A stretch of 64,000 nt of DNA from a bacterium. GTDB taxonomy: Bacteria; SZUA-182; DTGQ01. Position numbers and translations under genes: made by a program. The notes below the pieces were generated by a model that was given only the letters and a program-made list of their open reading frames with translations, did no database searches and had not been told where the DNA came from. Of the stretch, positions 1 through 64,000 are shown piece after piece. Within the stretch, counting starts at the first letter, position 1; every line of letters starts with the position of its first letter. The stretch is taken from the NCBI GenBank assembly GCA_023512255.1, contig JAILZY010000010.1, positions 4,693-68,692 on the forward strand, written 5' to 3'.

Positions 1-1
1 A

Positions 2-616
2 TTTGCCGACTATGAAGTTATTTCAGGCCAGATTATTTTTAATGGTAAAGATATTACTAATCTTCCTGTTTATGAGCGGGCTCAAGCAGGGCTTGGGCTT
101 TCATTTCAGCGGCCTCCAACCATAAAGGGAGTAAAGACCCAGCAGATGCTCGAAATTTGCAATCGCCACAGCCAACAGGATTATCGACCATTGGTCGAAG
201 AGCTAAATTTCCAGGATTTTTTGGGCCGTGATGTCAATCAGGGATTTTCAGGTGGGGAAATCAAAAGATCAGAGCTCCTACAGCTCCTAGTACAATCTCC
301 CACCTTAGCCCTTTTGGATGAGCCAGAGTCAGGCGTAGACCTTGAGAATATCGCTCTCATCGGTAGGGGTATCAACAAGCTGCTCCGTCGACAGTGGCCT
401 GCAGAGGAATCAGCCGAATGCCGGCGCAAGGTACGGGAAGAGCGCAAGATCGGCGGCCTGATCATTACCCATACTGGTTATATCCTTGACTATGTGGATG
501 CAGATCGGGGGTATGTGATGATGAACGGAACAATCGCCTGCCAGGGGAATCCGCGGGAGATACTGCGCTGCATCAAGGAGGTAGGATATGAGGAGTGTGT
601 GCGATGCATGATCTAG
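2..616 (+). CDS. sufC: SufC-type ABC ATPase of Fe-S cluster assembly, 5' end cut by window
   Basis: This is the ATPase that works with SufB/SufD scaffold proteins in cytoplasmic Fe-S cluster assembly. The reading frame is open from base 2, so the Walker A end lies outside the window. Visible are the Q-loop region (LSFQRPP), the ABC signature (FSGGEIKRSELLQ), Walker B (LALLDEPESGVD) and the H-loop (LIITHTG). The sequence GEIKRSE and the ESGVD ending are typical of SufC rather than of transport ATPases. The stop codon lies inside the next gene's start region, an overlap that indicates translational coupling to the SufB-like gene. Confidence 0.9.
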   Translation, partial: FADYEVISGQIIFNGKDITNLPVYERAQAGLGLSFQRPPTIKGVKTQQMLEICNRHSQQDYRPLVEELNFQDFLGRDVNQGFSGGEIKRSELLQLLVQSPTLALLDEPESGVDLENIALIGRGINKLLRRQWPAEESAECRRKVREERKIGGLIITHTGYILDYVDADRGYVMMNGTIACQGNPREILRCIKEVGYEECVRCMI

Positions 617-1824
617 AAATGAAGAAGAGGGCGCAGGCGGCCCTAGACAAACCAGCCCAATACGGCCCTGATGTTGATCTTAGCCGCTTTACCCTGATAG
701 CTCCCCAAGAGTCGTATCAGGAGGATCTGAGCCAGCTTCCGGCTGAGCTGTCCAGGCAAGTACTATCGGCTGGTATTGAAACGGGAGAAAAGGGCCGCTC
801 AGGAACCTATTTTCAGAAAAACCACTCAGTAATACACTGCCAGATTCACCAGGAGGGAGTCGAGATTTTAACCATCGACCAGGCCCTGGCCAAATACGAC
901 TGGCTAAAGGATTACTACTGGAAGATGATCCCGCCGGATCAGGACAAATACACAGCCTGGGCGTATCTTAATCCGCATCATGGATACTTTATCCGCACCC
1001 GGCCAGGGGTCAAAACCCTGTTTCCCGTTCAAGCCTGCCTTTATATGGAGCAAGACAACCTGGTACAAAACATACATAATATCATCATTGCCGAAGAAGA
1101 ATCTGAGCTTGACATAATAACTGGCTGTGCCGCCCGGCCGCGAATGAGGCAAGGGCTGCACGTAGGAGTGTCTGAATTCTATATCAAAAAGGGGGCTCGA
1201 CTCACCTTCACCATGATTCACAACTGGGCCGAGGAGATGGATGTTCGCCCACGCTCGGCAGCTTCTGTGGGACCTTCGGGTATTTTCATCTCCAATTATG
1301 TTTCCATGAAGCCTATTCACTCGCTCCAGATGTATCCGACAACCTGGCTAGAGGGGAAAGATTCCCTGGCCCGCTACTATAACATCCTGGTGGCCAGCAG
1401 AGGCTCTGAGCTCGATGTTGGCTCACGGGTTATCCTTAAGGCTGAGGGCGGCCGGGCTGAGGTAGTGAGTCGGGCTATTTCAGCCGGAGGCAACATCCGG
1501 GCCAGGGGATGTCTAGTCGGAAAGGAAAAAGATATCAAGGCTCACCTTGAATGCCGTGGTCTGATTCTTGAGCGGGGAGGAATGATTCAGGCTATTCCAG
1601 AGCTTGAGGGCTATCTGCCAGGCATAGACCTCTCTCACGAAGCCGCGGTAGGAAAGATTGCCCAGGAAGAGATAAACTATCTGATGGCCAGGGGACTTCC
1701 TGAATCAGAAGCCATTGCCGCCATTGTGCGGGGATTTTTGACCGTCGATATTGCCGGGCTTCCGACCGAGTTGCAAGCGGAATTGAATCGGGTGGTGGAG
1801 GAGAGTGAAAAAACCCTCCTATAG
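604..1824 (+). CDS. sufB: SufB/SufD-family Fe-S assembly scaffold
   Basis: This protein of about 406 residues belongs to the SufB/SufD family, which forms the SufBC(D) scaffold on which Fe-S clusters are built. The C-terminal block (SHEAAVGKI followed by LMARGLPESEAIAAIVRGF) is the family's most conserved stretch. ATG at 604 is preferred because AGGAG at 591-595 sits 8 bases upstream; a GTG at 595 is in frame but overlaps that ribosome site. The gene overlaps the sufC end by 13 bases. It is the only scaffold gene next to sufC here, as in minimal two-gene SUF systems; a separate sufD could lie outside the window. Whether it is functionally SufB or SufD cannot be decided by eye. Confidence 0.85.
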   Translation: MHDLEMKKRAQAALDKPAQYGPDVDLSRFTLIAPQESYQEDLSQLPAELSRQVLSAGIETGEKGRSGTYFQKNHSVIHCQIHQEGVEILTIDQALAKYDWLKDYYWKMIPPDQDKYTAWAYLNPHHGYFIRTRPGVKTLFPVQACLYMEQDNLVQNIHNIIIAEEESELDIITGCAARPRMRQGLHVGVSEFYIKKGARLTFTMIHNWAEEMDVRPRSAASVGPSGIFISNYVSMKPIHSLQMYPTTWLEGKDSLARYYNILVASRGSELDVGSRVILKAEGGRAEVVSRAISAGGNIRARGCLVGKEKDIKAHLECRGLILERGGMIQAIPELEGYLPGIDLSHEAAVGKIAQEEINYLMARGLPESEAIAAIVRGFLTVDIAGLPTELQAELNRVVEESEKTLL

Positions 1825-1902
1825 AAGGACAAAAAAGAGTATATGGGACCATAGTGCTCAATGGATAGTGCCAGTCGATTTATTGAGATATTACACTATT
1901 TA

Positions 1903-1921
1903 ACTGCCCTGATCGGGCAGT
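1903..1921 (+). terminator. Short hairpin downstream of sufB
   Basis: ACTGCCC and GGGCAGT form a 7-bp stem with a 5-base loop, 78 bases after the sufB stop. There is no clear U-run, so it is a possible but weak terminator. The rest of the 374-base gap (1825-2198) is AT-rich, especially 2100-2190. I see no gene or recognisable promoter in it. Confidence 0.4.
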
Positions 1922-2198
1922 CAATTAAACTGAACCAGTGCCGACTCAGGGCTTCATAATTCTAGATGTTACCTGCATTCCAATACCCCACACCCCGGCT
2001 TACACCACTTTCGAAGAGGAAAAATTACTCGTGGCTTTTGATCAGGATATTTTGTAGGATAGAGAAAAAAATGGGGGTTGATTTGATCAAAGAGATTTGC
2101 TAAGGTAGGTATGTAAGTATTTTAAACTAAAAAATATATATACTTATACGTCTTTTAGGTATCTAAATTGAATAATTTTTGATTATTTTGCGTGAGGA

Positions 2199-5100
2199 AT
2201 GGAATTGATATCACTCCAAAAAACTGCTTACCTGGAAGATGATCCCCTGTGGTATAAGGATGCAGTCATCTATGAGCTTCACGTAAGGGCCTTTTACGAT
2301 AGCAATGGTGATGGTATCGGAGACTTCCCAGGGCTTACCCAAAAACTTGATCATCTAGAAAATCTCGGCATAACAGCCATCTGGCTCCTCCCTTTTTATC
2401 CATCACCCCTGCGCGATGATGGATATGACATCGCTAACTATTTTGATGTCCATCCTGACTACGGCACGCTGCGAGACTTTAAGGAGTTTCTCAAAGAGGC
2501 TCATCGTCGTGGAATCAGGGTTATTACGGAGCTGGTCTTAAACCATACCTCCGATCAGCATGAGTGGTTTCAAAGGGCGAGAAGAGCAAAACCCGGCTCT
2601 AAGTGGAGAAATTTCTACGTCTGGGATTCACCGCAAAAGTATCAAGACGCCAGGATCATCTTCAAAGACTTCGAAACCTCCAATTGGGCTTGGGATCCGC
2701 TAGCCAAGACTTATTATTGGCACCGCTTTTATTCCCATCAGCCAGATCTTAACTACGACCATCCCCCCGTCCAGAAGGCCATGCTGAGGGTAATCGACTA
2801 CTGGCTTAATATGGGTGTAGATGGCTTGCGTCTTGATGCCGTCCCCTACCTCTTTGAGCGGGAGGGAACCAATTGCGAGAATCTGCCAGAAACTTTCGAA
2901 TTTTTGAAAAAACTGAGGGCTCATATTGATAGCCGATTCAAGGGCAGGATGCTTCTAGCCGAGGCTAACCAGTGGCCGGAGGATGCGGTTAACTATTTCG
3001 GACAGGGTGATGAGTGCCATATGGCCTTTCATTTTCCCCTGATGCCCAGGATGTTTATGGCTATCAGGATGGAAAACCGATACCCGATCATAGAAATCCT
3101 CGATCAGACACCGCCGATCCCTGATGTGTGTCAGTGGGCACTTTTTTTACGAAATCATGATGAGCTTACCCTTGAGATGGTAACCGATGAAGAGCGGGAT
3201 TATATGTACAGGATTTACGCCAAAGACCGCACAGCCAGGATCAATCTTGGGATTCGAAGGCGTCTGGCCCCGCTCCTTGAAAATGACCGCAGAAAGATAG
3301 AGCTGATGAATTTCCTTCTTCTTTCTCTGCCGGGGACTCCGGTGATCTACTATGGTGATGAGATCGGTATGGGAGATAACTATTACCTCGGAGACAGGAA
3401 TGGGGTCAGAACCCCCATGCAGTGGAGTGGAGACAGAAACGCCGGATTCTCGCGGGCTAATCCCCAGAAGCTCTATTTGCCCGTGATTATTGATCCTGAG
3501 TACCACTATGAAGCCGTTAACGTGGAGAATCAGGACAGAAGCCAATCCTCCCTGCTATGGTGGATGAGACATTTCATCGCTATGAGAAACAATTTCAAGG
3601 CCTTTGGTCGGGGGAGGATTGAATTTCTCTACCCTGAGAATATGAAGATTTTGGCTTTTATCCGCCAGTATCAGGATGAGAACATTCTGGTGGTCGTGAA
3701 TCTGTCGCGGCATCCTCAACTGGTCGAGCTAGACCTTTCTAAGTACGCCGGTTATGTACCGGTAGAGGCCTTCAGTAAGAATCCCTTTCTGGCCATTAGG
3801 GAGCATCATCCTTACGCCCTGACCCTCGGATCATACGGCTATTACCTGTTTCTGCTAGAGAGGCAGAAGGAGGGAGGAGAAGTGCGAGCCACGAGGGCTC
3901 TGCCCCAAATCCAAGTAAGCCGAAAGTGGGAGATGCTTTTTGAGGGGAAAGCAAAAGAGGTGCTCGAGGAGGAGATATTGCCTCTTTTCCTGAAAAACGC
4001 CCGCTGGTTTGGAGGTAAGATGAGGCGGATTCAGCAGGTCAAGATAGTGAAAGATATTTCGGTTGGCAAGACCCCTCCGGCCACTCATCTCCTCTTCCTT
4101 GAGGTTCAGTACACAGAAGGGGTCCCTGACATGTATCTGCTGCCGCTCAGTTTTGCCCAAGAAGATCAGGGGCAAAAAATTATCGAGGAATCACCGCAGG
4201 GAGTAATAGCCAAGTTGGCGGTTGATGAGACCAGAGGAATAATCTACGATGGCCTCTATAGCCCTAAATTTCGCCATGATCTTTTGATGATGGTGGTCAA
4301 AAGGCTTAAAGTTAAGGATAAAGAAGGTGAGTTGGCTGCCTATCCAGGAAAGGCGCTTCGGGATTTCATCAGACGGGAGCAAATCCCTTCCGAATCCCAG
4401 GTGTTGCGGGCAGAGCAGAGTAACTCCTCCATTCTCTACGGGAATAAATTTTTCCTTAAGCTGTTTAGACGGCTTGAGGAGGGAATGAATTCAGAGCTTG
4501 AGATGCTTTGGTTTCTGACTGAAAAGTTATCTTTCCCCCATGTGCCGCCCTTTGCTGGAGTGATTGAGTATCGAAAACCAAAGGCAGAGCCGCTTATCTT
4601 GGCTATTGTTCAGGGGTTTGTGCCTAATGCAGGAGATGCCTGGAGTTATACCCTCGATGCGCTGGAGGGGTATTTTGGCATGGTACTTTCCAAGGTAGGC
4701 GAGATTCAAGAGCTTCCGAAAGCCCCAGCTTCGCCTCTTGAGGCGGCTTATCAGGAAATTCCACCGCTTTTTCAGGAGCTTATGTCAGCTTATCTTGACA
4801 TGATTAGCATCTTGGGCAAAAGAACAGCAGAGCTCCACCTTGCTCTGGCCTCAGACCCAGAAAATCCTCATTTTGCCTTAGAGCCTTACTCGCTTCTTCA
4901 CCAGCGGGCCGTTTATCAATCATTGCAAACCGGGGCCTTGCACACCCTTCAACTTCTGGAAAAAAGCCTATCGGTGCTTCCTGCTGAGGAAAGAAAGCTG
5001 GCTGAGGAGATTCTCAGCTCAAAGAAACAGGTAATTAGTAAGTTTAAGGCTATTCTCCAAAAGAAGATCTGCAGTGGAAAGATCAGGATTCACGGGGATT

Positions 5101-5540
5101 ACCACTTAGGACAGGTGCTCTATACAGGGAAGGATTTTGTGATTATTGACTTTGAAGGCGAGCCAGCTAGATCTTTGAGCGAGAGGCGCATCAAACGATC
5201 CCCCTTGCGGGATGTGGCAGGTATGCTAAGATCACTTCATTATGCAGCCTACACCGCTCTGCTGAAAAAAGCCCTGATCAGGGCCGAGGATCGGATACAG
5301 CTTGAGCCCTGGGCCGAGCTGTGGTACAAATATAGCGGAGGCACTTTTCTAAGATCATATCTTGATACGGCCAAGGGGGCGCCTTTTATCCCCCAGGAAA
5401 GAAATGAGCTGCGGATCATGCTCGATGCCTTTCTCCTCGATAAGGCGATTTATGAGATTGGATATGAATTAAATAATCGGCCTGATTGGGTAGCTATCCC
5501 CTTGAGAGGAGTAAAACGATTGCTTGAGGAAAAAGAGTAA
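2199..5540 (+). CDS. treS: Trehalose synthase - maltokinase fusion
   Basis: The N-terminal half (residues about 15-560) is a GH13 trehalose synthase / maltose alpha-D-glucosyltransferase that interconverts maltose and trehalose. The candidate nucleophile Asp is in LRLDAVPYL (about 213), the acid Glu in LLAEANQWPED (about 254) and the third Asp in LRNHDELTLEM (about 320). The C-terminal half (about 600-1113) is a maltokinase-type kinase, with its catalytic segment in RIHGDYHLGQV and FVIIDFEGEP (about 964-990). Fusion of the two enzymes is a known architecture that channels trehalose to maltose 1-phosphate. GlgE, which would use that product, is not in the window, but the branching enzyme follows directly. 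GAGG lies just before the ATG at 2199. Confidence 0.93.
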   Translation: MELISLQKTAYLEDDPLWYKDAVIYELHVRAFYDSNGDGIGDFPGLTQKLDHLENLGITAIWLLPFYPSPLRDDGYDIANYFDVHPDYGTLRDFKEFLKEAHRRGIRVITELVLNHTSDQHEWFQRARRAKPGSKWRNFYVWDSPQKYQDARIIFKDFETSNWAWDPLAKTYYWHRFYSHQPDLNYDHPPVQKAMLRVIDYWLNMGVDGLRLDAVPYLFEREGTNCENLPETFEFLKKLRAHIDSRFKGRMLLAEANQWPEDAVNYFGQGDECHMAFHFPLMPRMFMAIRMENRYPIIEILDQTPPIPDVCQWALFLRNHDELTLEMVTDEERDYMYRIYAKDRTARINLGIRRRLAPLLENDRRKIELMNFLLLSLPGTPVIYYGDEIGMGDNYYLGDRNGVRTPMQWSGDRNAGFSRANPQKLYLPVIIDPEYHYEAVNVENQDRSQSSLLWWMRHFIAMRNNFKAFGRGRIEFLYPENMKILAFIRQYQDENILVVVNLSRHPQLVELDLSKYAGYVPVEAFSKNPFLAIREHHPYALTLGSYGYYLFLLERQKEGGEVRATRALPQIQVSRKWEMLFEGKAKEVLEEEILPLFLKNARWFGGKMRRIQQVKIVKDISVGKTPPATHLLFLEVQYTEGVPDMYLLPLSFAQEDQGQKIIEESPQGVIAKLAVDETRGIIYDGLYSPKFRHDLLMMVVKRLKVKDKEGELAAYPGKALRDFIRREQIPSESQVLRAEQSNSSILYGNKFFLKLFRRLEEGMNSELEMLWFLTEKLSFPHVPPFAGVIEYRKPKAEPLILAIVQGFVPNAGDAWSYTLDALEGYFGMVLSKVGEIQELPKAPASPLEAAYQEIPPLFQELMSAYLDMISILGKRTAELHLALASDPENPHFALEPYSLLHQRAVYQSLQTGALHTLQLLEKSLSVLPAEERKLAEEILSSKKQVISKFKAILQKKICSGKIRIHGDYHLGQVLYTGKDFVIIDFEGEPARSLSERRIKRSPLRDVAGMLRSLHYAAYTALLKKALIRAEDRIQLEPWAELWYKYSGGTFLRSYLDTAKGAPFIPQERNELRIMLDAFLLDKAIYEIGYELNNRPDWVAIPLRGVKRLLEEKE

Positions 5541-5541
5541 A

Positions 5542-5690
5542 AAGGGGAAAACCCTTTTGAAAAAGGGTTTTCCCCTTGTAACCCCTTTCCTAAAACTTTA
5601 ATAACTATAGTTATTAAAGTTTTAGGAGGATGGTTTGGAAGGAACCCTTTTTCAAAAGGGTTCCTTCCAAAGAATAAGGGTTCCTTCCAA
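5542..5690 (+). repeat. Composite palindromic element, copy A
   Basis: Three palindromes lie in succession. P1 (5542-5577) has perfect 17-bp arms and a 2-base GA loop. P2 (5589-5626) is a perfect 38-base palindrome beginning CCTAAAACTTTAATAAC. P3 (5635-5670) has perfect 17-bp arms and a TC loop. The cores of P1 and P3 are reverse complements, so the whole element is roughly symmetric. A further arm of P3 is repeated at 5677-5690. The element begins directly at the treS stop and fills the gap before glgB. P1 could act as a terminator for treS. Confidence 0.9.
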
Positions 5691-5710
5691 AAATATAGTG
5701 GAGATTAGAT

Positions 5711-7717
5711 GTGGAGAGAGTGAGTCTTTTAACTGAGAATGATATTTATTTATTTAGGGAAGGGAGCCATTTTAGGCTTTATGAGAAGCTTGGCTCGCAT
5801 TTGCTCACTGTTGATGGAACCAGTGGAGTTTACTTTGCAGTCTGGGCTCCGAATGCTGAGCAGGTTACAGTGATGGGAAAATTCAACGACTGGAACCCTG
5901 ACTCCCATCCCTTGGCCCTGCGAGCGGATGGCTCAGGGATTTGGGAGGTGTTTATTCCGGGGATCGCTCACGGAACTCCTTATAAGTACCATATCAGATC
6001 AAGGTATGAAAACTACCGCGCTGATAAGGGAGACCCATTTGCTTTCTTTTGGGAGCCTGCCCCAGAGACAGCCTCGGTAGTCTGGGACTTAAAGTATGAG
6101 TGGGCAGACAGTGATTGGATGAAAAACCGCAGCCAGGCCAATGCTCTCAATGCGCCTATAGCTATCTACGAAGTGCATCTTGGATCGTGGAGGCGGCATC
6201 CAGAAGATGGAGGCCGACCACTCACCTATCGGGAGATAGCCGAGCCCCTGGCTGATTATGTCAAGAAGATGGGGTTTACTCACGTTGAGTTTCTGCCGAT
6301 TATGGAGCATCCCTTCTATGGCTCCTGGGGATATCAGATCGTCGGCTTTTTTGCTCCTACCAGCAGATTCGGCACTCCTCAGGATTTTATGTATCTGATC
6401 GATTATCTCCACCAGCGCGGGATAGGGGTTATCCTTGACTGGGTGCCTTCGCATTTTCCCGATAATATCCAGGGGTTGGTCTACTTTGATGGTACGCATC
6501 TTTATGAGCATGCTGATCCGCGAAAGGGATTCCATCCCGAATGGAAGAGCTATATCTTTAACTATGGTCGCCACGAGGTCAGGGCGTTTCTGATTAGCTT
6601 TGCGCTCTTTTGGTTTGACCGCTACCATATTGATGGCATCAGGGTAGATGCCGTAGCCTCCATGCTCTACCTTGACTATGCCCGGAAAGAGGGCGAGTGG
6701 ATCCCGAATGAGTATGGCGGCAAGGAGAATATCGAAGCCATTAGCTTTATCAAACGGCTGAATGAGGCTATCTACCGGGCCTACCCTGATGTTCAGACCA
6801 TAGCTGAAGAGTCAACCGCCTGGCCGATGGTTTCTCGGCCGATTTATATCGGAGGGTTAGGGTTTGGCCTAAAATGGAACATGGGCTGGATGCATGATAC
6901 TCTGTCTTATTTTTCCAAAGACCCTGTCTATCGAAAGTATCATCATAATCAGTTGACCTTCAGCATCTGGTATGCTTTCTGGGAAAACTTTGTTCTGCCC
7001 CTCTCTCATGATGAAGTGGTCTATGGGAAAGGCTCTCTACTTAGCAAAATGCCTGGGGATGATTGGCAGAAATTCGCTAATCTGCGCCTTTTGCTAGGTT
7101 ATATGTATGCTCATCCGGGCAAAAAGCTCTTGTTTATGGGCGGAGAGTTCGCCCAGTGGCGAGAGTGGAACCATGATGAAAGCCTTGAGTGGCATCTTCT
7201 GGCATATTTTCCCCATCAAGGGGTGCAGAGGTGGGTCGAAGACCTAAATCACCGCTATGCTTCAGAGCCTGCACTCTATGAGCTTGACTTTAGCAGCCAA
7301 GGGTTTGAATGGGTAGATTTTCATGATGCTGAATCAAGTGTAATTAGCTTTATCAGGCGGGGGAAAACAACCCTTGATCAGATCTTAGTAGTCTGCAATT
7401 TCACTCCAGTGCCTAGAGAAAATTACCTAGTGGGAGTGCCGCAAGGCGGCCTCTGGAAAGAGATCCTAAACAGCGATGCCACGATTTATGGCGGAAGCGG
7501 CTGGGGGAATTTCGGTCAAGTCGAGGCTACCCCATTTCCTGCTCATGGTCGGAACTACTCTCTGTCGCTGGTGCTGCCCCCTCTTGGCATTATTTTCCTC
7601 AAGAAAGAGGCAGGAGAACCAGAGGTTAAGGCGGAAGGAGAGCTTGCAGAGCTAGGAGAGGTTGCTGTGCCGGAGCAAAAGGAGCAAGAAGCGCCGGAAA
7701 ATGAAGGCTGTGAGTGA
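5711..7717 (+). CDS. glgB: 1,4-alpha-glucan (glycogen) branching enzyme
   Basis: This enzyme introduces alpha-1,6 branches into glycogen. An N-terminal CBM48-like domain (about residues 20-110, with [12 protein letters not shown]) precedes a GH13 barrel. The barrel shows EVHLGSWRR, the nucleophile Asp in DGIRVDAV (about 312), the acid Glu in IAEESTAW (about 365), the Asp in [10 protein letters not shown] (about 432) and [13 protein letters not shown]. The 668-residue length is normal. It ends with an unusual acidic tail of about 35 residues rich in Glu, Ala and Pro. The start is GTG at 5711; an ATG two bases upstream is in a frame that stops at once. Its stop overlaps the next gene by 4 bases. 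Confidence 0.95.
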
Positions 7718-8427
7718 GAGAGTGTATGCACTATCAGGATATTCATCCCTGGGCGGTTAGTCCTCAAGAAGCAGCTGAGATTCAACGAAGGCTTAGCCAG
7801 ATGGTTGAGTCCCGACCCATTACCAAGCCGATAGCCTTGGTCGCCGGAGCAGATATCTCTTACTCAAAGAGAGATAATCGCCTAGTGGCTGCGGTGGTAG
7901 TCATGACCTTCCCGAAGCTTGAGATCGTAGAGCAGATCGAGGTCGAGGGAGAAACTGCCTTTCCCTATATTCCGGGCTTTCTTAGCTTTCGCGAAGCACC
8001 AGCCATGCTCGAAGCTTTTAGCCGGCTGCGGCATGAGCCTGATGTTATCATGGTTGACGGCCAAGGCATAGCCCATCCACGAGGCTTGGGCCTTGCCTCT
8101 CACCTTGGGGTAATCCTTGACCATCCGACCATTGGTTGCGCCAAGACCAGACTAATTGGAAAATACGCCGAGCCTGGAGAGCAAAAGGGAGAAAGATCTC
8201 CTCTCTGGCAGGGTGGAAAAATAATCGGCATGGTGCTTAGAACTAGACGAGGGACCAAGCCGCTGTTTATCTCCATTGGCCACAAGATCGACCTAGATAC
8301 AGCAGTGTCAATAGTTTTGGCCTGTACCAGAGCCTTTCGTCTTCCAGAACCTGTACGACAAGCTCACCTTTTTTGTAAGGGGAAAACCCTTTTGAAAAAG
8401 GGTTTTCCCCTTAAACCCTTTTCCTAA
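7714..8427 (+). CDS. nfi: Endonuclease V, C-terminus supplied by a repeat element
   Basis: Endonuclease V nicks DNA (or RNA) next to deaminated bases, mainly inosine. The family core is clear: VAGADISY with the first catalytic Asp, [14 protein letters not shown] with the conserved Glu, [19 protein letters not shown], and [11 protein letters not shown] at 7714 overlaps the glgB stop; ATG at 7726 (MHYQDIHPW) is an equally good start. The last 17 or so codons, encoding [15 protein letters not shown] and the stop, lie inside palindromic element copy B that starts at 8377. The native protein therefore probably ended near RQAHLF and now carries a repeat-derived tail. Coupling to glgB is by position only; the functions are unrelated. 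Confidence 0.92.
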
Positions 8428-8501
8428 AACTTTAATTAAATTAATTAAAGTTTTAGGAGGATGGTTTGGAAGGAACCCTTTTTCAAAAGGGTTCCTTCCA
8501 A
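8377..8501 (+). repeat. Composite palindromic element, copy B
   Basis: The structure matches copy A: P1 at 8377-8412 (17-bp perfect arms, GA loop), P2 at 8423-8457 (17-1-17 palindrome) and P3 at 8466-8501 (17-bp arms, TC loop). P1 and the start of the linker are read in frame as the end of the endonuclease V gene. The central palindrome differs from copy A only in its middle bases. That pattern suggests selection or conversion to keep the arms complementary. Confidence 0.9.
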
Positions 8502-8576
8502 CTTAATCCTTTTTCTGCCGATACAAAATCAGAGTAGAATCCAATATTAACCATTAACACTAGGGGTATCTTTTAT

Positions 8577-9821
8577 ATGCCAGCAGCTAGCCAGCCAAGG
8601 TCATTATCCATTCGGATTGGGGAGCGTCTGCCTATGAAGGATCAATCCCTTGAGATTGTGGAAAAGAAAGGGAAGGGGCACCCTGACTCAATCTGCGACT
8701 GTCTGATGGAGGAGGCCTCTTGCGCCTTAGTGCAGCTTTATAAGAAATACACTGGCCGAATCCTCCACTATAATCTCGACAAGGGGCTGCTATCTGCTGG
8801 CCAGGCAGCAGTAGCTTTTGGCGGGGGGAGGATTATCACTCCTCTTCGGATGATCATCGGGGATCGGGCCACGCTTCACTACCTTGGGCAGGAGTTGCCG
8901 GTCTGGGATACTGTGGTTGAATCAGCCCGCAATTGGATCAGACGAAACCTAAGATATTTTGATCCGGATCAGCATATAACTTTCCAAAGCGGCCTTAATC
9001 CTGGATCAAGGGAGCTTATGGGTATCTTTACGCCAAGTGAAAGACAGGTGCTCAAAGCGAATGATACCTCGGCCACCGTAGGATTTGCTCCCTTCACTCC
9101 GACTGAAGAGCTGGTCGTCTCGCTAGAGCAGTATCTTACCTCAGTCTGTTTCCAGGAAAAATTCCCATCTGCTGGTGAAGATATCAAGATCATGGCTGTC
9201 CGATCAGATCAAGCGTTAGACCTGACCATTGCCCTGGCTATGGTGGACCGCTTCATAGCCAGTGAGAGTGACTACTTTGATCAGAAGGAAGCTATAAGAC
9301 GGTCCATAGCTGACTTTGTCCGCTCCCGCTTTGATGCCTCCCCTTTGCAGATCCATCTCAATACCCTGGATGAGCGGGGGAGGGGTGAGGATGGAATTTA
9401 CATTACAGTAACCGGAACATCTGCCGAGCAGGGTGACAGCGGACAGGTTGGTCGGGGAAACCAGGTGAGCGGCCTTATTTGCCTGATGCGGCCGCAGAGC
9501 GGTGAGGCTTCAGCCGGAAAAAATCCCATCAGCCATGTAGGGAAAATTTATAATTATCTGGCTCATATATTGGCTGCTGATATTTATCAGCACTTTGAAG
9601 AAGCAGGGGAGGTTATGGTTTGGTTAGCCAGCCGAATCGGAGAGCCGATTGATCGGCCGGCACTGGTTGCGGTTGAGCTCATTCCCCAGAAGGGGAAGAA
9701 GCTGGCTGCTGGCTACCAGAAGGTTATTGCCTGGCGGGTAGAGCAGCATTTGGAAGGAATTGCCGATCTTTCCCAGAAGCTGATTTTGGGGGAGGTATCT
9801 TTATCTCATCTTTCATTCTGA
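8577..9821 (+). CDS. mat: Methionine adenosyltransferase, archaeal type
   Basis: This enzyme makes S-adenosylmethionine from methionine and ATP. It belongs to the archaeal-type family, not to the usual bacterial MetK family. Diagnostic stretches are LEIVEKKGKGHPDSICD near the N-terminus, TGTSAEQGDSGQVGRGNQV, and AGKNPISHVGKIYNYLA. The 414-residue length fits the family (about 400). I kept ATG 8577 because archaeal members carry about 20 residues before the IVE motif; ATG 8634 would leave only a few. I see no SAM riboswitch in the 75 bases between repeat copy B and the start. A second, bacterial-type MetK elsewhere in the genome cannot be excluded. Confidence 0.9.
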   Translation: MPAASQPRSLSIRIGERLPMKDQSLEIVEKKGKGHPDSICDCLMEEASCALVQLYKKYTGRILHYNLDKGLLSAGQAAVAFGGGRIITPLRMIIGDRATLHYLGQELPVWDTVVESARNWIRRNLRYFDPDQHITFQSGLNPGSRELMGIFTPSERQVLKANDTSATVGFAPFTPTEELVVSLEQYLTSVCFQEKFPSAGEDIKIMAVRSDQALDLTIALAMVDRFIASESDYFDQKEAIRRSIADFVRSRFDASPLQIHLNTLDERGRGEDGIYITVTGTSAEQGDSGQVGRGNQVSGLICLMRPQSGEASAGKNPISHVGKIYNYLAHILAADIYQHFEEAGEVMVWLASRIGEPIDRPALVAVELIPQKGKKLAAGYQKVIAWRVEQHLEGIADLSQKLILGEVSLSHLSF

Positions 9822-9934
9822 CCGTAATATCCAAGCATCTTCTAATATCCAAGCAGCCCTACTACCTTGCTCATCGTGAACTTGTCGATAAAAGGACGAA
9901 TAAGAATCAAAAAGGCAGTTACTTAAGGTTCAAG

Positions 9935-11707
9935 ATGAGGAAGGGTATGAAAATCGATCTAGGGCCATCAATACCGATCCAGCAATTGTCAAAAGCCATC
10001 CATAAGACACCGGAAGAAATTGAAAACTCTCTGCGGGGCAGGGGAAAAGTGCTCAGAGCTGGAGATGGCCTAAAGGTTGATCAGGCTATCTGGATTGCCG
10101 AGCAGGAGGGTTTTAGGGTCAGGATCTTGAGCCGGGGCAAGGAGGAGGCTCTATCCATAGAGCCGGAGAAAAAGTCGCTGATTCAGCCTCGGCCTCCGGT
10201 TGTAACAGTCATGGGGCATGTGGATCATGGCAAAACCGTTCTCCTTGATGCCATTCGGCATACTAACCTGGCTAGCCAGGAGCCGGGTGCTATAACCCAG
10301 CATATTGGAGCCTACAAAATTCATTTGCCGGGCGGAGATATTGTCTTTTTGGACACTCCTGGACATGAGGCCTTTGCAGCTATGAGGGCCAGAGGTGCCC
10401 AGCTGACAGATATTGTGGTCCTGGTTGTGGCCGCGGATGAGGGGGTTAAGCCTCAGACTATTGAGGCGGTGCAGCATGCCCAGGCGGCACGGGTTCCCAT
10501 AATCGTAGCTGTGAATAAGATCGACAAGCCCCAAGCCAATCCCGCTCGCGTCAGGGAGGAGCTAGCTCAATATGGGCTGATCCCTGAGGAGTGGCAAGGT
10601 GAGACCATTTATGTGGATATTTCGGCCAAGTATCATCAAAACCTGGATAAGCTGCTTGAGATGATTTTGCTTTTGTCTGAGATGATGGAACTTAAGGCTG
10701 ACCAGAGCAGAGCGGCTCGAGGAACGGTTTTAGAAAGTAGAATCGATCCGCAGCTTGGCCCGACAGCAACCGTCCTGGTTCAGGATGGAACCTTGAGGAT
10801 TCGGGATTTTTTTGTCTGCGGCCAGACCTTTGGCCGGGTTAGACTAATGATGAATGAGTGGGGCAAGCGGATGGAGACAGCTCCTCCTTCGACTCCGGTT
10901 CAGATTTCCTCCTTTTCTCAGGTCCCAAGAGCCGGTGATCCCTTTTTGGTTATCTCCGGCGAGAAAGAAGCTAGAAAACTGGCTGATCTAATTGGCAGGC
11001 AGGAGCAGGGGGCAAAGAGACTAAGACCAAGGCCAACCACTCTGGAGGAGGTTCAGCGGGAAATCCGAAAGGAGGCCATCCCTGAGCTGCCGATTGTTCT
11101 AAAAGTGGATGTTTACGGATCCTTGCAGCCCATTGTTCAGTCTTTGCAGAGCCTAGCCATCCCTGGGGCCAGGATAACCATAATTCATAGCGGAGTGGGA
11201 GCAATCAGCGAATCGGATGTACTCTTGGCCTCAGCGACTTCTGAACGCGGGATCATCATCGGCTTTAATGTCAAGCCAGACAGCAAAGCCGAGCTCCTTG
11301 CCCGTCAGGAGCGAGTCGACATCCGGCTATACAGTGTCATCTATGATTTGATCAATGAGGTTAGCAGACTGGCTCAAGGGCTGGTCATTCCCCGCTACCG
11401 GGAAGAGATTATTGGCCGGGGTGAGGTGATTCGGGTTTTCCACATTCCCAAGGTGGGTGTTGTAGCTGGCTGCCTTGTTCAGGAAGGGAAATTTGTCAAG
11501 GGCCGCCAGGGTAGAGTGATTCGCCGAGGGATTATTATCCACACCGGTGAGATCGTTTCCCTGAAGCACTATGATCAGTTTGTAGATGAAATTGGCCAGG
11601 GGAAGACCTGTGGTCTGATGCTATCTCGGGGGTTTACCCGCTATCAGGTCAAGGATCAGGTTGAAGTTTTTATCAGAGAAGAATTACCCAAAGGAGGAGA
11701 AGAGTGA
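9935..11707 (+). CDS. infB: Translation initiation factor IF-2, short form
   Basis: IF-2 is a GTPase that brings initiator tRNA to the ribosome. A short N-terminal domain (about residues 1-70) is followed by the G domain with G1 ([10 protein letters not shown]), G2 ([10 protein letters not shown]), G3 (DTPGHEAF) and G4 (NKID), then domains II-IV. At 590 residues it is far shorter than most bacterial IF-2 proteins, which carry long charged N-terminal extensions. The G5 region reads [10 protein letters not shown] instead of the usual SAKTGEG. It is also outside a nusA-rbfA context, so it may be a divergent second copy. ATG 9947 (MKIDLGPS), preceded by GAGGAAGG, is an alternative start. The preceding gap holds a tandem 13-bp duplication (9825-9855). 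Confidence 0.88.
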
Positions 11708-11820
11708 ACTTTCTGTTGAATAGAGCTGTTCGATGCCCTATAATAATCTAAGTTGCGCTCGAAATCATCGACCGCTTCTTTTCAAGTAAGAGAGGCTTCT
11801 TTTCAGGTAAGAAGAGAGGA

Positions 11821-12375
11821 TTGAGAGATTTGGCCAGGACAGAGAAAGAGGCTGATGAATACCTTGAGATTGTAAACCAGCAGGGAGAAATTGTAGGCCG
11901 CGCTCTGTGCTCTGTCTGCCACGGCCATCCTGAGCTGATTCACCGGGTGAGCCATGTTTTGGTGTTTAATGAGGCTGGCCTGATACTGCTGCAAAAAAGA
12001 TCGGCAAGCAAAGATATCCAACCTGGCAAATGGGACAGCTCTGTAGGCGGTCATCTAGCCATTGGCGAGACATTTGAGGAGGCGGCCTATCGGGAGATGG
12101 CGGAGGAGCTGTCCATTAGGAATGTTCCTATTTTTTTCTTGTATGATTATCTCATTCGAACCCCGATGGAAACAGAACTGGTGAGAACCTTCTCTTGCTG
12201 TTTTAACGGGCCGATCTTTTTCAATGAGGAGGAAATAGAAGAGGTGAGGTTCTGGGACCTTGAGTATCTTTACTCACAGATTGAGACAGACCTTTTTACT
12301 CCTCATCTAAGAGAAGAAATATACAGGTATTTTCCCTGGAAAAAGTTGATTAATCGATCATGGGAAAAGGAATGA
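11821..12375 (+). CDS. Nudix hydrolase
   Basis: The Nudix box is complete: GGHLAIGETFEEAAYREM followed by AEEL matches Gx5Ex7REUxEExGU except for the last glycine. The N-terminal EYLEIVNQQGEIVGRA and the overall length of about 180 residues resemble the YfcD / isopentenyl-diphosphate isomerase-like group, so the substrate could be a nucleotide or an isoprenoid diphosphate. No ATG is available near the start. TTG 11821 is directly abutted by GAGAGGA, so TTG 11830, nine bases after it, may be the true start. It is followed after 4 bases by the exonuclease-like gene and probably shares its transcript. The gap upstream contains a 21-bp tandem duplication (from 11774). Confidence 0.85.
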   Translation: MRDLARTEKEADEYLEIVNQQGEIVGRALCSVCHGHPELIHRVSHVLVFNEAGLILLQKRSASKDIQPGKWDSSVGGHLAIGETFEEAAYREMAEELSIRNVPIFFLYDYLIRTPMETELVRTFSCCFNGPIFFNEEEIEEVRFWDLEYLYSQIETDLFTPHLREEIYRYFPWKKLINRSWEKE

Positions 12376-12379
12376 GAAG

Positions 12380-13186
12380 ATGCTCTTTCATACATTTTTG
12401 CACATTCCGGGTGTTGGAGACCGAATCGAGCAGATGCTTTGGCGTAACCGTATCTTTACTTGGGATGATTTTCTTGAATCTCCACTCAGTCAACGGTTGG
12501 TTGGCCGAAGATACAGGACTATGGTGAAATACATCGAAAGATCGAAGCAGCATCAGGATAATGTTTACTTTTTTAAAAAACTCCTCCCCTCACGGGAGTT
12601 GTGGAGACTTTTCCATCACTTTCGTGAGCGGGCAGCCTGCCTCGACATCGAATCAATCTATGTCAATTCTTCTCATCAGGTTACGGTTATTGGTCTTTAT
12701 GGCCAAAACCAGATGAAAAGTTTTGTCAATGGACAAAATATTGAAGATTTTAAAGATGAAATCGCTCGCTATGACCTCCTGATCACCTATAACGGGGTCT
12801 GTTTCGATCTGCCGGTGTTACGACAGCAATTTAAGATGAGTTTCCCCCATGTTCATGTTGACCTGCGCTTTTTTCTAAAGCGCCTGGGGTATACTGGAGG
12901 GCTTAAGGGGATTGAGCGGGAATTTGGCATTATTCGGCCTGATGAGGTCAAGGGGCTTTCTGGCTATGATGCTGTTCTACTTTGGAAAAAGTATCAGAAG
13001 GGAAATCAGCAGGCGCTCTCTACCCTGCTGCAATATAATACCCATGATACTCAAAACCTGTACTACCTGATGGCCAGATCCTATGAGCTGATGTTCAGGA
13101 GAATCTTCGCCGGGCATGACCACAGCTTTACTCTGGGACCTGAAGAAACCACCATTGCTTGCCTGCCTACCTGTCGTCAGAGTTAA
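12380..13186 (+). CDS. YprB-like RNase H-fold exonuclease domain protein
   Basis: This 268-residue protein matches the RNase H-like exonuclease family (RNase_H_2, YprB type) of DEDD nucleases. Candidate metal ligands are Asp and Glu in CLDIESIY (about 88), Asp in YNGVCFDLPVLRQQ (about 140) and Asp in YNTHDTQNLYYL (about 225). A conserved HVDLRFFLKRLG block is also present. The N-terminal stretch IPGVGDRIEQMLW looks like a helix-hairpin-helix-type DNA contact. It probably processes nucleic acid ends, but the substrate is unknown. It converges on hisF with a 21-base gap. Confidence 0.8.
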   Translation: MLFHTFLHIPGVGDRIEQMLWRNRIFTWDDFLESPLSQRLVGRRYRTMVKYIERSKQHQDNVYFFKKLLPSRELWRLFHHFRERAACLDIESIYVNSSHQVTVIGLYGQNQMKSFVNGQNIEDFKDEIARYDLLITYNGVCFDLPVLRQQFKMSFPHVHVDLRFFLKRLGYTGGLKGIEREFGIIRPDEVKGLSGYDAVLLWKKYQKGNQQALSTLLQYNTHDTQNLYYLMARSYELMFRRIFAGHDHSFTLGPEETTIACLPTCRQS

Positions 13187-13207
13187 ACGGGGCCTTCATT
13201 TCAAAGA

Positions 13208-13966
13208 TCACATCCTTACTGGAATGCCCCGCTCTTTCAGATATGCCTTGGCTTGATGAATAGTATAGGTACGGTAGTGAAAGATAGAGGCGGCTAGCAC
13301 CGCATCTGCCCTGCCTTTGACTAAGGCCTGGTAGAGGTGCTCAAGGGTGCCTGCTCCGCCAGAGGCGATGACCGGGATATTTACCCCCTCAGACACGCTG
13401 CGAGTCAGCTCAAGGTCATATCCGGTTTGCTGTCCATCCTGATCCATACTGGTTAGGAGGATTTCGCCAGCTCCAAGGGATTCAACCTCCTTTGCCCAGT
13501 CCACGGCATCAAGCCCACGGGCCACTCGGCCGCCGTGAGTGTATACCTCCCAGGAGCAAGGCCCGCTCCTTTTGGCATCTATAGCTACCACAATGCACTG
13601 ACTGCCAAAGTATTCGGCTGCTTGGCGAACAAGCTGTGGGTTATCGACTGCTGAGGTATTGAGTGAAATTTTGTCCGCTCCAGCCTTCAACAGCCGCTCG
13701 ATATCTTTGAGGCTGCGGATTCCACCGCCAATGGTCAGGGGCATAAATACCATCTCAGAAGTCCTTCTGGCCACATCGATGATGATCTCCCGCTTCTCAT
13801 GCGAAGCGGTAATGTCTAAAAAGACAATCTCATCGGCTTCCTCAGCTTCATAAGTTTTGGCCACCTCAACCGGATCTCCCGCATCCCGCAGGTTAACAAA
13901 ACTGACCCCCTTGACTACCCGGCCATCCTTGATATCCAGACAGGGAATAATTCTTTTAGCTAGCAT
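13208..13966 (-). CDS. hisF: Imidazole glycerol phosphate synthase, cyclase subunit HisF
   Basis: HisF uses ammonia from HisH to convert PRFAR into imidazole glycerol phosphate and AICAR, in histidine and purine metabolism. The N-terminus [16 protein letters not shown] with the catalytic Asp and the second catalytic Asp in [10 protein letters not shown] are present. The phosphate-binding loops GGGIRS and ASGGAG are intact. The 252-residue length is typical. It is the last gene of the hisC-B-H-A-F cluster. The 48-base gap to hisA carries a 19-bp tandem duplication (near 13968-14005). Confidence 0.97.
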
Positions 13967-14014
13967 AGAGATAATCTATCCTCTGAGAGATAATCCATCC
14001 TCTCTGGTCTGGTT

Positions 14015-14776
14015 TCAATGCTCCCAACAGGTTGGCCTAAAAGCTGGCTGATGATCTTGATATATCCTAATTGCCTCTTGCAAATTGATACTTCCGGTAT
14101 AGATTGCTTTGCCAATAATGACTCCCTCAAGACCCAGGGGCTCTAGCTCAGCCAGATTCTGAAGATCATTCATACTAGATATGCCGCCTGAGGCGATCAG
14201 TGGAATATTAATGTTTTCAACCATTTTTCTGATAGCTTCAATATTTGGCCCTTGCAAGGTACCGTCCGTTCTGATATCAGTAAAAATAATGTTTCTGACC
14301 CCCCAGCTCTCTATCTGTTGGCAGAACTCAAGAGCTTGTGACTGGGTCGTATCCTTCCATCCGTGAATAGCTATCCTACCATCCCTGGTGTCGATTCCAA
14401 CCGAGATCCGACCAGGGAATTCTTGGCACAGGCTCTTGACCTGCATGGGCTCAATAAAAGCGATTGTTCCGAGGATAACCCGATCGATCCCTGATTCCAA
14501 GAGCTTGCGAGCCATGGCTGAGGTCCTGATTCCACCGCCGAGCTCGATTGGAATATCAAGCTCCTGAACAATTTGCATAATGATAGAAAGATTCTGGGGA
14601 CTGCCTGAAAAAGCTCCATCCAGATCCACAATGTGGATAAGCTCAGCCCCCTGCTCTTGCCACCTCTTGGCAGTTTCCAGAGGAGAAGAGGAAAACACTG
14701 TTTTTTCCTCCTCTCTACCCTGATACAGCCGAACACATTCTCCTTTAACAAGGTCAATTGCTGGTATAATGAGCAT
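14015..14776 (-). CDS. hisA: ProFAR isomerase HisA
   Basis: HisA isomerises ProFAR to PRFAR, the substrate of HisF-HisH. The (beta/alpha)8 barrel shows the catalytic Asp in IIPAIDLVKGECVRL and a second Asp in VGIDTRDGRIA. The phosphate loops GGGIRT and ASGGISS are present. The length (253 residues) is normal. It lies 78 bases downstream of hisH in the his operon, a gap that includes a 17-bp imperfect tandem duplication near 14814-14846. HisA and HisF are homologous to each other but clearly distinct here. Confidence 0.97.
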   Translation of the reverse strand: MLIIPAIDLVKGECVRLYQGREEEKTVFSSSPLETAKRWQEQGAELIHIVDLDGAFSGSPQNLSIIMQIVQELDIPIELGGGIRTSAMARKLLESGIDRVILGTIAFIEPMQVKSLCQEFPGRISVGIDTRDGRIAIHGWKDTTQSQALEFCQQIESWGVRNIIFTDIRTDGTLQGPNIEAIRKMVENINIPLIASGGISSMNDLQNLAELEPLGLEGVIIGKAIYTGSINLQEAIRIYQDHQPAFRPTCWEH

Positions 14777-14854
14777 ATTCCCCCCAGAATTCTCTTACGA
14801 TAATTTTTGGGTCAATATCCATAATCGTAAATATCCATGAATCGTGAAATCCTG

Positions 14855-15454
14855 CTAGAGCTCAGCAAACGCTTTTAGGATCTTGAGCCCGCTTGATTGG
14901 CTTTTTTCCGGATGAAACTGAGTGGCAAACAAGGCACCCTGACTAATAACCGAGGGGAAGCAAATTCCATATTCGGTAGTAGCTGCAATGCAATCCGGAT
15001 CTTCTGGCTCCCCGTAATAGGAGTGAACAAAATAAAAGTACTCCCCTTGAGTGGAATTCCGTAGAAGGGGAATTGGTTTCTTAATATCAATGGAATTCCA
15101 GCCCATGTGAGGAACCTTAAGATTGATGGCAAATCGCTTTACCCTGCCAGCAATAATACCCAAACCTTGGGTTAGGCCAAACTCCTCGCTTTCCGAAAAG
15201 AGCAATTGCATCCCCAGGCAAATTCCCAAGATCGGCTTTCCTGCCTCTACTGCGTTATAAATCGGAGTGATCAGATTATAGCGCTCAAGGTTTCTCATCC
15301 CATCCCTGAAGGCTCCAACGCCAGGGAGAATCAGTTTGTGGGCTGATTGAATCTTTGCCCGATCACGGGTAACCACAGCCTTATGACCAACCTGCTCAAT
15401 CCCCTTTTGAATACTTCGCAGGTTTCCCATGTCAAAGTCGAGAATAGCGATCAT
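14855..15454 (-). CDS. hisH: Imidazole glycerol phosphate synthase, glutaminase subunit HisH
   Basis: HisH hydrolyses glutamine and passes ammonia to HisF. The class I amidotransferase nucleophile is in GICLGMQLLF (Cys about 79). The His-x-Glu pair is in ATQFHPEKSQ near the C-terminus. The N-terminal IAILDFDMGNLRS is standard, although most homologues have Y in place of F before DMGN. The 199-residue length is normal. Its ATG follows the hisB stop directly, so the two genes are probably translationally coupled. Confidence 0.96.
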   Translation of the reverse strand: MIAILDFDMGNLRSIQKGIEQVGHKAVVTRDRAKIQSAHKLILPGVGAFRDGMRNLERYNLITPIYNAVEAGKPILGICLGMQLLFSESEEFGLTQGLGIIAGRVKRFAINLKVPHMGWNSIDIKKPIPLLRNSTQGEYFYFVHSYYGEPEDPDCIAATTEYGICFPSVISQGALFATQFHPEKSQSSGLKILKAFAEL

Positions 15455-16039
15455 TTAAAGCTTACCCTTAGTGGACAAAACTCCATTCAGAGCTGGATTG
15501 ATGCGAGTAGCCTGGCTCAAAGCCCGGCCGAAGGCCTTAAATATGGCCTCGGCGATATGGTGAATGTTGCTTCCGTAAAAGAGATTGATATGTAGGGTAA
15601 TCATACTATTGCTGACAAAGGCCATAAAAAATTCTTTGAGCAGATCAATATCGAAATTTCCAACCATGCCGTGCATATTTACGTTATAGACTAGAACGGA
15701 ACGGGAGCAGATATCCAAAGCCACAGTAGCCAGGGCCTCATCCATTGGCAGCGTCGCTGCCCCATAACGCCTGATTCGACTTTTGTCCTCCAAAATTTGA
15801 CGAAAAGCAGTGCCAAAAGTTATGCCGATATCTTCTACAAGATGATGGTAGTCGACCTCAATATCTCCATTAGCTTGAAGTTTTACATTGAAAACACTAT
15901 GCTTGCACATTGAGGAGAGCATATGGTCCATAAAAGGAATGGAGGTGGCGATTTCATATTTCCCCTCCCCATCAAGTTCAAGCTCTAGTCGTATGTCCGT
16001 CTCGGTGGTTTTCCGCTCAATCTTTGTGTTGCGGCTCAT
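15455..16039 (-). CDS. hisB: Imidazoleglycerol-phosphate dehydratase HisB
   Basis: This is the monofunctional dehydratase (194 residues) without the histidinol-phosphatase domain of enterobacterial HisB. Metal-binding His motifs are seen in PFMDHMLSSM, VDYHHLVEDIG and NIHHIAEAIFKAFGRAL. Its presence means that a separate histidinol-phosphate phosphatase must be encoded elsewhere. It follows hisC by 93 bases and abuts hisH. Confidence 0.96.
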   Translation of the reverse strand: MSRNTKIERKTTETDIRLELELDGEGKYEIATSIPFMDHMLSSMCKHSVFNVKLQANGDIEVDYHHLVEDIGITFGTAFRQILEDKSRIRRYGAATLPMDEALATVALDICSRSVLVYNVNMHGMVGNFDIDLLKEFFMAFVSNSMITLHINLFYGSNIHHIAEAIFKAFGRALSQATRINPALNGVLSTKGKL

Positions 16040-16132
16040 AATATCTTATCCTTTTTATTACTACCGGAAATTTTATTTCTAACTTTGCATCTGCACTTTG
16101 TAAGTGCAAGTATAGCGCGTTTTGGCTTTTAT

Positions 16133-17221
16133 TCAAGCTGAAGATAAGATTTTCTTCAGTCCGTTCAAAAAACACTCACATTCCTCTCTAGTGCCGACTG
16201 TTACTCGAAAATGTCCTCTCAATCTTCCCTGGCTGCTAAAGCCTCGCACGAGAATCCCTTCCGCCAGCAGTTGCTCAAAAAATTTTTCAGCCTCCAAAGA
16301 GCGTACCTTAAAAAGAAGAAAATTAGCACTCGATGGGTAAACCCGCACCGCGCCGATATTCTTCATCTGCTCATACAACCAGTCCCTATTTTGCTTGATC
16401 TGAGCGATGCTCGGCTTGATAGCCTCTTTTTGAGATAGGGCGACTTTGGCTACAGTTTCAGACAGAATGTTAATATTGTAAGGGAGTTTTACCCTATTTA
16501 TATGTTGGATGATAACTGGGCCAGCCAGCAGAAAGCCCATCCTGATTCCGGCCAGACCAATCTTAGAGAGGGTGCGCAGTATAATCAGGTTGGGATGCTT
16601 GGGCAGAAGGTCAAGATAGTTGCTGTCAGCAAAATCAACATATGCCTCGTCAATACAGACGATGCCCGGAAACTGCTCAATAATTTCCTCAACCGCCAGC
16701 CGGGAAAAACAATTTCCCGTAGGATTGTTCGGCACAGCCAGAAAAATCAGATGGCCGGCCTGAGACAGACTATACATCCGCTCTCGCCAGAGGTCTGATA
16801 GAGCCAGATCAAAATCATCGGACAGGGGAATTTCTTCTACGTTTTCGCCCATAGATTTAGCAATTATCCGATACATGGCAAAGGAAGGATCAGGGACAAA
16901 AACCGTTTTCCCTGCTCCACCAAAGGTAACGATAATTGCCTGAATCAATTCATCTGACCCATTTCCAGGCAGGATCTGCTCTGCAGGCCACCCCCACTCT
17001 TTGGCCGCCATCTGACGCAGTTCCCAATAACTCGGATCAGGGTAGCGATTTAGGCGGGCCTGCTCAAGACTTTGAAAAATCTGTCTCATAATATCAGCAG
17101 GTAGTTCATATGGGCTCTCATTGGCATCCAGTTTGATTACTTTTGGGAAGACAGGAAGATCATAGGTTGAAGCTTGGCTCGGATCAACTCGCAGAAGTTT
17201 TTGAATATCAATTGATTTCAT
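16133..17221 (-). CDS. hisC: Histidinol-phosphate aminotransferase HisC
   Basis: This fold-type I PLP enzyme makes histidinol phosphate from imidazole acetol phosphate. The PLP lysine lies in RTLSKIGLAGIRMGF, and cofactor contacts are in PGNGSDELI and VPNNPTGNCF. The substrate-binding arginine near the C-terminus is within RVTVGTREE. The 362-residue length is normal. It is the first gene of the five-gene his cluster and has a good sigma-70-type promoter about 75 bases upstream. hisG, hisD, hisI and hisE are not in the window. Confidence 0.96.
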   Translation of the reverse strand: MKSIDIQKLLRVDPSQASTYDLPVFPKVIKLDANESPYELPADIMRQIFQSLEQARLNRYPDPSYWELRQMAAKEWGWPAEQILPGNGSDELIQAIIVTFGGAGKTVFVPDPSFAMYRIIAKSMGENVEEIPLSDDFDLALSDLWRERMYSLSQAGHLIFLAVPNNPTGNCFSRLAVEEIIEQFPGIVCIDEAYVDFADSNYLDLLPKHPNLIILRTLSKIGLAGIRMGFLLAGPVIIQHINRVKLPYNINILSETVAKVALSQKEAIKPSIAQIKQNRDWLYEQMKNIGAVRVYPSSANFLLFKVRSLEAEKFFEQLLAEGILVRGFSSQGRLRGHFRVTVGTREECECFLNGLKKILSSA

Positions 17222-17297
17222 GCAAATTTTTCCATACTACAAGAAGAGAGAAAAGCTTAACAAATAAAAACAGACAATTTAAATAAAAACAGATAAT

Positions 17298-17325
17298 TTT
17301 ATAATCAATTTTAGGAAGTTGTCAA
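17298..17325 (-). promoter_or_regulatory. Sigma-70-type promoter of the his operon
   Basis: Read on the minus strand, TTGACA (17325-17320) is followed after 16 bases by TATAAA (17303-17298). The predicted start near 17291 gives a leader of about 70 bases before hisC. I see no T-box, leader peptide or attenuator in that leader. A 19-bp A-rich tandem duplication lies at 17262-17299. Confidence 0.65.
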
Positions 17326-17437
17326 GAATTTTTGAACGGTAAAATTCACTCTTTTTAAGCGTGCACTCCTTTTGAGGGCGAATCTTTTCAAGTACTAAAA
17401 ATCTTAACTTTTGTGATCTTATATATCTGGACATCTC

Positions 17438-17472
17438 TGATGGAGGGGCCGTTTATTCGCCGCCCTCCATCA
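17438..17472 (-). terminator. Hairpin downstream of the receiver gene
   Basis: TGATGGAGGG and CCCTCCATCA form a perfect 10-bp stem around a 15-base loop, 40 bases past the receiver gene stop. There is no U-run, so termination would be weak or factor-assisted. A 13-bp tandem duplication (AAGATCAATTTCT) lies between it and the gene, at 17495-17520. Confidence 0.5.
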
Positions 17473-17511
17473 GCAGCCAGTGATCATTAAAGAAAAGATC
17501 AATTTCTAAGA

Positions 17512-17913
17512 TCAATTTCTCTGGAATATGCCAGAGGCAAAATATCGGTTTTGGCCTAGAACCTTGGCTACCATAATTTTTAACATCTCAATGTTCAGTG
17601 GCTTAGTAATATAATCAAAGGCTCCATCGTGCATAGCCTTGAGATAGGTTTCTAGCTCGCCAAATCCAGTCATGATAATGAACTGGATATCAGGGTGAAG
17701 ACTTTTTACCTCGCGCAGCAGCTCTAGTCCTCCCATGCAGGGCATGTTGATGTCGGTAATGATTAAATCAGGGGTAATCTCACGGACAATCTGCAGGGCT
17801 TCGCTTCCATTTTCAGCCACCATCACCTCATATCCCTCATCGGCCAGGATATCCTGCATAATGCTGCACATATTGGCTTCATCGTCAACAATCAAGATTC
17901 GCTTGGTATCCAT
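17512..17913 (-). CDS. Stand-alone receiver-domain response regulator
   Basis: This CheY-like single-domain protein has 133 residues. The acidic pair is in ILIVDDEANM, the phosphoacceptor Asp in LIITDINMPCMGG (about 54), the conserved Thr in FIIMTGFGE and the Lys in YITKPLNIEM. There is no output domain, so it probably acts by protein contact or in a phosphorelay. No histidine kinase is nearby. ATG at 17913 is the only early start in frame. Confidence 0.92.
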   Translation of the reverse strand: MDTKRILIVDDEANMCSIMQDILADEGYEVMVAENGSEALQIVREITPDLIITDINMPCMGGLELLREVKSLHPDIQFIIMTGFGELETYLKAMHDGAFDYITKPLNIEMLKIMVAKVLGQNRYFASGIFQRN

Positions 17914-18189
17914 AACGTTAGCCCCTTTGCATTAAGTAAGAATGTAATAGGTAATTGGTGGATTTCGCGTCTTTCCCAGTTTTCTTGATTTAAGAAAAGC
18001 AAATTGGATGCCAGGATTTTTGAGAGATCAAAAGAGGATGGTTTCCTATATAAGTCTTTGAAATATAATATTAATAACTCTTAACGCCAGATCTTAAGAT
18101 CAGGTGAAATTTCGCACAACTCTGACCAAATGTTTATCAATTCGCTCAATCATCTATATTACACACTACTAACAGGTCTTTTCGCTAAT

Positions 18190-18247
18190 AAAGTGCACAA
18201 TAAGGACGAAACAAGGTCCGCTCCTACAATTAGCTTATCTGCCCCTA
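18190..18247 (-). repeat. Dispersed GTAGGGGCGG-type repeat
   Basis: On the minus strand two consecutive segments ending in AATTGTAGG(A/G)GC are followed by GGACCTTGTTTCGTCC. The same arrangement (AATTGTAGGGGCGG, then CCCTTGTGTTCGCCC) occurs on the plus strand at 43846-43880. The flanking GTGCACTTTATTAGCG and AAAAGACC is shared with the repeat at 18271 and 51698. No gene is visible in this part of the 661-base gap (17914-18574). Confidence 0.5.
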
Positions 18248-18270
18248 CAATTTAACGTAATTGATATCCT

Positions 18271-18324
18271 GATAGCGTAATTTATTCGCTGCGCAACTTG
18301 TGTTAAGTACTTAGCAAAAGAACC
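18271..18324 (+). repeat. Dispersed ~50-bp repeat, copy 1
   Basis: The stretch begins GATAGCGTAATT, continues through CTGCGCAACTTGTG and ends TTAGCAAAAGAACC. A second copy with scattered differences lies at 51698-51748. Both sit in non-coding DNA downstream of minus-strand genes. The function is unknown. Confidence 0.6.
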
Positions 18325-18357
18325 TCTAAAACACCCTGCTGGTTAGGGGAGGTGTCC

Positions 18358-18440
18358 ACTGCCGCCTGTCCACTGCCACCTGCCACTCCTGCCCACTGCC
18401 GCCTGCCACTCCTGCTCACTGCCGCCTGCTCACTGCCGAT
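18358..18440 (+). repeat. Low-complexity CACTGCCGCCTG tandem repeats
   Basis: Units of CACTGCCGCCTG, CACTGCCACCTG and CCACTCCTGC alternate for about 80 bases. The array is bordered by two similar segments (ACACCCTGCTGGTTAGGG and ACAGCCTGCTTGGTGAGGG). No conserved coding frame is apparent; it looks like a slippage-prone array. Confidence 0.7.
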
Positions 18441-18464
18441 AAAACAGCCTGCTTGGTGAGGGAA

Positions 18465-18490
18465 GGTGGGAGATTTTTGAATCTCCCACC
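18465..18490 (-). terminator. Hairpin beyond the lipoprotein gene
   Basis: GGTGGGAGATT and AATCTCCCACC form a perfect 11-bp stem with a TTTG loop, 85 bases past the stop of the propeller lipoprotein gene. It lacks a U-run on either strand. It may limit transcript decay or read-through. Confidence 0.5.
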
Positions 18491-18574
18491 TCAAGTCTAA
18501 GAAATCGCATCTTAAATCGCACCTTCCTGCCGTGTGCTCTTTTTAGCACAATGACAGGCAACTACTAGCTTGGC

Positions 18575-21500
18575 TCAATGACGATTTGAACTCAATGATG
18601 AATAAAGTGATTTATAGAGCCAGTTTGCCCAAAGGTCGTTTGGAGTCCCTGATAATGAGAAATTTGAGAGCCCAGGATAAGAGTTTGACAAGTTGTACAG
18701 GCCGCTATTAGCGTCATATAACCAGTTGGATAGCCAGTTTGATAGGTTGCTGTAAGGAGATAGGGAGCTAGTTGATGACCACAAGAAGCTGTACGATGGC
18801 CACGAGCTTAAGCTATACGATGGCCACGAGCTTAAGCTGTACGATGGCCACGAGCTCAAATCATACGAAGCTGGCCACCAGCTTGAGCTATAGGCTGTTC
18901 GCCAGTCTGCATCATACAACGACCACCAGTTTGAGCTATACCAAGGCCAGCTCAAGGCGGGGTAAATCGGCTGAGTGGTAGGAGTAGTAGGGGTAGAAGG
19001 AGTAGACGGAGTGGAAGGAGTAGACGGAGGAGAAGAGGGGCCGGCAGGAGCGGCCTGAGTTTTGAAAGAGCTGGTTCTAGCCGCACTCAGCCGATTGCCG
19101 GAAATATCTGTCGCTCCCTCATCAATCTTGATCTGATAAGTAGTGTTTGGGGCTAGCTTTGACTTTGGGGCCACAAAGGTAATCGAGGTCAGGTCCGGCG
19201 ATAGCTTGACTGTGAAGTTTGGATCATCCGGGCTGATGGTAACGTTAGCCAGCAAAGAGGCCCAATCCATCGGCTCACTGAAGGTAACAGTCAGCTCCTG
19301 TGATAAGCTGACCTCGGTGGCATTGGGATTGGGCGTAATATTGACCACGATCGGAGGCGTAATATCTAACCTGCTGACCCCGCTATCTGTGCCAAACCAT
19401 AAGTTTCCATAGGCATCCTGCTGAATGCACCTTATCTGATCAGTCTGTGAAGAGGATGGAGTTGTAAGATTAGGAAAGCTTCTCCAGAAATTCCAATCAG
19501 TGGTAGCCAAGACCCCAGCATCAGTAGCAAACCAGTACCGCTCGCCCGGATAGTTTTGGCCAGCTAGGGAATAGATCTCATTGACCGCGCCGTCCAGCGG
19601 GGCAGCTATCTTCGACCATCGGCCATTTTGATATCGATACGCGCCTTCTCCGGTAGCTACCCAAAGGGTGTTTTCCACCGGGTCAAAGGTGAGCGAGTTA
19701 ATGGTTAGCCCATAGGCGATAAAGGGGAAGAAAGATCTATCCTGGGTTGAGTTATAAATCAGTTTACCGGCTGCATTAAATTTATAGATATCCCCCCAGA
19801 TGGTAGCCAACCAGATATTGCCTTTATCGTCCGGGGCCGCGGCCTTAACCCAATTATCGCTTAGACCTGAATTGATGTCGAACACAACTTGCCACTGCTG
19901 ATCGTACAGCTTGAGGAGGCCATGATTTTGGGTGGCTACCCACACGCCACCGTTAGGATCAATCGAAAGATCATGAATCGGATCATCAGGCAGCCCGTTT
20001 TCTCCCCTGGGGAAGAACTTGACCACTGCCCCCTTGGCTGGATCAAACTTGACCACCCCGCTTCCGCCGCTACTGCTGCCGTCTTGTGGCTGAGTGCAGA
20101 GCCACAGATACCCTTGCCGATCCACAGCCAGGCGGGTAATGAAATTACTGGGCAGGCCGTGTTGTACGGTATATGGGTGGCTCATCCAGTCGGTCCAAAA
20201 ATCAGGCTCTTGTGAATTACCTTGAGTCTTGGGAGCATAGGTGAATAACCCAGCTCCCAGGGTGGCTATCCAGAGTCTGCCGCTATTGTCCAAGGCAAGA
20301 TCAGATACTGGCTTATTGATCTGAAAATGGGTCCAGCCCTGATTACATATCATGTAGCCGAAATTAGCCTCCAGGCTGTTTGGGGATGCTGCTTGGTCTT
20401 TAGCAGTTATTTTAACGAAAATCCACTGATTGTTTTTAAAGGGAATAGCTGGAGTGTAGGAGATAGTGTATCCCTGCGCATCGGCAGCAGTAATGATTGC
20501 TTTGGCGGTTACATCAACTCCATTCACTATAAGTCGCAAGGAGCTTGGATCTACTCCTGTTTCAAAATCGCTGACCGTATAGGTAAAGGTAGCCTTGGCC
20601 GGGATACAGGATTGGTTAGGAGGGGTAGAGCTGGCTATGAATGGCTTGCAGGAGTCCTCAGTATAGAGGAAATAGCTGCGTTCTGTCCTATGGCCAGCCT
20701 GATCGCTGACCTCAATCCTGATCGGGATAATGGTCGAGCACTCAAAAGGCGTCTTAGGTTGGTAGCTTAGGGTAAGCCCCTGGGGAGTGTCAGAAATGGT
20801 AGCTGCCTCGGTAACGTTTTGCCCATCGACGAAAAACTGGATAGAGGACCTGTCAAGTTCAGCGAAAAGAGCCTTGATATTCAAAGTAATTTTTGGGCTA
20901 GTCGGCACATTCACAGAATTAGGTGCTGGATTTATGGCCTCGATGATAATGGGCTTGAGAGCCTGGCTGTCTCCTCCAGCAGGTAAGGCTTCACCATTGG
21001 CCGCACTACTGCCACCACCAGGGGGGGGGAGGACATTGCTGCCGCCGCTAGCCGAGCTATCGGATGAGGCGGGAGCACCACCACTAGCGCCACTTCCGCC
21101 AGCCGGAAGATCACCGGCTGGTGCGCCGCCGCCAGATCCTGGGCTGCCGCTATCAGAGCCTGTTATATTCATCTGGTAGACCTTGGGGATAAATTGGGCA
21201 GCCTGATTAAAAGAGATAGCCATTCCATTGCTCAGGGCATCTTTAGTATTATAGGAATACTGTCTGGCTATCTGATCGTGATACTTTAGGCCGACTGTGG
21301 CCCAAGCCCCACGGCTTGAGCGCGTGCTCCCCGTATCCACATCTTTATACTGGAAGACAATCTCGCCGCTTTCCTCATACAGGATGGCCTCGAAGGTAAC
21401 GGTATCTGAGCTAATTTCGCCGCTGTAGTGGCGCATGGGAATCTCACGCCACTCGACAATCAGCCGGGCTGGTTTATTGGCCCTATCGACGAGGTAGCAG

Positions 21501-21934
21501 ATGGTACCTGCGGCCGAGGGGTCAAGATCGGTCCACAGGGGAGCAATAATATCACTGGGATTTCCGGCACGGGCCTTGTTAGGATCGAGCAAATCAGCCA
21601 GCGGTTCATTTCCCCACTTGGTAGCATCGTTATTGCCGAAGGTGATATAACCGTTCGAGGAGATGGTAATTCGAGTCAGCGGCTCCCCGAAGAAATAAAA
21701 TCGAAATCCAAGGTTTTCAAGATCAATTGATTGACAATCATCATCTCCTAAGGGCAGAATAACTTTTGCTGGCTGTGACCATACCTCTATCCATTCATAT
21801 GGATATGGGTTGCTGCCTGCCACTGCTGCCGCCGCAGACTGCACTCCGATTGAGGAACATCCTAGGGGCAAGCTCCAAAAGAATAGAGTTAAGAGTATGA
21901 AACAACAGATATTTTTTAATAATCTAACCTTCAT
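18575..21934 (-). CDS. Large secreted lipoprotein with Ig-like and beta-propeller domains and a Trp/Tyr/Ser tail
   Basis: The 1119-residue precursor starts with a signal peptide ending in the lipobox LPLGCSS, so the mature protein is probably a lipid-anchored envelope or surface protein. In order it has: a nidogen-like beta domain (about 40-250, with ITISSNGYITFG), a Gly/Ser/Ala/Pro linker (about 265-330), two Ig-like domains with a Cys pair (about 335-525), a propeller of two-component-regulator type repeats such as LWIATLGAGLFTY and GGVWVATQNHGLLKL (about 535-865), an SbsA-like Ig domain (about 868-965), a Pro/Thr/Ser linker, and a C-terminal tail of about 150 residues made of Trp, Tyr, Ser and Leu (repeat SSWPSYSL). 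It shares strand with the downstream cytochrome modules. The function is unknown; adhesion or surface scaffolding is an inference. Confidence 0.75.
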   Translation of the reverse strand: MKVRLLKNICCFILLTLFFWSLPLGCSSIGVQSAAAAVAGSNPYPYEWIEVWSQPAKVILPLGDDDCQSIDLENLGFRFYFFGEPLTRITISSNGYITFGNNDATKWGNEPLADLLDPNKARAGNPSDIIAPLWTDLDPSAAGTICYLVDRANKPARLIVEWREIPMRHYSGEISSDTVTFEAILYEESGEIVFQYKDVDTGSTRSSRGAWATVGLKYHDQIARQYSYNTKDALSNGMAISFNQAAQFIPKVYQMNITGSDSGSPGSGGGAPAGDLPAGGSGASGGAPASSDSSASGGSNVLPPPGGGSSAANGEALPAGGDSQALKPIIIEAINPAPNSVNVPTSPKITLNIKALFAELDRSSIQFFVDGQNVTEAATISDTPQGLTLSYQPKTPFECSTIIPIRIEVSDQAGHRTERSYFLYTEDSCKPFIASSTPPNQSCIPAKATFTYTVSDFETGVDPSSLRLIVNGVDVTAKAIITAADAQGYTISYTPAIPFKNNQWIFVKITAKDQAASPNSLEANFGYMICNQGWTHFQINKPVSDLALDNSGRLWIATLGAGLFTYAPKTQGNSQEPDFWTDWMSHPYTVQHGLPSNFITRLAVDRQGYLWLCTQPQDGSSSGGSGVVKFDPAKGAVVKFFPRGENGLPDDPIHDLSIDPNGGVWVATQNHGLLKLYDQQWQVVFDINSGLSDNWVKAAAPDDKGNIWLATIWGDIYKFNAAGKLIYNSTQDRSFFPFIAYGLTINSLTFDPVENTLWVATGEGAYRYQNGRWSKIAAPLDGAVNEIYSLAGQNYPGERYWFATDAGVLATTDWNFWRSFPNLTTPSSSQTDQIRCIQQDAYGNLWFGTDSGVSRLDITPPIVVNITPNPNATEVSLSQELTVTFSEPMDWASLLANVTISPDDPNFTVKLSPDLTSITFVAPKSKLAPNTTYQIKIDEGATDISGNRLSAARTSSFKTQAAPAGPSSPPSTPSTPSTPSTPTTPTTQPIYPALSWPWYSSNWWSLYDADWRTAYSSSWWPASYDLSSWPSYSLSSWPSYSLSSWPSYSFLWSSTSSLSPYSNLSNWLSNWLYDANSGLYNLSNSYPGLSNFSLSGTPNDLWANWLYKSLYSSLSSNRH
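18783..18880 (-). repeat. 30-bp coding tandem repeat (SSWPSYSL units)
   Basis: Three near-identical 30-base units, each containing ACGATGGCCACGAGCTTAAG on the plus strand, encode repeated Ser-Ser-Trp-Pro-Ser-Tyr-Ser-Leu segments in the lipoprotein tail. More divergent units continue to about 18950. The units are almost identical at the DNA level, which points to recent expansion. Confidence 0.85.
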
Positions 21935-22128
21935 AGCGCTTCCTCCCGTTTACCTTTGTTTTATTAACTGTTCATTATTTTATTCTTTGTCTATCTAAAT
22001 TTTTTCTAATATAAATTTTAATCATATTTTTGAGTTTAATCGTATTCAAGTTATTTGTACTGAGAGAAATTTCTATCTGGAGTGTTACCAAGGTCTGCGT
22101 TAGTGCAAGAGAGGAGTGGTCGGAAAAC

Positions 22129-22163
22129 ACCCTGGGGCTTCTGTCCGTCAGAAACCCCAGGGT
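22129..22163 (-). terminator. Terminator-like hairpin after the first cytochrome gene
   Basis: ACCCTGGGG and CCCCAGGGT pair over 9 bp and continue, after one mismatch, with TTCTG/CAGAA around a TCCGT loop. On the minus strand it is followed by TGTTTTCC. It lies 85 bases past the cytochrome stop and probably ends that transcript. The rest of the 313-base gap (21935-22247) is AT-rich; I see no sigma-54 motif for the lipoprotein gene in it. Confidence 0.6.
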
Positions 22164-22247
22164 ATGCTTGGCAGAATCAGGCCCTTTTAGAGAATGGGTG
22201 CCCGCAACTACGACTCAAAAATCGAAAATCAACATCAAGCTCAGTCA

Positions 22248-24518
22248 TTAGAATTGATCATGACAAGCCCGGCACATGTTACTGCCCGGTGCTTCCGAAT
22301 AATTATCCTGAACGAGCAATTGGCCATGTTTGCCTTTCTGTCCTGGAGCGGGACGTGGCTCTCCGGTAATGGTTCCATCCCAGGCGGTTGCGGCTGCATG
22401 GACATTATGGCAGGTCAGACACAGCACACCATCTGTAGCTGTATTGTTTCCAGCAGTAATCCCCAGCGGGGAGCCGCTCTTTCCGCCATAAAATTGTTTT
22501 GGAAATGCCGTGCAGGTATTGCGTCCATTGGGAACCTTATCAGCTCCAACCGGATGAGTCGTCCCCTGAGCCATTGGGTCAGGATTAGTTGCCGTGCAGT
22601 GGCATTGCTCGCAGTAGCCATTAGCCTCGTACGGGGAGGCCTTGTCATTTTCGCTCAACCGATACAAGTAAGGCGGTTTGGTATTGATATGGACATCATG
22701 GCAGGTGCCGCAGAAGATCTGTCCATCGACTGTGCCGTAATCATCCATGACTCCGCCTGCTGAACCAGGCTTGCCATCGGCTTTTAGGAATTTTGGAACA
22801 CCAACACCTCCGGCGGAAATTATATTCTCGCGGGTATTGAAGCTGACCGGTTTGCAGGCAAAACGGTGACTTTGCCGACCGGTTGTATTCAGGAGAGAGC
22901 CGTTTTTCTCATAACTGCCGACAATATTAGAATTACCATGACAGCCGTAGCACATGGCTTCATAGCGGTCAAGAGGATCGGGTCTTAAGGCAATGTCTCC
23001 CTGGCTTCCCCAATTCAGTTCTTTGGCTGGAACCCTCATCAGGGCGTCAATATCAGCGCGCAGAGGAGACACAACCTTCATGTCTCTTGGATCATCCTTG
23101 TCATTGGAATGGATAAAATGGCAGAACATACAGCCGCCGCATTTAACCACCTTTTCTCCTCTAGCAGATGTGGCCTTGAAGGTTCTGGTAACCCGGTTCT
23201 TCGGATCGGTTCTGGTTTTAAAATGCAGCCCGCCATTGGCTTCAAGCATTGCCCGGCTTTTCGGATGCTTAGGATCGTTATGGCAATATTCGCACAGGGC
23301 AGTATCATCATCTTTAAAAGATGCGTAACGCAGGAAGCTCGGATTGCCCTCTATCTCAGAGGTATGGGCTCCGTGGCAAGAGGTGCAGCCGAAGATCTGC
23401 TGATCGAAAGAAGCAGAGGAACCATCTGCGTAGGAGCCGTCTAGTTTAAAAATAAGACCATTCCCCGGTAGTTTTCCTTCATGGCATCCAGAGACTCCGC
23501 AGGAGGTCTTAGCCCACCGCTGGCCCAGTGGGTGGTGAGCACGGTTTGCTTGCAATTTTGGAGCATTTGGCCAAGTAGTAGTTGACAGGTGGCAGGAGGT
23601 ACACTTTTGTGATTCATAGATCACACTTGAAGCCCCGGCATTCCTTAATACTGTCTTGAATCCTGGGTCGGCTGTTCCAAAGGTGAAGACTCCCAGCGGT
23701 TCCAGCCTATCGATGAATATCAAAGCATCATTTTCAGGATTTTGAGTATCATGATATCCATCATGGGGACGGTGGCAGGCTTCACACTGAGGATCGGTCG
23801 CTTCACCAGAGTGGATATGGACGAGGGGCCTACCATTAATGTCTTTGGCCTTGCTAGCTTTTGGGTGGCATTGGCGGCAGAATTGCCTTCGGTCATGAGT
23901 TTCTCCCGCACTGGCAGTTGTTGAATTCAGCCGCAGATAATCACCATGCCCTGATTCATCCTTGTTTGGCTGCTTGTGGGGATTGTGGCAGGAGCCGCAA
24001 TAGAAACCCTCGGTTTTTGAGAAGGGAAAGCCGATAACCTCAGCCTCTCTGCTTCCATCTCCTTCGGTGGTGCTGATATAGCTGGTTCCTCCATCTGCAT
24101 TGGGTTGAAATCTGGCCCCCATGACATGGTTGGCACTGCCTCCCAAGAAAACATTACCATTGGCATTATTCAGATCACTGAATCTGCCTCCATATTGGCC
24201 GGTTCCCTTCATCCGCAACCCAGATTCAATCTGGGGAAAATCTTTATTACCCTGATAGTGGCAGCTGGCACACAGGTCTTTGACCGTTGTCTGCTTCCCC
24301 TGGACTTCTCCTCGTGCCCAGATTCTGGCCCCTTTTCCAGCGTGAGGGATGTGGCAGTTGGCGCAAACCTGCTTGGTTGATCCTGAGACCTCACACAGGT
24401 GCCCGTTGTAGGGTGTTTGCTTTGATCCATCGACTGCGTAAGCTGTGGGGGAACAGCAGAACAAGATAAATAGACAAATTCCGAAAAAAGATAGTCTCGC
24501 TTTTAGTCTTTTATTCAT
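22248..24518 (-). CDS. Secreted multihaem c-type cytochrome, 15 haem motifs (doubled-CXXCH type)
   Basis: The start was set at ATG 24518, which has GAGGGG 8 bases upstream and begins a signal peptide (MNKRLKARLSFFG...SPTAYA). The annotated frame extends 27 codons further up without support. The 756-residue precursor has 14 CXXCH motifs plus one CX4CH (CGVSGCH), predicting up to 15 haems. Paired motifs such as YCGSCHNPH and VCANCHIPH are typical of the doubled-CXXCH family. There is no membrane anchor apart from the signal, so it is periplasmic or extracellular. It lies 243 bases downstream of an NHL protein gene, an arrangement repeated at 26-29 kb. A role in electron transfer is certain for the family; extracellular transfer is inferred. 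Confidence 0.92.
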   Translation of the reverse strand: MNKRLKARLSFFGICLFILFCCSPTAYAVDGSKQTPYNGHLCEVSGSTKQVCANCHIPHAGKGARIWARGEVQGKQTTVKDLCASCHYQGNKDFPQIESGLRMKGTGQYGGRFSDLNNANGNVFLGGSANHVMGARFQPNADGGTSYISTTEGDGSREAEVIGFPFSKTEGFYCGSCHNPHKQPNKDESGHGDYLRLNSTTASAGETHDRRQFCRQCHPKASKAKDINGRPLVHIHSGEATDPQCEACHRPHDGYHDTQNPENDALIFIDRLEPLGVFTFGTADPGFKTVLRNAGASSVIYESQKCTSCHLSTTTWPNAPKLQANRAHHPLGQRWAKTSCGVSGCHEGKLPGNGLIFKLDGSYADGSSASFDQQIFGCTSCHGAHTSEIEGNPSFLRYASFKDDDTALCEYCHNDPKHPKSRAMLEANGGLHFKTRTDPKNRVTRTFKATSARGEKVVKCGGCMFCHFIHSNDKDDPRDMKVVSPLRADIDALMRVPAKELNWGSQGDIALRPDPLDRYEAMCYGCHGNSNIVGSYEKNGSLLNTTGRQSHRFACKPVSFNTRENIISAGGVGVPKFLKADGKPGSAGGVMDDYGTVDGQIFCGTCHDVHINTKPPYLYRLSENDKASPYEANGYCEQCHCTATNPDPMAQGTTHPVGADKVPNGRNTCTAFPKQFYGGKSGSPLGITAGNNTATDGVLCLTCHNVHAAATAWDGTITGEPRPAPGQKGKHGQLLVQDNYSEAPGSNMCRACHDQF

Positions 24519-24607
24519 CTTTCGATCCCCTCTCTTCCATAAGCACTCTCTCCCAACCAAGGTTAAATATTGTTTATCACTCGAACCTAACATTAACAAA
24601 CCACTTT

Positions 24608-24723
24608 ATCACTTTTAAAATCACTTTTAAAATTCTAAAAATTGATCGCTGGTTAAGTTATCATTATCCCACTCCTTCCCTTAATCCTTATAGAATTATA
24701 TAGCCGTTTAATATAGCCGTTTA
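24608..24723 (-). repeat. Two tandem duplications in the NHL-cytochrome gap
   Basis: ATCACTTTTAAA is duplicated at 24608-24631 (period 12) and ATATAGCCGTTTA at 24698-24723 (period 13). They lie in the 243-base spacer between the NHL gene and its cytochrome. No promoter or terminator was recognised there, so the two genes may be one transcript. Confidence 0.8.
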
Positions 24724-24761
24724 TCAATCGCTACCTAAGCTAACGCTTATTTAAGGCTTAC

Positions 24762-25844
24762 TTATTTAAGATTTGTATCCTTAATGATATAAATCTGATT
24801 GACTTCCTGATCAGTCAGGTAAATGGTGTCATCACGGCCAATGAATATTCCAGTTGGCATCTTGAAATATATTTTGCCCTCTTTTCCATCCAGCCATTTG
24901 ATTGCACCAATAAATTTTCCATCCGGCCCAAATACCTGGATACACTTCAGTAGAAGATCGGTTACATAAGCCCGGCCTCGACGGTCGACACCGACTCCTG
25001 TCAGCCGAGAGAACTGACCAGCTCTTTCCCCGCTTTCACCTCCAATCTGAAAAAGCTCAGCTCCATCCGGCTGAAAAACCCGAACCCGGGCGCACATACC
25101 TTCAGGAACGAAGATCCGATTCTGATCATCAAAACAGACTATCCCAGGCGTACAAAACATACCCTGTTCCTTGCCTTTAAAATAGCGTAAAAATTTGCCA
25201 TGCAAGTCATAAATCCAGATATGGCCGTTTGAGGCATCACTGACATAAAGCTGATTACTCTTTTTATCAATGGCAATACAGCCGGGCGAGGCGTTTTGAT
25301 ATTTGTCATCTGGGGATAGAGCTGATTTAGAGGAAAATTCTTCTACAAACTCACCTCGAGGGGTAAAAACCAGGATTTTTTCCCGCTTGACATCACAGAT
25401 GTATACTTTGTCTTGGCTGTCTATGGCAATGCTGAACGGCTGGAGAAACTGCCCTGGCCCTTTTCCTTCCTTGCCGAATTTGGATAAGAATTTACCATCA
25501 CGGCTATAAATCAATACCTCGGAGGGGATATTTTTTAGGACATAGAGATCTCCTTGGGAATTCTGGACCATATGAATTATAATGCCGCTGCTTTTGCCGC
25601 CCACCGCGGCAGATGGTCCGGAATCGCCCATGGTCCCGATCAGCTTAACCGTCCTGTTTTCAACCTCCTGCTCCACGGTCTGCTCATCGGTGCGGTCGCT
25701 TGCTTTTTGTTTAGTCGCTTGCTCGCCGGCTACAGCCTGCTCTTTGGCTTCAGCCTTGGCCAGCGTAGGCCGTGGAGCAAGCAAAAAGTGGAGCAGCAGA
25801 CCACTCAGCAGGAAAATCCATAACATGGATGAAGATTTTTTCAT
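24762..25844 (-). CDS. Secreted NHL-repeat beta-propeller protein (module 1)
   Basis: A signal peptide (hydrophobic core LWIFLLSGLLLHFLLA, cleavage near TLAKA) is followed by a charged Gln/Glu/Lys linker of about 40 residues. A propeller of about six NHL blades (about 75-355) then follows, with units such as GPGQFLQPFSIAIDSQDKVY, FLRYFKGKEQGMF and GQFSRLTGVGVDRRG. NHL propellers bind proteins or ligands and are not enzymes by themselves. Genes of this type are found beside multihaem cytochromes in metal-reducing bacteria such as Geobacter. Its own sigma-54-type promoter lies about 190 bases upstream. It is homologous to the gene at 28326-29336. Confidence 0.88.
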   Translation of the reverse strand: MKKSSSMLWIFLLSGLLLHFLLAPRPTLAKAEAKEQAVAGEQATKQKASDRTDEQTVEQEVENRTVKLIGTMGDSGPSAAVGGKSSGIIIHMVQNSQGDLYVLKNIPSEVLIYSRDGKFLSKFGKEGKGPGQFLQPFSIAIDSQDKVYICDVKREKILVFTPRGEFVEEFSSKSALSPDDKYQNASPGCIAIDKKSNQLYVSDASNGHIWIYDLHGKFLRYFKGKEQGMFCTPGIVCFDDQNRIFVPEGMCARVRVFQPDGAELFQIGGESGERAGQFSRLTGVGVDRRGRAYVTDLLLKCIQVFGPDGKFIGAIKWLDGKEGKIYFKMPTGIFIGRDDTIYLTDQEVNQIYIIKDTNLK

Positions 25845-26034
25845 AATTTTTATCCCCCTCGAGGTTTTTCCTTTAATCGTAAATCATAAATCATAAATTT
25901 CCATTAATCGTAAAGATGGTTTAAGCCGATTTTTAGATTAGAAGCAGAGCGCCTTTTTGCCCTTGCTGTTTAACCATCACTATTTTTTTACACGTTTCTT
26001 TTTACACGAGCTTACACAGCATAACCTACAAAAA

Positions 26035-26050
26035 TGCAAAAGAAGTACCA
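26035..26050 (-). promoter_or_regulatory. Sigma-54 (-24/-12) promoter of NHL-cytochrome module 1
   Basis: The minus strand reads TGGTACTTCTTTTGCA, matching TGGCACG-N4-TTGCW with the GG and GC pairs correctly spaced 10 bases apart. ATGGTACTTCTTT is duplicated 24 bases upstream (26063-26075) without the -12 part. An inverted repeat ATCATTT/AAATGAT at 26129-26148 lies about 90 bases upstream and could be an activator site. The leader to the NHL gene is about 180 bases. The rest of the gap to 26308 is AT-rich with nothing else recognised. Confidence 0.75.
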
Positions 26051-26308
26051 TCCATATTTTTAAAGAAGTACCATACATCTTTTTATAGTGTTAAGGCAGA
26101 TGTCATGTTAAGCCCTAGGAAGCCAATGATCATTTATTTACAAATGATATACTGTTACATTATAATACGAAAGAAAACCCAATATCAACATCCAGGTTGC
26201 GAGGTTGCCGACAAAAAGAAAAGAAAGGGGTTTGTGGCTATTAGACATATATCGGTCATTTCAACAATAGAATATTACCTGAAAATAGAAATTACCTGGC
26301 TGGGACTC

Positions 26309-28339
26309 CTAAAGCATCCCATAATGGCAATTAAAACATAATCCGCTGCCATGCTCATACACTTGGCCTTGAAAGCTTCCACCAATGGCATTATCAATAA
26401 TTAAAAGTTTTCCGGCATTTAATCTTCCGCTTTGACTGATACCATCATGCCTAGTTACGGCTGAATGAACGCTGTGGCAGGACTGACAGGTGATATCTCC
26501 CTCCAGGGTATCATTTGATGTTTGCCCGCCAAACCCACCACTGAAGCCTGAGATAACATAGCCTTGAAAATTATCGCCAAATTGAACCGATTTTTGCTTC
26601 AGAGGCCTGTTGACCGGATGGGAGGATTCGCACTCGGCAGATGCGGGTTTGCTGGTATGGCAGGCGATGCACAGGGCAGAGCCAGAATAGTCCCGGGTTG
26701 CGTTCGGCTCTCGAAGGTAAGCTGTGCGCCGATCAATAAATTTCTCGGAGGAGCGGATAGGGGGCGAGTCCTGCCGGTGGACATTGTGGCAGCTTCCGCA
26801 CCAGATTCTCCCTTTCTCGACTCCGTAATCATTCTGACACTTTTTTTCCCAACCATCGGAAACAACCTGTTTCCCATCCCCAAAAGGATTAATAATATTG
26901 ATATTTTTGGAAGGCACTACATTAAACCGATGAGAGAAGTAATGGTCCTCTACATTATCGAGCAGCAGAGCATTTTTTTCATTGTCCGTATCTTTTGCTC
27001 CTACGATTTCGGCTCGTGAGTGGCAGCCGTAGCAGGCATCCTCGTAATCACGACTATCCTGATCCTGCAATTTGTCAGCCCACTGAAGATTTACTGGTGC
27101 AATCCGCATGATCACATCCACCGAAGCAGAGGAATTTTCTTGGTTAGCTCGCTCATCATCTGTCTGATATAGAGCCGCAGGATCATTCGGTGATTTATGG
27201 ATAGAGTGGCAGAATAGGCACTCATTTTCATTCTGGGGCGGCCCGATCGTGCGCCCGACCTGATAATGTCCGCGGCCTGGAGTGGATTCAAGATCACCGA
27301 CCGCTTTATCAGAATGGCAGGCAGCACAAAAGGCCCCGGGATGAGCCGGATCGTAGTTGCTGATAATTTGCGGGTTGAGATACTTATCATTAGTGCCCTG
27401 ATGAGGATCATGGCAGGATTTGCAATACAGCTCTCCCTGAGGGGAGAGTGGGCCAGATGCGGTCTTCTGATGTCCTTCGACTGTAGCCTCAGCTCCTTTC
27501 CCCATCGGGTGGTGCTCATACCGGACCAGGCAATCATCGCCATTCAGCGGAGCGTTTAGCGCCCCCTCACCCCCCCCTTGAGCTCGATGGCAGCCGTAGC
27601 AGCTAGCTGCATAAGAGTCAGCCACAGGATCGGAAAATTCGCTAACATTAGGGACTGCTCTGAAGGGGATGCTGCTTTCAGTCTTAATGATCTTTTTCCC
27701 TCGATTGGGGGAATAATGCGGAGTATGACAGTCAAAGCAGCCATCTTTGGTTCCATGCCCCTTGGCCTTACCCTGAACCAGGGGAGCGTGGCATTGGATA
27801 CAAAATTCATAATGCTTTTGTGAGGTAGTTTTGATTAAACCAGGCACTGACTCCCGCAGGTAATCGCCCCCCTCAAAGGGATCGGTATGAGGATTATGAC
27901 AGCTTCCACAATAAAATCCATCTCCTCCCTCCTTAGGCCGCAGGGGAAAGGTTTCACCCCACTCTTTGCGGGTTACCGCCGGACCATTAATTAGAGCATT
28001 GGCTCCCATGGGATGATCATTACCTTCCTCAATGAATATATAATCCCTAGCTCCGAAAAGATGAGTACCATGACAGGTGCTGCACAGTCTTTTTGTTCCG
28101 GTAAACTCACCACTTGCCGCCCTAGCCCACAGAAGGTCATCAGCGGCATGGTGAGGCAGATGACAGGCTCCGCACGGATCTTCCGGTACACACCAGGCAT
28201 GAGGCCCATTCAGCGCCCAGGCGAACTGAAAGCCGAAGACGACCAGCAGGAGGGAAATAATAAGGCCTATTATCCCTTTCGAAATACCTATACCGATTAT
28301 CCACCGGAGAGCGATTCTCAGAAAACTACTTCGATACAT
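26309..28339 (-). CDS. Secreted multihaem c-type cytochrome, 14 haem motifs
   Basis: Fourteen CXXCH motifs are present, from PCGACH near the N-terminus to LCFNCH at the very end. Many are in paired form (YCGSCHNPH, WCGSCHNVH). I prefer ATG 28339 (MYRSSFLRIAL); an ATG at 28369 is also in frame but overlaps the NHL gene more. The signal peptide has the core IIGLIISLLLVVFGF and probable cleavage after FAWA. Overall layout, motif spacing and segments such as ACYGCHSRAEIVG and DVIMRIAPVNLQW match the cytochrome at 22-24.5 kb (MCYGCHGNSNIVG, DALMRVPAKELNW), so the two are paralogues. Its start overlaps the preceding NHL gene by 14 bases, showing translational coupling. Confidence 0.93.
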   Translation of the reverse strand: MYRSSFLRIALRWIIGIGISKGIIGLIISLLLVVFGFQFAWALNGPHAWCVPEDPCGACHLPHHAADDLLWARAASGEFTGTKRLCSTCHGTHLFGARDYIFIEEGNDHPMGANALINGPAVTRKEWGETFPLRPKEGGDGFYCGSCHNPHTDPFEGGDYLRESVPGLIKTTSQKHYEFCIQCHAPLVQGKAKGHGTKDGCFDCHTPHYSPNRGKKIIKTESSIPFRAVPNVSEFSDPVADSYAASCYGCHRAQGGGEGALNAPLNGDDCLVRYEHHPMGKGAEATVEGHQKTASGPLSPQGELYCKSCHDPHQGTNDKYLNPQIISNYDPAHPGAFCAACHSDKAVGDLESTPGRGHYQVGRTIGPPQNENECLFCHSIHKSPNDPAALYQTDDERANQENSSASVDVIMRIAPVNLQWADKLQDQDSRDYEDACYGCHSRAEIVGAKDTDNEKNALLLDNVEDHYFSHRFNVVPSKNINIINPFGDGKQVVSDGWEKKCQNDYGVEKGRIWCGSCHNVHRQDSPPIRSSEKFIDRRTAYLREPNATRDYSGSALCIACHTSKPASAECESSHPVNRPLKQKSVQFGDNFQGYVISGFSGGFGGQTSNDTLEGDITCQSCHSVHSAVTRHDGISQSGRLNAGKLLIIDNAIGGSFQGQVYEHGSGLCFNCHYGML

Positions 28340-29336
28340 CGAATACTGAAACAACTTTTGTCTCCGCATTAACTACATAGATTTTATTGTTTGTCCAGGC
28401 CAGACCGAGAGGCTGGCTGAACAGCCTGGGATTGCTCGACTGGCGCATAGAGTCAAGATATTCCCCCTTCTGGTTGAATACCTGGACCGAATTTGAGATA
28501 AAATCAGAAACATAAATCCGATCTCTGGCATCAATAGCCAGGCCATAGGGTCGAATAAATTCTCCCTCTTTGGTGCCGTTTTTGCCAAAAGCATAGCGAA
28601 ATTTAAAATCAGGACTAAAAGACTGGACCCTGAAATTACCCGCATCAACGACATAAATATTTCCTCGGCTATCGAAAGCAATATGAGCCGGACCGCTCAA
28701 TCCTCCGTCTCCTCCGCCGGCAGTGCCGAAGGTGGCTTTTAATTCTCCAGAGAGTGTGTAGACTCCGATCTGGTGATTGCAGGCATCAGAGATATATAGC
28801 CGATTATCGAATGGATTGTAAGCGATAAAAGGGGCACAAAGATCGCGGCCTTTCTCTGGCTGGTGAAGGGGAAATTGCCCTTTAAGTTCGCCATCTGAGC
28901 TATAAATCAAAATCTTGTCTGTGGCCAGATCCGATACGTACACCCGATCCTGCCTGTCAATCGCTATCCCTGACGGCTCGCTCAGGTTTACTCCTTTGCC
29001 TTTTCCCTTGCCCTGCTTGGTCGGCTCTTGGCCAAAAGCAAACAGTAGCCGACCCGAAGGATCAAATACCCGAATCTCATTGGTCAGCGAGCAGACAACA
29101 AAGAGGCGACCTTTGGAATCAAGGGCCAGCGCCGTGGGCTTGCCAGATGCTGGGCCTTGAAAACCAAGCTGAATCTGCCGCTCAAGCTGATAAAAGCTTT
29201 CTTTGCCGGCAGGTTGGCCAGCAGCCAGAGCTGAGCTGCTCAAGAGGAAGAGGGGAAAAAGCAGCGTCGCCAAGACAGATGCCAGAAAACCTTTTGGATT
29301 CAAAATCGGCTGGACAGTCATTATAATAGTCATCAT
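28326..29336 (-). CDS. Secreted NHL-repeat beta-propeller protein (module 2)
   Basis: The protein has a signal peptide (core FLASVLATLLFPLFLLSSS, cleavage near ALAAG). About six NHL blades follow, with units such as GVNLSEPSGIAIDRQDRVY, GLSGPAHIAFDSRGNIY and GEFIRPYGLAIDARDRIY. The start may be ATG 29336 or ATG 29321 (MTVQPILN); neither has a strong ribosome site. It is the first gene of the NHL-cytochrome pair and has a sigma-54-type promoter about 150 bases upstream. It is paralogous to the NHL gene at 24762-25844 but lacks its charged linker. Confidence 0.88.
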   Translation of the reverse strand: MMTIIMTVQPILNPKGFLASVLATLLFPLFLLSSSALAAGQPAGKESFYQLERQIQLGFQGPASGKPTALALDSKGRLFVVCSLTNEIRVFDPSGRLLFAFGQEPTKQGKGKGKGVNLSEPSGIAIDRQDRVYVSDLATDKILIYSSDGELKGQFPLHQPEKGRDLCAPFIAYNPFDNRLYISDACNHQIGVYTLSGELKATFGTAGGGDGGLSGPAHIAFDSRGNIYVVDAGNFRVQSFSPDFKFRYAFGKNGTKEGEFIRPYGLAIDARDRIYVSDFISNSVQVFNQKGEYLDSMRQSSNPRLFSQPLGLAWTNNKIYVVNAETKVVSVFDVSK

Positions 29337-29490
29337 AATATAAAATATTTTGATAATATAAAATATTCGATAAATATTCGATAAAATATTGCCCCCGCCA
29401 CTGAGGGTTAAAATTCAAGCTTTCTGCTTGCTGAGGTCATAATTTTTCATCTTGAAAAACATCAATTATCTTCATTTTGAAGCTATAGTA

Positions 29491-29506
29491 AGCAAAAGAT
29501 GTGCCA
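29491..29506 (-). promoter_or_regulatory. Sigma-54 (-24/-12) promoter of NHL-cytochrome module 2
   Basis: The minus strand reads TGGCACATCTTTTGCT, a near-perfect match to the sigma-54 consensus. It shares TCTTTTGC with the module 1 promoter. Two degenerate copies follow upstream: one around 29516-29530 (TATAGCATCTTG) and TGGTACATTTCTTG at 29541-29554. The predicted start near 29480 gives a leader of about 145 bases. The remaining gap DNA (29337-29470) is a run of AAATATT-type repeats. Confidence 0.8.
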
Positions 29507-29569
29507 TAACCAAAACAAGATGCTATAACCAGCAGTAAACAAGAAATGTACCATAACAAATAAGACCTT

Positions 29570-29608
29570 ACCCTAAGACAATTGGCCGGGGAGAGTGTCT
29601 CTTAGGGT
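29570..29608 (-). terminator. Hairpin after the sigma-54 activator gene
   Basis: ACCCTAAGA and TCTTAGGGT form a 9-bp stem around a 21-base loop, about 120 bases past the activator stop and just upstream of the module 2 promoter. It probably insulates the two transcripts. The U-run is poor. Confidence 0.5.
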
Positions 29609-29726
29609 TAATCCCTGATACCTTGTATTACACATATTATGAAAAAAAAATATAGATTTAGTCAATACTAATCTTGCTCTTTTTAGGGGAGAGCAAAAAC
29701 AAGCCACACAGCTTTAGCACTTGTTT

Positions 29727-31280
29727 TTAGCTTGGCTCGTCAAGGCCATATCGTTTGATTTTCTTGTGTAAACCCTGCCTGGTAATCCCAAGCAAAGAGG
29801 CTGCTTTGTTCTTATTGCCCTGGGCTTCTTGAAGCGCTTTTCGGATAAGTCTAATTTCCAAAGCCTTAACCTGCTCAGGGAGTGAATAATCAACGGCATC
29901 TTTCTCATGATCTTGCAGACTCTTGCTGAAATTTTGCAGCTCCCGTGAGCATTTGTCAATGGTAATTCGCTCCCCCTCAGGAGTTAGCGCAACCAGATGT
30001 TCTACCTCCCGCAGCAATTGGCGAACATTGCCCGGCCATGAATACTCCTCAAACAGCCGCAAGACTTCAGGCGCAAAGCCAGCTACCCTTTTTTTGAATC
30101 TACGGCTTACTCGATCCAGAAAGGCTAAGGCCATAGTTACAATATCCTCCCGCCGCTCCCTGAGAGGCGGAATGTGGATCTCGACTGAAAACAGACGGAA
30201 GAAAAGATCCTCCCTGAAACGCCCCAAGGCCACCTCCTGGCGCAGGTCCTTGTTGGTTGAGCTGATGATCCGCAGATTATAGCGCATTACCTTGTTGCTT
30301 CCCAGCCGACAGCCTTCCCCCTCCTGAATGGCCCGCAAGAACTTAGGCTGAATAGCCAGAGGCATATCAGCTACCTCATCCAGAAACAGTGTTCCGCCGT
30401 CAGCCTCCTCAAATCGACCCTTGCGGCTGGTAACCGCACCGGTGAACGCCCCTTTTTCATAGCCAAAGAATTCGCTTTCCATAAGATTTTCGAGAATCGA
30501 GGCACAGTTTACAGCCACAAAGGGTTTGTCGCGGCGGTCACTGCCTTCATGGATCATTCGAGCAATAAGCTCCTTGCCGGTCCCGTGCTCGCCGTGGATG
30601 AAGACATTGACCGGAGTTTTGCTGATCATCCGCACCTCATCCATGATATTTCTCATAATCGGGCTTTCGACAATAAAGGGTATATCCCGAAAATAATTTC
30701 TTTCGAACCACTCGACCTCGCAGTTTAACTGGCTAGAGATTTGCAGAATCTCTCGGCTTAAAAGGATGCCCTCGATAGAGGTTGCAAGGAAAGAGGCGAT
30801 TTCCTGCAATTGCTCCACATCTTCTGCGCTAAATCGCCCATCTCCCTTCTTGTTTAGTACCTCGATGGCTCCGATTACACCACGGCCAGTCAGACTTCTG
30901 ATCGGAGCACAGATTAGACTGTGGGTAACAAAGCCGGTCTTGGCATCAATTTCAGTATGGAAACCGTGTCGCTTGTCCAGGTCATGCTCTACAATGCATT
31001 GATCGGTAGAGATAACCTTGCCGACAACACTTTCATCTTTGGGAGGCTCAATCTTCATTCCTTCTAGACCAGTGCCGAACATCGACCAGATTGTCCCCTT
31101 TTGTGCATCAGCCACAAAAACAGTGCAGCGTTCGGCATCCATAATTTTGGGCAGAATGGCTACGTAAAATTTCAGCAGGGCCTCATAATCGCCGACTGTC
31201 CAGGATTGGGTAACCTGCTCCAGACGAAATCTAAGGTTGGCAAGTCGCTGATGAATCATTTCAGGTTCATTGGCAGCCAC
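29727..31280 (-). CDS. GAF-domain sigma-54-dependent transcriptional activator
   Basis: This is an enhancer-binding protein of 517 residues. An N-terminal GAF sensor (about 25-180) is followed by the AAA+ domain with Walker A GEHGTGKE (His replaces the usual Ser), the sigma-54 contact loop GAFTGA (about 278), Walker [13 protein letters not shown] and the arginine-finger region [11 protein letters not shown] Fis-type HTH ([16 protein letters not shown]) ends the protein. GAF activators sense small ligands or redox state; the ligand here is unknown. Three sigma-54-type promoters lie on either side of the gene, so it probably controls the flanking cytochrome modules and the giant surface protein. 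Confidence 0.93.
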
Positions 31281-31320
31281 TCTTGTTCCTCCACCTTTGT
31301 GTAAATAATGTTTACTATTG

Positions 31321-31354
31321 TAACCTGGTTGACATATTATAACCTGGTTGACAT
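31321..31354 (-). repeat. Direct repeat upstream of the activator gene
   Basis: TAACCTGGTTGACAT occurs twice with a period of 19 bases (31321-31335 and 31340-31354). AACC-T-GGTT within each unit is itself an interrupted palindrome, so this could be an operator. It lies 40-75 bases upstream of the activator start. The rest of the gap to 31690 shows only a weak AT-rich hairpin near 31409-31428. Confidence 0.6.
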
Positions 31355-31696
31355 CTCACCTTCTGCATGATAACTCATGGAGGTGATGCCTCATCAAGAC
31401 TCTTGGCTAATAACCTCGAGAGGCTATTTTTATTGTCTTTATATTTTACCATACTACTACATTTATTGAATACTTGCCAGACAAAGTCAAAAAGAATTTT
31501 GAAGTGTTTATAAGTTCTAGGCTTGGCCGTCTTAACTATCTGTGGAATAAACTAGGGGTATTTTCGTCAACACTGTTTACAGCAAAATCCATATCCTGCC
31601 CTTCCCAGATAATCCTGATAACTGTGGTTGAGCGCTGAGTTTTTATCATAATTTCAGTTAGTTACCGGTATACTACAACTGAAGAGACAGGTTTAT

Positions 31697-31712
31697 TGGC
31701 ATGTGGTTTGCA
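31697..31712 (+). promoter_or_regulatory. Sigma-54 (-24/-12) promoter for the small membrane protein / giant protein
   Basis: TGGCATGTGGTTTGCA matches TGGCACG-N4-TTGCW with correct spacing. A second AGTTTGCATC follows 22-28 bases downstream without a -24 element. The predicted start near 31724 gives a leader of about 90 bases to the 41-residue ORF. It is divergent from the activator gene. Confidence 0.72.
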
Positions 31713-31812
31713 TCCGATATAAAGTAGTTTGCATCGGGAGATCATGGCTGTAATTGCTGTAGTTCAAAATGCACTCTCATCACAGCGGATCAAAGAAGGA
31801 GGATTTCACATC

Positions 31813-31938
31813 ATGGCAAGCTCATTAATTAATATGGCAGGTATTATTTCCGCAGAGCAGGTTATTTTCTTGGTAATGATGATCAGCCTTTCCTTTATCC
31901 TAGTTAAACGAAGAAAATTCCCCGTACTGATCAAGTAG
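31813..31938 (+). CDS. 41-residue single-pass membrane protein
   Basis: ATG 31813 follows a strong ribosome site (AAGGAGG, about 11 bases upstream). The product has a short polar N-terminus, one hydrophobic helix (about residues 16-31, IFLVMMISLSFILV) and a basic end (KRRKFPVLIK). That is a typical small membrane protein with its C-terminus in the cytoplasm. It lies between a sigma-54-type promoter and the giant surface protein gene, which suggests an accessory role in export or anchoring. I recognise no family. Confidence 0.6.
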   Translation: MASSLINMAGIISAEQVIFLVMMISLSFILVKRRKFPVLIK

Positions 31939-32079
31939 GCTTAGGCCAGTTTTTTTCTAGGTATATGAGTGTAGATTGATTTGCGTAGTTTATTAGGCAA
32001 ACCCAAAGACACACAGAATACAGAATGAGGAGGAGGGGAGAGTTTGGGGGATTTCAAAAAATTCCCTCTTTCCTTAAAG

Positions 32080-32122
32080 AGGGATCGAGAGGCAAAGCTT
32101 GAAAAAAAGCCTCTCGATCCCT
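32080..32122 (+). terminator. Strong hairpin between the small ORF and the giant gene
   Basis: AGGGATCGAGAGGC and GCCTCTCGATCCCT form a 14-bp stem with a 15-base A-rich loop. There is no U-run after it, so it may be an attenuator or an mRNA processing site rather than a full terminator. A perfect 12-base palindrome, AGAAGATCTTCT, lies nearby at about 32145-32156. Nothing else was recognised in the 343-base gap. Confidence 0.6.
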
Positions 32123-32281
32123 TCTCCAAAAGAAGGTTTTAAGAGAAGATCTTCTGGCGAAGGAGGTGAGCTTATAGAGGGGAGAGAGAGTAAAAATTTT
32201 TCATAGTAGTAGCAAGAGGTTAGGTTTGTGAGGTCAAAGAGCAAAGAATTTTTTTCAGATCAGAAAGGAGTGCTAAGAATC

Positions 32282-35200
32282 ATGTCTAAGGTAAAAGACA
32301 ACTGGTGGGCCAAGTTAGTAAGCTCATCCTGTCTTGTGCTCTTTACCATAATAGCCCTTAGTGTTGGGTGTATGGGGATTTGGGTTAGCAAGACAGAGGC
32401 AGGAGGGGTAAACCTTTCGCTGAGTGGACAGGCGATTTATCCTCAGCCCGTGGATCAGGAAGTGCCGGAAATTTACGGGACCAAGGTCGTCTGGATGCAG
32501 CAGGGGAATGATTATTATTACAAAGTATTCCTTGGCGATCTTGAGACCGGCACCAGCAGGCAGCTTGGGAGCAGCCCGGCTGCGGAAAAGTATCCGGCCA
32601 TCTGGGAGAATAAGGTTATCTGGATGGATTATCGAAGCATCATGGATGATCCAACAGTAGAAAACAAATATGCATACATTTTCAAATACTATGATATGTA
32701 TGGATATGACCTGGAGAAAAATCAGGAATTTCCCATTTGTACCAATCCAGAATGGCAGGGATATGGAGATATCCAGAAGGATCGGGTTGTGTATGCTGAT
32801 ATGCGTACCGGCAGCCCGGATATCTTCCTCTATGACCTGAGAAGCAGTCAGGAATACGCCATATGTATTCATCCCGCCTGGCAGGGAAATCCGGTCATTT
32901 ATGATAATTATGTCATCTGGATGGACGAGCGCTCAGGCAATTATGATATCTACGGCCTTGATCTAGCGACCGGTAAGGAATTTCCCATTTGCACCGCGGC
33001 TGATAACCAGGCTTATCCAGCTATCAGCGGCACAAAAGTGGTCTGGCAAGACAAAAGAAGTGGCAACGACGATATCTACCTCTATGATCTGGCCACAAAA
33101 CAGGAAATCGCTATCTGTACCCATCCAGGAAAGCAGCAGGTGCCTGATATTTGCGGCAATATCATTGTCTGGCAGGATGACCGTAATGGGAATTGGGACA
33201 TCTATGGTTATGATCTGACTACCTATCAGGAATTTCAGATTACTAACCAGAGCGGCGATGAGACCTTCCCTGCCATATCTGGTGATCGGATCGTCTGGGT
33301 GGATTCAAGGAGCGGCCACAAAAATATTTATGCGGCTACTTTGCCGTCTGGCTTTGCTCCACAAGCCAATAATCAGGTCAGAAATCGGGAGTCAATCACT
33401 GCTGCTAGCTCACTGGGTGACTCTATCACGGCCATGTCATTTGCTGCTAGCTCACTGGCTAGCTCTATCGCCACCACGATTGCTCCGAATATCGAGATCT
33501 TAATACCCGAATTAATACCTGAAATCACCATACCCGCGATCACCTCTCCCATCATCGAAGTGCCAAAAACCGGCCCCTCAATTATAGGCTACGAAAATAG
33601 CGGTTGTAAAAAAGAGATTACCTCTACCACCATCCGCGCTCCTGAGGAAGAGAAATTTACCTATAAGTATCAAGACAATATCCTTTATCTTTTTCATGAG
33701 AACGCCTCTTACAATTGCTGTATTGAGGAAATCGCCATCACTATGGAGGTGGTAGGAAATATCATCAATATTTATGAAGATGAAAGGCTTGAGGGAGGCG
33801 GCTGTCGATGTCTCTGCACCTATGATATAACCACTAAGATCGGCTGTCTTGAGCCTGGCACCTATGAGGTGAAATTCTTCAACAAGCAAACCGGCAAATT
33901 GCTCGGCGTGATCAAAGAGGTGGTTATTCCCCCGATTCCCTGTCTTCTTTCTGCCGCCGCACCGGTACAAAAATGCTGTCCACTTCCCTGCACCGATCCC
34001 ATAAACCGCTGCTGTCCGTATGCCTCTGCTGTGCCAGAGCAAAGATGTGTGGTCTGTCCGGTGCCTTGGTGGCCATGTCCATGCAGCTATTTCGATGATA
34101 TGGAGCAAGATACTTGGACATTCAGCCGAGGGATCAGCTCTTCTTCGTCCATCTCTACGCCGCTGCCACCTCCCCCAATTCAAGAGATTGATTATTCAAC
34201 TGCCCAATACGTTTCACCGAAAAGATCAATCTGGGCCTATGTAGCCAGCTATCTTGAGACCGCGACCGATGCCAGTATTACTGGAGCAGGATACCGCACC
34301 CTTGGGGAAGGAGCAGAGCTTGCTACCGCTTCCAGCACCTCAGCATCCCTAGCGGCAGCAGCCAATGCCAGGGTAAGTGCTTCTCGGTCGTTTGAGCTTT
34401 GCGGCTGTGAGAATCTCAAGCTGAAGCTTTCTTACCAGATCCGCTACTCCATAAGCAAAATTAATCAATATCTCTATCGCCGCGTCGCGGTTGAGGTGAT
34501 GGCTTATGATGCTGCTGGCAATCAGATGGGCAAGCGCACCTATGTCCTGTTTAGGAATCCTATCCAGGTATTGAGTCAGGAAGATATTGATATTGTGCTC
34601 CCTGCTCAGTCTGCATGGCAGACCCTGGCAAGATCCCTCCAAAAAGATATACCGATCAAATGGTGTGAGGCGAGAAAACTTCAGGTAATTTTAAAAGCCG
34701 AAGGATATTTCCCTGCTGGTCAGGGTGACTTTGTAGAAACATTCTGGGATGATCTGGCCATTGAGGGGCAAAACTGTAATATCATCCTGCCGTGCTGTCC
34801 GCTGGCTCAGGCTGAGGTTGGGGCGGCAGATGCCCTGTGGTGTCGGCCCTGTCCTGTGGCTACGACGACAGCAGCCAGCCAGGCTCTGTGGTGCTGGCCC
34901 TGCCCGGTGGCTTCTGTTGATGCGGCAAGTGCAGATGCTCTGTGGTGTCGGCCATGTCCCTATGAGATTCATATGCCAGATGGGACGATTAGGCGTTGCT
35001 GTCCTGTGGCTACGACGACAGCAGCCAACCAGGCTCTGTGGTGCTGGCCCTGCCCGATAGCGACTGGTGTTGAGGTCAATGTTCAGAGCTGGTGTTGTCC
35101 GCTGGCTAAGGCCGAGGTAGATACCCAGGTTTTGTGGTGTCGGCCCTGTCCTGTGGCCACTCAGCTTGATAATAACCTGATTCGCTGGTGCTGTCCGCTG

Positions 35201-38200
35201 GCCAAGGCTGAGGTGGATAGTCAGTCTTTGTGGTGCTGGCCCTGTCCGTATGTAGTGGAAAAGGATGGTCAGCTTACCCGCTGGTGTTGTCCTGTGGCTC
35301 AAAATGTAGACACGCAACTTTGGTGCAGGCCATGTCCTTATCCCAAGGCTACTGATAAGGAGCTTAATATATACTGCTGTCCTGTGGCTACGGCGACGGC
35401 GGCTGGCCAGGCAATGTGGTGTCGGCCTTGTCCTTTGGCTTCAGATGTAGCAGATGAGGCACTCAAGCTTTGGTGCTGTCCGCTGGCTCAGGCTGAGGTT
35501 GGGGCGGCAGATGCCCTGTGGTGTCGGCCATGCCCTGTGGCTACGACGACGGCAGCCGGCCAGGCTCTGTGGTGCTGGCCCTGCCCGGTGGCTTCTGTTG
35601 ATGCGGCAAGCGCAGATGCTCTGTGGTGTCGGCCATGTCCGGTTCCGATAACTCCGCTGCCTGACAATTGCCTAATTGGAACGGTTAAAGAAATTCAACA
35701 TCATGTCTCGGTCGGACGATCTGATCTAAAGGTAGTGGATGAATCGGGAAATATTAGGGAGATATCTGTACCGCTTACCCAGGCCGAAAATCTCAAGGTT
35801 GGCGATAAGGTTAAAGTTTGCATTGAGACGGATAAAAATGGCGAGATTATTTCAATCACCATTGAAAAGTACGATCCTAACGCACAGGTAGTGCCTCCAG
35901 CTCAGATTTGCTGTCCGCTGGCTCAGGCTGAGGTTGGGGCGGCAGATGCTCTGTGGTGTCGGCCATGCCCGATAGCTTCTGTTGATGCGGCGAGCGCAGA
36001 TGCCCTGTGGTGTCGGCCATGCCCTGTGGCTACGACGACGGCAGCCGGCCAGGCTCTGTGGTGCTGGCCTTGCCCGATAGCTTCTGTTGATGCGGCGAGT
36101 GCAGATGCCCTGTGGTGTCGGCCATGTCCCTATGAGATTCATATGCCAGATGGGACGATTAGGCGCTGCTGCCCTGTGGCTACGGCGACGGCAGCCAACC
36201 AGGCTCTGTGGTGCCGGCCTTGTCCTGTGGCTTATGTTGATGCGGCGAGCGCAGATGCCCTGTGGTGTCGGCCCTGTCCTGTGGCTACGACGACGGCAGA
36301 TGGCCAGGCCCTGTGGTGTCGGCCCTGTCCTGTGGCCACTCAGCTTGATAATAACCTGATTCGCTGGTGCTGTCCGCTGGCCAAGGCTGAGGTGGATAGT
36401 CAGTCTTTGTGGTGCTGGCCCTGTCCGTATGTAGTGGAAAAGGATGGTCAGCTTACCCGCTGGTGTTGTCCTGTGGCTCAAAATGTAGACACGCAACTTT
36501 GGTGCAGGCCATGTCCTTATCCCAAGGCTACTGATAAGGAGCTTAATATATACTGCTGTCCTGTGGCTACGGCGACGGCGGCTGGCCAGGCAATGTGGTG
36601 TCGGCCTTGTCCTTTGGCTTCAGATGTAGCAGATGAGGCACTCAAGCTTTGGTGCTGTCCGCTGGCTCAGGCTGAGGTTGGGGCGGCAGATGCTCTGTGG
36701 TGTCGGCCCTGTCCTGTGGCTACGACGACGGCAGCCGGCCAGGCTCTGTGGTGCTGGCCCTGCCCGATAGCTTCTGTTGATGCGGCAAGTACAGATGCCC
36801 TGTGGTGTCCGCCCTGCCCGGTGGCTACGACTACGGCAGCCGGCCAGGCTCTGTGGTGTCGGCCCTGCCCGGTGGCTTCTGTTGATGCGGCGAGCGCAGA
36901 TGCCCTGTGGTGTCGGCCCTGCCCTGTGGCTACGACGACGGCAGCCGGCCAGGCTCTGTGGTGCCAGCCAGGAGTAGTTACCGAATGTTTAGAGGAAACC
37001 TCAGGAGCCTTGGACATTGAAGGCGCTCAGGCAGATGTGGGTGATGAGGTCAAGATCAAGATTCGGATTCAGAATGCGCCCGGTGTGGTATCTTCCTTCG
37101 GCTTTGAGGTTATCTACAGGTCGGATATTTTAGAGTATCAAGGCTTTGAGCGCGGAAATCTCGTACTTTCCTTCCCCATGATTGATGTTAGCCCAAGCGG
37201 CCCAGACAGGCTCAAGGTGGGAGGATTATCAGCGAATCCTATACCGCAGGGAGCAAGTGGTTCGGTTGTGGTGCTAAAATTCAAGGTCATAGGTGGTGTG
37301 AAAGATGAATGTTATCCCTTGAGTCTGGAAAATCTGGTAGATGATCTAGTCAAATTCTCCAAAACTGGCGGCTGTCTATGCATCAAGGATACTGTACCAC
37401 CTCAGATTACCTGCCCGGGAGATAGGGTTATCGGCCAGATAAATAGCGATGGTACGCCTGCTGACGATCCTGAGGTAGTTGCCTTCCTCGCTGAGGCCAA
37501 AGCATGGGATGCAGTTGATGGTGAGGTTGCGGTTTCAGCCACCTTCCAATTTGATCAGACCAGTGGAGTTACCAGCACTAGTGAGCCTGTCCCTGGAGCT
37601 GAAATAATTATAGATGCAGACGATCAAGCCAAGATATTTTCTGGCAATCCTCTTATCCTTCCTCCTGGCCAGACCACAGTAATCTTTACCGCTAGAGACA
37701 AAGCTGGCAACAGCTCTTCCTGCACAGCTACGATCACCATTCAGCCAATGGTATGCGAGGAGGATGAGTCCGGGCAGCTCGATATTAAAGGCACGGAAGG
37801 CAGGATAGGAGAGGAAGTGAAGATTCCGATTCGGATTCAGAATGCGCCCGGTGCCATCTCTGCTCTTGGCTTTGAGGTAAGCTACAAACCCTCTGTCCTT
37901 GAGTATGTTGGGTTTGAGCGAGGAAGCCTGGCGGCCTCTTTCTCTGTCTTCGATGTCAACCCAATTGCCTCTGGCAGGCTCATTGTAGGTGGATACTCCA
38001 CCCGAGGTATCCCGCAGGGAGCAAGCGGCGATCTGCTTATCCTGAAGTTTAAGGTTAAGGATGGTATGGAAGGTGGATGCTATCCCTTGAAGCTGGATGG
38101 GCTGACGGATGATGTGGTTAACTTTACAGCCAGCCCGGGTTGCTTCTGTATCAAGAGCTGCAACGGCGATCAAAATGGAGATGGAGTTATTACTCCTGCT

Positions 38201-38407
38201 GATGCGCTCATAGTGTTCAAGTGTTACCTTGGATCAGGACCTTGCGGCGATTGCGCTGATGTTGATGGCAACGGCAGTGTTACTCCGGCTGATGCCCTGT
38301 GTCTGTTCAAGAAATACCTGGGTCAGCCTTCTTGTCTGGATAACCTTATTAAGCTTAATGCTCAAAATAAGGGAACCTTTGCCGTAAGTGGAAAATCAGA
38401 CGCCTAA
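32282..38407 (+). CDS. Giant secreted Cys/Trp repeat protein with propeller, two cohesin-like domains and dockerin
   Basis: I place the start at ATG 32282, which has AAAGGAG upstream; a GTG at 32228 is in frame. The 2041-residue precursor has a signal peptide (core LVLFTIIALSV). In order it has: a TolB/PD40-type propeller with repeats such as GNIIVWQDDRNGNWDIYGYD (about 40-360), a linker and a Cys-rich patch (about 560-605), a domain of about 220 residues of beta type, then the array (about 837-1564) of 26 WC(R/W/P)PCP and 13 CCP(L/V) units. An unrelated domain of about 75 residues interrupts the array (35660-35880). After it come a cohesin-like domain (37000-37385), a HYR-like domain (37386-37750), a second cohesin-like domain (37770-38155) and a type I dockerin with two EF-hand-like loops (38156-38335). 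It must be exported; dockerin-cohesin binding suggests assembly with partners or itself. The array's function is unknown. Confidence 0.85.
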   Translation: MSKVKDNWWAKLVSSSCLVLFTIIALSVGCMGIWVSKTEAGGVNLSLSGQAIYPQPVDQEVPEIYGTKVVWMQQGNDYYYKVFLGDLETGTSRQLGSSPAAEKYPAIWENKVIWMDYRSIMDDPTVENKYAYIFKYYDMYGYDLEKNQEFPICTNPEWQGYGDIQKDRVVYADMRTGSPDIFLYDLRSSQEYAICIHPAWQGNPVIYDNYVIWMDERSGNYDIYGLDLATGKEFPICTAADNQAYPAISGTKVVWQDKRSGNDDIYLYDLATKQEIAICTHPGKQQVPDICGNIIVWQDDRNGNWDIYGYDLTTYQEFQITNQSGDETFPAISGDRIVWVDSRSGHKNIYAATLPSGFAPQANNQVRNRESITAASSLGDSITAMSFAASSLASSIATTIAPNIEILIPELIPEITIPAITSPIIEVPKTGPSIIGYENSGCKKEITSTTIRAPEEEKFTYKYQDNILYLFHENASYNCCIEEIAITMEVVGNIINIYEDERLEGGGCRCLCTYDITTKIGCLEPGTYEVKFFNKQTGKLLGVIKEVVIPPIPCLLSAAAPVQKCCPLPCTDPINRCCPYASAVPEQRCVVCPVPWWPCPCSYFDDMEQDTWTFSRGISSSSSISTPLPPPPIQEIDYSTAQYVSPKRSIWAYVASYLETATDASITGAGYRTLGEGAELATASSTSASLAAAANARVSASRSFELCGCENLKLKLSYQIRYSISKINQYLYRRVAVEVMAYDAAGNQMGKRTYVLFRNPIQVLSQEDIDIVLPAQSAWQTLARSLQKDIPIKWCEARKLQVILKAEGYFPAGQGDFVETFWDDLAIEGQNCNIILPCCPLAQAEVGAADALWCRPCPVATTTAASQALWCWPCPVASVDAASADALWCRPCPYEIHMPDGTIRRCCPVATTTAANQALWCWPCPIATGVEVNVQSWCCPLAKAEVDTQVLWCRPCPVATQLDNNLIRWCCPLAKAEVDSQSLWCWPCPYVVEKDGQLTRWCCPVAQNVDTQLWCRPCPYPKATDKELNIYCCPVATATAAGQAMWCRPCPLASDVADEALKLWCCPLAQAEVGAADALWCRPCPVATTTAAGQALWCWPCPVASVDAASADALWCRPCPVPITPLPDNCLIGTVKEIQHHVSVGRSDLKVVDESGNIREISVPLTQAENLKVGDKVKVCIETDKNGEIISITIEKYDPNAQVVPPAQICCPLAQAEVGAADALWCRPCPIASVDAASADALWCRPCPVATTTAAGQALWCWPCPIASVDAASADALWCRPCPYEIHMPDGTIRRCCPVATATAANQALWCRPCPVAYVDAASADALWCRPCPVATTTADGQALWCRPCPVATQLDNNLIRWCCPLAKAEVDSQSLWCWPCPYVVEKDGQLTRWCCPVAQNVDTQLWCRPCPYPKATDKELNIYCCPVATATAAGQAMWCRPCPLASDVADEALKLWCCPLAQAEVGAADALWCRPCPVATTTAAGQALWCWPCPIASVDAASTDALWCPPCPVATTTAAGQALWCRPCPVASVDAASADALWCRPCPVATTTAAGQALWCQPGVVTECLEETSGALDIEGAQADVGDEVKIKIRIQNAPGVVSSFGFEVIYRSDILEYQGFERGNLVLSFPMIDVSPSGPDRLKVGGLSANPIPQGASGSVVVLKFKVIGGVKDECYPLSLENLVDDLVKFSKTGGCLCIKDTVPPQITCPGDRVIGQINSDGTPADDPEVVAFLAEAKAWDAVDGEVAVSATFQFDQTSGVTSTSEPVPGAEIIIDADDQAKIFSGNPLILPPGQTTVIFTARDKAGNSSSCTATITIQPMVCEEDESGQLDIKGTEGRIGEEVKIPIRIQNAPGAISALGFEVSYKPSVLEYVGFERGSLAASFSVFDVNPIASGRLIVGGYSTRGIPQGASGDLLILKFKVKDGMEGGCYPLKLDGLTDDVVNFTASPGCFCIKSCNGDQNGDGVITPADALIVFKCYLGSGPCGDCADVDGNGSVTPADALCLFKKYLGQPSCLDNLIKLNAQNKGTFAVSGKSDA
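35133..35514 (+). repeat. 382-bp direct repeat within the array, copy 1
   Basis: By line-by-line reading this stretch is identical to 36312-36693 (offset 1179). The first difference at the right edge is C at 35515 against T at 36694. It covers the units carrying ATQLDNNLIR, YVVEKDGQLTR and YPKATDKELNIY. Identity over 382 bases points to very recent duplication or gene conversion. Confidence 0.85.
36312..36693 (+). repeat. 382-bp direct repeat within the array, copy 2
   Basis: This is the second copy of the 35133-35514 segment, in the same reading frame and orientation. The 1179-base offset is a multiple of three, so recombination between the copies would delete or add 393 codons without a frameshift. 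Confidence 0.85.
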
Positions 38408-38438
38408 AGATTACTATTAGCTCTGAAGATCAGACAGC

Positions 38439-38476
38439 GAGAGGGCGATCCCAACAGGGGCCGCCCTCTCTTTTTT
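38439..38476 (+). terminator. Intrinsic terminator of the giant gene
   Basis: GAGAGGGCG and CGCCCTCTC form a 9-bp GC-rich stem around a 14-base loop, followed directly by TTTTTT. It lies 32 bases past the giant gene's stop. This is the clearest intrinsic terminator in the window. Confidence 0.9.
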
Positions 38477-38620
38477 CCCCATCCACAAATTATAAAATCC
38501 ATGCTCCATATTTTGACAAAAAAAGATACTTATGATAAATTTTAGCGGTAAATTTTCAAAATCTATAATTAACAACATCAACCAATTAATTACTTTTCCA
38601 AAGAGGAAGATAGAATCGGT

Positions 38621-39025
38621 ATGATCATCCAGACAGAGGTATCTTGGCAAAATTTTGATTTACCCTCTCTTCTGCAAAGGTTCGAGCAGAAGGAGAGCTA
38701 TCTGACGGGAAGTATCATTATCCATCGGGGGAAGGTAAAATCTCCGGGCAAGAAAGTAACTCATCTCTCTTCGGTCATGCTGAAAGAGCGGCTTGAGGGA
38801 TCTGGCCAACAAGAATTAGCCAAAATCGCAGATGAGGCCGCGGCGAAATTTCCTCACCTTCAGCAGATTTATATCAACCATAGATTGGGAGAGGCCAAAG
38901 TGGGCGATGATATTCTCCTGCTTATTGTTTCGGCTGCGGACCGCAGAAGCGCTTTTTCCGCTGCCCAATGGATAGTCGATGAAATAAAGAAAGAAAAGAT
39001 CATTACCTTGACCGAGATAGCCTGA
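38621..39025 (+). CDS. MoaE-like protein lacking the usual C-terminal lysine motif
   Basis: The sequence resembles the large subunit of molybdopterin synthase: GKKVTHLSSVMLKERL, then QELAKIADEAAAKFPHLQQIYINHRLGEAKVGDDILLLIVSAADRR in pieces, then AFSAAQWIVDEIKKE. In MoaE that helix is followed by a Pro-x-Trp-Lys-(Lys/Arg)-Glu motif with a catalytic lysine. Here the end is KIITLTEIA, so the motif is missing, and the protein is a little short (134 residues). It may have another role or low activity. No moaD, moaA or moaC is nearby. It is followed after 22 bases by a response regulator gene. A weak GAGGAAG ribosome site precedes the ATG. Confidence 0.7.
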   Translation: MIIQTEVSWQNFDLPSLLQRFEQKESYLTGSIIIHRGKVKSPGKKVTHLSSVMLKERLEGSGQQELAKIADEAAAKFPHLQQIYINHRLGEAKVGDDILLLIVSAADRRSAFSAAQWIVDEIKKEKIITLTEIA

Positions 39026-39047
39026 AAAAGCGTGGAGAGATGAAGAC

Positions 39048-39983
39048 ATGGAACAGAAAAGGGACTGTCCCAAAACCAAAATACTCATGGTGGATGATGA
39101 GCCTACGATTGTAAGCATCTACCAGCACTTATACCAAGAAAATCTGTTCCCTTGGTTTGATTCGAGAATCACCGTATCAACAGCTAATTCAGGAGATCGG
39201 GCTTTAGATCTTCTTCAGAGAGAGCGGTTTGATTTACTGGTTACTGATTTTAACCATCCCGGGCCAAGCGGCATCGAGTTTATCGGTGCAGTCAAAAAGA
39301 TATGCCCTGAGCTACCCATTATTGTCTGCTCTGGACTAAACAGCGTAGGCGCTCGGATTAAAGAGTTATTCTCTGCCGGGGTGAAGGATTTTCTCTCAAA
39401 GCCTTTTCATATCTCCGAGCTTAGTCAGGCAATTTACCGCGTTCTAATCGAGGATAAGACAGGCTCATTCTATATAAGGCAATGTATGGCTAGCCTCTGC
39501 GGTCATATCTCTTTTCTGCTGGCACCGAAGGCTAAATTGGAATGGGGTCTGATACGGCTCAGCAGACAGCCGGATTCGCTCAAGATTGAAGATTGTAGTG
39601 AGGCGCTGATACTGGGGTATAAAATTTCACCTCCGCCATATTTGGCTAAGGCGGCGGAAGTTATCGGCGATTTTCCCCTAGAGCGGTTTATTTCAGCAAC
39701 CCTAGAGTGTATTCAAAGGCAAGATGTGGTAGCTTTGGATTTTCCCCCTGTTCAGATCGTTAACAAAGATGACCATCAGGCCATAACAACCATGAATCTT
39801 TCTACCTTGGCTTGCATTCCCCCTCCTCCTCAATTATCAAAGATAGATTGCATTCATCTTTTCCCTCACTCTTTTGATTGTTCGCTGCCGGCGAACTGGA
39901 GCAATATTCTGAAAGGGGTAAAAAAAGAGCTCTCTTCCTACTTTCACCCTATTTATGGCCTCACTTATGGCCTCAGCGCATAA
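39048..39983 (+). CDS. Response regulator with an unrecognised C-terminal domain
   Basis: An N-terminal receiver (about 10-135) has the acidic pair in ILMVDDEPT, the phosphoacceptor Asp in LLVTDFNHPGPSG (about 62) and the Lys in DFLSKPFHISEL. The Met-Pro usually after the Asp is replaced by Asn-His-Pro. The remaining 170 residues contain no HTH, GGDEF, EAL or kinase motif I recognise. They include a proline-rich patch (CIPPPPQLS). The C-terminal codons overlap the start region of the sulfatase-TPR gene by 29 bases. Confidence 0.82.
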   Translation: MEQKRDCPKTKILMVDDEPTIVSIYQHLYQENLFPWFDSRITVSTANSGDRALDLLQRERFDLLVTDFNHPGPSGIEFIGAVKKICPELPIIVCSGLNSVGARIKELFSAGVKDFLSKPFHISELSQAIYRVLIEDKTGSFYIRQCMASLCGHISFLLAPKAKLEWGLIRLSRQPDSLKIEDCSEALILGYKISPPPYLAKAAEVIGDFPLERFISATLECIQRQDVVALDFPPVQIVNKDDHQAITTMNLSTLACIPPPPQLSKIDCIHLFPHSFDCSLPANWSNILKGVKKELSSYFHPIYGLTYGLSA

Positions 39984-42900
39984 AAAAATCATGCCCGAAA
40001 AAAATTCCCCATTCCTCTTATGGTTTTCCTTACTCTTCATCTGCCTCTTCATCTTCTTTCTCCTTTGCTGTCCAGCCCAGGCAGAGAAGCAGCCTTTGGG
40101 CAATGTGCTGCTGATCACCATTGATACCCTGCGGGCAGACCACCTTGGCTGCTTTGGATATCGGGTTATTCAAACCCCTAATATTGATTCCCTGGCTAGG
40201 CAGGGAGTGCTATTTCAGCAGACCTTTACTCCGGTTCCGATTACTCTTCCCTCACATGCTTCCATTTTTACCGGCCTCTATCCCTACCAGCACGGAGTCT
40301 TGGATAACGGCTCGTTTTCCCTGAAAAAAGAAGCTATCACCCTGGCCGAGATTCTGAAGAATAGTGGATATAAGACCGCAGCCTTTGTAGGGGCCTTTGT
40401 CCTTGATTCGATCTTTGGCCTGGATCAGGGATTTGACGATTACGATGACTATATGCCTAAGCAGGATGACCATACGGCTAAGCAGGATAAAGTGATGGCT
40501 ATTCACTTCGCCGAGCGACCGGCTAGCCAAGTAACCGAGAGAGCCATTTCCTGGCTCAGGAAGCAGCAGGTGGCAAAAGCCGCGCCTTGCCCCTTTTTCC
40601 TCTGGCTCCACTACTTTGAGCCTCATGCACCCTATGAGCCGCCTGAGCCATTTAAAAGCCGCTACAGCCACTCTGCCTATGATGGGGAAATAGCCGCGGT
40701 TGATCATTGGCTCGGTATCTTGGTGCAGGAATTGAAAAGGCTGGGGCTTTTTGACAAGATCCTCATTGTGGTTACGGCTGATCATGGAGAGGGGCTGGGG
40801 GAGCATCAGGAGAGCACTCACGGAAACTTTCTCTACGATTCCACGCTCAGGGTACCTCTTATTTTCAAGCTTCCGCAAAGCCGATTCTTTGGCCTTATCC
40901 CAAAGCGGATAAATTCCCTTACTAGAACTATAGATGTTATGCCGACCATTCTTGACCTGCTTGGACTCTCAGCCCATATCCCGCAAGGGATCGATGGCCA
41001 GAGTTTGCTGCCGCTCATTCAGGAGGAGAGAGCCTGGAGCCGAGGAGCCACAGGGTCGGAAGGAGGCAAAGATTTTGAAGATGTTAAGGGATTTGAAGAC
41101 CTTAGGGGAAAAGATTTAAAAGGAGACAAGGGGAGAGGAGATAAAAGAGATAGGAGAGGAGATAAAAGAGACAAAAGAAATGATAGCGATAAAGGAGATG
41201 ATGGCGCCGGGCGGCGATACCTTTTGTGCGAAACCTATTATCCTTTTTTTCACTATGGATGGAGCCCTGAATTTGGTTTGCGTACAGAGGAGTGGAAATA
41301 TATCGAGGCGCCAAAACCAGAGCTTTATTATCTGAAAGATGATCCGGGAGAGAGGGTTAATCTCTATGAGCCAAAGCATCCTGTGGTTTCAGAGCTTCGC
41401 CTTCGGATGGAGAGGGGGCGAGTTGAGAGGGACCGAGATTTTAGGAAAATTTCACCCTCTGCTTCCTCCGCTCCTCCTAAACTCACTCAGTTGATGAGAG
41501 AGCAGCTTGCAAGCCTTGGTTATCTTCAGGTCAATAGCTTGTCTTCTTTCGGGAAATTGGCCAGACTGCCGGATGTCAAGGACAGGGTAGCTGTGCTTCA
41601 AGGTATTGATGAGGCAGTTTCGGCCATAAGCCAAGGTAGGTATCAGGAGGCGCTCGGGAAGCTAACCTCAATCCTTCGCTCTGATTCGGAAAATATTTCC
41701 GCGCTCCTCTATCAGGCCTGCCTATATCGCAAGCTGGGCCAGTATCCTTTGGCCATAGCCGCTTTTAGGAAAATTCTGGCCATAGATCCCACTCATATTG
41801 ATATTCATAATCACTTGGGCACTATTTACCATGAGATGCACGATCCCAATCAGGCTATCCGAGAATTTCTCCAGGAGATCAAACTCCACCCCAATCATGT
41901 CGAAGCTCATTATAATCTGGCCTTAGAGTATGCTGATCAGGGGAAAATCAAAAAAGCCCTGGAAAGTGTGCTCTCGGTGCTTCGGCTAGATCAGACCTAT
42001 GCCGAGGGGTATAATCTGCGGGGCAAGCTCAGGATCCGAGAGGGAAATATAGTTGGAGCAGAGGAGGATTTTCAAAAGGCGATTGCTCTCTTTCCTGAAT
42101 GTGCTGATGCTCATAATAATCTTGGTGTTCTCTACGGCCAGCAGGGAAAGCTGGCTCAGGCAATCAGAGAGCTGACTGTGGCCAAAAGCTTTGATCCTCA
42201 GAACGCGGCTATTTTGGTTAACCTAGCTAATGTCTGTCTTCAGCAAAACCAATTTAGCTTAGCTGAGGAGCATCTTCAGCAGGCGCTTGTCTTGCAGCCG
42301 GCCTCAATTGAGGCAAAAGAGGCGCTCGGCCGCGTTTTCCTTCAGGCGGGGCGCACCGAAAAGGCTAGGGAGTTGCTAGAGCAGGTAGTGAAAACCTGTC
42401 CGCATCGGGCTAAAAGCAGGCTATTGCTTGGCCAGGTTTATACAATCCAGGGTTTGGGGCCAAATGCCCGAAAAGAATTGGAAGAGGCTATTCGACTCGA
42501 TCCTCAAGATGAGCAGGCCTATGTTAAGCTGGCTAATCTGCTATTTCAGCAGGGGGATGTGTCCGCGGCCCTCAGCAGATGGGAAAAGGCCATTAGCCTG
42601 AATCCCAAAAATCTTGAGGCTTACCATAACCTTGGGGTTGCCTTATACCAGCAGGGAAAGATGAGCGAGGCGGTTAAGAGCTGGGAGAGTGCTCTTCGGC
42701 TAGATCCCAATTCTGCCGCGGTACGTCTTCATCTTGGCTCGGCTAGGTTTCAGCAGGGGAAGATCCAAGCGGCTATTTCAGAGTGGAAAAAGGTGTTAGC
42801 GATTGAGCCTGGGAACTTTGAGGCCCTATCAAACCTTGGCTCGGCCTATATTAGGCAGGGAGATGTGGAAGAGGCGAAGCGATATTGGCAAAAAGCGGTA

Positions 42901-43089
42901 GAGATCAGACCGCAGAGTGCGGATCTACACTTCAATTTAGCTATCCTCTTTTTGCAGCAGGGAATGATGGCTGAAGGAGAAAGCGAACTTATCAAAGTGC
43001 TCAAGATCAATCCCCACTATCCCAAGGCCCCTGAGCTGCTGGAGAGGGCCAGAGCAGGGAGGAGGGCCAGAGGGGGGACTTGGCAGTGA
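39955..43089 (+). CDS. Membrane-anchored sulfatase/phosphatase-fold protein with TPR array
   Basis: An N-terminal hydrophobic segment (LLWFSLLFICLFIFFLLCC) acts as signal or anchor. An alkaline phosphatase/sulfatase-fold domain (about 45-430) follows, with metal ligands in LLITIDTLRADHLG and VTADHGEGLGEH. The nucleophile position reads TLPSHAS, so Thr stands where formylglycine sulfatases have Cys or Ser. This resembles LtaS-type phosphoglycerol transferases or phosphatases more than sulfatases. A Lys/Asp/Arg/Gly-rich insertion (about 360-420) interrupts the domain. About 14 TPRs (about 535-1035) follow. The start could be ATG 39955, 39967 or 39991 (MPEKNSPF); none has a clear ribosome site. 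The gene overlaps neighbours at both ends. Confidence 0.85.
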   Translation: MASLMASAHKKIMPEKNSPFLLWFSLLFICLFIFFLLCCPAQAEKQPLGNVLLITIDTLRADHLGCFGYRVIQTPNIDSLARQGVLFQQTFTPVPITLPSHASIFTGLYPYQHGVLDNGSFSLKKEAITLAEILKNSGYKTAAFVGAFVLDSIFGLDQGFDDYDDYMPKQDDHTAKQDKVMAIHFAERPASQVTERAISWLRKQQVAKAAPCPFFLWLHYFEPHAPYEPPEPFKSRYSHSAYDGEIAAVDHWLGILVQELKRLGLFDKILIVVTADHGEGLGEHQESTHGNFLYDSTLRVPLIFKLPQSRFFGLIPKRINSLTRTIDVMPTILDLLGLSAHIPQGIDGQSLLPLIQEERAWSRGATGSEGGKDFEDVKGFEDLRGKDLKGDKGRGDKRDRRGDKRDKRNDSDKGDDGAGRRYLLCETYYPFFHYGWSPEFGLRTEEWKYIEAPKPELYYLKDDPGERVNLYEPKHPVVSELRLRMERGRVERDRDFRKISPSASSAPPKLTQLMREQLASLGYLQVNSLSSFGKLARLPDVKDRVAVLQGIDEAVSAISQGRYQEALGKLTSILRSDSENISALLYQACLYRKLGQYPLAIAAFRKILAIDPTHIDIHNHLGTIYHEMHDPNQAIREFLQEIKLHPNHVEAHYNLALEYADQGKIKKALESVLSVLRLDQTYAEGYNLRGKLRIREGNIVGAEEDFQKAIALFPECADAHNNLGVLYGQQGKLAQAIRELTVAKSFDPQNAAILVNLANVCLQQNQFSLAEEHLQQALVLQPASIEAKEALGRVFLQAGRTEKARELLEQVVKTCPHRAKSRLLLGQVYTIQGLGPNARKELEEAIRLDPQDEQAYVKLANLLFQQGDVSAALSRWEKAISLNPKNLEAYHNLGVALYQQGKMSEAVKSWESALRLDPNSAAVRLHLGSARFQQGKIQAAISEWKKVLAIEPGNFEALSNLGSAYIRQGDVEEAKRYWQKAVEIRPQSADLHFNLAILFLQQGMMAEGESELIKVLKINPHYPKAPELLERARAGRRARGGTWQ

Positions 43090-43739
43090 TCTTGCTTTCC
43101 ATGACCAATACCTGGGGGACCAATATCTGGGCAACCAATACCCCCAATATCTATGTGATCACTATCTATGTAGCTATTTTGCTTTGTGTCTGCACCCTGG
43201 TTTTGTTGGCCCCTCTTTCTTTGAAAGTCAACAGTCGTGAGCATGAATATGCCGTAAGCTTAGGCTGGATATTCCAAATCAGCTCTGAGGCGCCTCAACA
43301 TCCGACTTGGCTGCGGTTTTCTCTCTTTGGCTGCTCATGGATCAGGGAAATCAGGTGGCCTGCGAGGTGGGACTTGAGTCAGCTAACCCAAAGCGGGAAG
43401 GTATGGATGGGTCGTCTGATTCAGGATGGAGAGACTTTCTTGGCCGTGGCTGCCAGACTTAAAGGGGCATTTTTCAGCCTAATGCAGCTTGCTAGCCAAA
43501 GAGTAGACATCAGCCTAGATGCCTCCGATGCTATGGCCAATGCTATTCTTGGGATTATTTTTACTCATTGGACGCTCAGGGGAGTTAGGGTAAGGGTGAA
43601 TTACTTAGGAGAAAATTGGCTAGTCGGCTACTTCAGGCTCCGTCTGTGGGTATTAATCTGGGTAGGTTTAAAATTTTTCCTTTCCCGGCCAGTTTTGAAG
43701 CTAGGGAGGGCGGTCTTATGCTCACTAGAGCTTTGGTGA
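43086..43739 (+). CDS. DUF2953/YtfI-like membrane protein
   Basis: This protein of about 217 residues has an N-terminal membrane helix (IYVAILLCVCTLVLLAPLSL) and a second hydrophobic segment near the C-terminus (LWVLIWVGLKFFL). The middle contains VSLGWIFQI and DAMANAILGIIFTHW. Size, topology and position directly before a YtfJ/GerW-type gene match YtfI of Bacillus (DUF2953). GTG 43086 overlaps the previous stop and has AGGGGGG 8 bases upstream; TTG 43080 is also possible. The sequence match is weak and the assignment rests partly on context. Confidence 0.6.
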   Translation: MILLSMTNTWGTNIWATNTPNIYVITIYVAILLCVCTLVLLAPLSLKVNSREHEYAVSLGWIFQISSEAPQHPTWLRFSLFGCSWIREIRWPARWDLSQLTQSGKVWMGRLIQDGETFLAVAARLKGAFFSLMQLASQRVDISLDASDAMANAILGIIFTHWTLRGVRVRVNYLGENWLVGYFRLRLWVLIWVGLKFFLSRPVLKLGRAVLCSLELW

Positions 43740-43784
43740 AGAGGCCAGAAAAGAACCAGAAAAGAATATGAGGAGGCTAGAAAA

Positions 43785-43882
43785 AATGGTTTTTTCGCTA
43801 AGTGCGAGAGCATATCCCAATTATCCAATCAATTTTAGGGGTGTTCAATCAATTGTAGGGGCGGCCCTTGTGTTCGCCCAAA
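43785..43882 (+). repeat. Dispersed GTAGGGGCGG repeat in the YtfI-YtfJ gap
   Basis: CAATCAATT(T/G)TAGGGG occurs twice (43826-43843 and 43846-43863). It is followed by a CGGCCCTTGTGTTCGCCC segment like that at 18190-18247. TTTTTCGCTAAGTGC at 43791 is the inverse of the TTAGCGAAAA core of the 18271/51698 repeat. The 219-base gap holds no convincing gene. Confidence 0.55.
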
Positions 43883-43958
43883 GTGAGTATTTTTCAGCGA
43901 TAAAACCAGAGAATAATAGAGAACCAAAGAATAATATAGGGGGGATAAAAAGATAGAT

Positions 43959-44336
43959 ATGGAAAATCAGACTGTTGAGACGCTGTCCCTTTTATTGCAG
44001 GAGTTTCAAAAATATGGAGCTGCCGATAGTGTGATTGGCAAGGAGCTGCATATCGGAGAGGTAACCATTGTGCCGATCAGCAAGCTTAGCCTAGGAGTTG
44101 GGGCAGGGGCAAGCACAAGCAGTAAAAAGGGAGAGGAGAAGGGGGGAGGATGTGGGGGCGGGCTTAAAGTGGAGCCGATAGCTTTTTTGGTGGTTCAAAA
44201 GGAGCGGGTTTCTCTGCTTGGTTTGGGAAAGAAAGGTCCGCTTGATGCGCTCTCTGAGCAAATACCGGATTTGATTGACAAATGGATAGGGAAAAGAGCT
44301 TCTCCCGCGCCGGCTGACAGAGAGAAGGAAGGGTAA
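43959..44336 (+). CDS. YtfJ/GerW-family protein
   Basis: The family pattern is clear: HIGEVTIVPISKLSLGVGAG, a Gly/Lys/Ser-rich loop (GGGCGGG) and LKVEPIAFLVVQKERVSLL. In Bacillus YtfJ (GerW) is a sporulation-associated protein, but homologues occur widely in non-sporulating bacteria with unknown role. The 125-residue length is normal. It pairs with the YtfI-like gene upstream, as in Firmicutes. I see no other sporulation gene in the window. Confidence 0.85.
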   Translation: MENQTVETLSLLLQEFQKYGAADSVIGKELHIGEVTIVPISKLSLGVGAGASTSSKKGEEKGGGCGGGLKVEPIAFLVVQKERVSLLGLGKKGPLDALSEQIPDLIDKWIGKRASPAPADREKEG

Positions 44337-44356
44337 ATCTTCTACAATTTTCCTTC

Positions 44357-44386
44357 TTGGGTATTGACTGACAAATATGCTATAAT
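44357..44386 (+). promoter_or_regulatory. Sigma-70-type promoter before the pRiA4b ORF-3-like gene
   Basis: TATAAT (44381-44386) is preceded after 18 bases by TTGGGT (44357-44362). A 10-bp tandem duplication (ATCTGAATGA) follows directly. The leader to ATG 44543 would be about 150 bases. Confidence 0.5.
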
Positions 44387-44542
44387 CTGAATGAATCTGA
44401 ATGAATAAAATGGCTGTGCCAGCATGAGTTACATGCTGTCGCTGAAACATCTAGTTAACTTTAGTATATTTTGGCGGCAGAGGCCTCCCTAAATTATTTC
44501 GATCAAGCAAAAATATCCAAAGACATAGAAAGGATAAAAAAA

Positions 44543-45412
44543 ATGCGAGAACAACTAAGAAAAGAAATACCAAAGGGAAGATGTTTTTTTTGTAATTCTG
44601 TCTTTAGCAAGGCAGCGATGACTAAACACATAACCTCATGCAAGGCCAAGGCAACTTCTGAGGCAGCGCTTCAGAAGAGTCGAAGGTCGAGCAAAAATAA
44701 CAAAAGTTTTCATATCCTGGTTGAGGGGAGGTATCTGCCTGAGTACTGGATGCACCTTGAGGTGAAAGCCAAGGCTACTCTGGATGATTTGGATGAATTC
44801 CTGAGAGACATTTGGCTTGAGTGCTGTGGGCACATGAGCGCTTTCACCATTGGGGGGCGAACCTTCATCTCAGGGCCGGAGCGAGAGAGCGGCGAGGAGG
44901 GATTTGATATTGAGTTGGACAAACTCCTCACTCCCAAGATAACGTTTTATCATGAATACGACTTTGGTACCACCACGGATTTGACTCTGAAGGTCCTGTC
45001 AGAGCGGGAAGACAGTACCAGTGAATGGCCGGTTCAATTGCTGGCCAGAAATGAGGCTCCGCAGATAAACTGTGATATATGCGGAAAACCTGCTACAATG
45101 GTATGTACTCAGTGTATTGAAGAGGGTGGATGGCTGTGCAGTGAGTGCGCTGAGGAGCATGAATGCGGCGAGGATATGCTCCTGCCGGTAACTAATTCCC
45201 CGCGGGTTGGAGTGTGCGGATATACTGGAAATGGTGATGATGAGGAGGATGATGATCTTGACTGGGAGGATGAAGATGATGAGGGGTTCTTTGATGATGA
45301 GGATGATGATTACGGTGAAAATGGTGAGGATGATGATGATTTATTTGCTGATGATCTGATGTTTGATGAAGAGGATGAAGAGGATCTATTTGAGGACGAT
45401 GAAGAAGAGTGA
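44543..45412 (+). CDS. pRiA4b ORF-3-like protein with zinc-binding motifs and acidic tail
   Basis: The central region (about 50-170) matches the plasmid pRiA4b ORF-3-like family: FHILVEGRYLPEYWMHLEV, DEFLRDIWLECCGHMSAF and KITFYHEYDFGTTTDLTL. A Cys2-His-Cys cluster near the N-terminus (CFFCNSVF...HITSC) and a second cluster (CDICGKPATMVCTQC then CSECAEEHEC) probably bind zinc. The last 70 residues are almost all Asp and Glu. ATG 44543 is preferred, with AAAGGA 8 bases upstream; TTG 44471 is in frame but lacks a ribosome site. The function of the family is unknown. Its stop overlaps the start of the next gene. Confidence 0.82.
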   Translation: MREQLRKEIPKGRCFFCNSVFSKAAMTKHITSCKAKATSEAALQKSRRSSKNNKSFHILVEGRYLPEYWMHLEVKAKATLDDLDEFLRDIWLECCGHMSAFTIGGRTFISGPERESGEEGFDIELDKLLTPKITFYHEYDFGTTTDLTLKVLSEREDSTSEWPVQLLARNEAPQINCDICGKPATMVCTQCIEEGGWLCSECAEEHECGEDMLLPVTNSPRVGVCGYTGNGDDEEDDDLDWEDEDDEGFFDDEDDDYGENGEDDDDLFADDLMFDEEDEEDLFEDDEEE

Positions 45413-47076
45413 ACCCTCAAGGCCGATTCTCTCAAAAAGTTAAAATCAAAGACAAAGATCAGCCATTTGTTGAGCAGAGGAGAAAAACTCCAGCATCAGC
45501 TAGGCTTCGTGCTCTTTTGATTGCGACCCCACTGGTTAGCGGCGCGGCGGTGATGATGATCGAACTTCTCGGCACGAGGATCATCAGCCCCTATTTTGGG
45601 GTTAGTCTTTATGTCTGGACCTCGCTGATTACGGTAACCTTGGTGGCTCTGGCTGCTGGTTACTGGTGGGGTGGGCATATAGCTGATAGGAAGAAAAGTG
45701 CGGGATTTTTGTATGTTCTGATTTTTCTTGCTGGAATCTTTCTCTTGCTTATCCCCGAGTTGAAAAAAACCTTCCTGCTGCTCTCCTCCCATCTTGGTTT
45801 GAGATTGGGCAGCCTGGTAGGTTCATTTTTGTTGTTTTTCCTTCCCCTCTTTCTTTTGGGTGCGGTTACACCTTATTTGGTTAGGCTCTATGCTTATGAT
45901 CTTGGCCATATCGGGAAGGTGGTTGGTCATCTTTACGCTATCTCTACTGCCGGCAGTTTTGTCGGCACTATTTTAACTGGCTTTTTTTTTATTCCTCATT
46001 TTCGGAATGAATCGATTCTGCTCTTTGTCTCTGCTACCCTGATGGCTCTTTCTCTGGTTTACTGGCTTTTCTTCCAAGAGAAAAAGAGGGCTTCAGACCT
46101 GCTACTACTAACCCTTGCCGTAAGTTTTGGGGTAGCTTCGCTGCTTGGCAGGCTTTATGCCAGCCCGCAGCAGCAAGCTGCTAAGGTGATCAATCAGACC
46201 AGGCTGCGGCTGGTGGCTGAGGAGAATTCTGCTTATGGTCAGATCAAGGTGATTGAGGCTAACGACCGGATCAGGGTTTTGGTTTTGGATGGTCTTACTC
46301 AGAATGCGGTTGATCTTTTATCTGGCCTCTCGGTCCATGAATATACTTATGCTTTGCAGCTTATTGCCCGCTCTTATAATCCAAAAGGCAGGACAGCCTT
46401 GGCCATTGGGCTTGGAGCTGGGACTATACCTTCTGAGCTTCGTCGGGATGGTTTTATGGTTGACTGTGTGGAGATCAATCCGGTCATGGCTAAGGTAGCT
46501 GAAAAGTATTTTGGCTTTAATCCTGCTGGTATCAACCTGTTCATTCAGGATGCCAGATACTTTGTCAGAAATTGCCAAAAGAAATATGACTTAATTTTCC
46601 TTGATGCCTTTAATGGAGACTCTGTTCCTGAACATCTTCTGAGCTTGGAAATGTTTTCTGATCTCAAGAGGCTCCTTAGGCCGTCCGGGGTTTTGAGTAT
46701 CAATTTTTTCGGCTCTCTGGCTCCTGGATATTCATTTGGCACATCTTCTCTATCAAGGACGCTAAGACAGGTTTTTGCTCAGGTTGTCGCTTTTGGCAAT
46801 CCGCCACCGAATCAGATCGGGGGGAATATATATTTTCTGGCTACTGATGAGCAAAAAGATCCTGGTCAACTCATCGAGGTTGACCAAAATCGCTGTTTCC
46901 CTCCTCTCTATGAGAGTCTTAGTCGGCTTTGGGAACATAAAATTGATCTTAGTGCTATGAGCTCTTCGGGTTTAATCTTGACCGATGCCTATAATCCTAT
47001 CTCCTTTTATGATGCCAGCACTAGGGAGAAGGTTAGGGAAGGAATGCAGTTGTTGCTTGGGAAAATGCTTCTTTAG
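45409..47076 (+). CDS. Membrane-fused spermidine synthase-like protein
   Basis: The N-terminal half (about 30-260) has about seven hydrophobic helices, starting ATPLVSGAAVMMIELLGTRIISPYFG, a signature of the membrane-fused spermidine synthase-like group. The C-terminal half (about 275-540) is a Rossmann methyltransferase/aminopropyltransferase fold with ALAIGLGAGTIPSELRR, VDCVEINPVM, DLIFLDAFNGDSVPEHL and LRPSGVLSINF. Polyamine synthesis is possible, but many proteins of this architecture have no proven substrate. GTG 45409 overlaps the preceding stop by 4 bases, so the gene is coupled to the pRiA4b ORF-3-like gene. Confidence 0.82.
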   Translation: MNPQGRFSQKVKIKDKDQPFVEQRRKTPASARLRALLIATPLVSGAAVMMIELLGTRIISPYFGVSLYVWTSLITVTLVALAAGYWWGGHIADRKKSAGFLYVLIFLAGIFLLLIPELKKTFLLLSSHLGLRLGSLVGSFLLFFLPLFLLGAVTPYLVRLYAYDLGHIGKVVGHLYAISTAGSFVGTILTGFFFIPHFRNESILLFVSATLMALSLVYWLFFQEKKRASDLLLLTLAVSFGVASLLGRLYASPQQQAAKVINQTRLRLVAEENSAYGQIKVIEANDRIRVLVLDGLTQNAVDLLSGLSVHEYTYALQLIARSYNPKGRTALAIGLGAGTIPSELRRDGFMVDCVEINPVMAKVAEKYFGFNPAGINLFIQDARYFVRNCQKKYDLIFLDAFNGDSVPEHLLSLEMFSDLKRLLRPSGVLSINFFGSLAPGYSFGTSSLSRTLRQVFAQVVAFGNPPPNQIGGNIYFLATDEQKDPGQLIEVDQNRCFPPLYESLSRLWEHKIDLSAMSSSGLILTDAYNPISFYDASTREKVREGMQLLLGKMLL

Positions 47077-47087
47077 GCTAGCCTGAA

Positions 47088-47196
47088 ATTTTTTATTTTT
47101 CATAACATTTTTTATTTTTCATAACATTCTATCTTTTCTAATACCTCCTTTAATACCACATCTTTAATACCACATCATAACACCTAATAACACCTT
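47088..47196 (+). repeat. Cluster of three tandem duplications
   Basis: ATTTTTTATTTTTCATAAC is duplicated at 47088-47125 (period 19). CTTTAATACCACAT is duplicated at 47148-47175 (period 14). ATAACACCT(A/T) is duplicated at 47177-47196 (period 10). No gene or promoter is visible among them. Confidence 0.9.
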
Positions 47197-47204
47197 TCTT
47201 GTAA

Positions 47205-47320
47205 CTTTAATGTAAGGTTATTAAAAGTTTTAGGAAAGGGGTTTTGAGGGGAAAACCCTTTTTCAAAAGGGTTTTCCCCTCAAAAAAGGTTTTTTCCCTT
47301 AAGGGTTTTCCCCTCAACTT
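47205..47320 (-). repeat. Composite palindromic element, copy C (inverted, partial)
   Basis: Relative to copy A this copy is reversed. An imperfect P2 remnant with ATTAAAAGTTTTAGG (47219-47233) is followed by a P1 hairpin at 47242-47285 with perfect 21-bp arms and a TC loop. A partial extra arm (AAGGGTTTTCCCCTCAA) follows at 47300-47316. P3 is missing. It fills the gap before the PRPP synthetase gene. Confidence 0.85.
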
Positions 47321-47389
47321 AATGACATTACTCATGGAATTTTTTTCCGAAACGTTTATTTGTAGATTTTTAATGAGGAGGGGTGGTTT

Positions 47390-48505
47390 GTGGAACCCGG
47401 GGAGGCTTCTGGCAGCAGCAGATGGGTATTTTTTACTCCGCAGCGGATTGCTATTGAGCAAAGATTGCGACTTGAATCTTCGCGGGGAAGGCTTCTCATT
47501 GCGAGTTGCCGCTCAGGTTCTGCGCTGGCCTCACAAGTGGTCAGGCGCTACAGGGAGCTTCTTTCTGTCGAGGGGGGCAGCGAGGGTGAGGTTTTATATC
47601 TCGAAGGGGTTGATTTTAAGTTTTCTGATACAGAAACCTGTGTTCGGCTTGAGGCTGATGTTAGCGGCTATGATGTTTTTCTCTTTCAGGCCTTATATGA
47701 TCCGAGCACAGGCTCGACGGTTGATGAGAACTATCTGGCCCTACTTATTGCCGCCAGGGCCTTTCGGGAATGGGGTGCAAACTCACTTACCGCTATGCTT
47801 CCCTATTTGGCTTATGCCCGGCAGGACAAGCCGACCAAATTCAAGCGGGAGCCAGCCACGGCTAAGCTGATGGCAGATTTGGCTGCTGTGGCGGGTATTG
47901 ATCGGCTAGTTACCTGGCATCCGCACTCTGATCAGATACGGGGATTTTATGGCTCAAGGCCTGTTGACGGAGTGGAATCACTCTCTTTATTCATTGAAGA
48001 ATTTCGTGGCTTTCAGGGCAGGGAAGAGGTCATTGCTGTGGCGCCGGATGCCGGAGCATCGAAGTTTGTTACCTATTTTAGTCGGGCTCTTAATATCAGG
48101 AGCGCCATTGCCTCAAAGTATCGGCCAAGGCCGGAAGAGGCTGAGGTTTCAGAGGTTATCGGGGATTTTTCCGGCAAGCGGACAGCTATTGTGCTCGATG
48201 ACATGATTGGCACTGCTGGCACAGTGTATGCTCTTATTAGGGAATTGGTTGAAAAAAAGGGGATCGAAGAGGTCTATTTAGCTGTTTCCCATAACTTGTG
48301 TCTTCAACCTGCCTATGAGCGGCTTGTGGACTTAGAGGCCCGCTATCATCTCAAAAGATTAATTCTTACCGACAGTATTCCACAGACTGAAAAATTTAAA
48401 ACCCTGCCCTTTGTTACCATCAGATGTCTGGCCGATATTATGGCTCGGGTGATCAATCGGATTCACTACAATCGGGAGGTCAGCGAGTTATGTTACCAGA
48501 TTTAA
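47390..48505 (+). CDS. prs: Ribose-phosphate pyrophosphokinase
   Basis: PRPP synthetase joins ribose 5-phosphate and ATP-derived pyrophosphate; PRPP feeds nucleotide and histidine synthesis. Conserved pieces are DTETCVRLEADVSG, the ATP/flexible-loop region MLPYLAYARQDKPTKF, WHPHSDQIRGFY, APDAGASKFV and the PRPP-binding loop AIVLDDMIGTAGTV. At 371 residues it is about 55 longer than typical Prs, and the N-terminus is atypical, so it is a divergent member. GTG 47390 has GAGGAGG about 10 bases upstream. The FbaB aldolase gene follows 26 bases later. Confidence 0.88.
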   Translation: MEPGEASGSSRWVFFTPQRIAIEQRLRLESSRGRLLIASCRSGSALASQVVRRYRELLSVEGGSEGEVLYLEGVDFKFSDTETCVRLEADVSGYDVFLFQALYDPSTGSTVDENYLALLIAARAFREWGANSLTAMLPYLAYARQDKPTKFKREPATAKLMADLAAVAGIDRLVTWHPHSDQIRGFYGSRPVDGVESLSLFIEEFRGFQGREEVIAVAPDAGASKFVTYFSRALNIRSAIASKYRPRPEEAEVSEVIGDFSGKRTAIVLDDMIGTAGTVYALIRELVEKKGIEEVYLAVSHNLCLQPAYERLVDLEARYHLKRLILTDSIPQTEKFKTLPFVTIRCLADIMARVINRIHYNREVSELCYQI

Positions 48506-48531
48506 AAGATGTTAGATGAGGAGGTTCACTC

Positions 48532-49584
48532 ATGATAGAACGCATTGAGGAACTTTTGGGTAGTGAAGCAGTATTGCTTTTGAGCTATAGGTGCCGGGGG
48601 ATTTCCAAAGACCGGCTTCATTTGCCTGGCCCTGATTTTATCGAGCGGGTGTGTGTGCCTTCTGATCGGCCGATAGGCGTGTTGAGAAACCTTAGATGGA
48701 TGTTCAATACCGGGCGGTTAGCTGGAACAGGGTATCTGTCCATTCTGCCTGTGGATCAGGGGGTAGAGCATTCGGCCGGCTCTGCCTTTGCTCCTAATCC
48801 AGATTATTTCGATCCGGGTAACATTGTCAAGCTGGCCATTGAGGGAGGATGCAGCGCTGTGGCCTCAACCTGCGGGGTGCTGGGGGCAGTGGCTCGATCC
48901 TATGCTCACAAAATTCCCTTTATTCTTAAGCTTAACCATAATGAACTTCTGTCATATCCTAACACTTACGATCAGGTGCAGTTTGCCAGCGTGAAGAAAG
49001 CCTTTGACTTGGGGGCAGTAGGTGTCGGAGCCACCATTTATTTTGGCTCGCCAGAGTCTAGGCGGCAGATAGTTGAGATTGCAAGGCTATTTGAGCAGGC
49101 CCATGATCTTGGGATGTTCACTGTGCTGTGGTGTTATCTCCGCAATCCAACCTTTAAGCAGGACAAAGACTATCATAATGCCGCAGACCTGACTGGGCAG
49201 GCAAATCATCTGGGAGTGACTCTTCAGGCAGATATAGTTAAGCAAAAGCAGCCGGAAAACAATGGTGGATATCTGGCTCTGAAATTCGGAAAGACAGATG
49301 ATAGGCTCTACTCGGAGCTTGTGCCGGACCATCCCATCGAGTGGACCCGCTACCAGGTGGCTGCTTGCTACATGGGACGGGCAGGGTTAATTAACTCGGG
49401 TGGCGCATCAGTTGGCCAGGGGGACCTTGCTCAGGCCGTGCGCACGGCGGTCATCAACAAACGGGCAGGAGGCATGGGGCTGATTACGGGAAGGAAGGCT
49501 TTTCAAAAGCCTCTGAAGGAGGGGATAGCTCTCCTGAATGCGATTCAGGATGTCTACCTGTCAAAGGAGGTTACGATTGCCTGA
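48532..49584 (+). CDS. fbaB: Class I fructose-bisphosphate aldolase, DhnA/FbaB type
   Basis: This Schiff-base aldolase splits fructose 1,6-bisphosphate in glycolysis or forms it in gluconeogenesis. It matches the E. coli FbaB group in length (350 residues) and motifs: [27 protein letters not shown], and [17 protein letters not shown], which contains the Schiff-base lysine. [20 protein letters not shown] is the phosphate-binding end. The ATG follows GAGGAGGTTCACTC, a good ribosome site. It is likely in an operon with prs. Confidence 0.93.
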
Positions 49585-49665
49585 AAACGAGTGAGTCCAG
49601 ATCGGGGTAGCATTAGCTTTGGGCAGCATTGATGAGTTTAGGTCTTTAAGTCGAGAGGGCCCGCG

Positions 49666-50160
49666 TTAGGGGATAATCTTTTCTTCTTTCAATGTCTCTT
49701 GAATAGCTTTTCGAATAGCTTTCTGGGTCATCAGAGCGCTGTTTTGGTTTGGGTAGGGCTGGCGGCGCCAGATAAATCCTCTGGTAAACAGGCCGTCCTT
49801 ATTCCACCGAGGGACGATATGAATATGAAGGTGCATAACCCTTTGGCTGATCCGGTTATTGATGGCTATGAAAGAGCCGTCGGCTTTAAGGCCAAGTTCC
49901 AGGGAGCGGGCTATGAGCTGGGCATTGCGAAAGAGGGGCTGAATGAGATCGGGCGGCAGGTCGAGAAAGTTTTCATAGTGCTGTCGTGGGACCAGTAGAA
50001 CATGACCTCTGAGTAGGGGCTGGTGGTCAAGGAAAGCCAGCGAATCTTCATCTTCAAAGATGGTCAAGCTTTCGCTTTGGCCTTGAATGATCCTGCAAAA
50101 AGTACATTCAGGGTTCAGTATTTGGCTCTGAGAGGTAATTTTCTGATTTTGCTCACTCAT
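49666..50160 (-). CDS. HIT-family nucleotide hydrolase/transferase
   Basis: The histidine triad reads HLHIHIVPRW (about 112-121), preceded by the usual Asn and Gln of NNRISQRVM. N-terminal CTFCRIIQGQSES with two Cys and the LRGHVLLVPRQHYENFLDL block are typical of HIT hydrolases acting on nucleoside-phosphate bonds (HinT/Fhit-like). The C-terminal tail is basic. The 164-residue length is slightly longer than HinT. It converges with fbaB. Confidence 0.9.
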   Translation of the reverse strand: MSEQNQKITSQSQILNPECTFCRIIQGQSESLTIFEDEDSLAFLDHQPLLRGHVLLVPRQHYENFLDLPPDLIQPLFRNAQLIARSLELGLKADGSFIAINNRISQRVMHLHIHIVPRWNKDGLFTRGFIWRRQPYPNQNSALMTQKAIRKAIQETLKEEKIIP

Positions 50161-50189
50161 TTATATCCTCATACTTTCTTTTAATGATA

Positions 50190-50280
50190 ACTTAATGACA
50201 ATCCTTAGGGTCTTGCTTTAGGGGCTTGTCTTATCCTTGTTGTTAGCTTCTATCCTCACTTTTCGCTCTTTTAAGCCCTA
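50190..50280 (-). pseudogene. Remnant copy of the phosphoesterase 3' end
   Basis: About 90 bases here repeat 51747-51837, the 3' end of the metallophosphoesterase gene plus downstream bases, with roughly 80-85% identity by eye. On the minus strand it still reads LKERKVRIEANNKDKTSP and a stop, against LKEQKARIEAASKDKTSP in the intact gene. The rest of the copy is absent. The remaining gap (50281-50691) shows no gene; 50440-50560 is AT-rich and unremarkable. Confidence 0.75.
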
Positions 50281-50691
50281 ATTTACTATCCTCATTACTT
50301 TTTTCCCCTCCTCCTCCCCCATCTCTCATCTCTACTACCTTGGGAATAAGGGGGCGGCTGTCCTAATAACTCAATCTGAGTATCAACATCTGTGGTCCCC
50401 TGCTTATCTATCTAGCCAGGGGGAATACTTGACGTCGATAGACTATACTGATAATAAAGAGCTTGAAATTATTGATAGTATTCCCCCTTATCCTCTTCCA
50501 TGTTTATCTCCATTTCTGGTATCAACTTCATCTTCGGAAGATACACAAGCATAGGAAATGGCCCGCTTAGGTGTGTTTGGTGTGTGAGGGGGTATCTTGC
50601 CCTTATCCTGCTGTTTGGGCTATGATAGGAATACGCCTGGCCAATGAGCTCTTCATTGATCCGGCCGGGGTAGGCAGAGTGCTAGTGGCAC

Positions 50692-51237
50692 TCACCGGTC
50701 CGACTTAATTTTTTGTTTGCTCAATTCTACGAGCATTTGCATGATGGTATCAAGTCTTTGGTTTACTTGTCCAATCTGAGTATCGATCTTCTGATTTAGT
50801 TGTCCAATCTGGGTATCGATTTTCTGGTTTAATTGTCCAATCTGAGTATCGATCTTCTGGTTTAGTTGTCCAATCTGAGTATCGATTTTCTGTTCAAGAG
50901 CATCTACTTTTTGATCTACCCTATCAATCTTTTGGTTTACTTGCCCTATGTAAGTATCAATCTTTTGGTTTACTTGTTCTATCTGAGTTTCAACTTTCTG
51001 CTCAAGAGCATCTACTTTTTGATCTATTCTCTGGTTTATCTGATCTACTCTCTGATTTATCTGGCTGATTTCTTGCCTGACTTGTCCAATTTGAGTATTG
51101 AGATATCGAAAGTCGGCCTCTTGCTTGTTTTTGAGCTCTGCTATATCCCTTTTAATTTCTGCCGTCCGCTCCTCTATGGCCTCATAGATTATTTCCAGCG
51201 ATATCTTCTTGATTATCCTGTTAGCAAGCTCTTTCAT
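50692..51237 (-). CDS. Coiled-coil protein with 11-residue repeats
   Basis: I place the start at ATG 51237 (MKELANRIIKK); the open frame extends 31 codons upstream into the HTH gene. The 181-residue protein is almost all helix. From about residue 50 it consists of repeats of the type QIGQLNQKIDT, an 11-residue (hendecad) pattern, with variants VDALEQKIDTQ. The repeats are visible in DNA as 33-bp units at 50760-50890. It has no signal peptide or membrane segment. A right-handed or parallel coiled coil is likely. The function is unknown. Confidence 0.65.
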   Translation of the reverse strand: MKELANRIIKKISLEIIYEAIEERTAEIKRDIAELKNKQEADFRYLNTQIGQVRQEISQINQRVDQINQRIDQKVDALEQKVETQIEQVNQKIDTYIGQVNQKIDRVDQKVDALEQKIDTQIGQLNQKIDTQIGQLNQKIDTQIGQLNQKIDTQIGQVNQRLDTIMQMLVELSKQKIKSDR

Positions 51238-51238
51238 T

Positions 51239-51487
51239 TCACAACTGCCTTGCTGAAAAAAGAAATAACGGTCTGAATCCAGGAGTTTGAAGCTGGGCAA
51301 AGCCGAAGAATATAGCGATAGCCGCAGCAATTAAGCCTAAAAAGAAGGTAATTGCACTTCCAAGTATCCGATAATGTCTACCTGCTTTGTTACTCCTAAT
51401 CTTCCCCTCGGGGATTAATTTCATAAGAGTCTGCCTGGTAATTCTTAGATATTCTGCAGCCTCTTTTGTGGTTAAAACTTCGTGCAT
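51239..51487 (-). CDS. Excisionase-type HTH protein with a C-terminal membrane helix
   Basis: The first 42 residues are a MerR/excisionase-like helix-turn-helix (LTTKEAAEYLRITRQTLMKLIPEGKIRSNK in pieces, followed by AGRHYRI). The domain is followed by a hydrophobic stretch (ITFFLGLIAAAIAIFFGFAQL) instead of the usual short polar end. A frameshift that created this tail cannot be excluded. It ends one base before the coiled-coil gene starts, so the two are probably expressed together. Confidence 0.65.
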   Translation of the reverse strand: MHEVLTTKEAAEYLRITRQTLMKLIPEGKIRSNKAGRHYRILGSAITFFLGLIAAAIAIFFGFAQLQTPGFRPLFLFSARQL

Positions 51488-51697
51488 TTTTATTTACCTA
51501 GTCAACTATATTGTTTTGCTTCAGTTACTAAAAATATACTTTGATTAACAGTCATGGTCAAGCAAATAATTCAGTTATTGTTATAGTCAATCAATATAGT
51601 CAAGCCAAAAATTCACCAGAAATAGAGTATGAGCCCGAGGTTGAGAGGCAAAGTCTGAGCAAGTTGCCAGAAGGGGGCCAGCGGTAGCCCCGATATT

Positions 51698-51748
51698 GAT
51701 AGCGTAATTGATCCACTGCACTTGTGCTACACATTTAGCGAAAAGACC
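51698..51748 (+). repeat. Dispersed ~50-bp repeat, copy 2
   Basis: It begins GATAGCGTAATT, continues with CCACTGCACTTGTGCTA and ends TTAGCGAAAAGACC. It corresponds to 18271-18324. It lies immediately downstream of the phosphoesterase gene and borders the segment duplicated at 50190. The remaining gap (51488-51697) is AT-rich with GTCAA-type short repeats. Confidence 0.6.
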
Positions 51749-51772
51749 AATGACAGTCTTTAGGGCCTTGCT

Positions 51773-52543
51773 TTATGGGCTTGTCTTATCCTTGCTGGCA
51801 GCTTCTATCCTCGCTTTTTGCTCTTTTAAGTCCTCTTCTCCCACAGTCAGGAGGCACCAGTCGCGGTGGCCAAAACGGCTTTGAACAAAGCGGGAAACGT
51901 TATGAACCGGAATACCGCCTGGAGTTAAAGCATAGGGTGAGCCATGATGGGCGTGAGCATGGACAACCACATCTACCTTGTGGCGGTCAAAGACATCGGC
52001 AAAGAGTGATGAGCCGAGAAAAGGGTAGAGCTCGATCTCCTCGCCCAGCAGAGTCTCTTTGATCGGGGCATAATGCATAGCCGCTACCCTGAATGGGCAA
52101 TTCAGCTCTGCCAGCGCCTTGTCAATTCGCGAGGCTTCATTGATGCTGGTCTTGATAAAGTTTTTCAGGGCCTGCTCGCCGAATGGCTGGACATGCAGTT
52201 TCCCAAATCCACCGCAAAAGCCCTTAGTGCCGACAATTCCCACCTTATCTATCAGGCAACTGGTACCGTCTAGTACCAAGATGCCGCTTTCGGTCATCAT
52301 CTTGATTAGGAGCTCTATCTGGTTACTCTCATGATCATGGTTTCCGATAACCGCGACTTTTGGCAGAGAAAAGAAGCTCAGCTCATCTAGCAGGACCTCC
52401 ATTTCTTCGACTAACCCCAGGTTGGTGATATCCCCCGCTAGAAGCAGAATATCGGCTTCACGGTCTACTCCTTTCAGAAGCTGTCTAATCATTCCGGCAG
52501 AGTCGCTTTTGCAGTGGAGATCGCCGATAGCGGCGATTCTCAT
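51773..52543 (-). CDS. Metallophosphoesterase
   Basis: The calcineurin-like motifs are all present: GDLH (start), GDITNLG, GNHDHES, HYAPIKET and the final HAHAHHG. These residues bind two metal ions. The protein is cytoplasmic with no signal. Its substrate is unknown; members of this size hydrolyse nucleotides or phosphodiesters. It overlaps the upstream nucleotidyltransferase gene by 4 bases, and the two probably act in one process. Its 3' end is duplicated at 50190-50280. Confidence 0.9.
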   Translation of the reverse strand: MRIAAIGDLHCKSDSAGMIRQLLKGVDREADILLLAGDITNLGLVEEMEVLLDELSFFSLPKVAVIGNHDHESNQIELLIKMMTESGILVLDGTSCLIDKVGIVGTKGFCGGFGKLHVQPFGEQALKNFIKTSINEASRIDKALAELNCPFRVAAMHYAPIKETLLGEEIELYPFLGSSLFADVFDRHKVDVVVHAHAHHGSPYALTPGGIPVHNVSRFVQSRFGHRDWCLLTVGEEDLKEQKARIEAASKDKTSP

Positions 52544-53334
52544 ATCCGCTCCCCCTTATCGTTGACTAGGGGAAGCAGGTTGTAGCCATTTTCATATCCC
52601 CACAGCCGGCAGTCTACAGCAAAGGCGAACGGATCGAGCAGCATACCACGGAAAGCCTTTGTTTTCACAGGTCTCGACCACCCCTCCCGCATCTGTTCGA
52701 AAAGGGTAACTATAAGCTCCTTGGGTAGATAATCTGAGTGAGAAGGATAGACAAAATCAAAGAGAATGAAATAGATCAAAATGATTTCCTGGTTGTCCTT
52801 AAGATGCATGAGCACCCGCGGCCAATCGATTTTCCCCTGAACTCCCCGAATAAGGTGGACGATGTCTGCACCGTCAAAGCGGTCTCTTTTGAGCATGTAA
52901 ACCTTTGAGGCGATCAATTCCTCAACTGCGGCCAGGTAAGTCTTGACCCCGAGGAGCTCAACCGGCTGGCAGCGCTCAAACCAGGTCTGGTCAATCGGGA
53001 ACTGGCTGCTTGATGTTCCAAAGATCAGGTCCATGAGATATGGCTTCTGGTGTACCTTGGCTAGCCAATGAACATCCCTGACCTCGGTTTCAAATCCCAT
53101 CCTGCTCAGGGCATCAAGGGCCTTTTTGAGATCGCTCGGCTGGAGAAAGATATCAACATCTTTTGTGTCCCGCCAGATGCCGGTATAAGCGTATACGGCA
53201 AAGGCTCCGCCTACCACGTATTTGACGCCTGCTTCATTCAGGATGGTCAGCCAGCGGGAGAAAACCTCAGCCTCCTTGGGCTCGATCTTGATATTGTCCA
53301 TTGTTATTTGGTTTATCGGCGATTCTCTATCCAT
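52540..53334 (-). CDS. Nucleotidyltransferase-fold protein
   Basis: The polymerase-beta-like fold is indicated by YVVGGAFAVYAYTG followed by DTKDVDIFLQP, which carries the two metal-binding Asp residues. A later acidic region (YLMDLIFGTS) supplies the third. The family resembles the AbiEii/MNT and related nucleotidyltransferase groups. It is coupled by ATGA overlap to the metallophosphoesterase, suggesting a transfer-and-removal pair, possibly modifying a small molecule or RNA. There is no sign of an adjacent antitoxin. Confidence 0.75.
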   Translation of the reverse strand: MDRESPINQITMDNIKIEPKEAEVFSRWLTILNEAGVKYVVGGAFAVYAYTGIWRDTKDVDIFLQPSDLKKALDALSRMGFETEVRDVHWLAKVHQKPYLMDLIFGTSSSQFPIDQTWFERCQPVELLGVKTYLAAVEELIASKVYMLKRDRFDGADIVHLIRGVQGKIDWPRVLMHLKDNQEIILIYFILFDFVYPSHSDYLPKELIVTLFEQMREGWSRPVKTKAFRGMLLDPFAFAVDCRLWGYENGYNLLPLVNDKGERI

Positions 53335-53422
53335 GTTTGATTTGTAAGGGTTGTCCTTCAGAAGCCTCTTCTAGCATCCAGATGTTTCCCACATAATCTA
53401 TAACTTTTTGCTAAAAAACAGC

Positions 53423-53944
53423 TTATGGTTTTTGAATAACCACACAATCCTCACCCTCGATAGGAGTACCATCAAATAGACTCCCAGTAATGGTTAGCAC
53501 AGCTACATCATCGTTGTCAACCTGGCCAATGGTAGAGACTACGTCCGATATATTGAACTCAAGTACTAAATCGATCATCCCGTCTTTCCCCTCAATGGTG
53601 CAGTCACAGATATCCTGGCGGTCAAAAACCGTCGTGCTCACATCCTCTCGCCGGTATTGGACCGCACGGACTCCTTCAAGCTCGATAGTTTGGGGATTGA
53701 TCCTGGCTATATTCAGGTCCAGGGTACCAAGGATGGCTACGGGTAAAGTGCCCTGGCTTTCCACATTGAGTGGATTAGGACATAATCCTGGTTCGATATC
53801 AATTTCGACCTCTTTGATCTCTTGAGTAGCCATGATTTTCTGAGCCAAGCATCTTTGAGGGATAAACGTGGTCAAAAAGAAGGTAATCAGCAAAAAAACT
53901 AACCATAAGCTAAACATGGCTAGTATTTTGACCCCAGAGTTCAT
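53423..53944 (-). CDS. Secreted single-domain protein (IDIEPGLCPNPLN family)
   Basis: A signal peptide (core FSLWLVFLLITFFLTTFI, cleavage near CLAQK) precedes a domain of about 130 residues. Its stretches VEIDIEPGLCPNPLNVESQG, LPVAILGTLDLNIARINPQT and VLTITGSLFDGTPIEGED recur in many bacterial and archaeal secreted proteins, often next to dockerins or Ig-like domains. Here the domain stands alone. The function is unknown; a beta-sandwich for matrix or adhesion contacts is plausible. Confidence 0.8.
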   Translation of the reverse strand: MNSGVKILAMFSLWLVFLLITFFLTTFIPQRCLAQKIMATQEIKEVEIDIEPGLCPNPLNVESQGTLPVAILGTLDLNIARINPQTIELEGVRAVQYRREDVSTTVFDRQDICDCTIEGKDGMIDLVLEFNISDVVSTIGQVDNDDVAVLTITGSLFDGTPIEGEDCVVIQKP

Positions 53945-54625
53945 CTTTTTATCTCCTTATAATGTATAAAATAATATTTGACAGTACATAAAATAATACT
54001 TGCATCACTAAAGTCTTTTTTATATTATTTTTTATATATTATACGTTAAAGCGTTTTTATCAGTTATGGTCACCAAGTCATAGAAATTGTCTAACTATCT
54101 CTTTTCGGTTAAAGGGCAAAGATGTCATTTCAGACAGCACAATCCGTTTGCATCTATAGCTTTATATTATTATCTCATATTCTCTACTATTATTGTACCT
54201 CTGATTTATCTAGAGATCGTATATATTTCGGCTGTTTCACTCTTTATCCACTTGCGTTTTTCATGAAAATTGCGTAATTCCCTGGGCATTTTTTATGACA
54301 TGAGCCCTACGGCCTTTAACATGTGGAGAATAAAGAACGGAATGTGAAATAAATTGCTTACCAGGTTGTAAAAAATTGCATAATTTTTCTAAGAAGAGCT
54401 ACTTGAGTGGGAGGGGGCATTTGAAAAATTTTCTGAGCGAGAGGGTTATGTTTTTGATTTTATTATATAAATTTGATATGTTTGTTTTTATAAAAAAAGA
54501 TAAATTAAAAAGTTTCTATGGTATAAAGATTGCATTTTCTACAGAAGTTAGTTCTACTAGAAGTTAGTATTGATCATGAAACCCCCTTATTGCTAGCTAT
54601 TGTTGCGATGGAACTAATCAGAGTT
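53945..54625. other. AT-rich intergenic region
   Basis: About 680 bases very rich in A and T, with short runs such as TATATTATTTTTTATATATT near 54010-54045. A reading frame at 54376-54567 exists but has AT-biased composition and no ribosome site, so I do not call it. No tRNA, hairpin or sigma-54 motif was recognised. Confidence 0.5.
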
Positions 54626-55147
54626 ATGAAAATAATATTGATCAGCCCCTTTTACCTGAAGAGAACGAGAATCTCTTGCCTGGTGGTGGGATTGTCGGTA
54701 GTGGGCTTTGTTTTTATGTTGAGTGGGCTTGATGCGCCTGAATATATTCGATGCAAACATATCGGGGTTTGTGAATTCCTGGAAATCTGCGGGGATGTAA
54801 CTATTTCCCAGAAATCGAAAAATATGGTCAAGGCCATAGGCAGATTTACTTATCAGACGCTATCCTCAAAAATCTCGCTTGCCCGCCCTCCCTTTCTTTT
54901 TCCCCTGCCGATAAAAAGCCTTTATCCGAGAGATGTTACTAAGATTGGCAATTATATCTTAGCAAGTTTCGATCAGATTTTAGACCGATGTATACATCCT
55001 TCCTATAATAAGGTCTTATTCCATCCTCCCCTTGGAGAAGGGAGCAATCTTGCATTCAATAATAAAGAATCATTATCTCCTTCGCCAGGAAGCGGCTTTT
55101 GCTCGCAAGCCTTCCTGATTATTACTACCTCTGTTATTAGATGTTGA
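54626..55147 (+). CDS. Hypothetical protein with one membrane segment
   Basis: The open frame runs from ATG 54530, but ATG 54626 (MKIILISPFY) gives a more protein-like N-terminus. Residues about 14-35 (ISCLVVGLSVVGFVFMLSG) are hydrophobic and could be a signal or anchor. The remaining sequence (for example KHIGVCEFLEICGDVTI) matches no family I know. There is no clear ribosome site, and the codon use is less regular than in neighbours. It may be a non-functional frame. Confidence 0.35.
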   Translation: MKIILISPFYLKRTRISCLVVGLSVVGFVFMLSGLDAPEYIRCKHIGVCEFLEICGDVTISQKSKNMVKAIGRFTYQTLSSKISLARPPFLFPLPIKSLYPRDVTKIGNYILASFDQILDRCIHPSYNKVLFHPPLGEGSNLAFNNKESLSPSPGSGFCSQAFLIITTSVIRC

Positions 55148-55171
55148 TTTTTCATCCCCTCCTATAAAAAC

Positions 55172-55195
55172 TAGTCTTCAGTCTGCTGAAGACTA
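55172..55195 (+). terminator. Perfect 10-bp hairpin
   Basis: TAGTCTTCAG and CTGAAGACTA pair perfectly around a TCTG loop, 24 bases after the hypothetical gene. There is no U-run. Further along the 393-base gap (55148-55540), AAGGCTTC/GAAGCCTT can pair near 55262-55308, and ATTTAAGGCAAAG is tandemly duplicated at 55456-55481. No riboswitch consensus was found. Confidence 0.55.
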
Positions 55196-55540
55196 AGTAG
55201 CCTTTGGACAAAAATAAGCTGTCTATACGACATAACCAGACATTCCCATTCCGGCTGTGGGAAGGCTTCTTAATTTATACTTTATGGCCGCGGCGGGAAG
55301 CCTTTCTTTCTGCGGCAGGAAGATAGGGAAATATCTGAAGAAACTCCCTTAGTTGGCTTGTTTTTAGTAATAAGTTGACTTTTGGCGAGGAGGGAAATTT
55401 CATAAGTAAGCTATCAATAGCTATTAATAATCTTTAGCTATTAAGTCTTTGTCAAATTTAAGGCAAAGATTTAAGGCAAAGATTAATTTTGAGGTTAAGG
55501 AAAGTAAAAAGTGATGTTTATGTTAAGGAGATAAGGAAAG

Positions 55541-57904
55541 ATGAGGGAAACAGGAAAAAGGGTATGGTTATTAACCTTTATCATGGCTGCTATTTTGCCG
55601 CTGATAGGAAGTGGGTTGGTCATAGCTCAGAATTCTCCACCGGTCTATAATCTGCCTCCTCAGCTATCCCAGCAGACCACTGTGCCTATTCACTTGCCGA
55701 ATTATAACGATCCCACCGATCCCACAGGTGGTGATATCTTGATCGACAATTTCGAATACTGGGATGAGCCTAAAAATCATGGCTGGACTGTGGGAGAGCC
55801 ACCATATCCAGTATGGGGATATGGCATCGGCTATGGGCAGATGCTGACAGTTTTGGATTTTCAAGAGGGGAGCCGAGTACTGGATATTTATCGGCCAGTT
55901 TCCACATTTCTGCCGTTCAATGAACCTCCGCTATCAGATCCTCAAGGGGATAAGTTTAGGTATATGCCCTATACGATCATAAGAAAGTGCAATATTGATT
56001 TTACTCAGGTTGGCCCACATCCCCTGCTGAGCTTCAAGGTTAGGGCTCCTCTGGCGGTAGAAATGTTTGACACCTTCCGGTTTATCGTTGATGTAGTAAC
56101 CACAACTGACCCTGCGGTCAACCCTTGTGGTGATCCTTGCAATCCTGGTGCTACGGCTGGTTTTGCCCGGATTGTTTTTATCCCCAGGGAAAAAAGCATT
56201 GGCTGCGATATCTCCGCCTTGGATAGCATAACCCCCAAAAGCCCGGTTATTGATGGTGGAAATTGCAGACAAAGCCCCTGCAACAATCCACAGCCTGATA
56301 TTATTGAAGTGTATCTAGGGAGAGAATTCCAGGATGGAAGCTGGCATTTAGTGATCCAGGATCTTCAGGCCATTCTTGACCGTTATGTCAGCAATAGCGC
56401 TACTCCAGAATACATAGCCGCGATTAGGCAGATTATGATCCGGGGGAATCAATACCGGCTGGATGATATCACTTTTAGTCGGGGAAGCACTCTTGGCCTA
56501 GGCTGCCCCTATCTCTTTAAAACCGGCCCATTTTTTGTCCAGTTGTTTGTGCCAACGGAAAAGCTTGTTTTTGCTGAAGACCACGTGGGTAATATTTACG
56601 ATGTTATCACTAACCCTGATGAAATTGCCCGAGCTTATGCTAAAGATTCGCGAGATGGTTTTGCCCCGGCCAGTATTTACGGATCTGCTGGCGATTGGAC
56701 CGATCCTGATCCTGACAATTGGACCCCGGCTGACCTTCAGACTGCTAAGACGCGGGTCACGGCCGCGGGTCTCAATCTGAATAGCCCAATTCTGGCCAAT
56801 GAGGGGATGAGGAGAGCAAATTCCCCCGGTCATCGAGAAGATATGCTTCGCTTTGACGCCTTCGTCGGCGGCGGAGCGGCTTCCGGCGCTTACTCTCCAA
56901 TAATGATTGCCCATCTGCCGGTTGATCTTAATGATAATCGCCCCCTCTTTTTACCCATCTATTATCGTCTGCTGGATGAAAGCGGTGAGTGGAGTGAAGA
57001 TTGCTGCGTAGAGGGCGATGAATGCGTGCCACGGGTGCCTCATGAAATGGGCCCGCCTCATTGCTCTGAAGGGAATCACTTTTATCCGCTTGAGCGAGTT
57101 CAGCTCATTGAGCAAGCCCTGCAGAATGCCGGCTATACCCATTGGCCGAATGTCGCGGTCATGCGATTTCTGCCTCAATACCTGGAAGACCTGATCGTTA
57201 CCGTAGAGGTAAGTAATGGTTTGACTAAGGATATTGAAACCTTCCCGGTGTCTGTAGTCAACTACCCGGTGGAGAATTATCCTCCCATCATGGAAGACCT
57301 GGATGATCAAATCGCCTATGTGGGGGAGGTTTTCAGATACGCTCTTACGGCTCTTGACCCAGATAGTTATCTTTATTCAGCCACTCATCCCAAACCGGAT
57401 CAATATACCTTAACCTGGAGAGCTTACATTGCTGGCTCCCCCGATTATCGATACGGTCCGTGGTCAGAGACGCTAATCAATCCACATACTGGGGTAATTA
57501 GCTTTGTTCCACAGTTTGAAGGGGTTTATCCGATAGTAGTTCAAGTTACAGATTCGAGAGGTTTTTCTAGTATTAATGAATTTAGTGTCTATTGCGTCAA
57601 TCGGGGAACATGGCTGAACCATCCGCCAGTTATGCTTGGTGATTGGGATCATCCGCAGGTCTGCCGTGCTGGCGAGCTGCTTATCCTGGATTCTGAGATC
57701 GATGTTCAGGATCCTGATGGCGATAAGGTGTATTTATCCTGCAACATAGGCTCTATCGGCAAAGATTCTGAGGGCAATGTGTTCTGGACATTCCAGACTC
57801 AGTTCCCCGGCTTCTATGTAGTTGAGATTTTCGCTATGGATGCTCGCGGGGCCTTTACGGTATTCACTATTGATCTTGAGGTCAGACCTTGGTGGTCGCT
57901 CTAA
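55541..57904 (+). CDS. Secreted multidomain protein of unknown function
   Basis: The 787-residue precursor has a signal peptide (core LLTFIMAAILPLIGSGLVI, cleavage near AQN). ATG 55541 has AAGGAG and AAGGAAAG upstream. The first part (about 60-330) starts with DILIDNFEYWDEPKNHGW, a phrase common in bacterial surface proteins with carbohydrate- or jelly-roll-like domains. It contains several Cys pairs. The C-terminal 200 residues carry two Ig/cadherin-like repeats (YPPIMEDLDDQIAYVGEVF and FEGVYPIVVQVTDSRGFSS; then HPPVMLGDW and DVQDPDGDKVYL). No catalytic motif is recognised. An extracellular or surface location is probable. Confidence 0.75.
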   Translation: MRETGKRVWLLTFIMAAILPLIGSGLVIAQNSPPVYNLPPQLSQQTTVPIHLPNYNDPTDPTGGDILIDNFEYWDEPKNHGWTVGEPPYPVWGYGIGYGQMLTVLDFQEGSRVLDIYRPVSTFLPFNEPPLSDPQGDKFRYMPYTIIRKCNIDFTQVGPHPLLSFKVRAPLAVEMFDTFRFIVDVVTTTDPAVNPCGDPCNPGATAGFARIVFIPREKSIGCDISALDSITPKSPVIDGGNCRQSPCNNPQPDIIEVYLGREFQDGSWHLVIQDLQAILDRYVSNSATPEYIAAIRQIMIRGNQYRLDDITFSRGSTLGLGCPYLFKTGPFFVQLFVPTEKLVFAEDHVGNIYDVITNPDEIARAYAKDSRDGFAPASIYGSAGDWTDPDPDNWTPADLQTAKTRVTAAGLNLNSPILANEGMRRANSPGHREDMLRFDAFVGGGAASGAYSPIMIAHLPVDLNDNRPLFLPIYYRLLDESGEWSEDCCVEGDECVPRVPHEMGPPHCSEGNHFYPLERVQLIEQALQNAGYTHWPNVAVMRFLPQYLEDLIVTVEVSNGLTKDIETFPVSVVNYPVENYPPIMEDLDDQIAYVGEVFRYALTALDPDSYLYSATHPKPDQYTLTWRAYIAGSPDYRYGPWSETLINPHTGVISFVPQFEGVYPIVVQVTDSRGFSSINEFSVYCVNRGTWLNHPPVMLGDWDHPQVCRAGELLILDSEIDVQDPDGDKVYLSCNIGSIGKDSEGNVFWTFQTQFPGFYVVEIFAMDARGAFTVFTIDLEVRPWWSL

Positions 57905-57920
57905 GTTAGAGATTAGGCTT

Positions 57921-57950
57921 TGGATCGGTAAATTCGAATTTCCCGATCCA
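57921..57950 (+). terminator. Hairpin after the secreted protein gene
   Basis: TGGATCGGTAAATTCGAATTTCCCGATCCA folds on itself; the arms TGGATCGG and CCGATCCA and the AAATT/AATTT core pair with one mismatch. It lies 16 bases past the stop. No U-run follows. Confidence 0.6.
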
Positions 57951-58012
57951 TTAAAAGCCTTGTGGCTTTGTACCTAACCCAAGGGAGGGGAGCTTTTCTC
58001 CTTTCTCCAAGC

Positions 58013-58115
58013 CGCATGGAGGAATACTTCCACCTCCATGCGAAGCCTCCCTTCCATATCACGGGAGGGGCAGTAACCTTGCTTCCTCAAAGCTGCCCCT
58101 CCCGTGTAGTTTTTT
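58013..58115 (+). terminator. Two strong hairpins, the second terminator-like
   Basis: CGCATGGAGG/CCTCCATGCG (58013-58042) is a perfect 10-bp stem. CACGGGAGGGGCAG/CTGCCCCTCCCGTG (58060-58106) is a perfect 14-bp stem followed by TAGTTTTTTA. The second looks like an intrinsic terminator. The rest of the gap to 58413 is T-rich with a 16-bp duplicate (CATGTCTGC) near 58160-58190; an ORF at 57962-58252 is not convincing. Confidence 0.65.
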
Positions 58116-58413
58116 ATTGGGGTTCTCCCTTTCACTATGCTTTTGTTGTCTGCCTCACCATGTCTGCTTTTTCATGTCTGCCTTTTTTATCTTTCTTACA
58201 GAATGTTTTTATGTTTCCCTTGACTGAACCTTATGCCAGAGCGAATGCTTGATTGCATTTTAAAATCAATCAGTTAACTTTCACAAAATGTGTGAGTTAA
58301 TATTCTGGATTTTGGAATATAAAGCTTTTCAGGTGTTCGCTCTGTATTCAGGCTGAAACAATCTGGTGAGAGATGAGAAAGTTACCGAAAAGGATGTAAG
58401 AGGGGGAAACATT

Positions 58414-59187
58414 ATGAAGATTCAAGTTTTGGGATGCTGTGGAGGGCGTCTGCCTGGCTTTTATACCAGCGGTTTCTTACTTAATGACCACCTTCTCCTT
58501 GATGCGGGAGAGATCGGAGGGGTATTAAAAGTTGAAGATCAATGCCATATTACTGATATTTTGCTCACCCATGCTCACCTAGATCATATTGTCGGGCTTC
58601 CCTTTCTTGGCGATACCATTTTCGGGCAGATCCGCAAGCCTATCTCTATCATCGGGCTTCAGGAGGTGCTCGATAGCCTCCATCATTATGTATTCAACGA
58701 CCAGATTTGGCCAGACTTTACCCGGCTGCCTGCCGCTCAGGGAGAGCCGGTTTTTCGCCTGCAACTTGTTCAGCTCGGCACAGTCTGCTCCGTTGCTGAG
58801 TTTGAAGTTATCCCCTTTCCTGTGCGTCATACTGTCTCAAGCGCTGGTTACCTTATTCGCCAGCAGGAAACTACGATTCTCTATTCTGGTGATACTGGCA
58901 GTCTTCAAGAGGTCATTCAGGTGATCAGAAGGAGTGAAAAACTCGCCGCAGCCTTTATTGAAACCTCTTTCCCAAACCGATTAAGGAACCTGGCTGAAGA
59001 AACAGGCCACCTTATTCCGAAAGCTCTCGACAAACTTCTGTCCGAACTCGATCCTCAGACTCAGGTCTTTCTCTTTGGCATGAAGCCGCAATATCTTGAA
59101 GAAATCAGTGCCGAGTGTCAGGCCATGCAGTCGAGGGCTAGAATACTGAAGCAGGGCGAGATTTTGTACCTGGGTGAAAATCCATAA
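58414..59187 (+). CDS. Class II cyclic-nucleotide phosphodiesterase-like MBL-fold hydrolase
   Basis: The signature THAHLDHIVGLPFL matches the class II cyclic nucleotide phosphodiesterase pattern HxHLDHxxG in the metallo-beta-lactamase fold. Further ligands lie in PFPVRHTVSSAGY, ILYSGDTG and a C-terminal FLFGMKPQYL in place of the usual HxK. ATG 58414 (MKIQVLGCCGG) has AGGGGG 8 bases upstream and is preferred over the in-frame start at 58366. The gene lies 8 bases before an adenylate cyclase gene, which strongly supports cAMP as substrate. No experimental basis is available here. Confidence 0.82.
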   Translation: MKIQVLGCCGGRLPGFYTSGFLLNDHLLLDAGEIGGVLKVEDQCHITDILLTHAHLDHIVGLPFLGDTIFGQIRKPISIIGLQEVLDSLHHYVFNDQIWPDFTRLPAAQGEPVFRLQLVQLGTVCSVAEFEVIPFPVRHTVSSAGYLIRQQETTILYSGDTGSLQEVIQVIRRSEKLAAAFIETSFPNRLRNLAEETGHLIPKALDKLLSELDPQTQVFLFGMKPQYLEEISAECQAMQSRARILKQGEILYLGENP

Positions 59188-59195
59188 ACCAGAAT

Positions 59196-61433
59196 ATGAG
59201 CGGAAGAAAAACTCTGTGCTGGGGATTCATTATTAGCCTTTCAATCAGCCTTGGCATGATTGGGCTCTATTTGAGGCATCCGCGGTTTTTGGAAGTTATT
59301 GAGCTGAAAGTGTTTGATCTGCGTTTTCGCTGGCGAGGGTGTATCCGTCCAGGGGCTGAGGTGGTCATTGCCGCTATAGACCAAAAGAGCATTGATGAGC
59401 TTGGCAGATGGCCCTGGCCACGGGCCAGAATGAGGTCCCTGGTTGAAGAGCTCAAAAGGAGTGGAGCCAAGATTGTGGCTTTTGATATCACCTTCCCCTC
59501 ACCAGAGCAGGATCCGCTCTCGGCTGAAGAGTATGCCCTTGAGCTGATCAGGAATATTGTCGATCTTCCGCTCGATCGGCAGAAGATCAGAAAGGCCTTG
59601 AGCCACCTTAATCCAGAGCGGGATTTTAGTCTGGCTCTTCAGAAAGCAGGCAATGTTATTTTGGGCATGTTTTTCTTCCTCTCTCCCCAAGAGGTGCCAG
59701 AAGGAAAGAGGCTTCGGCCTATGCCCCCCTTTTTGTCTTCACAGCGCTATCCTCTGGTTCAGCAACCACAAAGCCCATCGGCTTCAGCCAGCCTGGTTCC
59801 TCGAGGCTATGGCTTTGAAGCTAGCCTTGATATCCTGGCTAGTTCTGCTTTGGCCAATGGGTGTTTTAACCTGTATCCAGACTTTGATGGCACGATTCGT
59901 TGGGCTCCCTTGATCATCGAATATCAGGGAAATTATTATCCTTCGCTGGACATTCAGGTCATCAAGCATTACTGGGATTTGGGGAGAGATTCCATCCTGG
60001 TCCAAATGGGAGATCGGGGAGTAGAGAGCCTGCTCATCGAAGGCATTCCCATTCCAGTTGACGCCCGCGGGCATCTGCTCATTAACTACCGCGGACCGCA
60101 CGATACCTTTGCCCACTACAGCGTAAGCGATATTCTGGCCCGGCGCATACCGGTTGAAACCTTTCGGGATAAGATCGTTCTGGTTGGAACTACTGCTGTG
60201 GGTATCTATGATCTTCGCTATACGCCGTATAAGATCATGTCTGGGGTTGAAATCCATGCCAACATCCTGGATAGCCTGCTCCATCTCGATTTTCTCTCCC
60301 TGCCTAGGCATTATTTTCTGGCTGATGTTGGAATTTTATTGGCTTTTGGCCTGCTGCTGAGTCTTTTTCTTCCCCTTGCTCGGCCCCTTGTGGGTTTAGG
60401 GCTGACGGCTGCCCTGCTCACAGGCTATGCCGCTTTCAGCCAGTATCTTTTCACTGTCCGTGGGGTATGGATCAATCTGGTCTATCCGCTCGCCCAAATC
60501 ATGATTATCTTTACCATGATTAGCCTTTATCGCTACGCAACTGAGGAGCGAGAAAAGAGGAGGATTAAAAACTCATTCGAGCGATATCTTGCCCCTGCTC
60601 TGGTTCGAGAGCTAATCCGAAATCCTCAGATGCTGAGTCTTGGTGGAGAGCGGAAGTTTTTGACTGTTCTTTTTTCCGATATCAGGGGGTTTACCTCTAT
60701 CTCCGAACAGCTTAAGCCCGAAGCCTTAGTTTCATTTTTAAACGAATATATGAGCACGATGTCCGGCATTATCTTGCATTATTCGGGATTTTTGGACAAA
60801 TTCATCGGTGATGCTATTATGGCCGTCTACTGTGCACCGATCAGTCGGCAAGATCATGCTCTCCTGGCCTGCCAGACAGCGCTCGATATGCGGGCCGCCC
60901 TGGCTAAGATTAATCTTCGATTTCAAGAGAAAAATTTCCCGCAGATCAGAATTGGCATAGGCATTAATTCCGGGGAGATGATTGTCGGCAATATGGGCTC
61001 TCGAGAGCGTATGGATTATACGGTGCTCGGAGATAATGTCAATCTGGCCTCGCGGCTTGAGGGAATTACTAAGGTCTATGGGGTTGATGTGGTGATAAGT
61101 GAATTCACCTATCAGCTTGTGCGAGAGGAATTCATCGCTCGGGAGCTTGACAGAGTGCGGGTTAAGGGAAAAACGCAACCGGTAAAGATCTACGAATTGA
61201 TGGCCAGAAGACAAGAGGCCGCACAGCTTGAATCATTGCTGAATAGTTATAATCAAGGGCTCAGGGCCTACCAGGATCAGCAGTGGGAGGAAGGAATTAG
61301 GAGATTTCAGCAGGCTTTGCAAATCTGCCCCACTGACGGTCCGTCAAAATACTATCTTGACCGCTGCCGGCAATATCAGTGTTCTCCCCCTGTTTCTGAC
61401 TGGGATGGTGTGCTTACCCTGACGGCAAAGTAG
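59196..61433 (+). CDS. CHASE2-type class III adenylate cyclase
   Basis: The protein has an N-terminal helix and an extracytoplasmic CHASE2 sensor (about 30-345, with DQKSIDELGRWPWPR and KIVAFDITFPSP). Two or three membrane helices follow (about 365-450), then a class III cyclase domain (about 485-660) and a TPR-like end (about 685-730). Metal-binding Asp residues are in LFSDIRGFT and FIGDAIMAVY. The base-selecting Lys (FLDKFIGD) and Asp (YTVLGDNVNL) favour ATP over GTP. Transition-state Asn and Arg lie in NLASRLEG. It probably senses an envelope signal and makes cAMP, while the adjacent phosphodiesterase-like gene removes it. Confidence 0.92.
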   Translation: MSGRKTLCWGFIISLSISLGMIGLYLRHPRFLEVIELKVFDLRFRWRGCIRPGAEVVIAAIDQKSIDELGRWPWPRARMRSLVEELKRSGAKIVAFDITFPSPEQDPLSAEEYALELIRNIVDLPLDRQKIRKALSHLNPERDFSLALQKAGNVILGMFFFLSPQEVPEGKRLRPMPPFLSSQRYPLVQQPQSPSASASLVPRGYGFEASLDILASSALANGCFNLYPDFDGTIRWAPLIIEYQGNYYPSLDIQVIKHYWDLGRDSILVQMGDRGVESLLIEGIPIPVDARGHLLINYRGPHDTFAHYSVSDILARRIPVETFRDKIVLVGTTAVGIYDLRYTPYKIMSGVEIHANILDSLLHLDFLSLPRHYFLADVGILLAFGLLLSLFLPLARPLVGLGLTAALLTGYAAFSQYLFTVRGVWINLVYPLAQIMIIFTMISLYRYATEEREKRRIKNSFERYLAPALVRELIRNPQMLSLGGERKFLTVLFSDIRGFTSISEQLKPEALVSFLNEYMSTMSGIILHYSGFLDKFIGDAIMAVYCAPISRQDHALLACQTALDMRAALAKINLRFQEKNFPQIRIGIGINSGEMIVGNMGSRERMDYTVLGDNVNLASRLEGITKVYGVDVVISEFTYQLVREEFIARELDRVRVKGKTQPVKIYELMARRQEAAQLESLLNSYNQGLRAYQDQQWEEGIRRFQQALQICPTDGPSKYYLDRCRQYQCSPPVSDWDGVLTLTAK

Positions 61434-61435
61434 AT

Positions 61436-61601
61436 AAGGGGAAAACCCTTTTGAAAAAGGGTTTTCCCCTTTTCACCCCTTTCCTAAAACTTTTAATAAC
61501 TAAACCTTTAATAACCCTGGGGGAATATATGACTAGGGAAAAGTTTAAAGTTTTAGGAGGATGGTTTGGAAGGAACCCTTTTTCAAAAGGGTTCCTTCCA
61601 A
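61436..61601 (+). repeat. Composite palindromic element, copy D
   Basis: P1 (61436-61471) and P3 (61566-61601) are identical in layout to copies A and B. The central P2 (61483-61557) is expanded to 75 bases by extra sequence between its conserved ends CCTAAAACTTTTAATAAC and TTTAAAGTTTTAGG. It starts 2 bases after the cyclase stop. The frame 61451-61666 inside it is a repeat artefact. Confidence 0.9.
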
Positions 61602-61679
61602 TGGGTGTCATTAGAAATAAAAATATCTACCGAAAAGCTGGTCAAAGCATAGACGGCTATCTCTAACCTGAGGCATCCC

Positions 61680-62855
61680 ATGAGCGCTAAGGTTTTGCAT
61701 ATTATTAAAAAGCGTTCCCTCCCGCCAGAAATGTGGGCCGATTTGAGTAACTTCCGCTACCAGGTGGGAGAAGAGATTGACTCAAGGGCCATTGTTACCA
61801 ATCCTGCCCTAAGTCCCTACTGTCTGGATGAGCGGCGAAAGCGGGTGATTTTTGCTGAAACACCACCTGGGTGCGATCTTTCTCAAGTTCCCTTTTATTA
61901 TCAGGCCCAATTTCAGCATGCTTTTCGTCTTATTGCTGTGCCTTATGAAGATTTTCACTCCTTGGCCGCCGAGTTAGGGAACCCGTTCGACAAGCTCATC
62001 CTTATTTATTCAGTTGGCCGCTGCGGCTCTACGCTGCTCAGCAGGGTGTTCAATAAGGTGCCTGGGGTGGTCAGCCTGTCCGAGCCGGATATTTTCACCC
62101 AGATTGTGAGATTGCGCTCTCCTGACCAAAGCCGCGACGGTGAGCTCAGCAGGCTGCTTCTTGGCTGTACCCGTTTTGTTGGCAGGCCAGCTCCTGGCGA
62201 GCGGATTTCGTGTCTAGTGATTAAGTTCCGAAGTTTTGGCATTGAGATTGCTGATCTTATGCACGGCCTCTTTCCCTGGGCTAAAAACGTTTTTATCTAT
62301 CGGAATGCAGAGGATGTGATTGAGTCTATTGCTCATGCCCTTGAGAGTCTGGGGAGTTGGGGAAGGATGTTTCGCCGGACGACCAAACGGTCGCCAATAG
62401 CCAGATTATGGCTTCGGATGTTCATCGCTCGGAGGAAAAAATCGCTCCAGCGGCTTATTCCTCTGATTCAGGACTATTCCCCAAGGGCCATTGCCGATCT
62501 TGGCAGTATGGGCCTTTTACTCATTATGTGGCTTTCGGTCATGCATCGTTATCTGACCCTTTATCGGCAGGGCATTCCGATGATCAGTCTTCGGTATGAG
62601 GATCTTATGATCAATCCGCAGAAGATAGTCAAGTCCCTGTTTGAATATTGTGGTCTGCCGGTGTGGGCTACCCCAGCAGCTTGTAGGATTTTTGAGCAGG
62701 ATGTGCGATCAGGGCTGCACCTTGACCGAAAACCACCGCCTCAAGCTCGCTCTTTGGATTTGAACGATGTTTTAAACATCTATCGTTTTCTCAGGAACCA
62801 TCCTGAGATTCAGACCCCTCACTTTGTCGCTCCCGGCCGCCTAGCCGTGGAATGA
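61680..62855 (+). CDS. Sulfotransferase-family protein
   Basis: The PAPS-binding 5' phosphosulfate loop reads LIYSVGRCGSTLLSRVF (about 110-125) and the 3' phosphate-binding segment FIYRNAEDVIESI (about 202-214). A third conserved block, PMISLRYEDLMINPQ (about 300), is typical of sulfotransferases. It could sulfate a carbohydrate, lipid or protein; the acceptor is unknown. The 391-residue length is somewhat long because of an N-terminal extension. Its last 65 bases overlap the convergent hydrolase gene. Confidence 0.82.
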   Translation: MSAKVLHIIKKRSLPPEMWADLSNFRYQVGEEIDSRAIVTNPALSPYCLDERRKRVIFAETPPGCDLSQVPFYYQAQFQHAFRLIAVPYEDFHSLAAELGNPFDKLILIYSVGRCGSTLLSRVFNKVPGVVSLSEPDIFTQIVRLRSPDQSRDGELSRLLLGCTRFVGRPAPGERISCLVIKFRSFGIEIADLMHGLFPWAKNVFIYRNAEDVIESIAHALESLGSWGRMFRRTTKRSPIARLWLRMFIARRKKSLQRLIPLIQDYSPRAIADLGSMGLLLIMWLSVMHRYLTLYRQGIPMISLRYEDLMINPQKIVKSLFEYCGLPVWATPAACRIFEQDVRSGLHLDRKPPPQARSLDLNDVLNIYRFLRNHPEIQTPHFVAPGRLAVE

Positions 62856-63888
62856 ATCGCAGGAGCCCGCTTCTTGATCTTGATCGGGGTCGGGGATGAT
62901 CGGTGATTACGAGTTCTTTGACCGGCCTGCCATTGCTCCACTTCCCCATATAGCGCTGAAGAGCGGTATTTCCCAGGGCCCAGTCGCGGTTTTGGCCCCA
63001 GAAGGCGGCATCAGTCAGGGCATCGAACAGCTTCCAGATGCCGTAATAGTCAAGGGCGTCTGTGCGAGCCCTGCTAAGGCCCAACATGAGTCTGCTGCCA
63101 GAAGGATTGCCGGTCGGGGCAAAATGATCGGCGATCAGAGGAGGGGCCCCGTAATCGTCAGAGACCAGGGTAACGAAATCCTTATTCTCAGACGGTATAT
63201 GGCCCAGGCGCCGGAAAATGCTGACCGATTCATCAGCCGAGAGGCTATCCTGGTCGCCGGCGACAACCAGGAGCAGGGTAGATGGAGGAATTGTAGATAA
63301 ATCCTCCACAGGCAGCATTAGGGCCCTCTTGGGCTGTACTGACATGATAGCCTTTGGCACAGGCAAGCCCAATGTCTGAGCCTTGGCCGAGATATTGAGG
63401 GCCAGAATCCCTCCGACCGAATGCCCGACAATAGCTAACTGCTCAAGATTTGGCTTGACATGCTCCTTGCTGCTTTGAAGCAGCTCAATTGCCGCCCTGA
63501 TCGCCTGAAGGCAATTTAAGGTGTATTTGTTGCTAGAGAGCAGGCTTCCCCAGGATTGATAGACCGGAAAGATGACGATTTTACCTTTCTTGACCAGATG
63601 TTCGATCCAGCTACTATAGTAGTCAGGGTTAGTTCCGCCCCAGCCGTGGAGAAAAACGATCAAAGGGGCACTTTGCGGCTTGGGCTCATCTGGTTCAAAA
63701 ATATAGTATGCCTGCTCGCCCAAGCCGTGGGCTGTTTTAATTACCCTACCATAGCCGTAGTCTGCACCGCCCGGCCCTTGCTTTGGCTGGGGAGGTGGAA
63801 GCACCGCTGCCGGGCAGGGAGCTGCCGCGGCCAGGAGAAAGGTCGCCAGAAGAAGGAAAGCCAGCTTGTTTTTGCTTTTGATCATCAT
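62791..63888 (-). CDS. Secreted alpha/beta hydrolase
   Basis: I place the start at ATG 63888 (MMIKSKNK); GGGGGG directly upstream favours it or the next ATG over the in-frame start at 63939. The signal peptide has the core LAFLLLATFLLAAAA and ends near CPAA. The fold shows the oxyanion stretch LIVFLHGWGG, the nucleophile elbow VGHSVGG (Ser about 150), Asp in VVAGDQDSL and a His in LIADHFAP. It is probably a periplasmic or extracellular esterase, with an unknown substrate. The Arg/Ser-rich C-terminal tail lies within the overlap with the sulfotransferase gene and may be dispensable. Confidence 0.82.
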   Translation of the reverse strand: MMIKSKNKLAFLLLATFLLAAAAPCPAAVLPPPQPKQGPGGADYGYGRVIKTAHGLGEQAYYIFEPDEPKPQSAPLIVFLHGWGGTNPDYYSSWIEHLVKKGKIVIFPVYQSWGSLLSSNKYTLNCLQAIRAAIELLQSSKEHVKPNLEQLAIVGHSVGGILALNISAKAQTLGLPVPKAIMSVQPKRALMLPVEDLSTIPPSTLLLVVAGDQDSLSADESVSIFRRLGHIPSENKDFVTLVSDDYGAPPLIADHFAPTGNPSGSRLMLGLSRARTDALDYYGIWKLFDALTDAAFWGQNRDWALGNTALQRYMGKWSNGRPVKELVITDHPRPRSRSRSGLLRFIPRLGGRERQSEGSESQDGS

Positions 63889-64000
63889 ATCCCCCCTTTT
63901 TGTTTGGCTCATGATAGATTGAGTACAGATGTTCCCCATGTTGAAAAAATAATGTTGAAAATATAAAGGGGAGGAGAGAAAATAAAGAGAGAAGAAAGTT

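Follow-up and report, generated by a model that had tools for sequence, protein, structure and literature searches.

Results and discussion

A giant secreted protein carrying an array of cysteine pairs

The 64,000-nucleotide stretch of DNA analysed here (the window), from a bacterial lineage that is uncultured, contains a forward-strand open reading frame at 32282..38407 (+) with a 2041-aa product, which is under selection across species. The frame is open from either GTG 32228 or ATG 32282, and the latter is favoured as the start codon because its AGGAG-ATG context is kept in the orthologue from a second species of the same genus (genome G001). A putative export signal, read from the sequence at aa 1-41 (32282..32404; ...KTEA/GG), is followed by seven beta-propeller repeats (aa ~45-357; 32414..33352) strongly matching TIGR04275 (beta_prop_Msarc, 2.3e-81; 267 bits against a cut-off of 85) and PD40; the TIGR04275 match covers this N-terminal part of the protein only. 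The cysteine-pair array occupies aa 837-1560 (34790..36961), interrupted by a non-repeat domain of ~90 aa (aa 1121-1209; 35642..35908) that is conserved in the same-genus orthologue. Next come a first cohesin (approximately 37001..37370, its position estimated via internal similarity), the C-terminal part of an HYR-like domain (aa 1793-1820; 37658..37741; PF02494), a second cohesin (aa 1832-1939; 37775..38098; PF00963, 6.2e-21) and a type I dockerin (aa 1962-2010; 38165..38311; PF00404, 1e-6), all on the same strand. The cohesin profile PF00963 scored 75.5 bits against a gathering score of 24.1, with two stretches over threshold, and is also matched in the orthologue. The dockerin scored 29.2 bits against a threshold of 22.9, and both of its calcium loops (DxNxDGxIxxxD) are intact, as DQNGDGVITPAD and DVDGNGSVTPAD. 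The protein is a secreted beta-propeller/two-cohesin/dockerin surface protein. An earlier reading of the DNA from its sequence only had rightly called it secreted while overlooking the propeller, cohesin, HYR and dockerin domains.

That sequence-only reading had also counted 26 WCxPCP and 13 CCP units, and our exact counts agree. The WCxPCP motifs divide into 18 WCRPCP, seven WCWPCP and one WCPPCP, and two more CCP motifs lie upstream of the array. Both numbers are far above those in shuffles of the array's own composition (mean 0.008 and maximum 1 for WCxPCP; mean 0.94 and maximum 6 for CCP). The array (723 aa) holds 80 of the 125 cysteines of the entire protein together with 40 tryptophans. 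The protein contains no CXXCH and is thus not itself a multihaem cytochrome. The unit, present in ~40 copies, is made up of a cysteine pair, C-x(0 or 2)-C, and the loop after it, usually P-[VLY]-A-x8-L-W. The earlier picture of a cysteine-rich array therefore stands, with the correction that the constant element is the inter-pair loop, of 13 residues in 83 of 117 cases, and that WCxPCP outnumbers CCP by 2:1 in the species of the window alone: there are 32 xCxPCP and 31 CCP in the same-genus orthologue and nine of each in a relative from the same order (G004), and in both arrays CC and CxPC alternate almost strictly. Loop lengths are mainly odd (11, 13 and 15), as if a hairpin had gained or lost one cross-strand pair. 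The middle of the loop is turn-prone and both its ends are beta-prone; in alanine-rich loops such as PVATTTAAGQALW a helix is possible. At its end the array keeps only the first cysteine of the final pair (WCQPG here, WCHPL in G001 and ICRPYP in G004), and the other array boundaries are marked by single cysteines.

Conservation of the array

Nine unit pairs keep an unchanged order between the same-genus orthologue and the same-order relative, with 54% identity over the aligned array core and invariant motif cysteines and prolines. The dN/dS of the array is ~0.07, with values of 0.07-0.17 between species and 0.08-0.26 for older internal copies; the inserted non-repeat domain is 77% identical to that of the orthologue (dN/dS 0.13). 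Since the nine unit pairs retain their order and dN/dS is so low, the array has a conserved order of units and is under purifying selection. Internal blocks of the G001 array are 99% identical (dS 0.005), near-identity that indicates a recent duplication. The C-terminus of the G004 protein carries MopE-like motifs instead of cohesin and dockerin domains.

Searches for related families

The array had been proposed to belong to no described family, and our searches bear this out: it had no match in Pfam, NCBIfam or the PDB and was absent from 383 of the 386 genomes searched, so that the repeat is apparently undescribed. A PDB profile search with the array returned chance matches only, phage, plasmid and viral collections held no relative of it, and a pattern scan of genome contigs gave, among the matches listed, single chance matches. 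Matches to DUF2290 and to a Cas9 hairpin fell below the cut-off and were dismissed, and one to a Paenibacillus plasmid proved to be an unrelated repeat. A literature search combining cysteine-rich repeat, cohesin and extracellular electron transfer found no paper.

The active site of thioredoxin is WCGPC, and the array shares its WC-x-P-C motif; however, no thioredoxin match for the array was found among Pfam, NCBIfam and PDB sequences, as the sequence-only reading had held, AlphaFold2 gave no usable fold, and half of the relatives' units are CC. Granulins, which are animal growth-factor modules, consist of stacked disulfide-linked beta-hairpins with CC motifs. They resemble the array in their CCP motifs and hairpin-sized loops between cysteine pairs, but the Pfam scan gave no match to granulin (PF00396) at E<=1, the CC spacing differs, and the array has 13-residue loops and CC/CxPC alternation. 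AlphaFold2 models of 100 aa of the array (nine alignment rows, all from the window) and 214 aa (four rows) were uninformative, with pLDDT values of 40.5 and 29.4; they lend the hairpin model no structural support, and our confidence in the mechanism below is consequently modest.

The cytochrome neighbourhood

Upstream of the giant gene lies a sigma-54-type (-24/-12) site, TGGCATGTGGTTTGCA (31697..31712, +), which agrees with 10 of 11 consensus positions and is conserved as TGGCATGCGGGTTGCA at the same-genus orthologue. Between this site and the gene is a conserved 41-aa ORF with one hydrophobic stretch (31813..31938, +), in frame and preceded by an RBS-like sequence in the alignment with the same-genus locus. 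Divergent from the giant gene is a GAF and sigma-54 activator gene (29727..31280, -; PF00158, PF01590, HTH_8), 88% identical in the same-genus locus. Further along the reverse strand are genes for an NHL beta-propeller protein (28326..29336, -; PF01436), with an 11/11 sigma-54-type site at 29506 (-), and a multihaem cytochrome with 14 CXXCH motifs (26309..28369, -; PF09699 and others). These are followed by profile-matched genes for a second NHL protein (24762..25844, -), with a sigma-54-type site at 26050 (-), and a second 14-CXXCH cytochrome (22248..24599, -). The module ends with a Reg_prop and Big_5 surface protein (18575..21934, -), an architecture that also ends it in G004. Genes unrelated to the module, for MoaE and a sulfatase-TPR protein, are present in the locus as well.

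Co-location of the array gene with multihaem cytochromes under sigma-54-type promoters, as first noted from the sequence, is upheld by synteny in the second species of the genus and by the sites themselves, which are in excess (7 observed against 1.5 expected) and conserved in their upstream positions. Among nine genomes, the first cytochrome and its orthologues (78% identity in G001 and 57% in G004) occur only in the three that have the array, an association of 1 in 84 that is uncorrected for phylogeny and was noticed after the fact. Two genomes closer than G004 (G002 and G003) are without the array and have only ~40% identical paralogues of the cytochrome. In G004 the array and the cytochromes are on different contigs. 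Genus synteny, the sigma-54-type sites and the restricted cytochrome orthologue thus support a link between array and cytochromes.

Proposed role of the array and alternatives

Because its units are individually conserved in relatives and it shares its three genomes with the cytochrome set, the array is probably a cross-linked surface stalk tied to extracellular electron transfer. The giant protein would probably be made together with the NHL/14-haem-cytochrome module under sigma-54 control, and its array would form a long stalk of ~40 short loops. Each loop would probably fold as a beta-hairpin whose ends are tied by a disulfide from the second cysteine of one pair to the first of the next, giving a chain of disulfide rings in series; the links between rings would be either CC, without a spacer, or CxPC, with a spacer of two residues. 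Such a stalk would set the N-terminal propeller apart from the C-terminus, where the two cohesins and the dockerin would act as a hub that connects the protein to the dockerin/cohesin surface network of the cell and holds surface components in place, plausibly the cytochromes too. Taken as a whole, this disulfide-ring stalk made with the cytochrome module under sigma-54 control is put forward tentatively, at somewhat less than an even chance.

The half-pairs at the array ends and the single boundary cysteines match what loop-closing pairing predicts. Cysteine parity does not separate the two pairing schemes, as both can use all the array cysteines. Among 28 cohesin-dockerin tails, cysteines were lost in specific pairs (phi of 0.92 for C1933/C1956, 0.90 for C2007/C2018 and 0.81 for C1825/C1954), and for this reason the lineage probably forms surface disulfides. 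Together, the cysteine arrangement at the array ends and these pairwise losses suggest that disulfides serve as scaffolding. Against the stalk, VKOR and DsbB were found in none of the nine genomes, and the six genomes without the array have strong DsbA-like proteins, whereas the three array-bearing ones have weak partial matches only; the one read, in G000, has CPFA in place of CxxC.

An ordinary large adhesin or scaffold, with the array as a disulfide-rich spacer functionally unconnected to the cytochromes and the neighbourhood incidental, is rather unlikely but the strongest of the alternatives. The genus has 19-29 dockerins per genome, which makes proteins of the cohesin/dockerin type a general surface theme, and both the MoaE and sulfatase-TPR genes and the lack of proof of linkage in G004 would suit such a reading; it is opposed by the conserved synteny, by sigma-54-type sites that are kept on both sides, and by the occurrence of array and cytochrome in the same three genomes.

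Successive cysteine pairs (CxPC-x13-CC or CxPC-x13-CxPC) might instead bind Zn, Fe, Ni or Cu through four thiolates per site, or form Fe-S clusters, in a metal-loaded, possibly conducting, extracellular polymer working with the cytochromes. We consider this unlikely. The cysteine spacing, C-x2-C-x13-C-(x2)-C, would be consistent with thiolate knuckles, the array-bearing genomes yielded no known disulfide-forming enzyme, the array shows restricted co-occurrence with a multihaem cytochrome, and in cable bacteria there is already a conducting protein fibre that contains sulfur-ligated metal (PMC8238962). However, the array had no profile match to metal-site families, no metal-centre gene was seen adjoining the giant gene, the half-pairs and single boundary cysteines are better explained by cross-loop pairing, and surface cysteines of the same proteins are lost in a disulfide-like, pairwise manner.

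It is very unlikely that each WCxPC cycles between dithiol and disulfide like thioredoxin, as an electron store, relay or surface oxidoreductase: the motif and the weak DsbA complement of the array-bearing genomes would fit, but the thioredoxin fold is unmatched and the spacerless CC units, about half of those in relatives, are conserved equally. Neutral repeat expansion or an assembly artefact, which the near-identical G001 copies might suggest, can be practically dismissed given separate genomes of three species, the low dN/dS between species and among older copies, and a unit order kept across the order. We thus favour the disulfide-closed loop stalk over a metal-thiolate or redox polymer. 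Of the electron-transfer role first suggested for the protein, the cytochrome link is retained, while a redox-active, Fe-S or metal polymer finds no support: the protein has no CXXCH and its cysteine pattern is disulfide-like.

Comparison with known surface proteins

Non-cellulosomal cohesin/dockerin surface proteins occur in ANME archaea and their sulfate-reducing partners; according to excerpts of the published accounts, these are likewise secreted, combine cohesins with dockerins and come from hosts rich in multihaem cytochromes (PMC9012536, PMC10553843). The same excerpts mention no cysteine-pair array, and relative to them the present protein adds a propeller and ~40 cysteine-pair units, and its gene lies among cytochrome genes and sigma-54-type sites. 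Cellulosomal scaffoldins of the CipA type also join several cohesins and a dockerin in a single chain, but here there are two cohesins only, the Pfam scan of the giant protein showed no carbohydrate-binding module and the chain is mostly propeller and cysteine array, so that it does not qualify as a scaffoldin. The conductive fibres of cable bacteria, with their sulfur-ligated nickel (PMC8238962), offer the idea of electron transport along a protein polymer rich in sulfur and serve as pure analogy.

Conclusions

The novelty lies in the repeat; its carrier is an already known sort of surface protein. In all searches so far, the repeat is confined to a single order, whose phylum is sparsely sampled. 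Should the array prove to be a disulfide stalk, one would have to ask how dozens of extracellular cysteines are oxidised without recognisable VKOR, DsbB or DsbA. Were it instead a metal- or redox-loaded surface thiolate polymer that lets the neighbouring 14-haem cytochromes reach further, which we regard as decidedly improbable, the array would represent a new type of non-haem component in extracellular electron transfer.

Results and discussion

The unbroken ORF at 32282–38407 (+) codes for a giant protein of 2041 amino acids, in which motif counting returned 26 WCxPCP and 15 CCP. Its array of cysteine pairs spans residues 837–1560 (nt 34790–36961, +) and contains 80 Cys and 40 Trp; within these limits the 26 WCxPCP and 13 CCP units of an earlier, sequence-only reading were recovered exactly. 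Shuffling the array's own residues gave means of only 0.008 WCxPCP and 0.94 CCP, and a DNA-level search of the 3.83-Mb genome found no occurrence of the WCxPCP pattern outside the array. While these motif counts hold, Cys-to-Cys distances pointed to a simpler unit than the WCxPCP-dominated one first described: two Cys, either adjacent (CC) or separated by two residues (CxPC), followed by a loop. Of 117 such loops from three species, 83 have 13 residues; the consensus reads P-[V/L/Y/F]-A-x-x-x-[D/V]-x-[G/S/N]-x-x-L-[W/Y]. Alternation of CC and CxPC is nearly strict in a same-genus genome, G001 (32:31), and a same-order genome, G004 (9:9), and the 26:13 ratio reflects WCxPCP runs specific to the present species.

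The G001 orthologue, found at the same locus, is 2280 aa long and carries a 297-aa block in about three copies; G004 has a single array block, located at a contig end. These two arrays match unit for unit across nine unit pairs, most loop lengths included, at 54% identity, and the motif Cys and Pro are invariant across the aligned core. The dN/dS value was 0.07 between the window and G001 and 0.08–0.26 among the older copies within the protein; the most recent duplicates in G001 are too young to tell. Low-complexity noise and a freely drifting repeat were therefore both ruled out. As had been supposed, the array belongs to no described family that we could match in Pfam, NCBIfam or PDB sequences, and a profile search of 386 genomes returned only three carriers, each a member of this order.

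A redox role had been suggested for the WCxPCP units. Neither VKOR nor DsbB was found in any of nine genomes of the phylum, and strong DsbA-like (Thioredoxin_4) proteins turned up in each of the six genomes that lack the array but in none of the three that carry it; a weak match in the window's genome has CPFA where CxxC is expected. These absences would favour thiols or metal in the array. Cable bacteria, comparable by analogy only, offer a precedent for metal bound through sulfur in a protein fibre that conducts (PMC8238962). The pattern of cysteine loss, however, argues for disulfides. Among 28 cohesin-dockerin tails, which are however not independent, being related to one another (window residues 1825–2018, nt 37754–38335, and loci L219–L244), cysteines are lost in specific pairs, as disulfides would be: C1933/C1956 (both lost in nine, one in one), C2007/C2018 (both in six, one in one) and C1825/C1954 (both in five, one in two), which suggests that each of these pairs is bonded. 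At the array ends of the three species, the last pair keeps its first Cys and has G, L or Y in place of the second, and the other array boundaries are flanked by single Cys residues. This pattern fits cross-loop C2(n)–C1(n+1) bonds better than within-pair bonds or redox cycling and, together with the co-loss in the tails, leads us to prefer a model in which hairpin loops, each closed by a disulfide, are strung together. Here the second Cys of pair n would bond to the first Cys of pair n+1, closing each loop, and the array cysteines would be oxidised by a route other than VKOR, DsbB or a recognisable DsbA. AlphaFold2 returned no informative structure for such loops.

The proposed co-location with multihaem cytochromes under sigma-54-type promoters was borne out in G001, where the minus-strand gene order (GAF/sigma-54 activator, NHL, 14-CXXCH cytochrome, NHL, 14-CXXCH cytochrome, Reg_prop/Big_5 protein) is identical. 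G004 has an NHL-NHL-cytochrome-NHL-cytochrome-Reg_prop/Big_5 set, on a contig other than that of the array, and no close orthologue of the activator. The window has 7 putative sigma-54-type sites (10 or more of the 11 consensus bases), where 1.5 were expected and the maximum in 60 simulations was 5, a fairer figure than the 5 against 0.23 obtained with a narrower pattern chosen post hoc. One lies upstream of the giant gene, two of NHL genes and one, at 18013 (−), 5′ of the response regulator at 17512–17913; this last, TGGCATCCAATTTGCT, is identical in G001, which also keeps those of the giant gene and first NHL gene. G004 has a comparable site 5′ of an NHL gene.

Between its sigma-54-type site and the giant gene lies a 41-aa ORF with one hydrophobic stretch (31813–31938, +), conserved in frame at the same-genus locus. 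The genes that follow the giant gene (38621–43089, +) are kept in both species and encode a MoaE-like protein, a response regulator and a fusion of a sulfatase with an extended TPR region. A protein with 33-bp repeats of QIDTQIGQ type (50692–51330, −) appears to resemble a 169-aa protein directly 3′ of the G001 giant gene (L021 6493–7002) and may have moved from that position.

Co-occurrence with the cytochrome module, a check named in the sequence-only reading, was also seen: orthologues of the cytochrome at 26309–28369 (78% in G001, 57% in G004) and the array agree in nine of nine genomes of the phylum, with a probability of 1 in 84 (0.012), a value calculated after the fact and with no correction for phylogeny. 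Two closer relatives than G004 (G002 and G003) have cytochrome matches of about 40% only and no array.

From N to C terminus, the giant protein comprises a signal-peptide-like N terminus, as judged from sequence, a beta-propeller (TIGR04275, 2.3e-81), unassigned domains, the array, which is interrupted by a conserved inserted domain, and then cohesin, HYR, cohesin and type I dockerin domains. In G004, the array leads not into cohesin-dockerin but into metal motifs of MopE type and a repeat rich in glycine (GGISYPFGGI-type; L022 1–1740), which makes the array a module separate from its tail. As dockerins are many (19 in the window's genome, 29 in G001) and the cohesin-dockerin tail is common to many proteins, the giant protein is one example of a general theme of surface assembly. 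For cohesin/dockerin proteins in organisms that have multihaem cytochromes, ANME archaea and their bacterial partners provide a precedent (PMC9012536, PMC10553843). We file the giant protein as a predicted non-cellulosomal cohesin-dockerin surface protein with an undescribed repeat.
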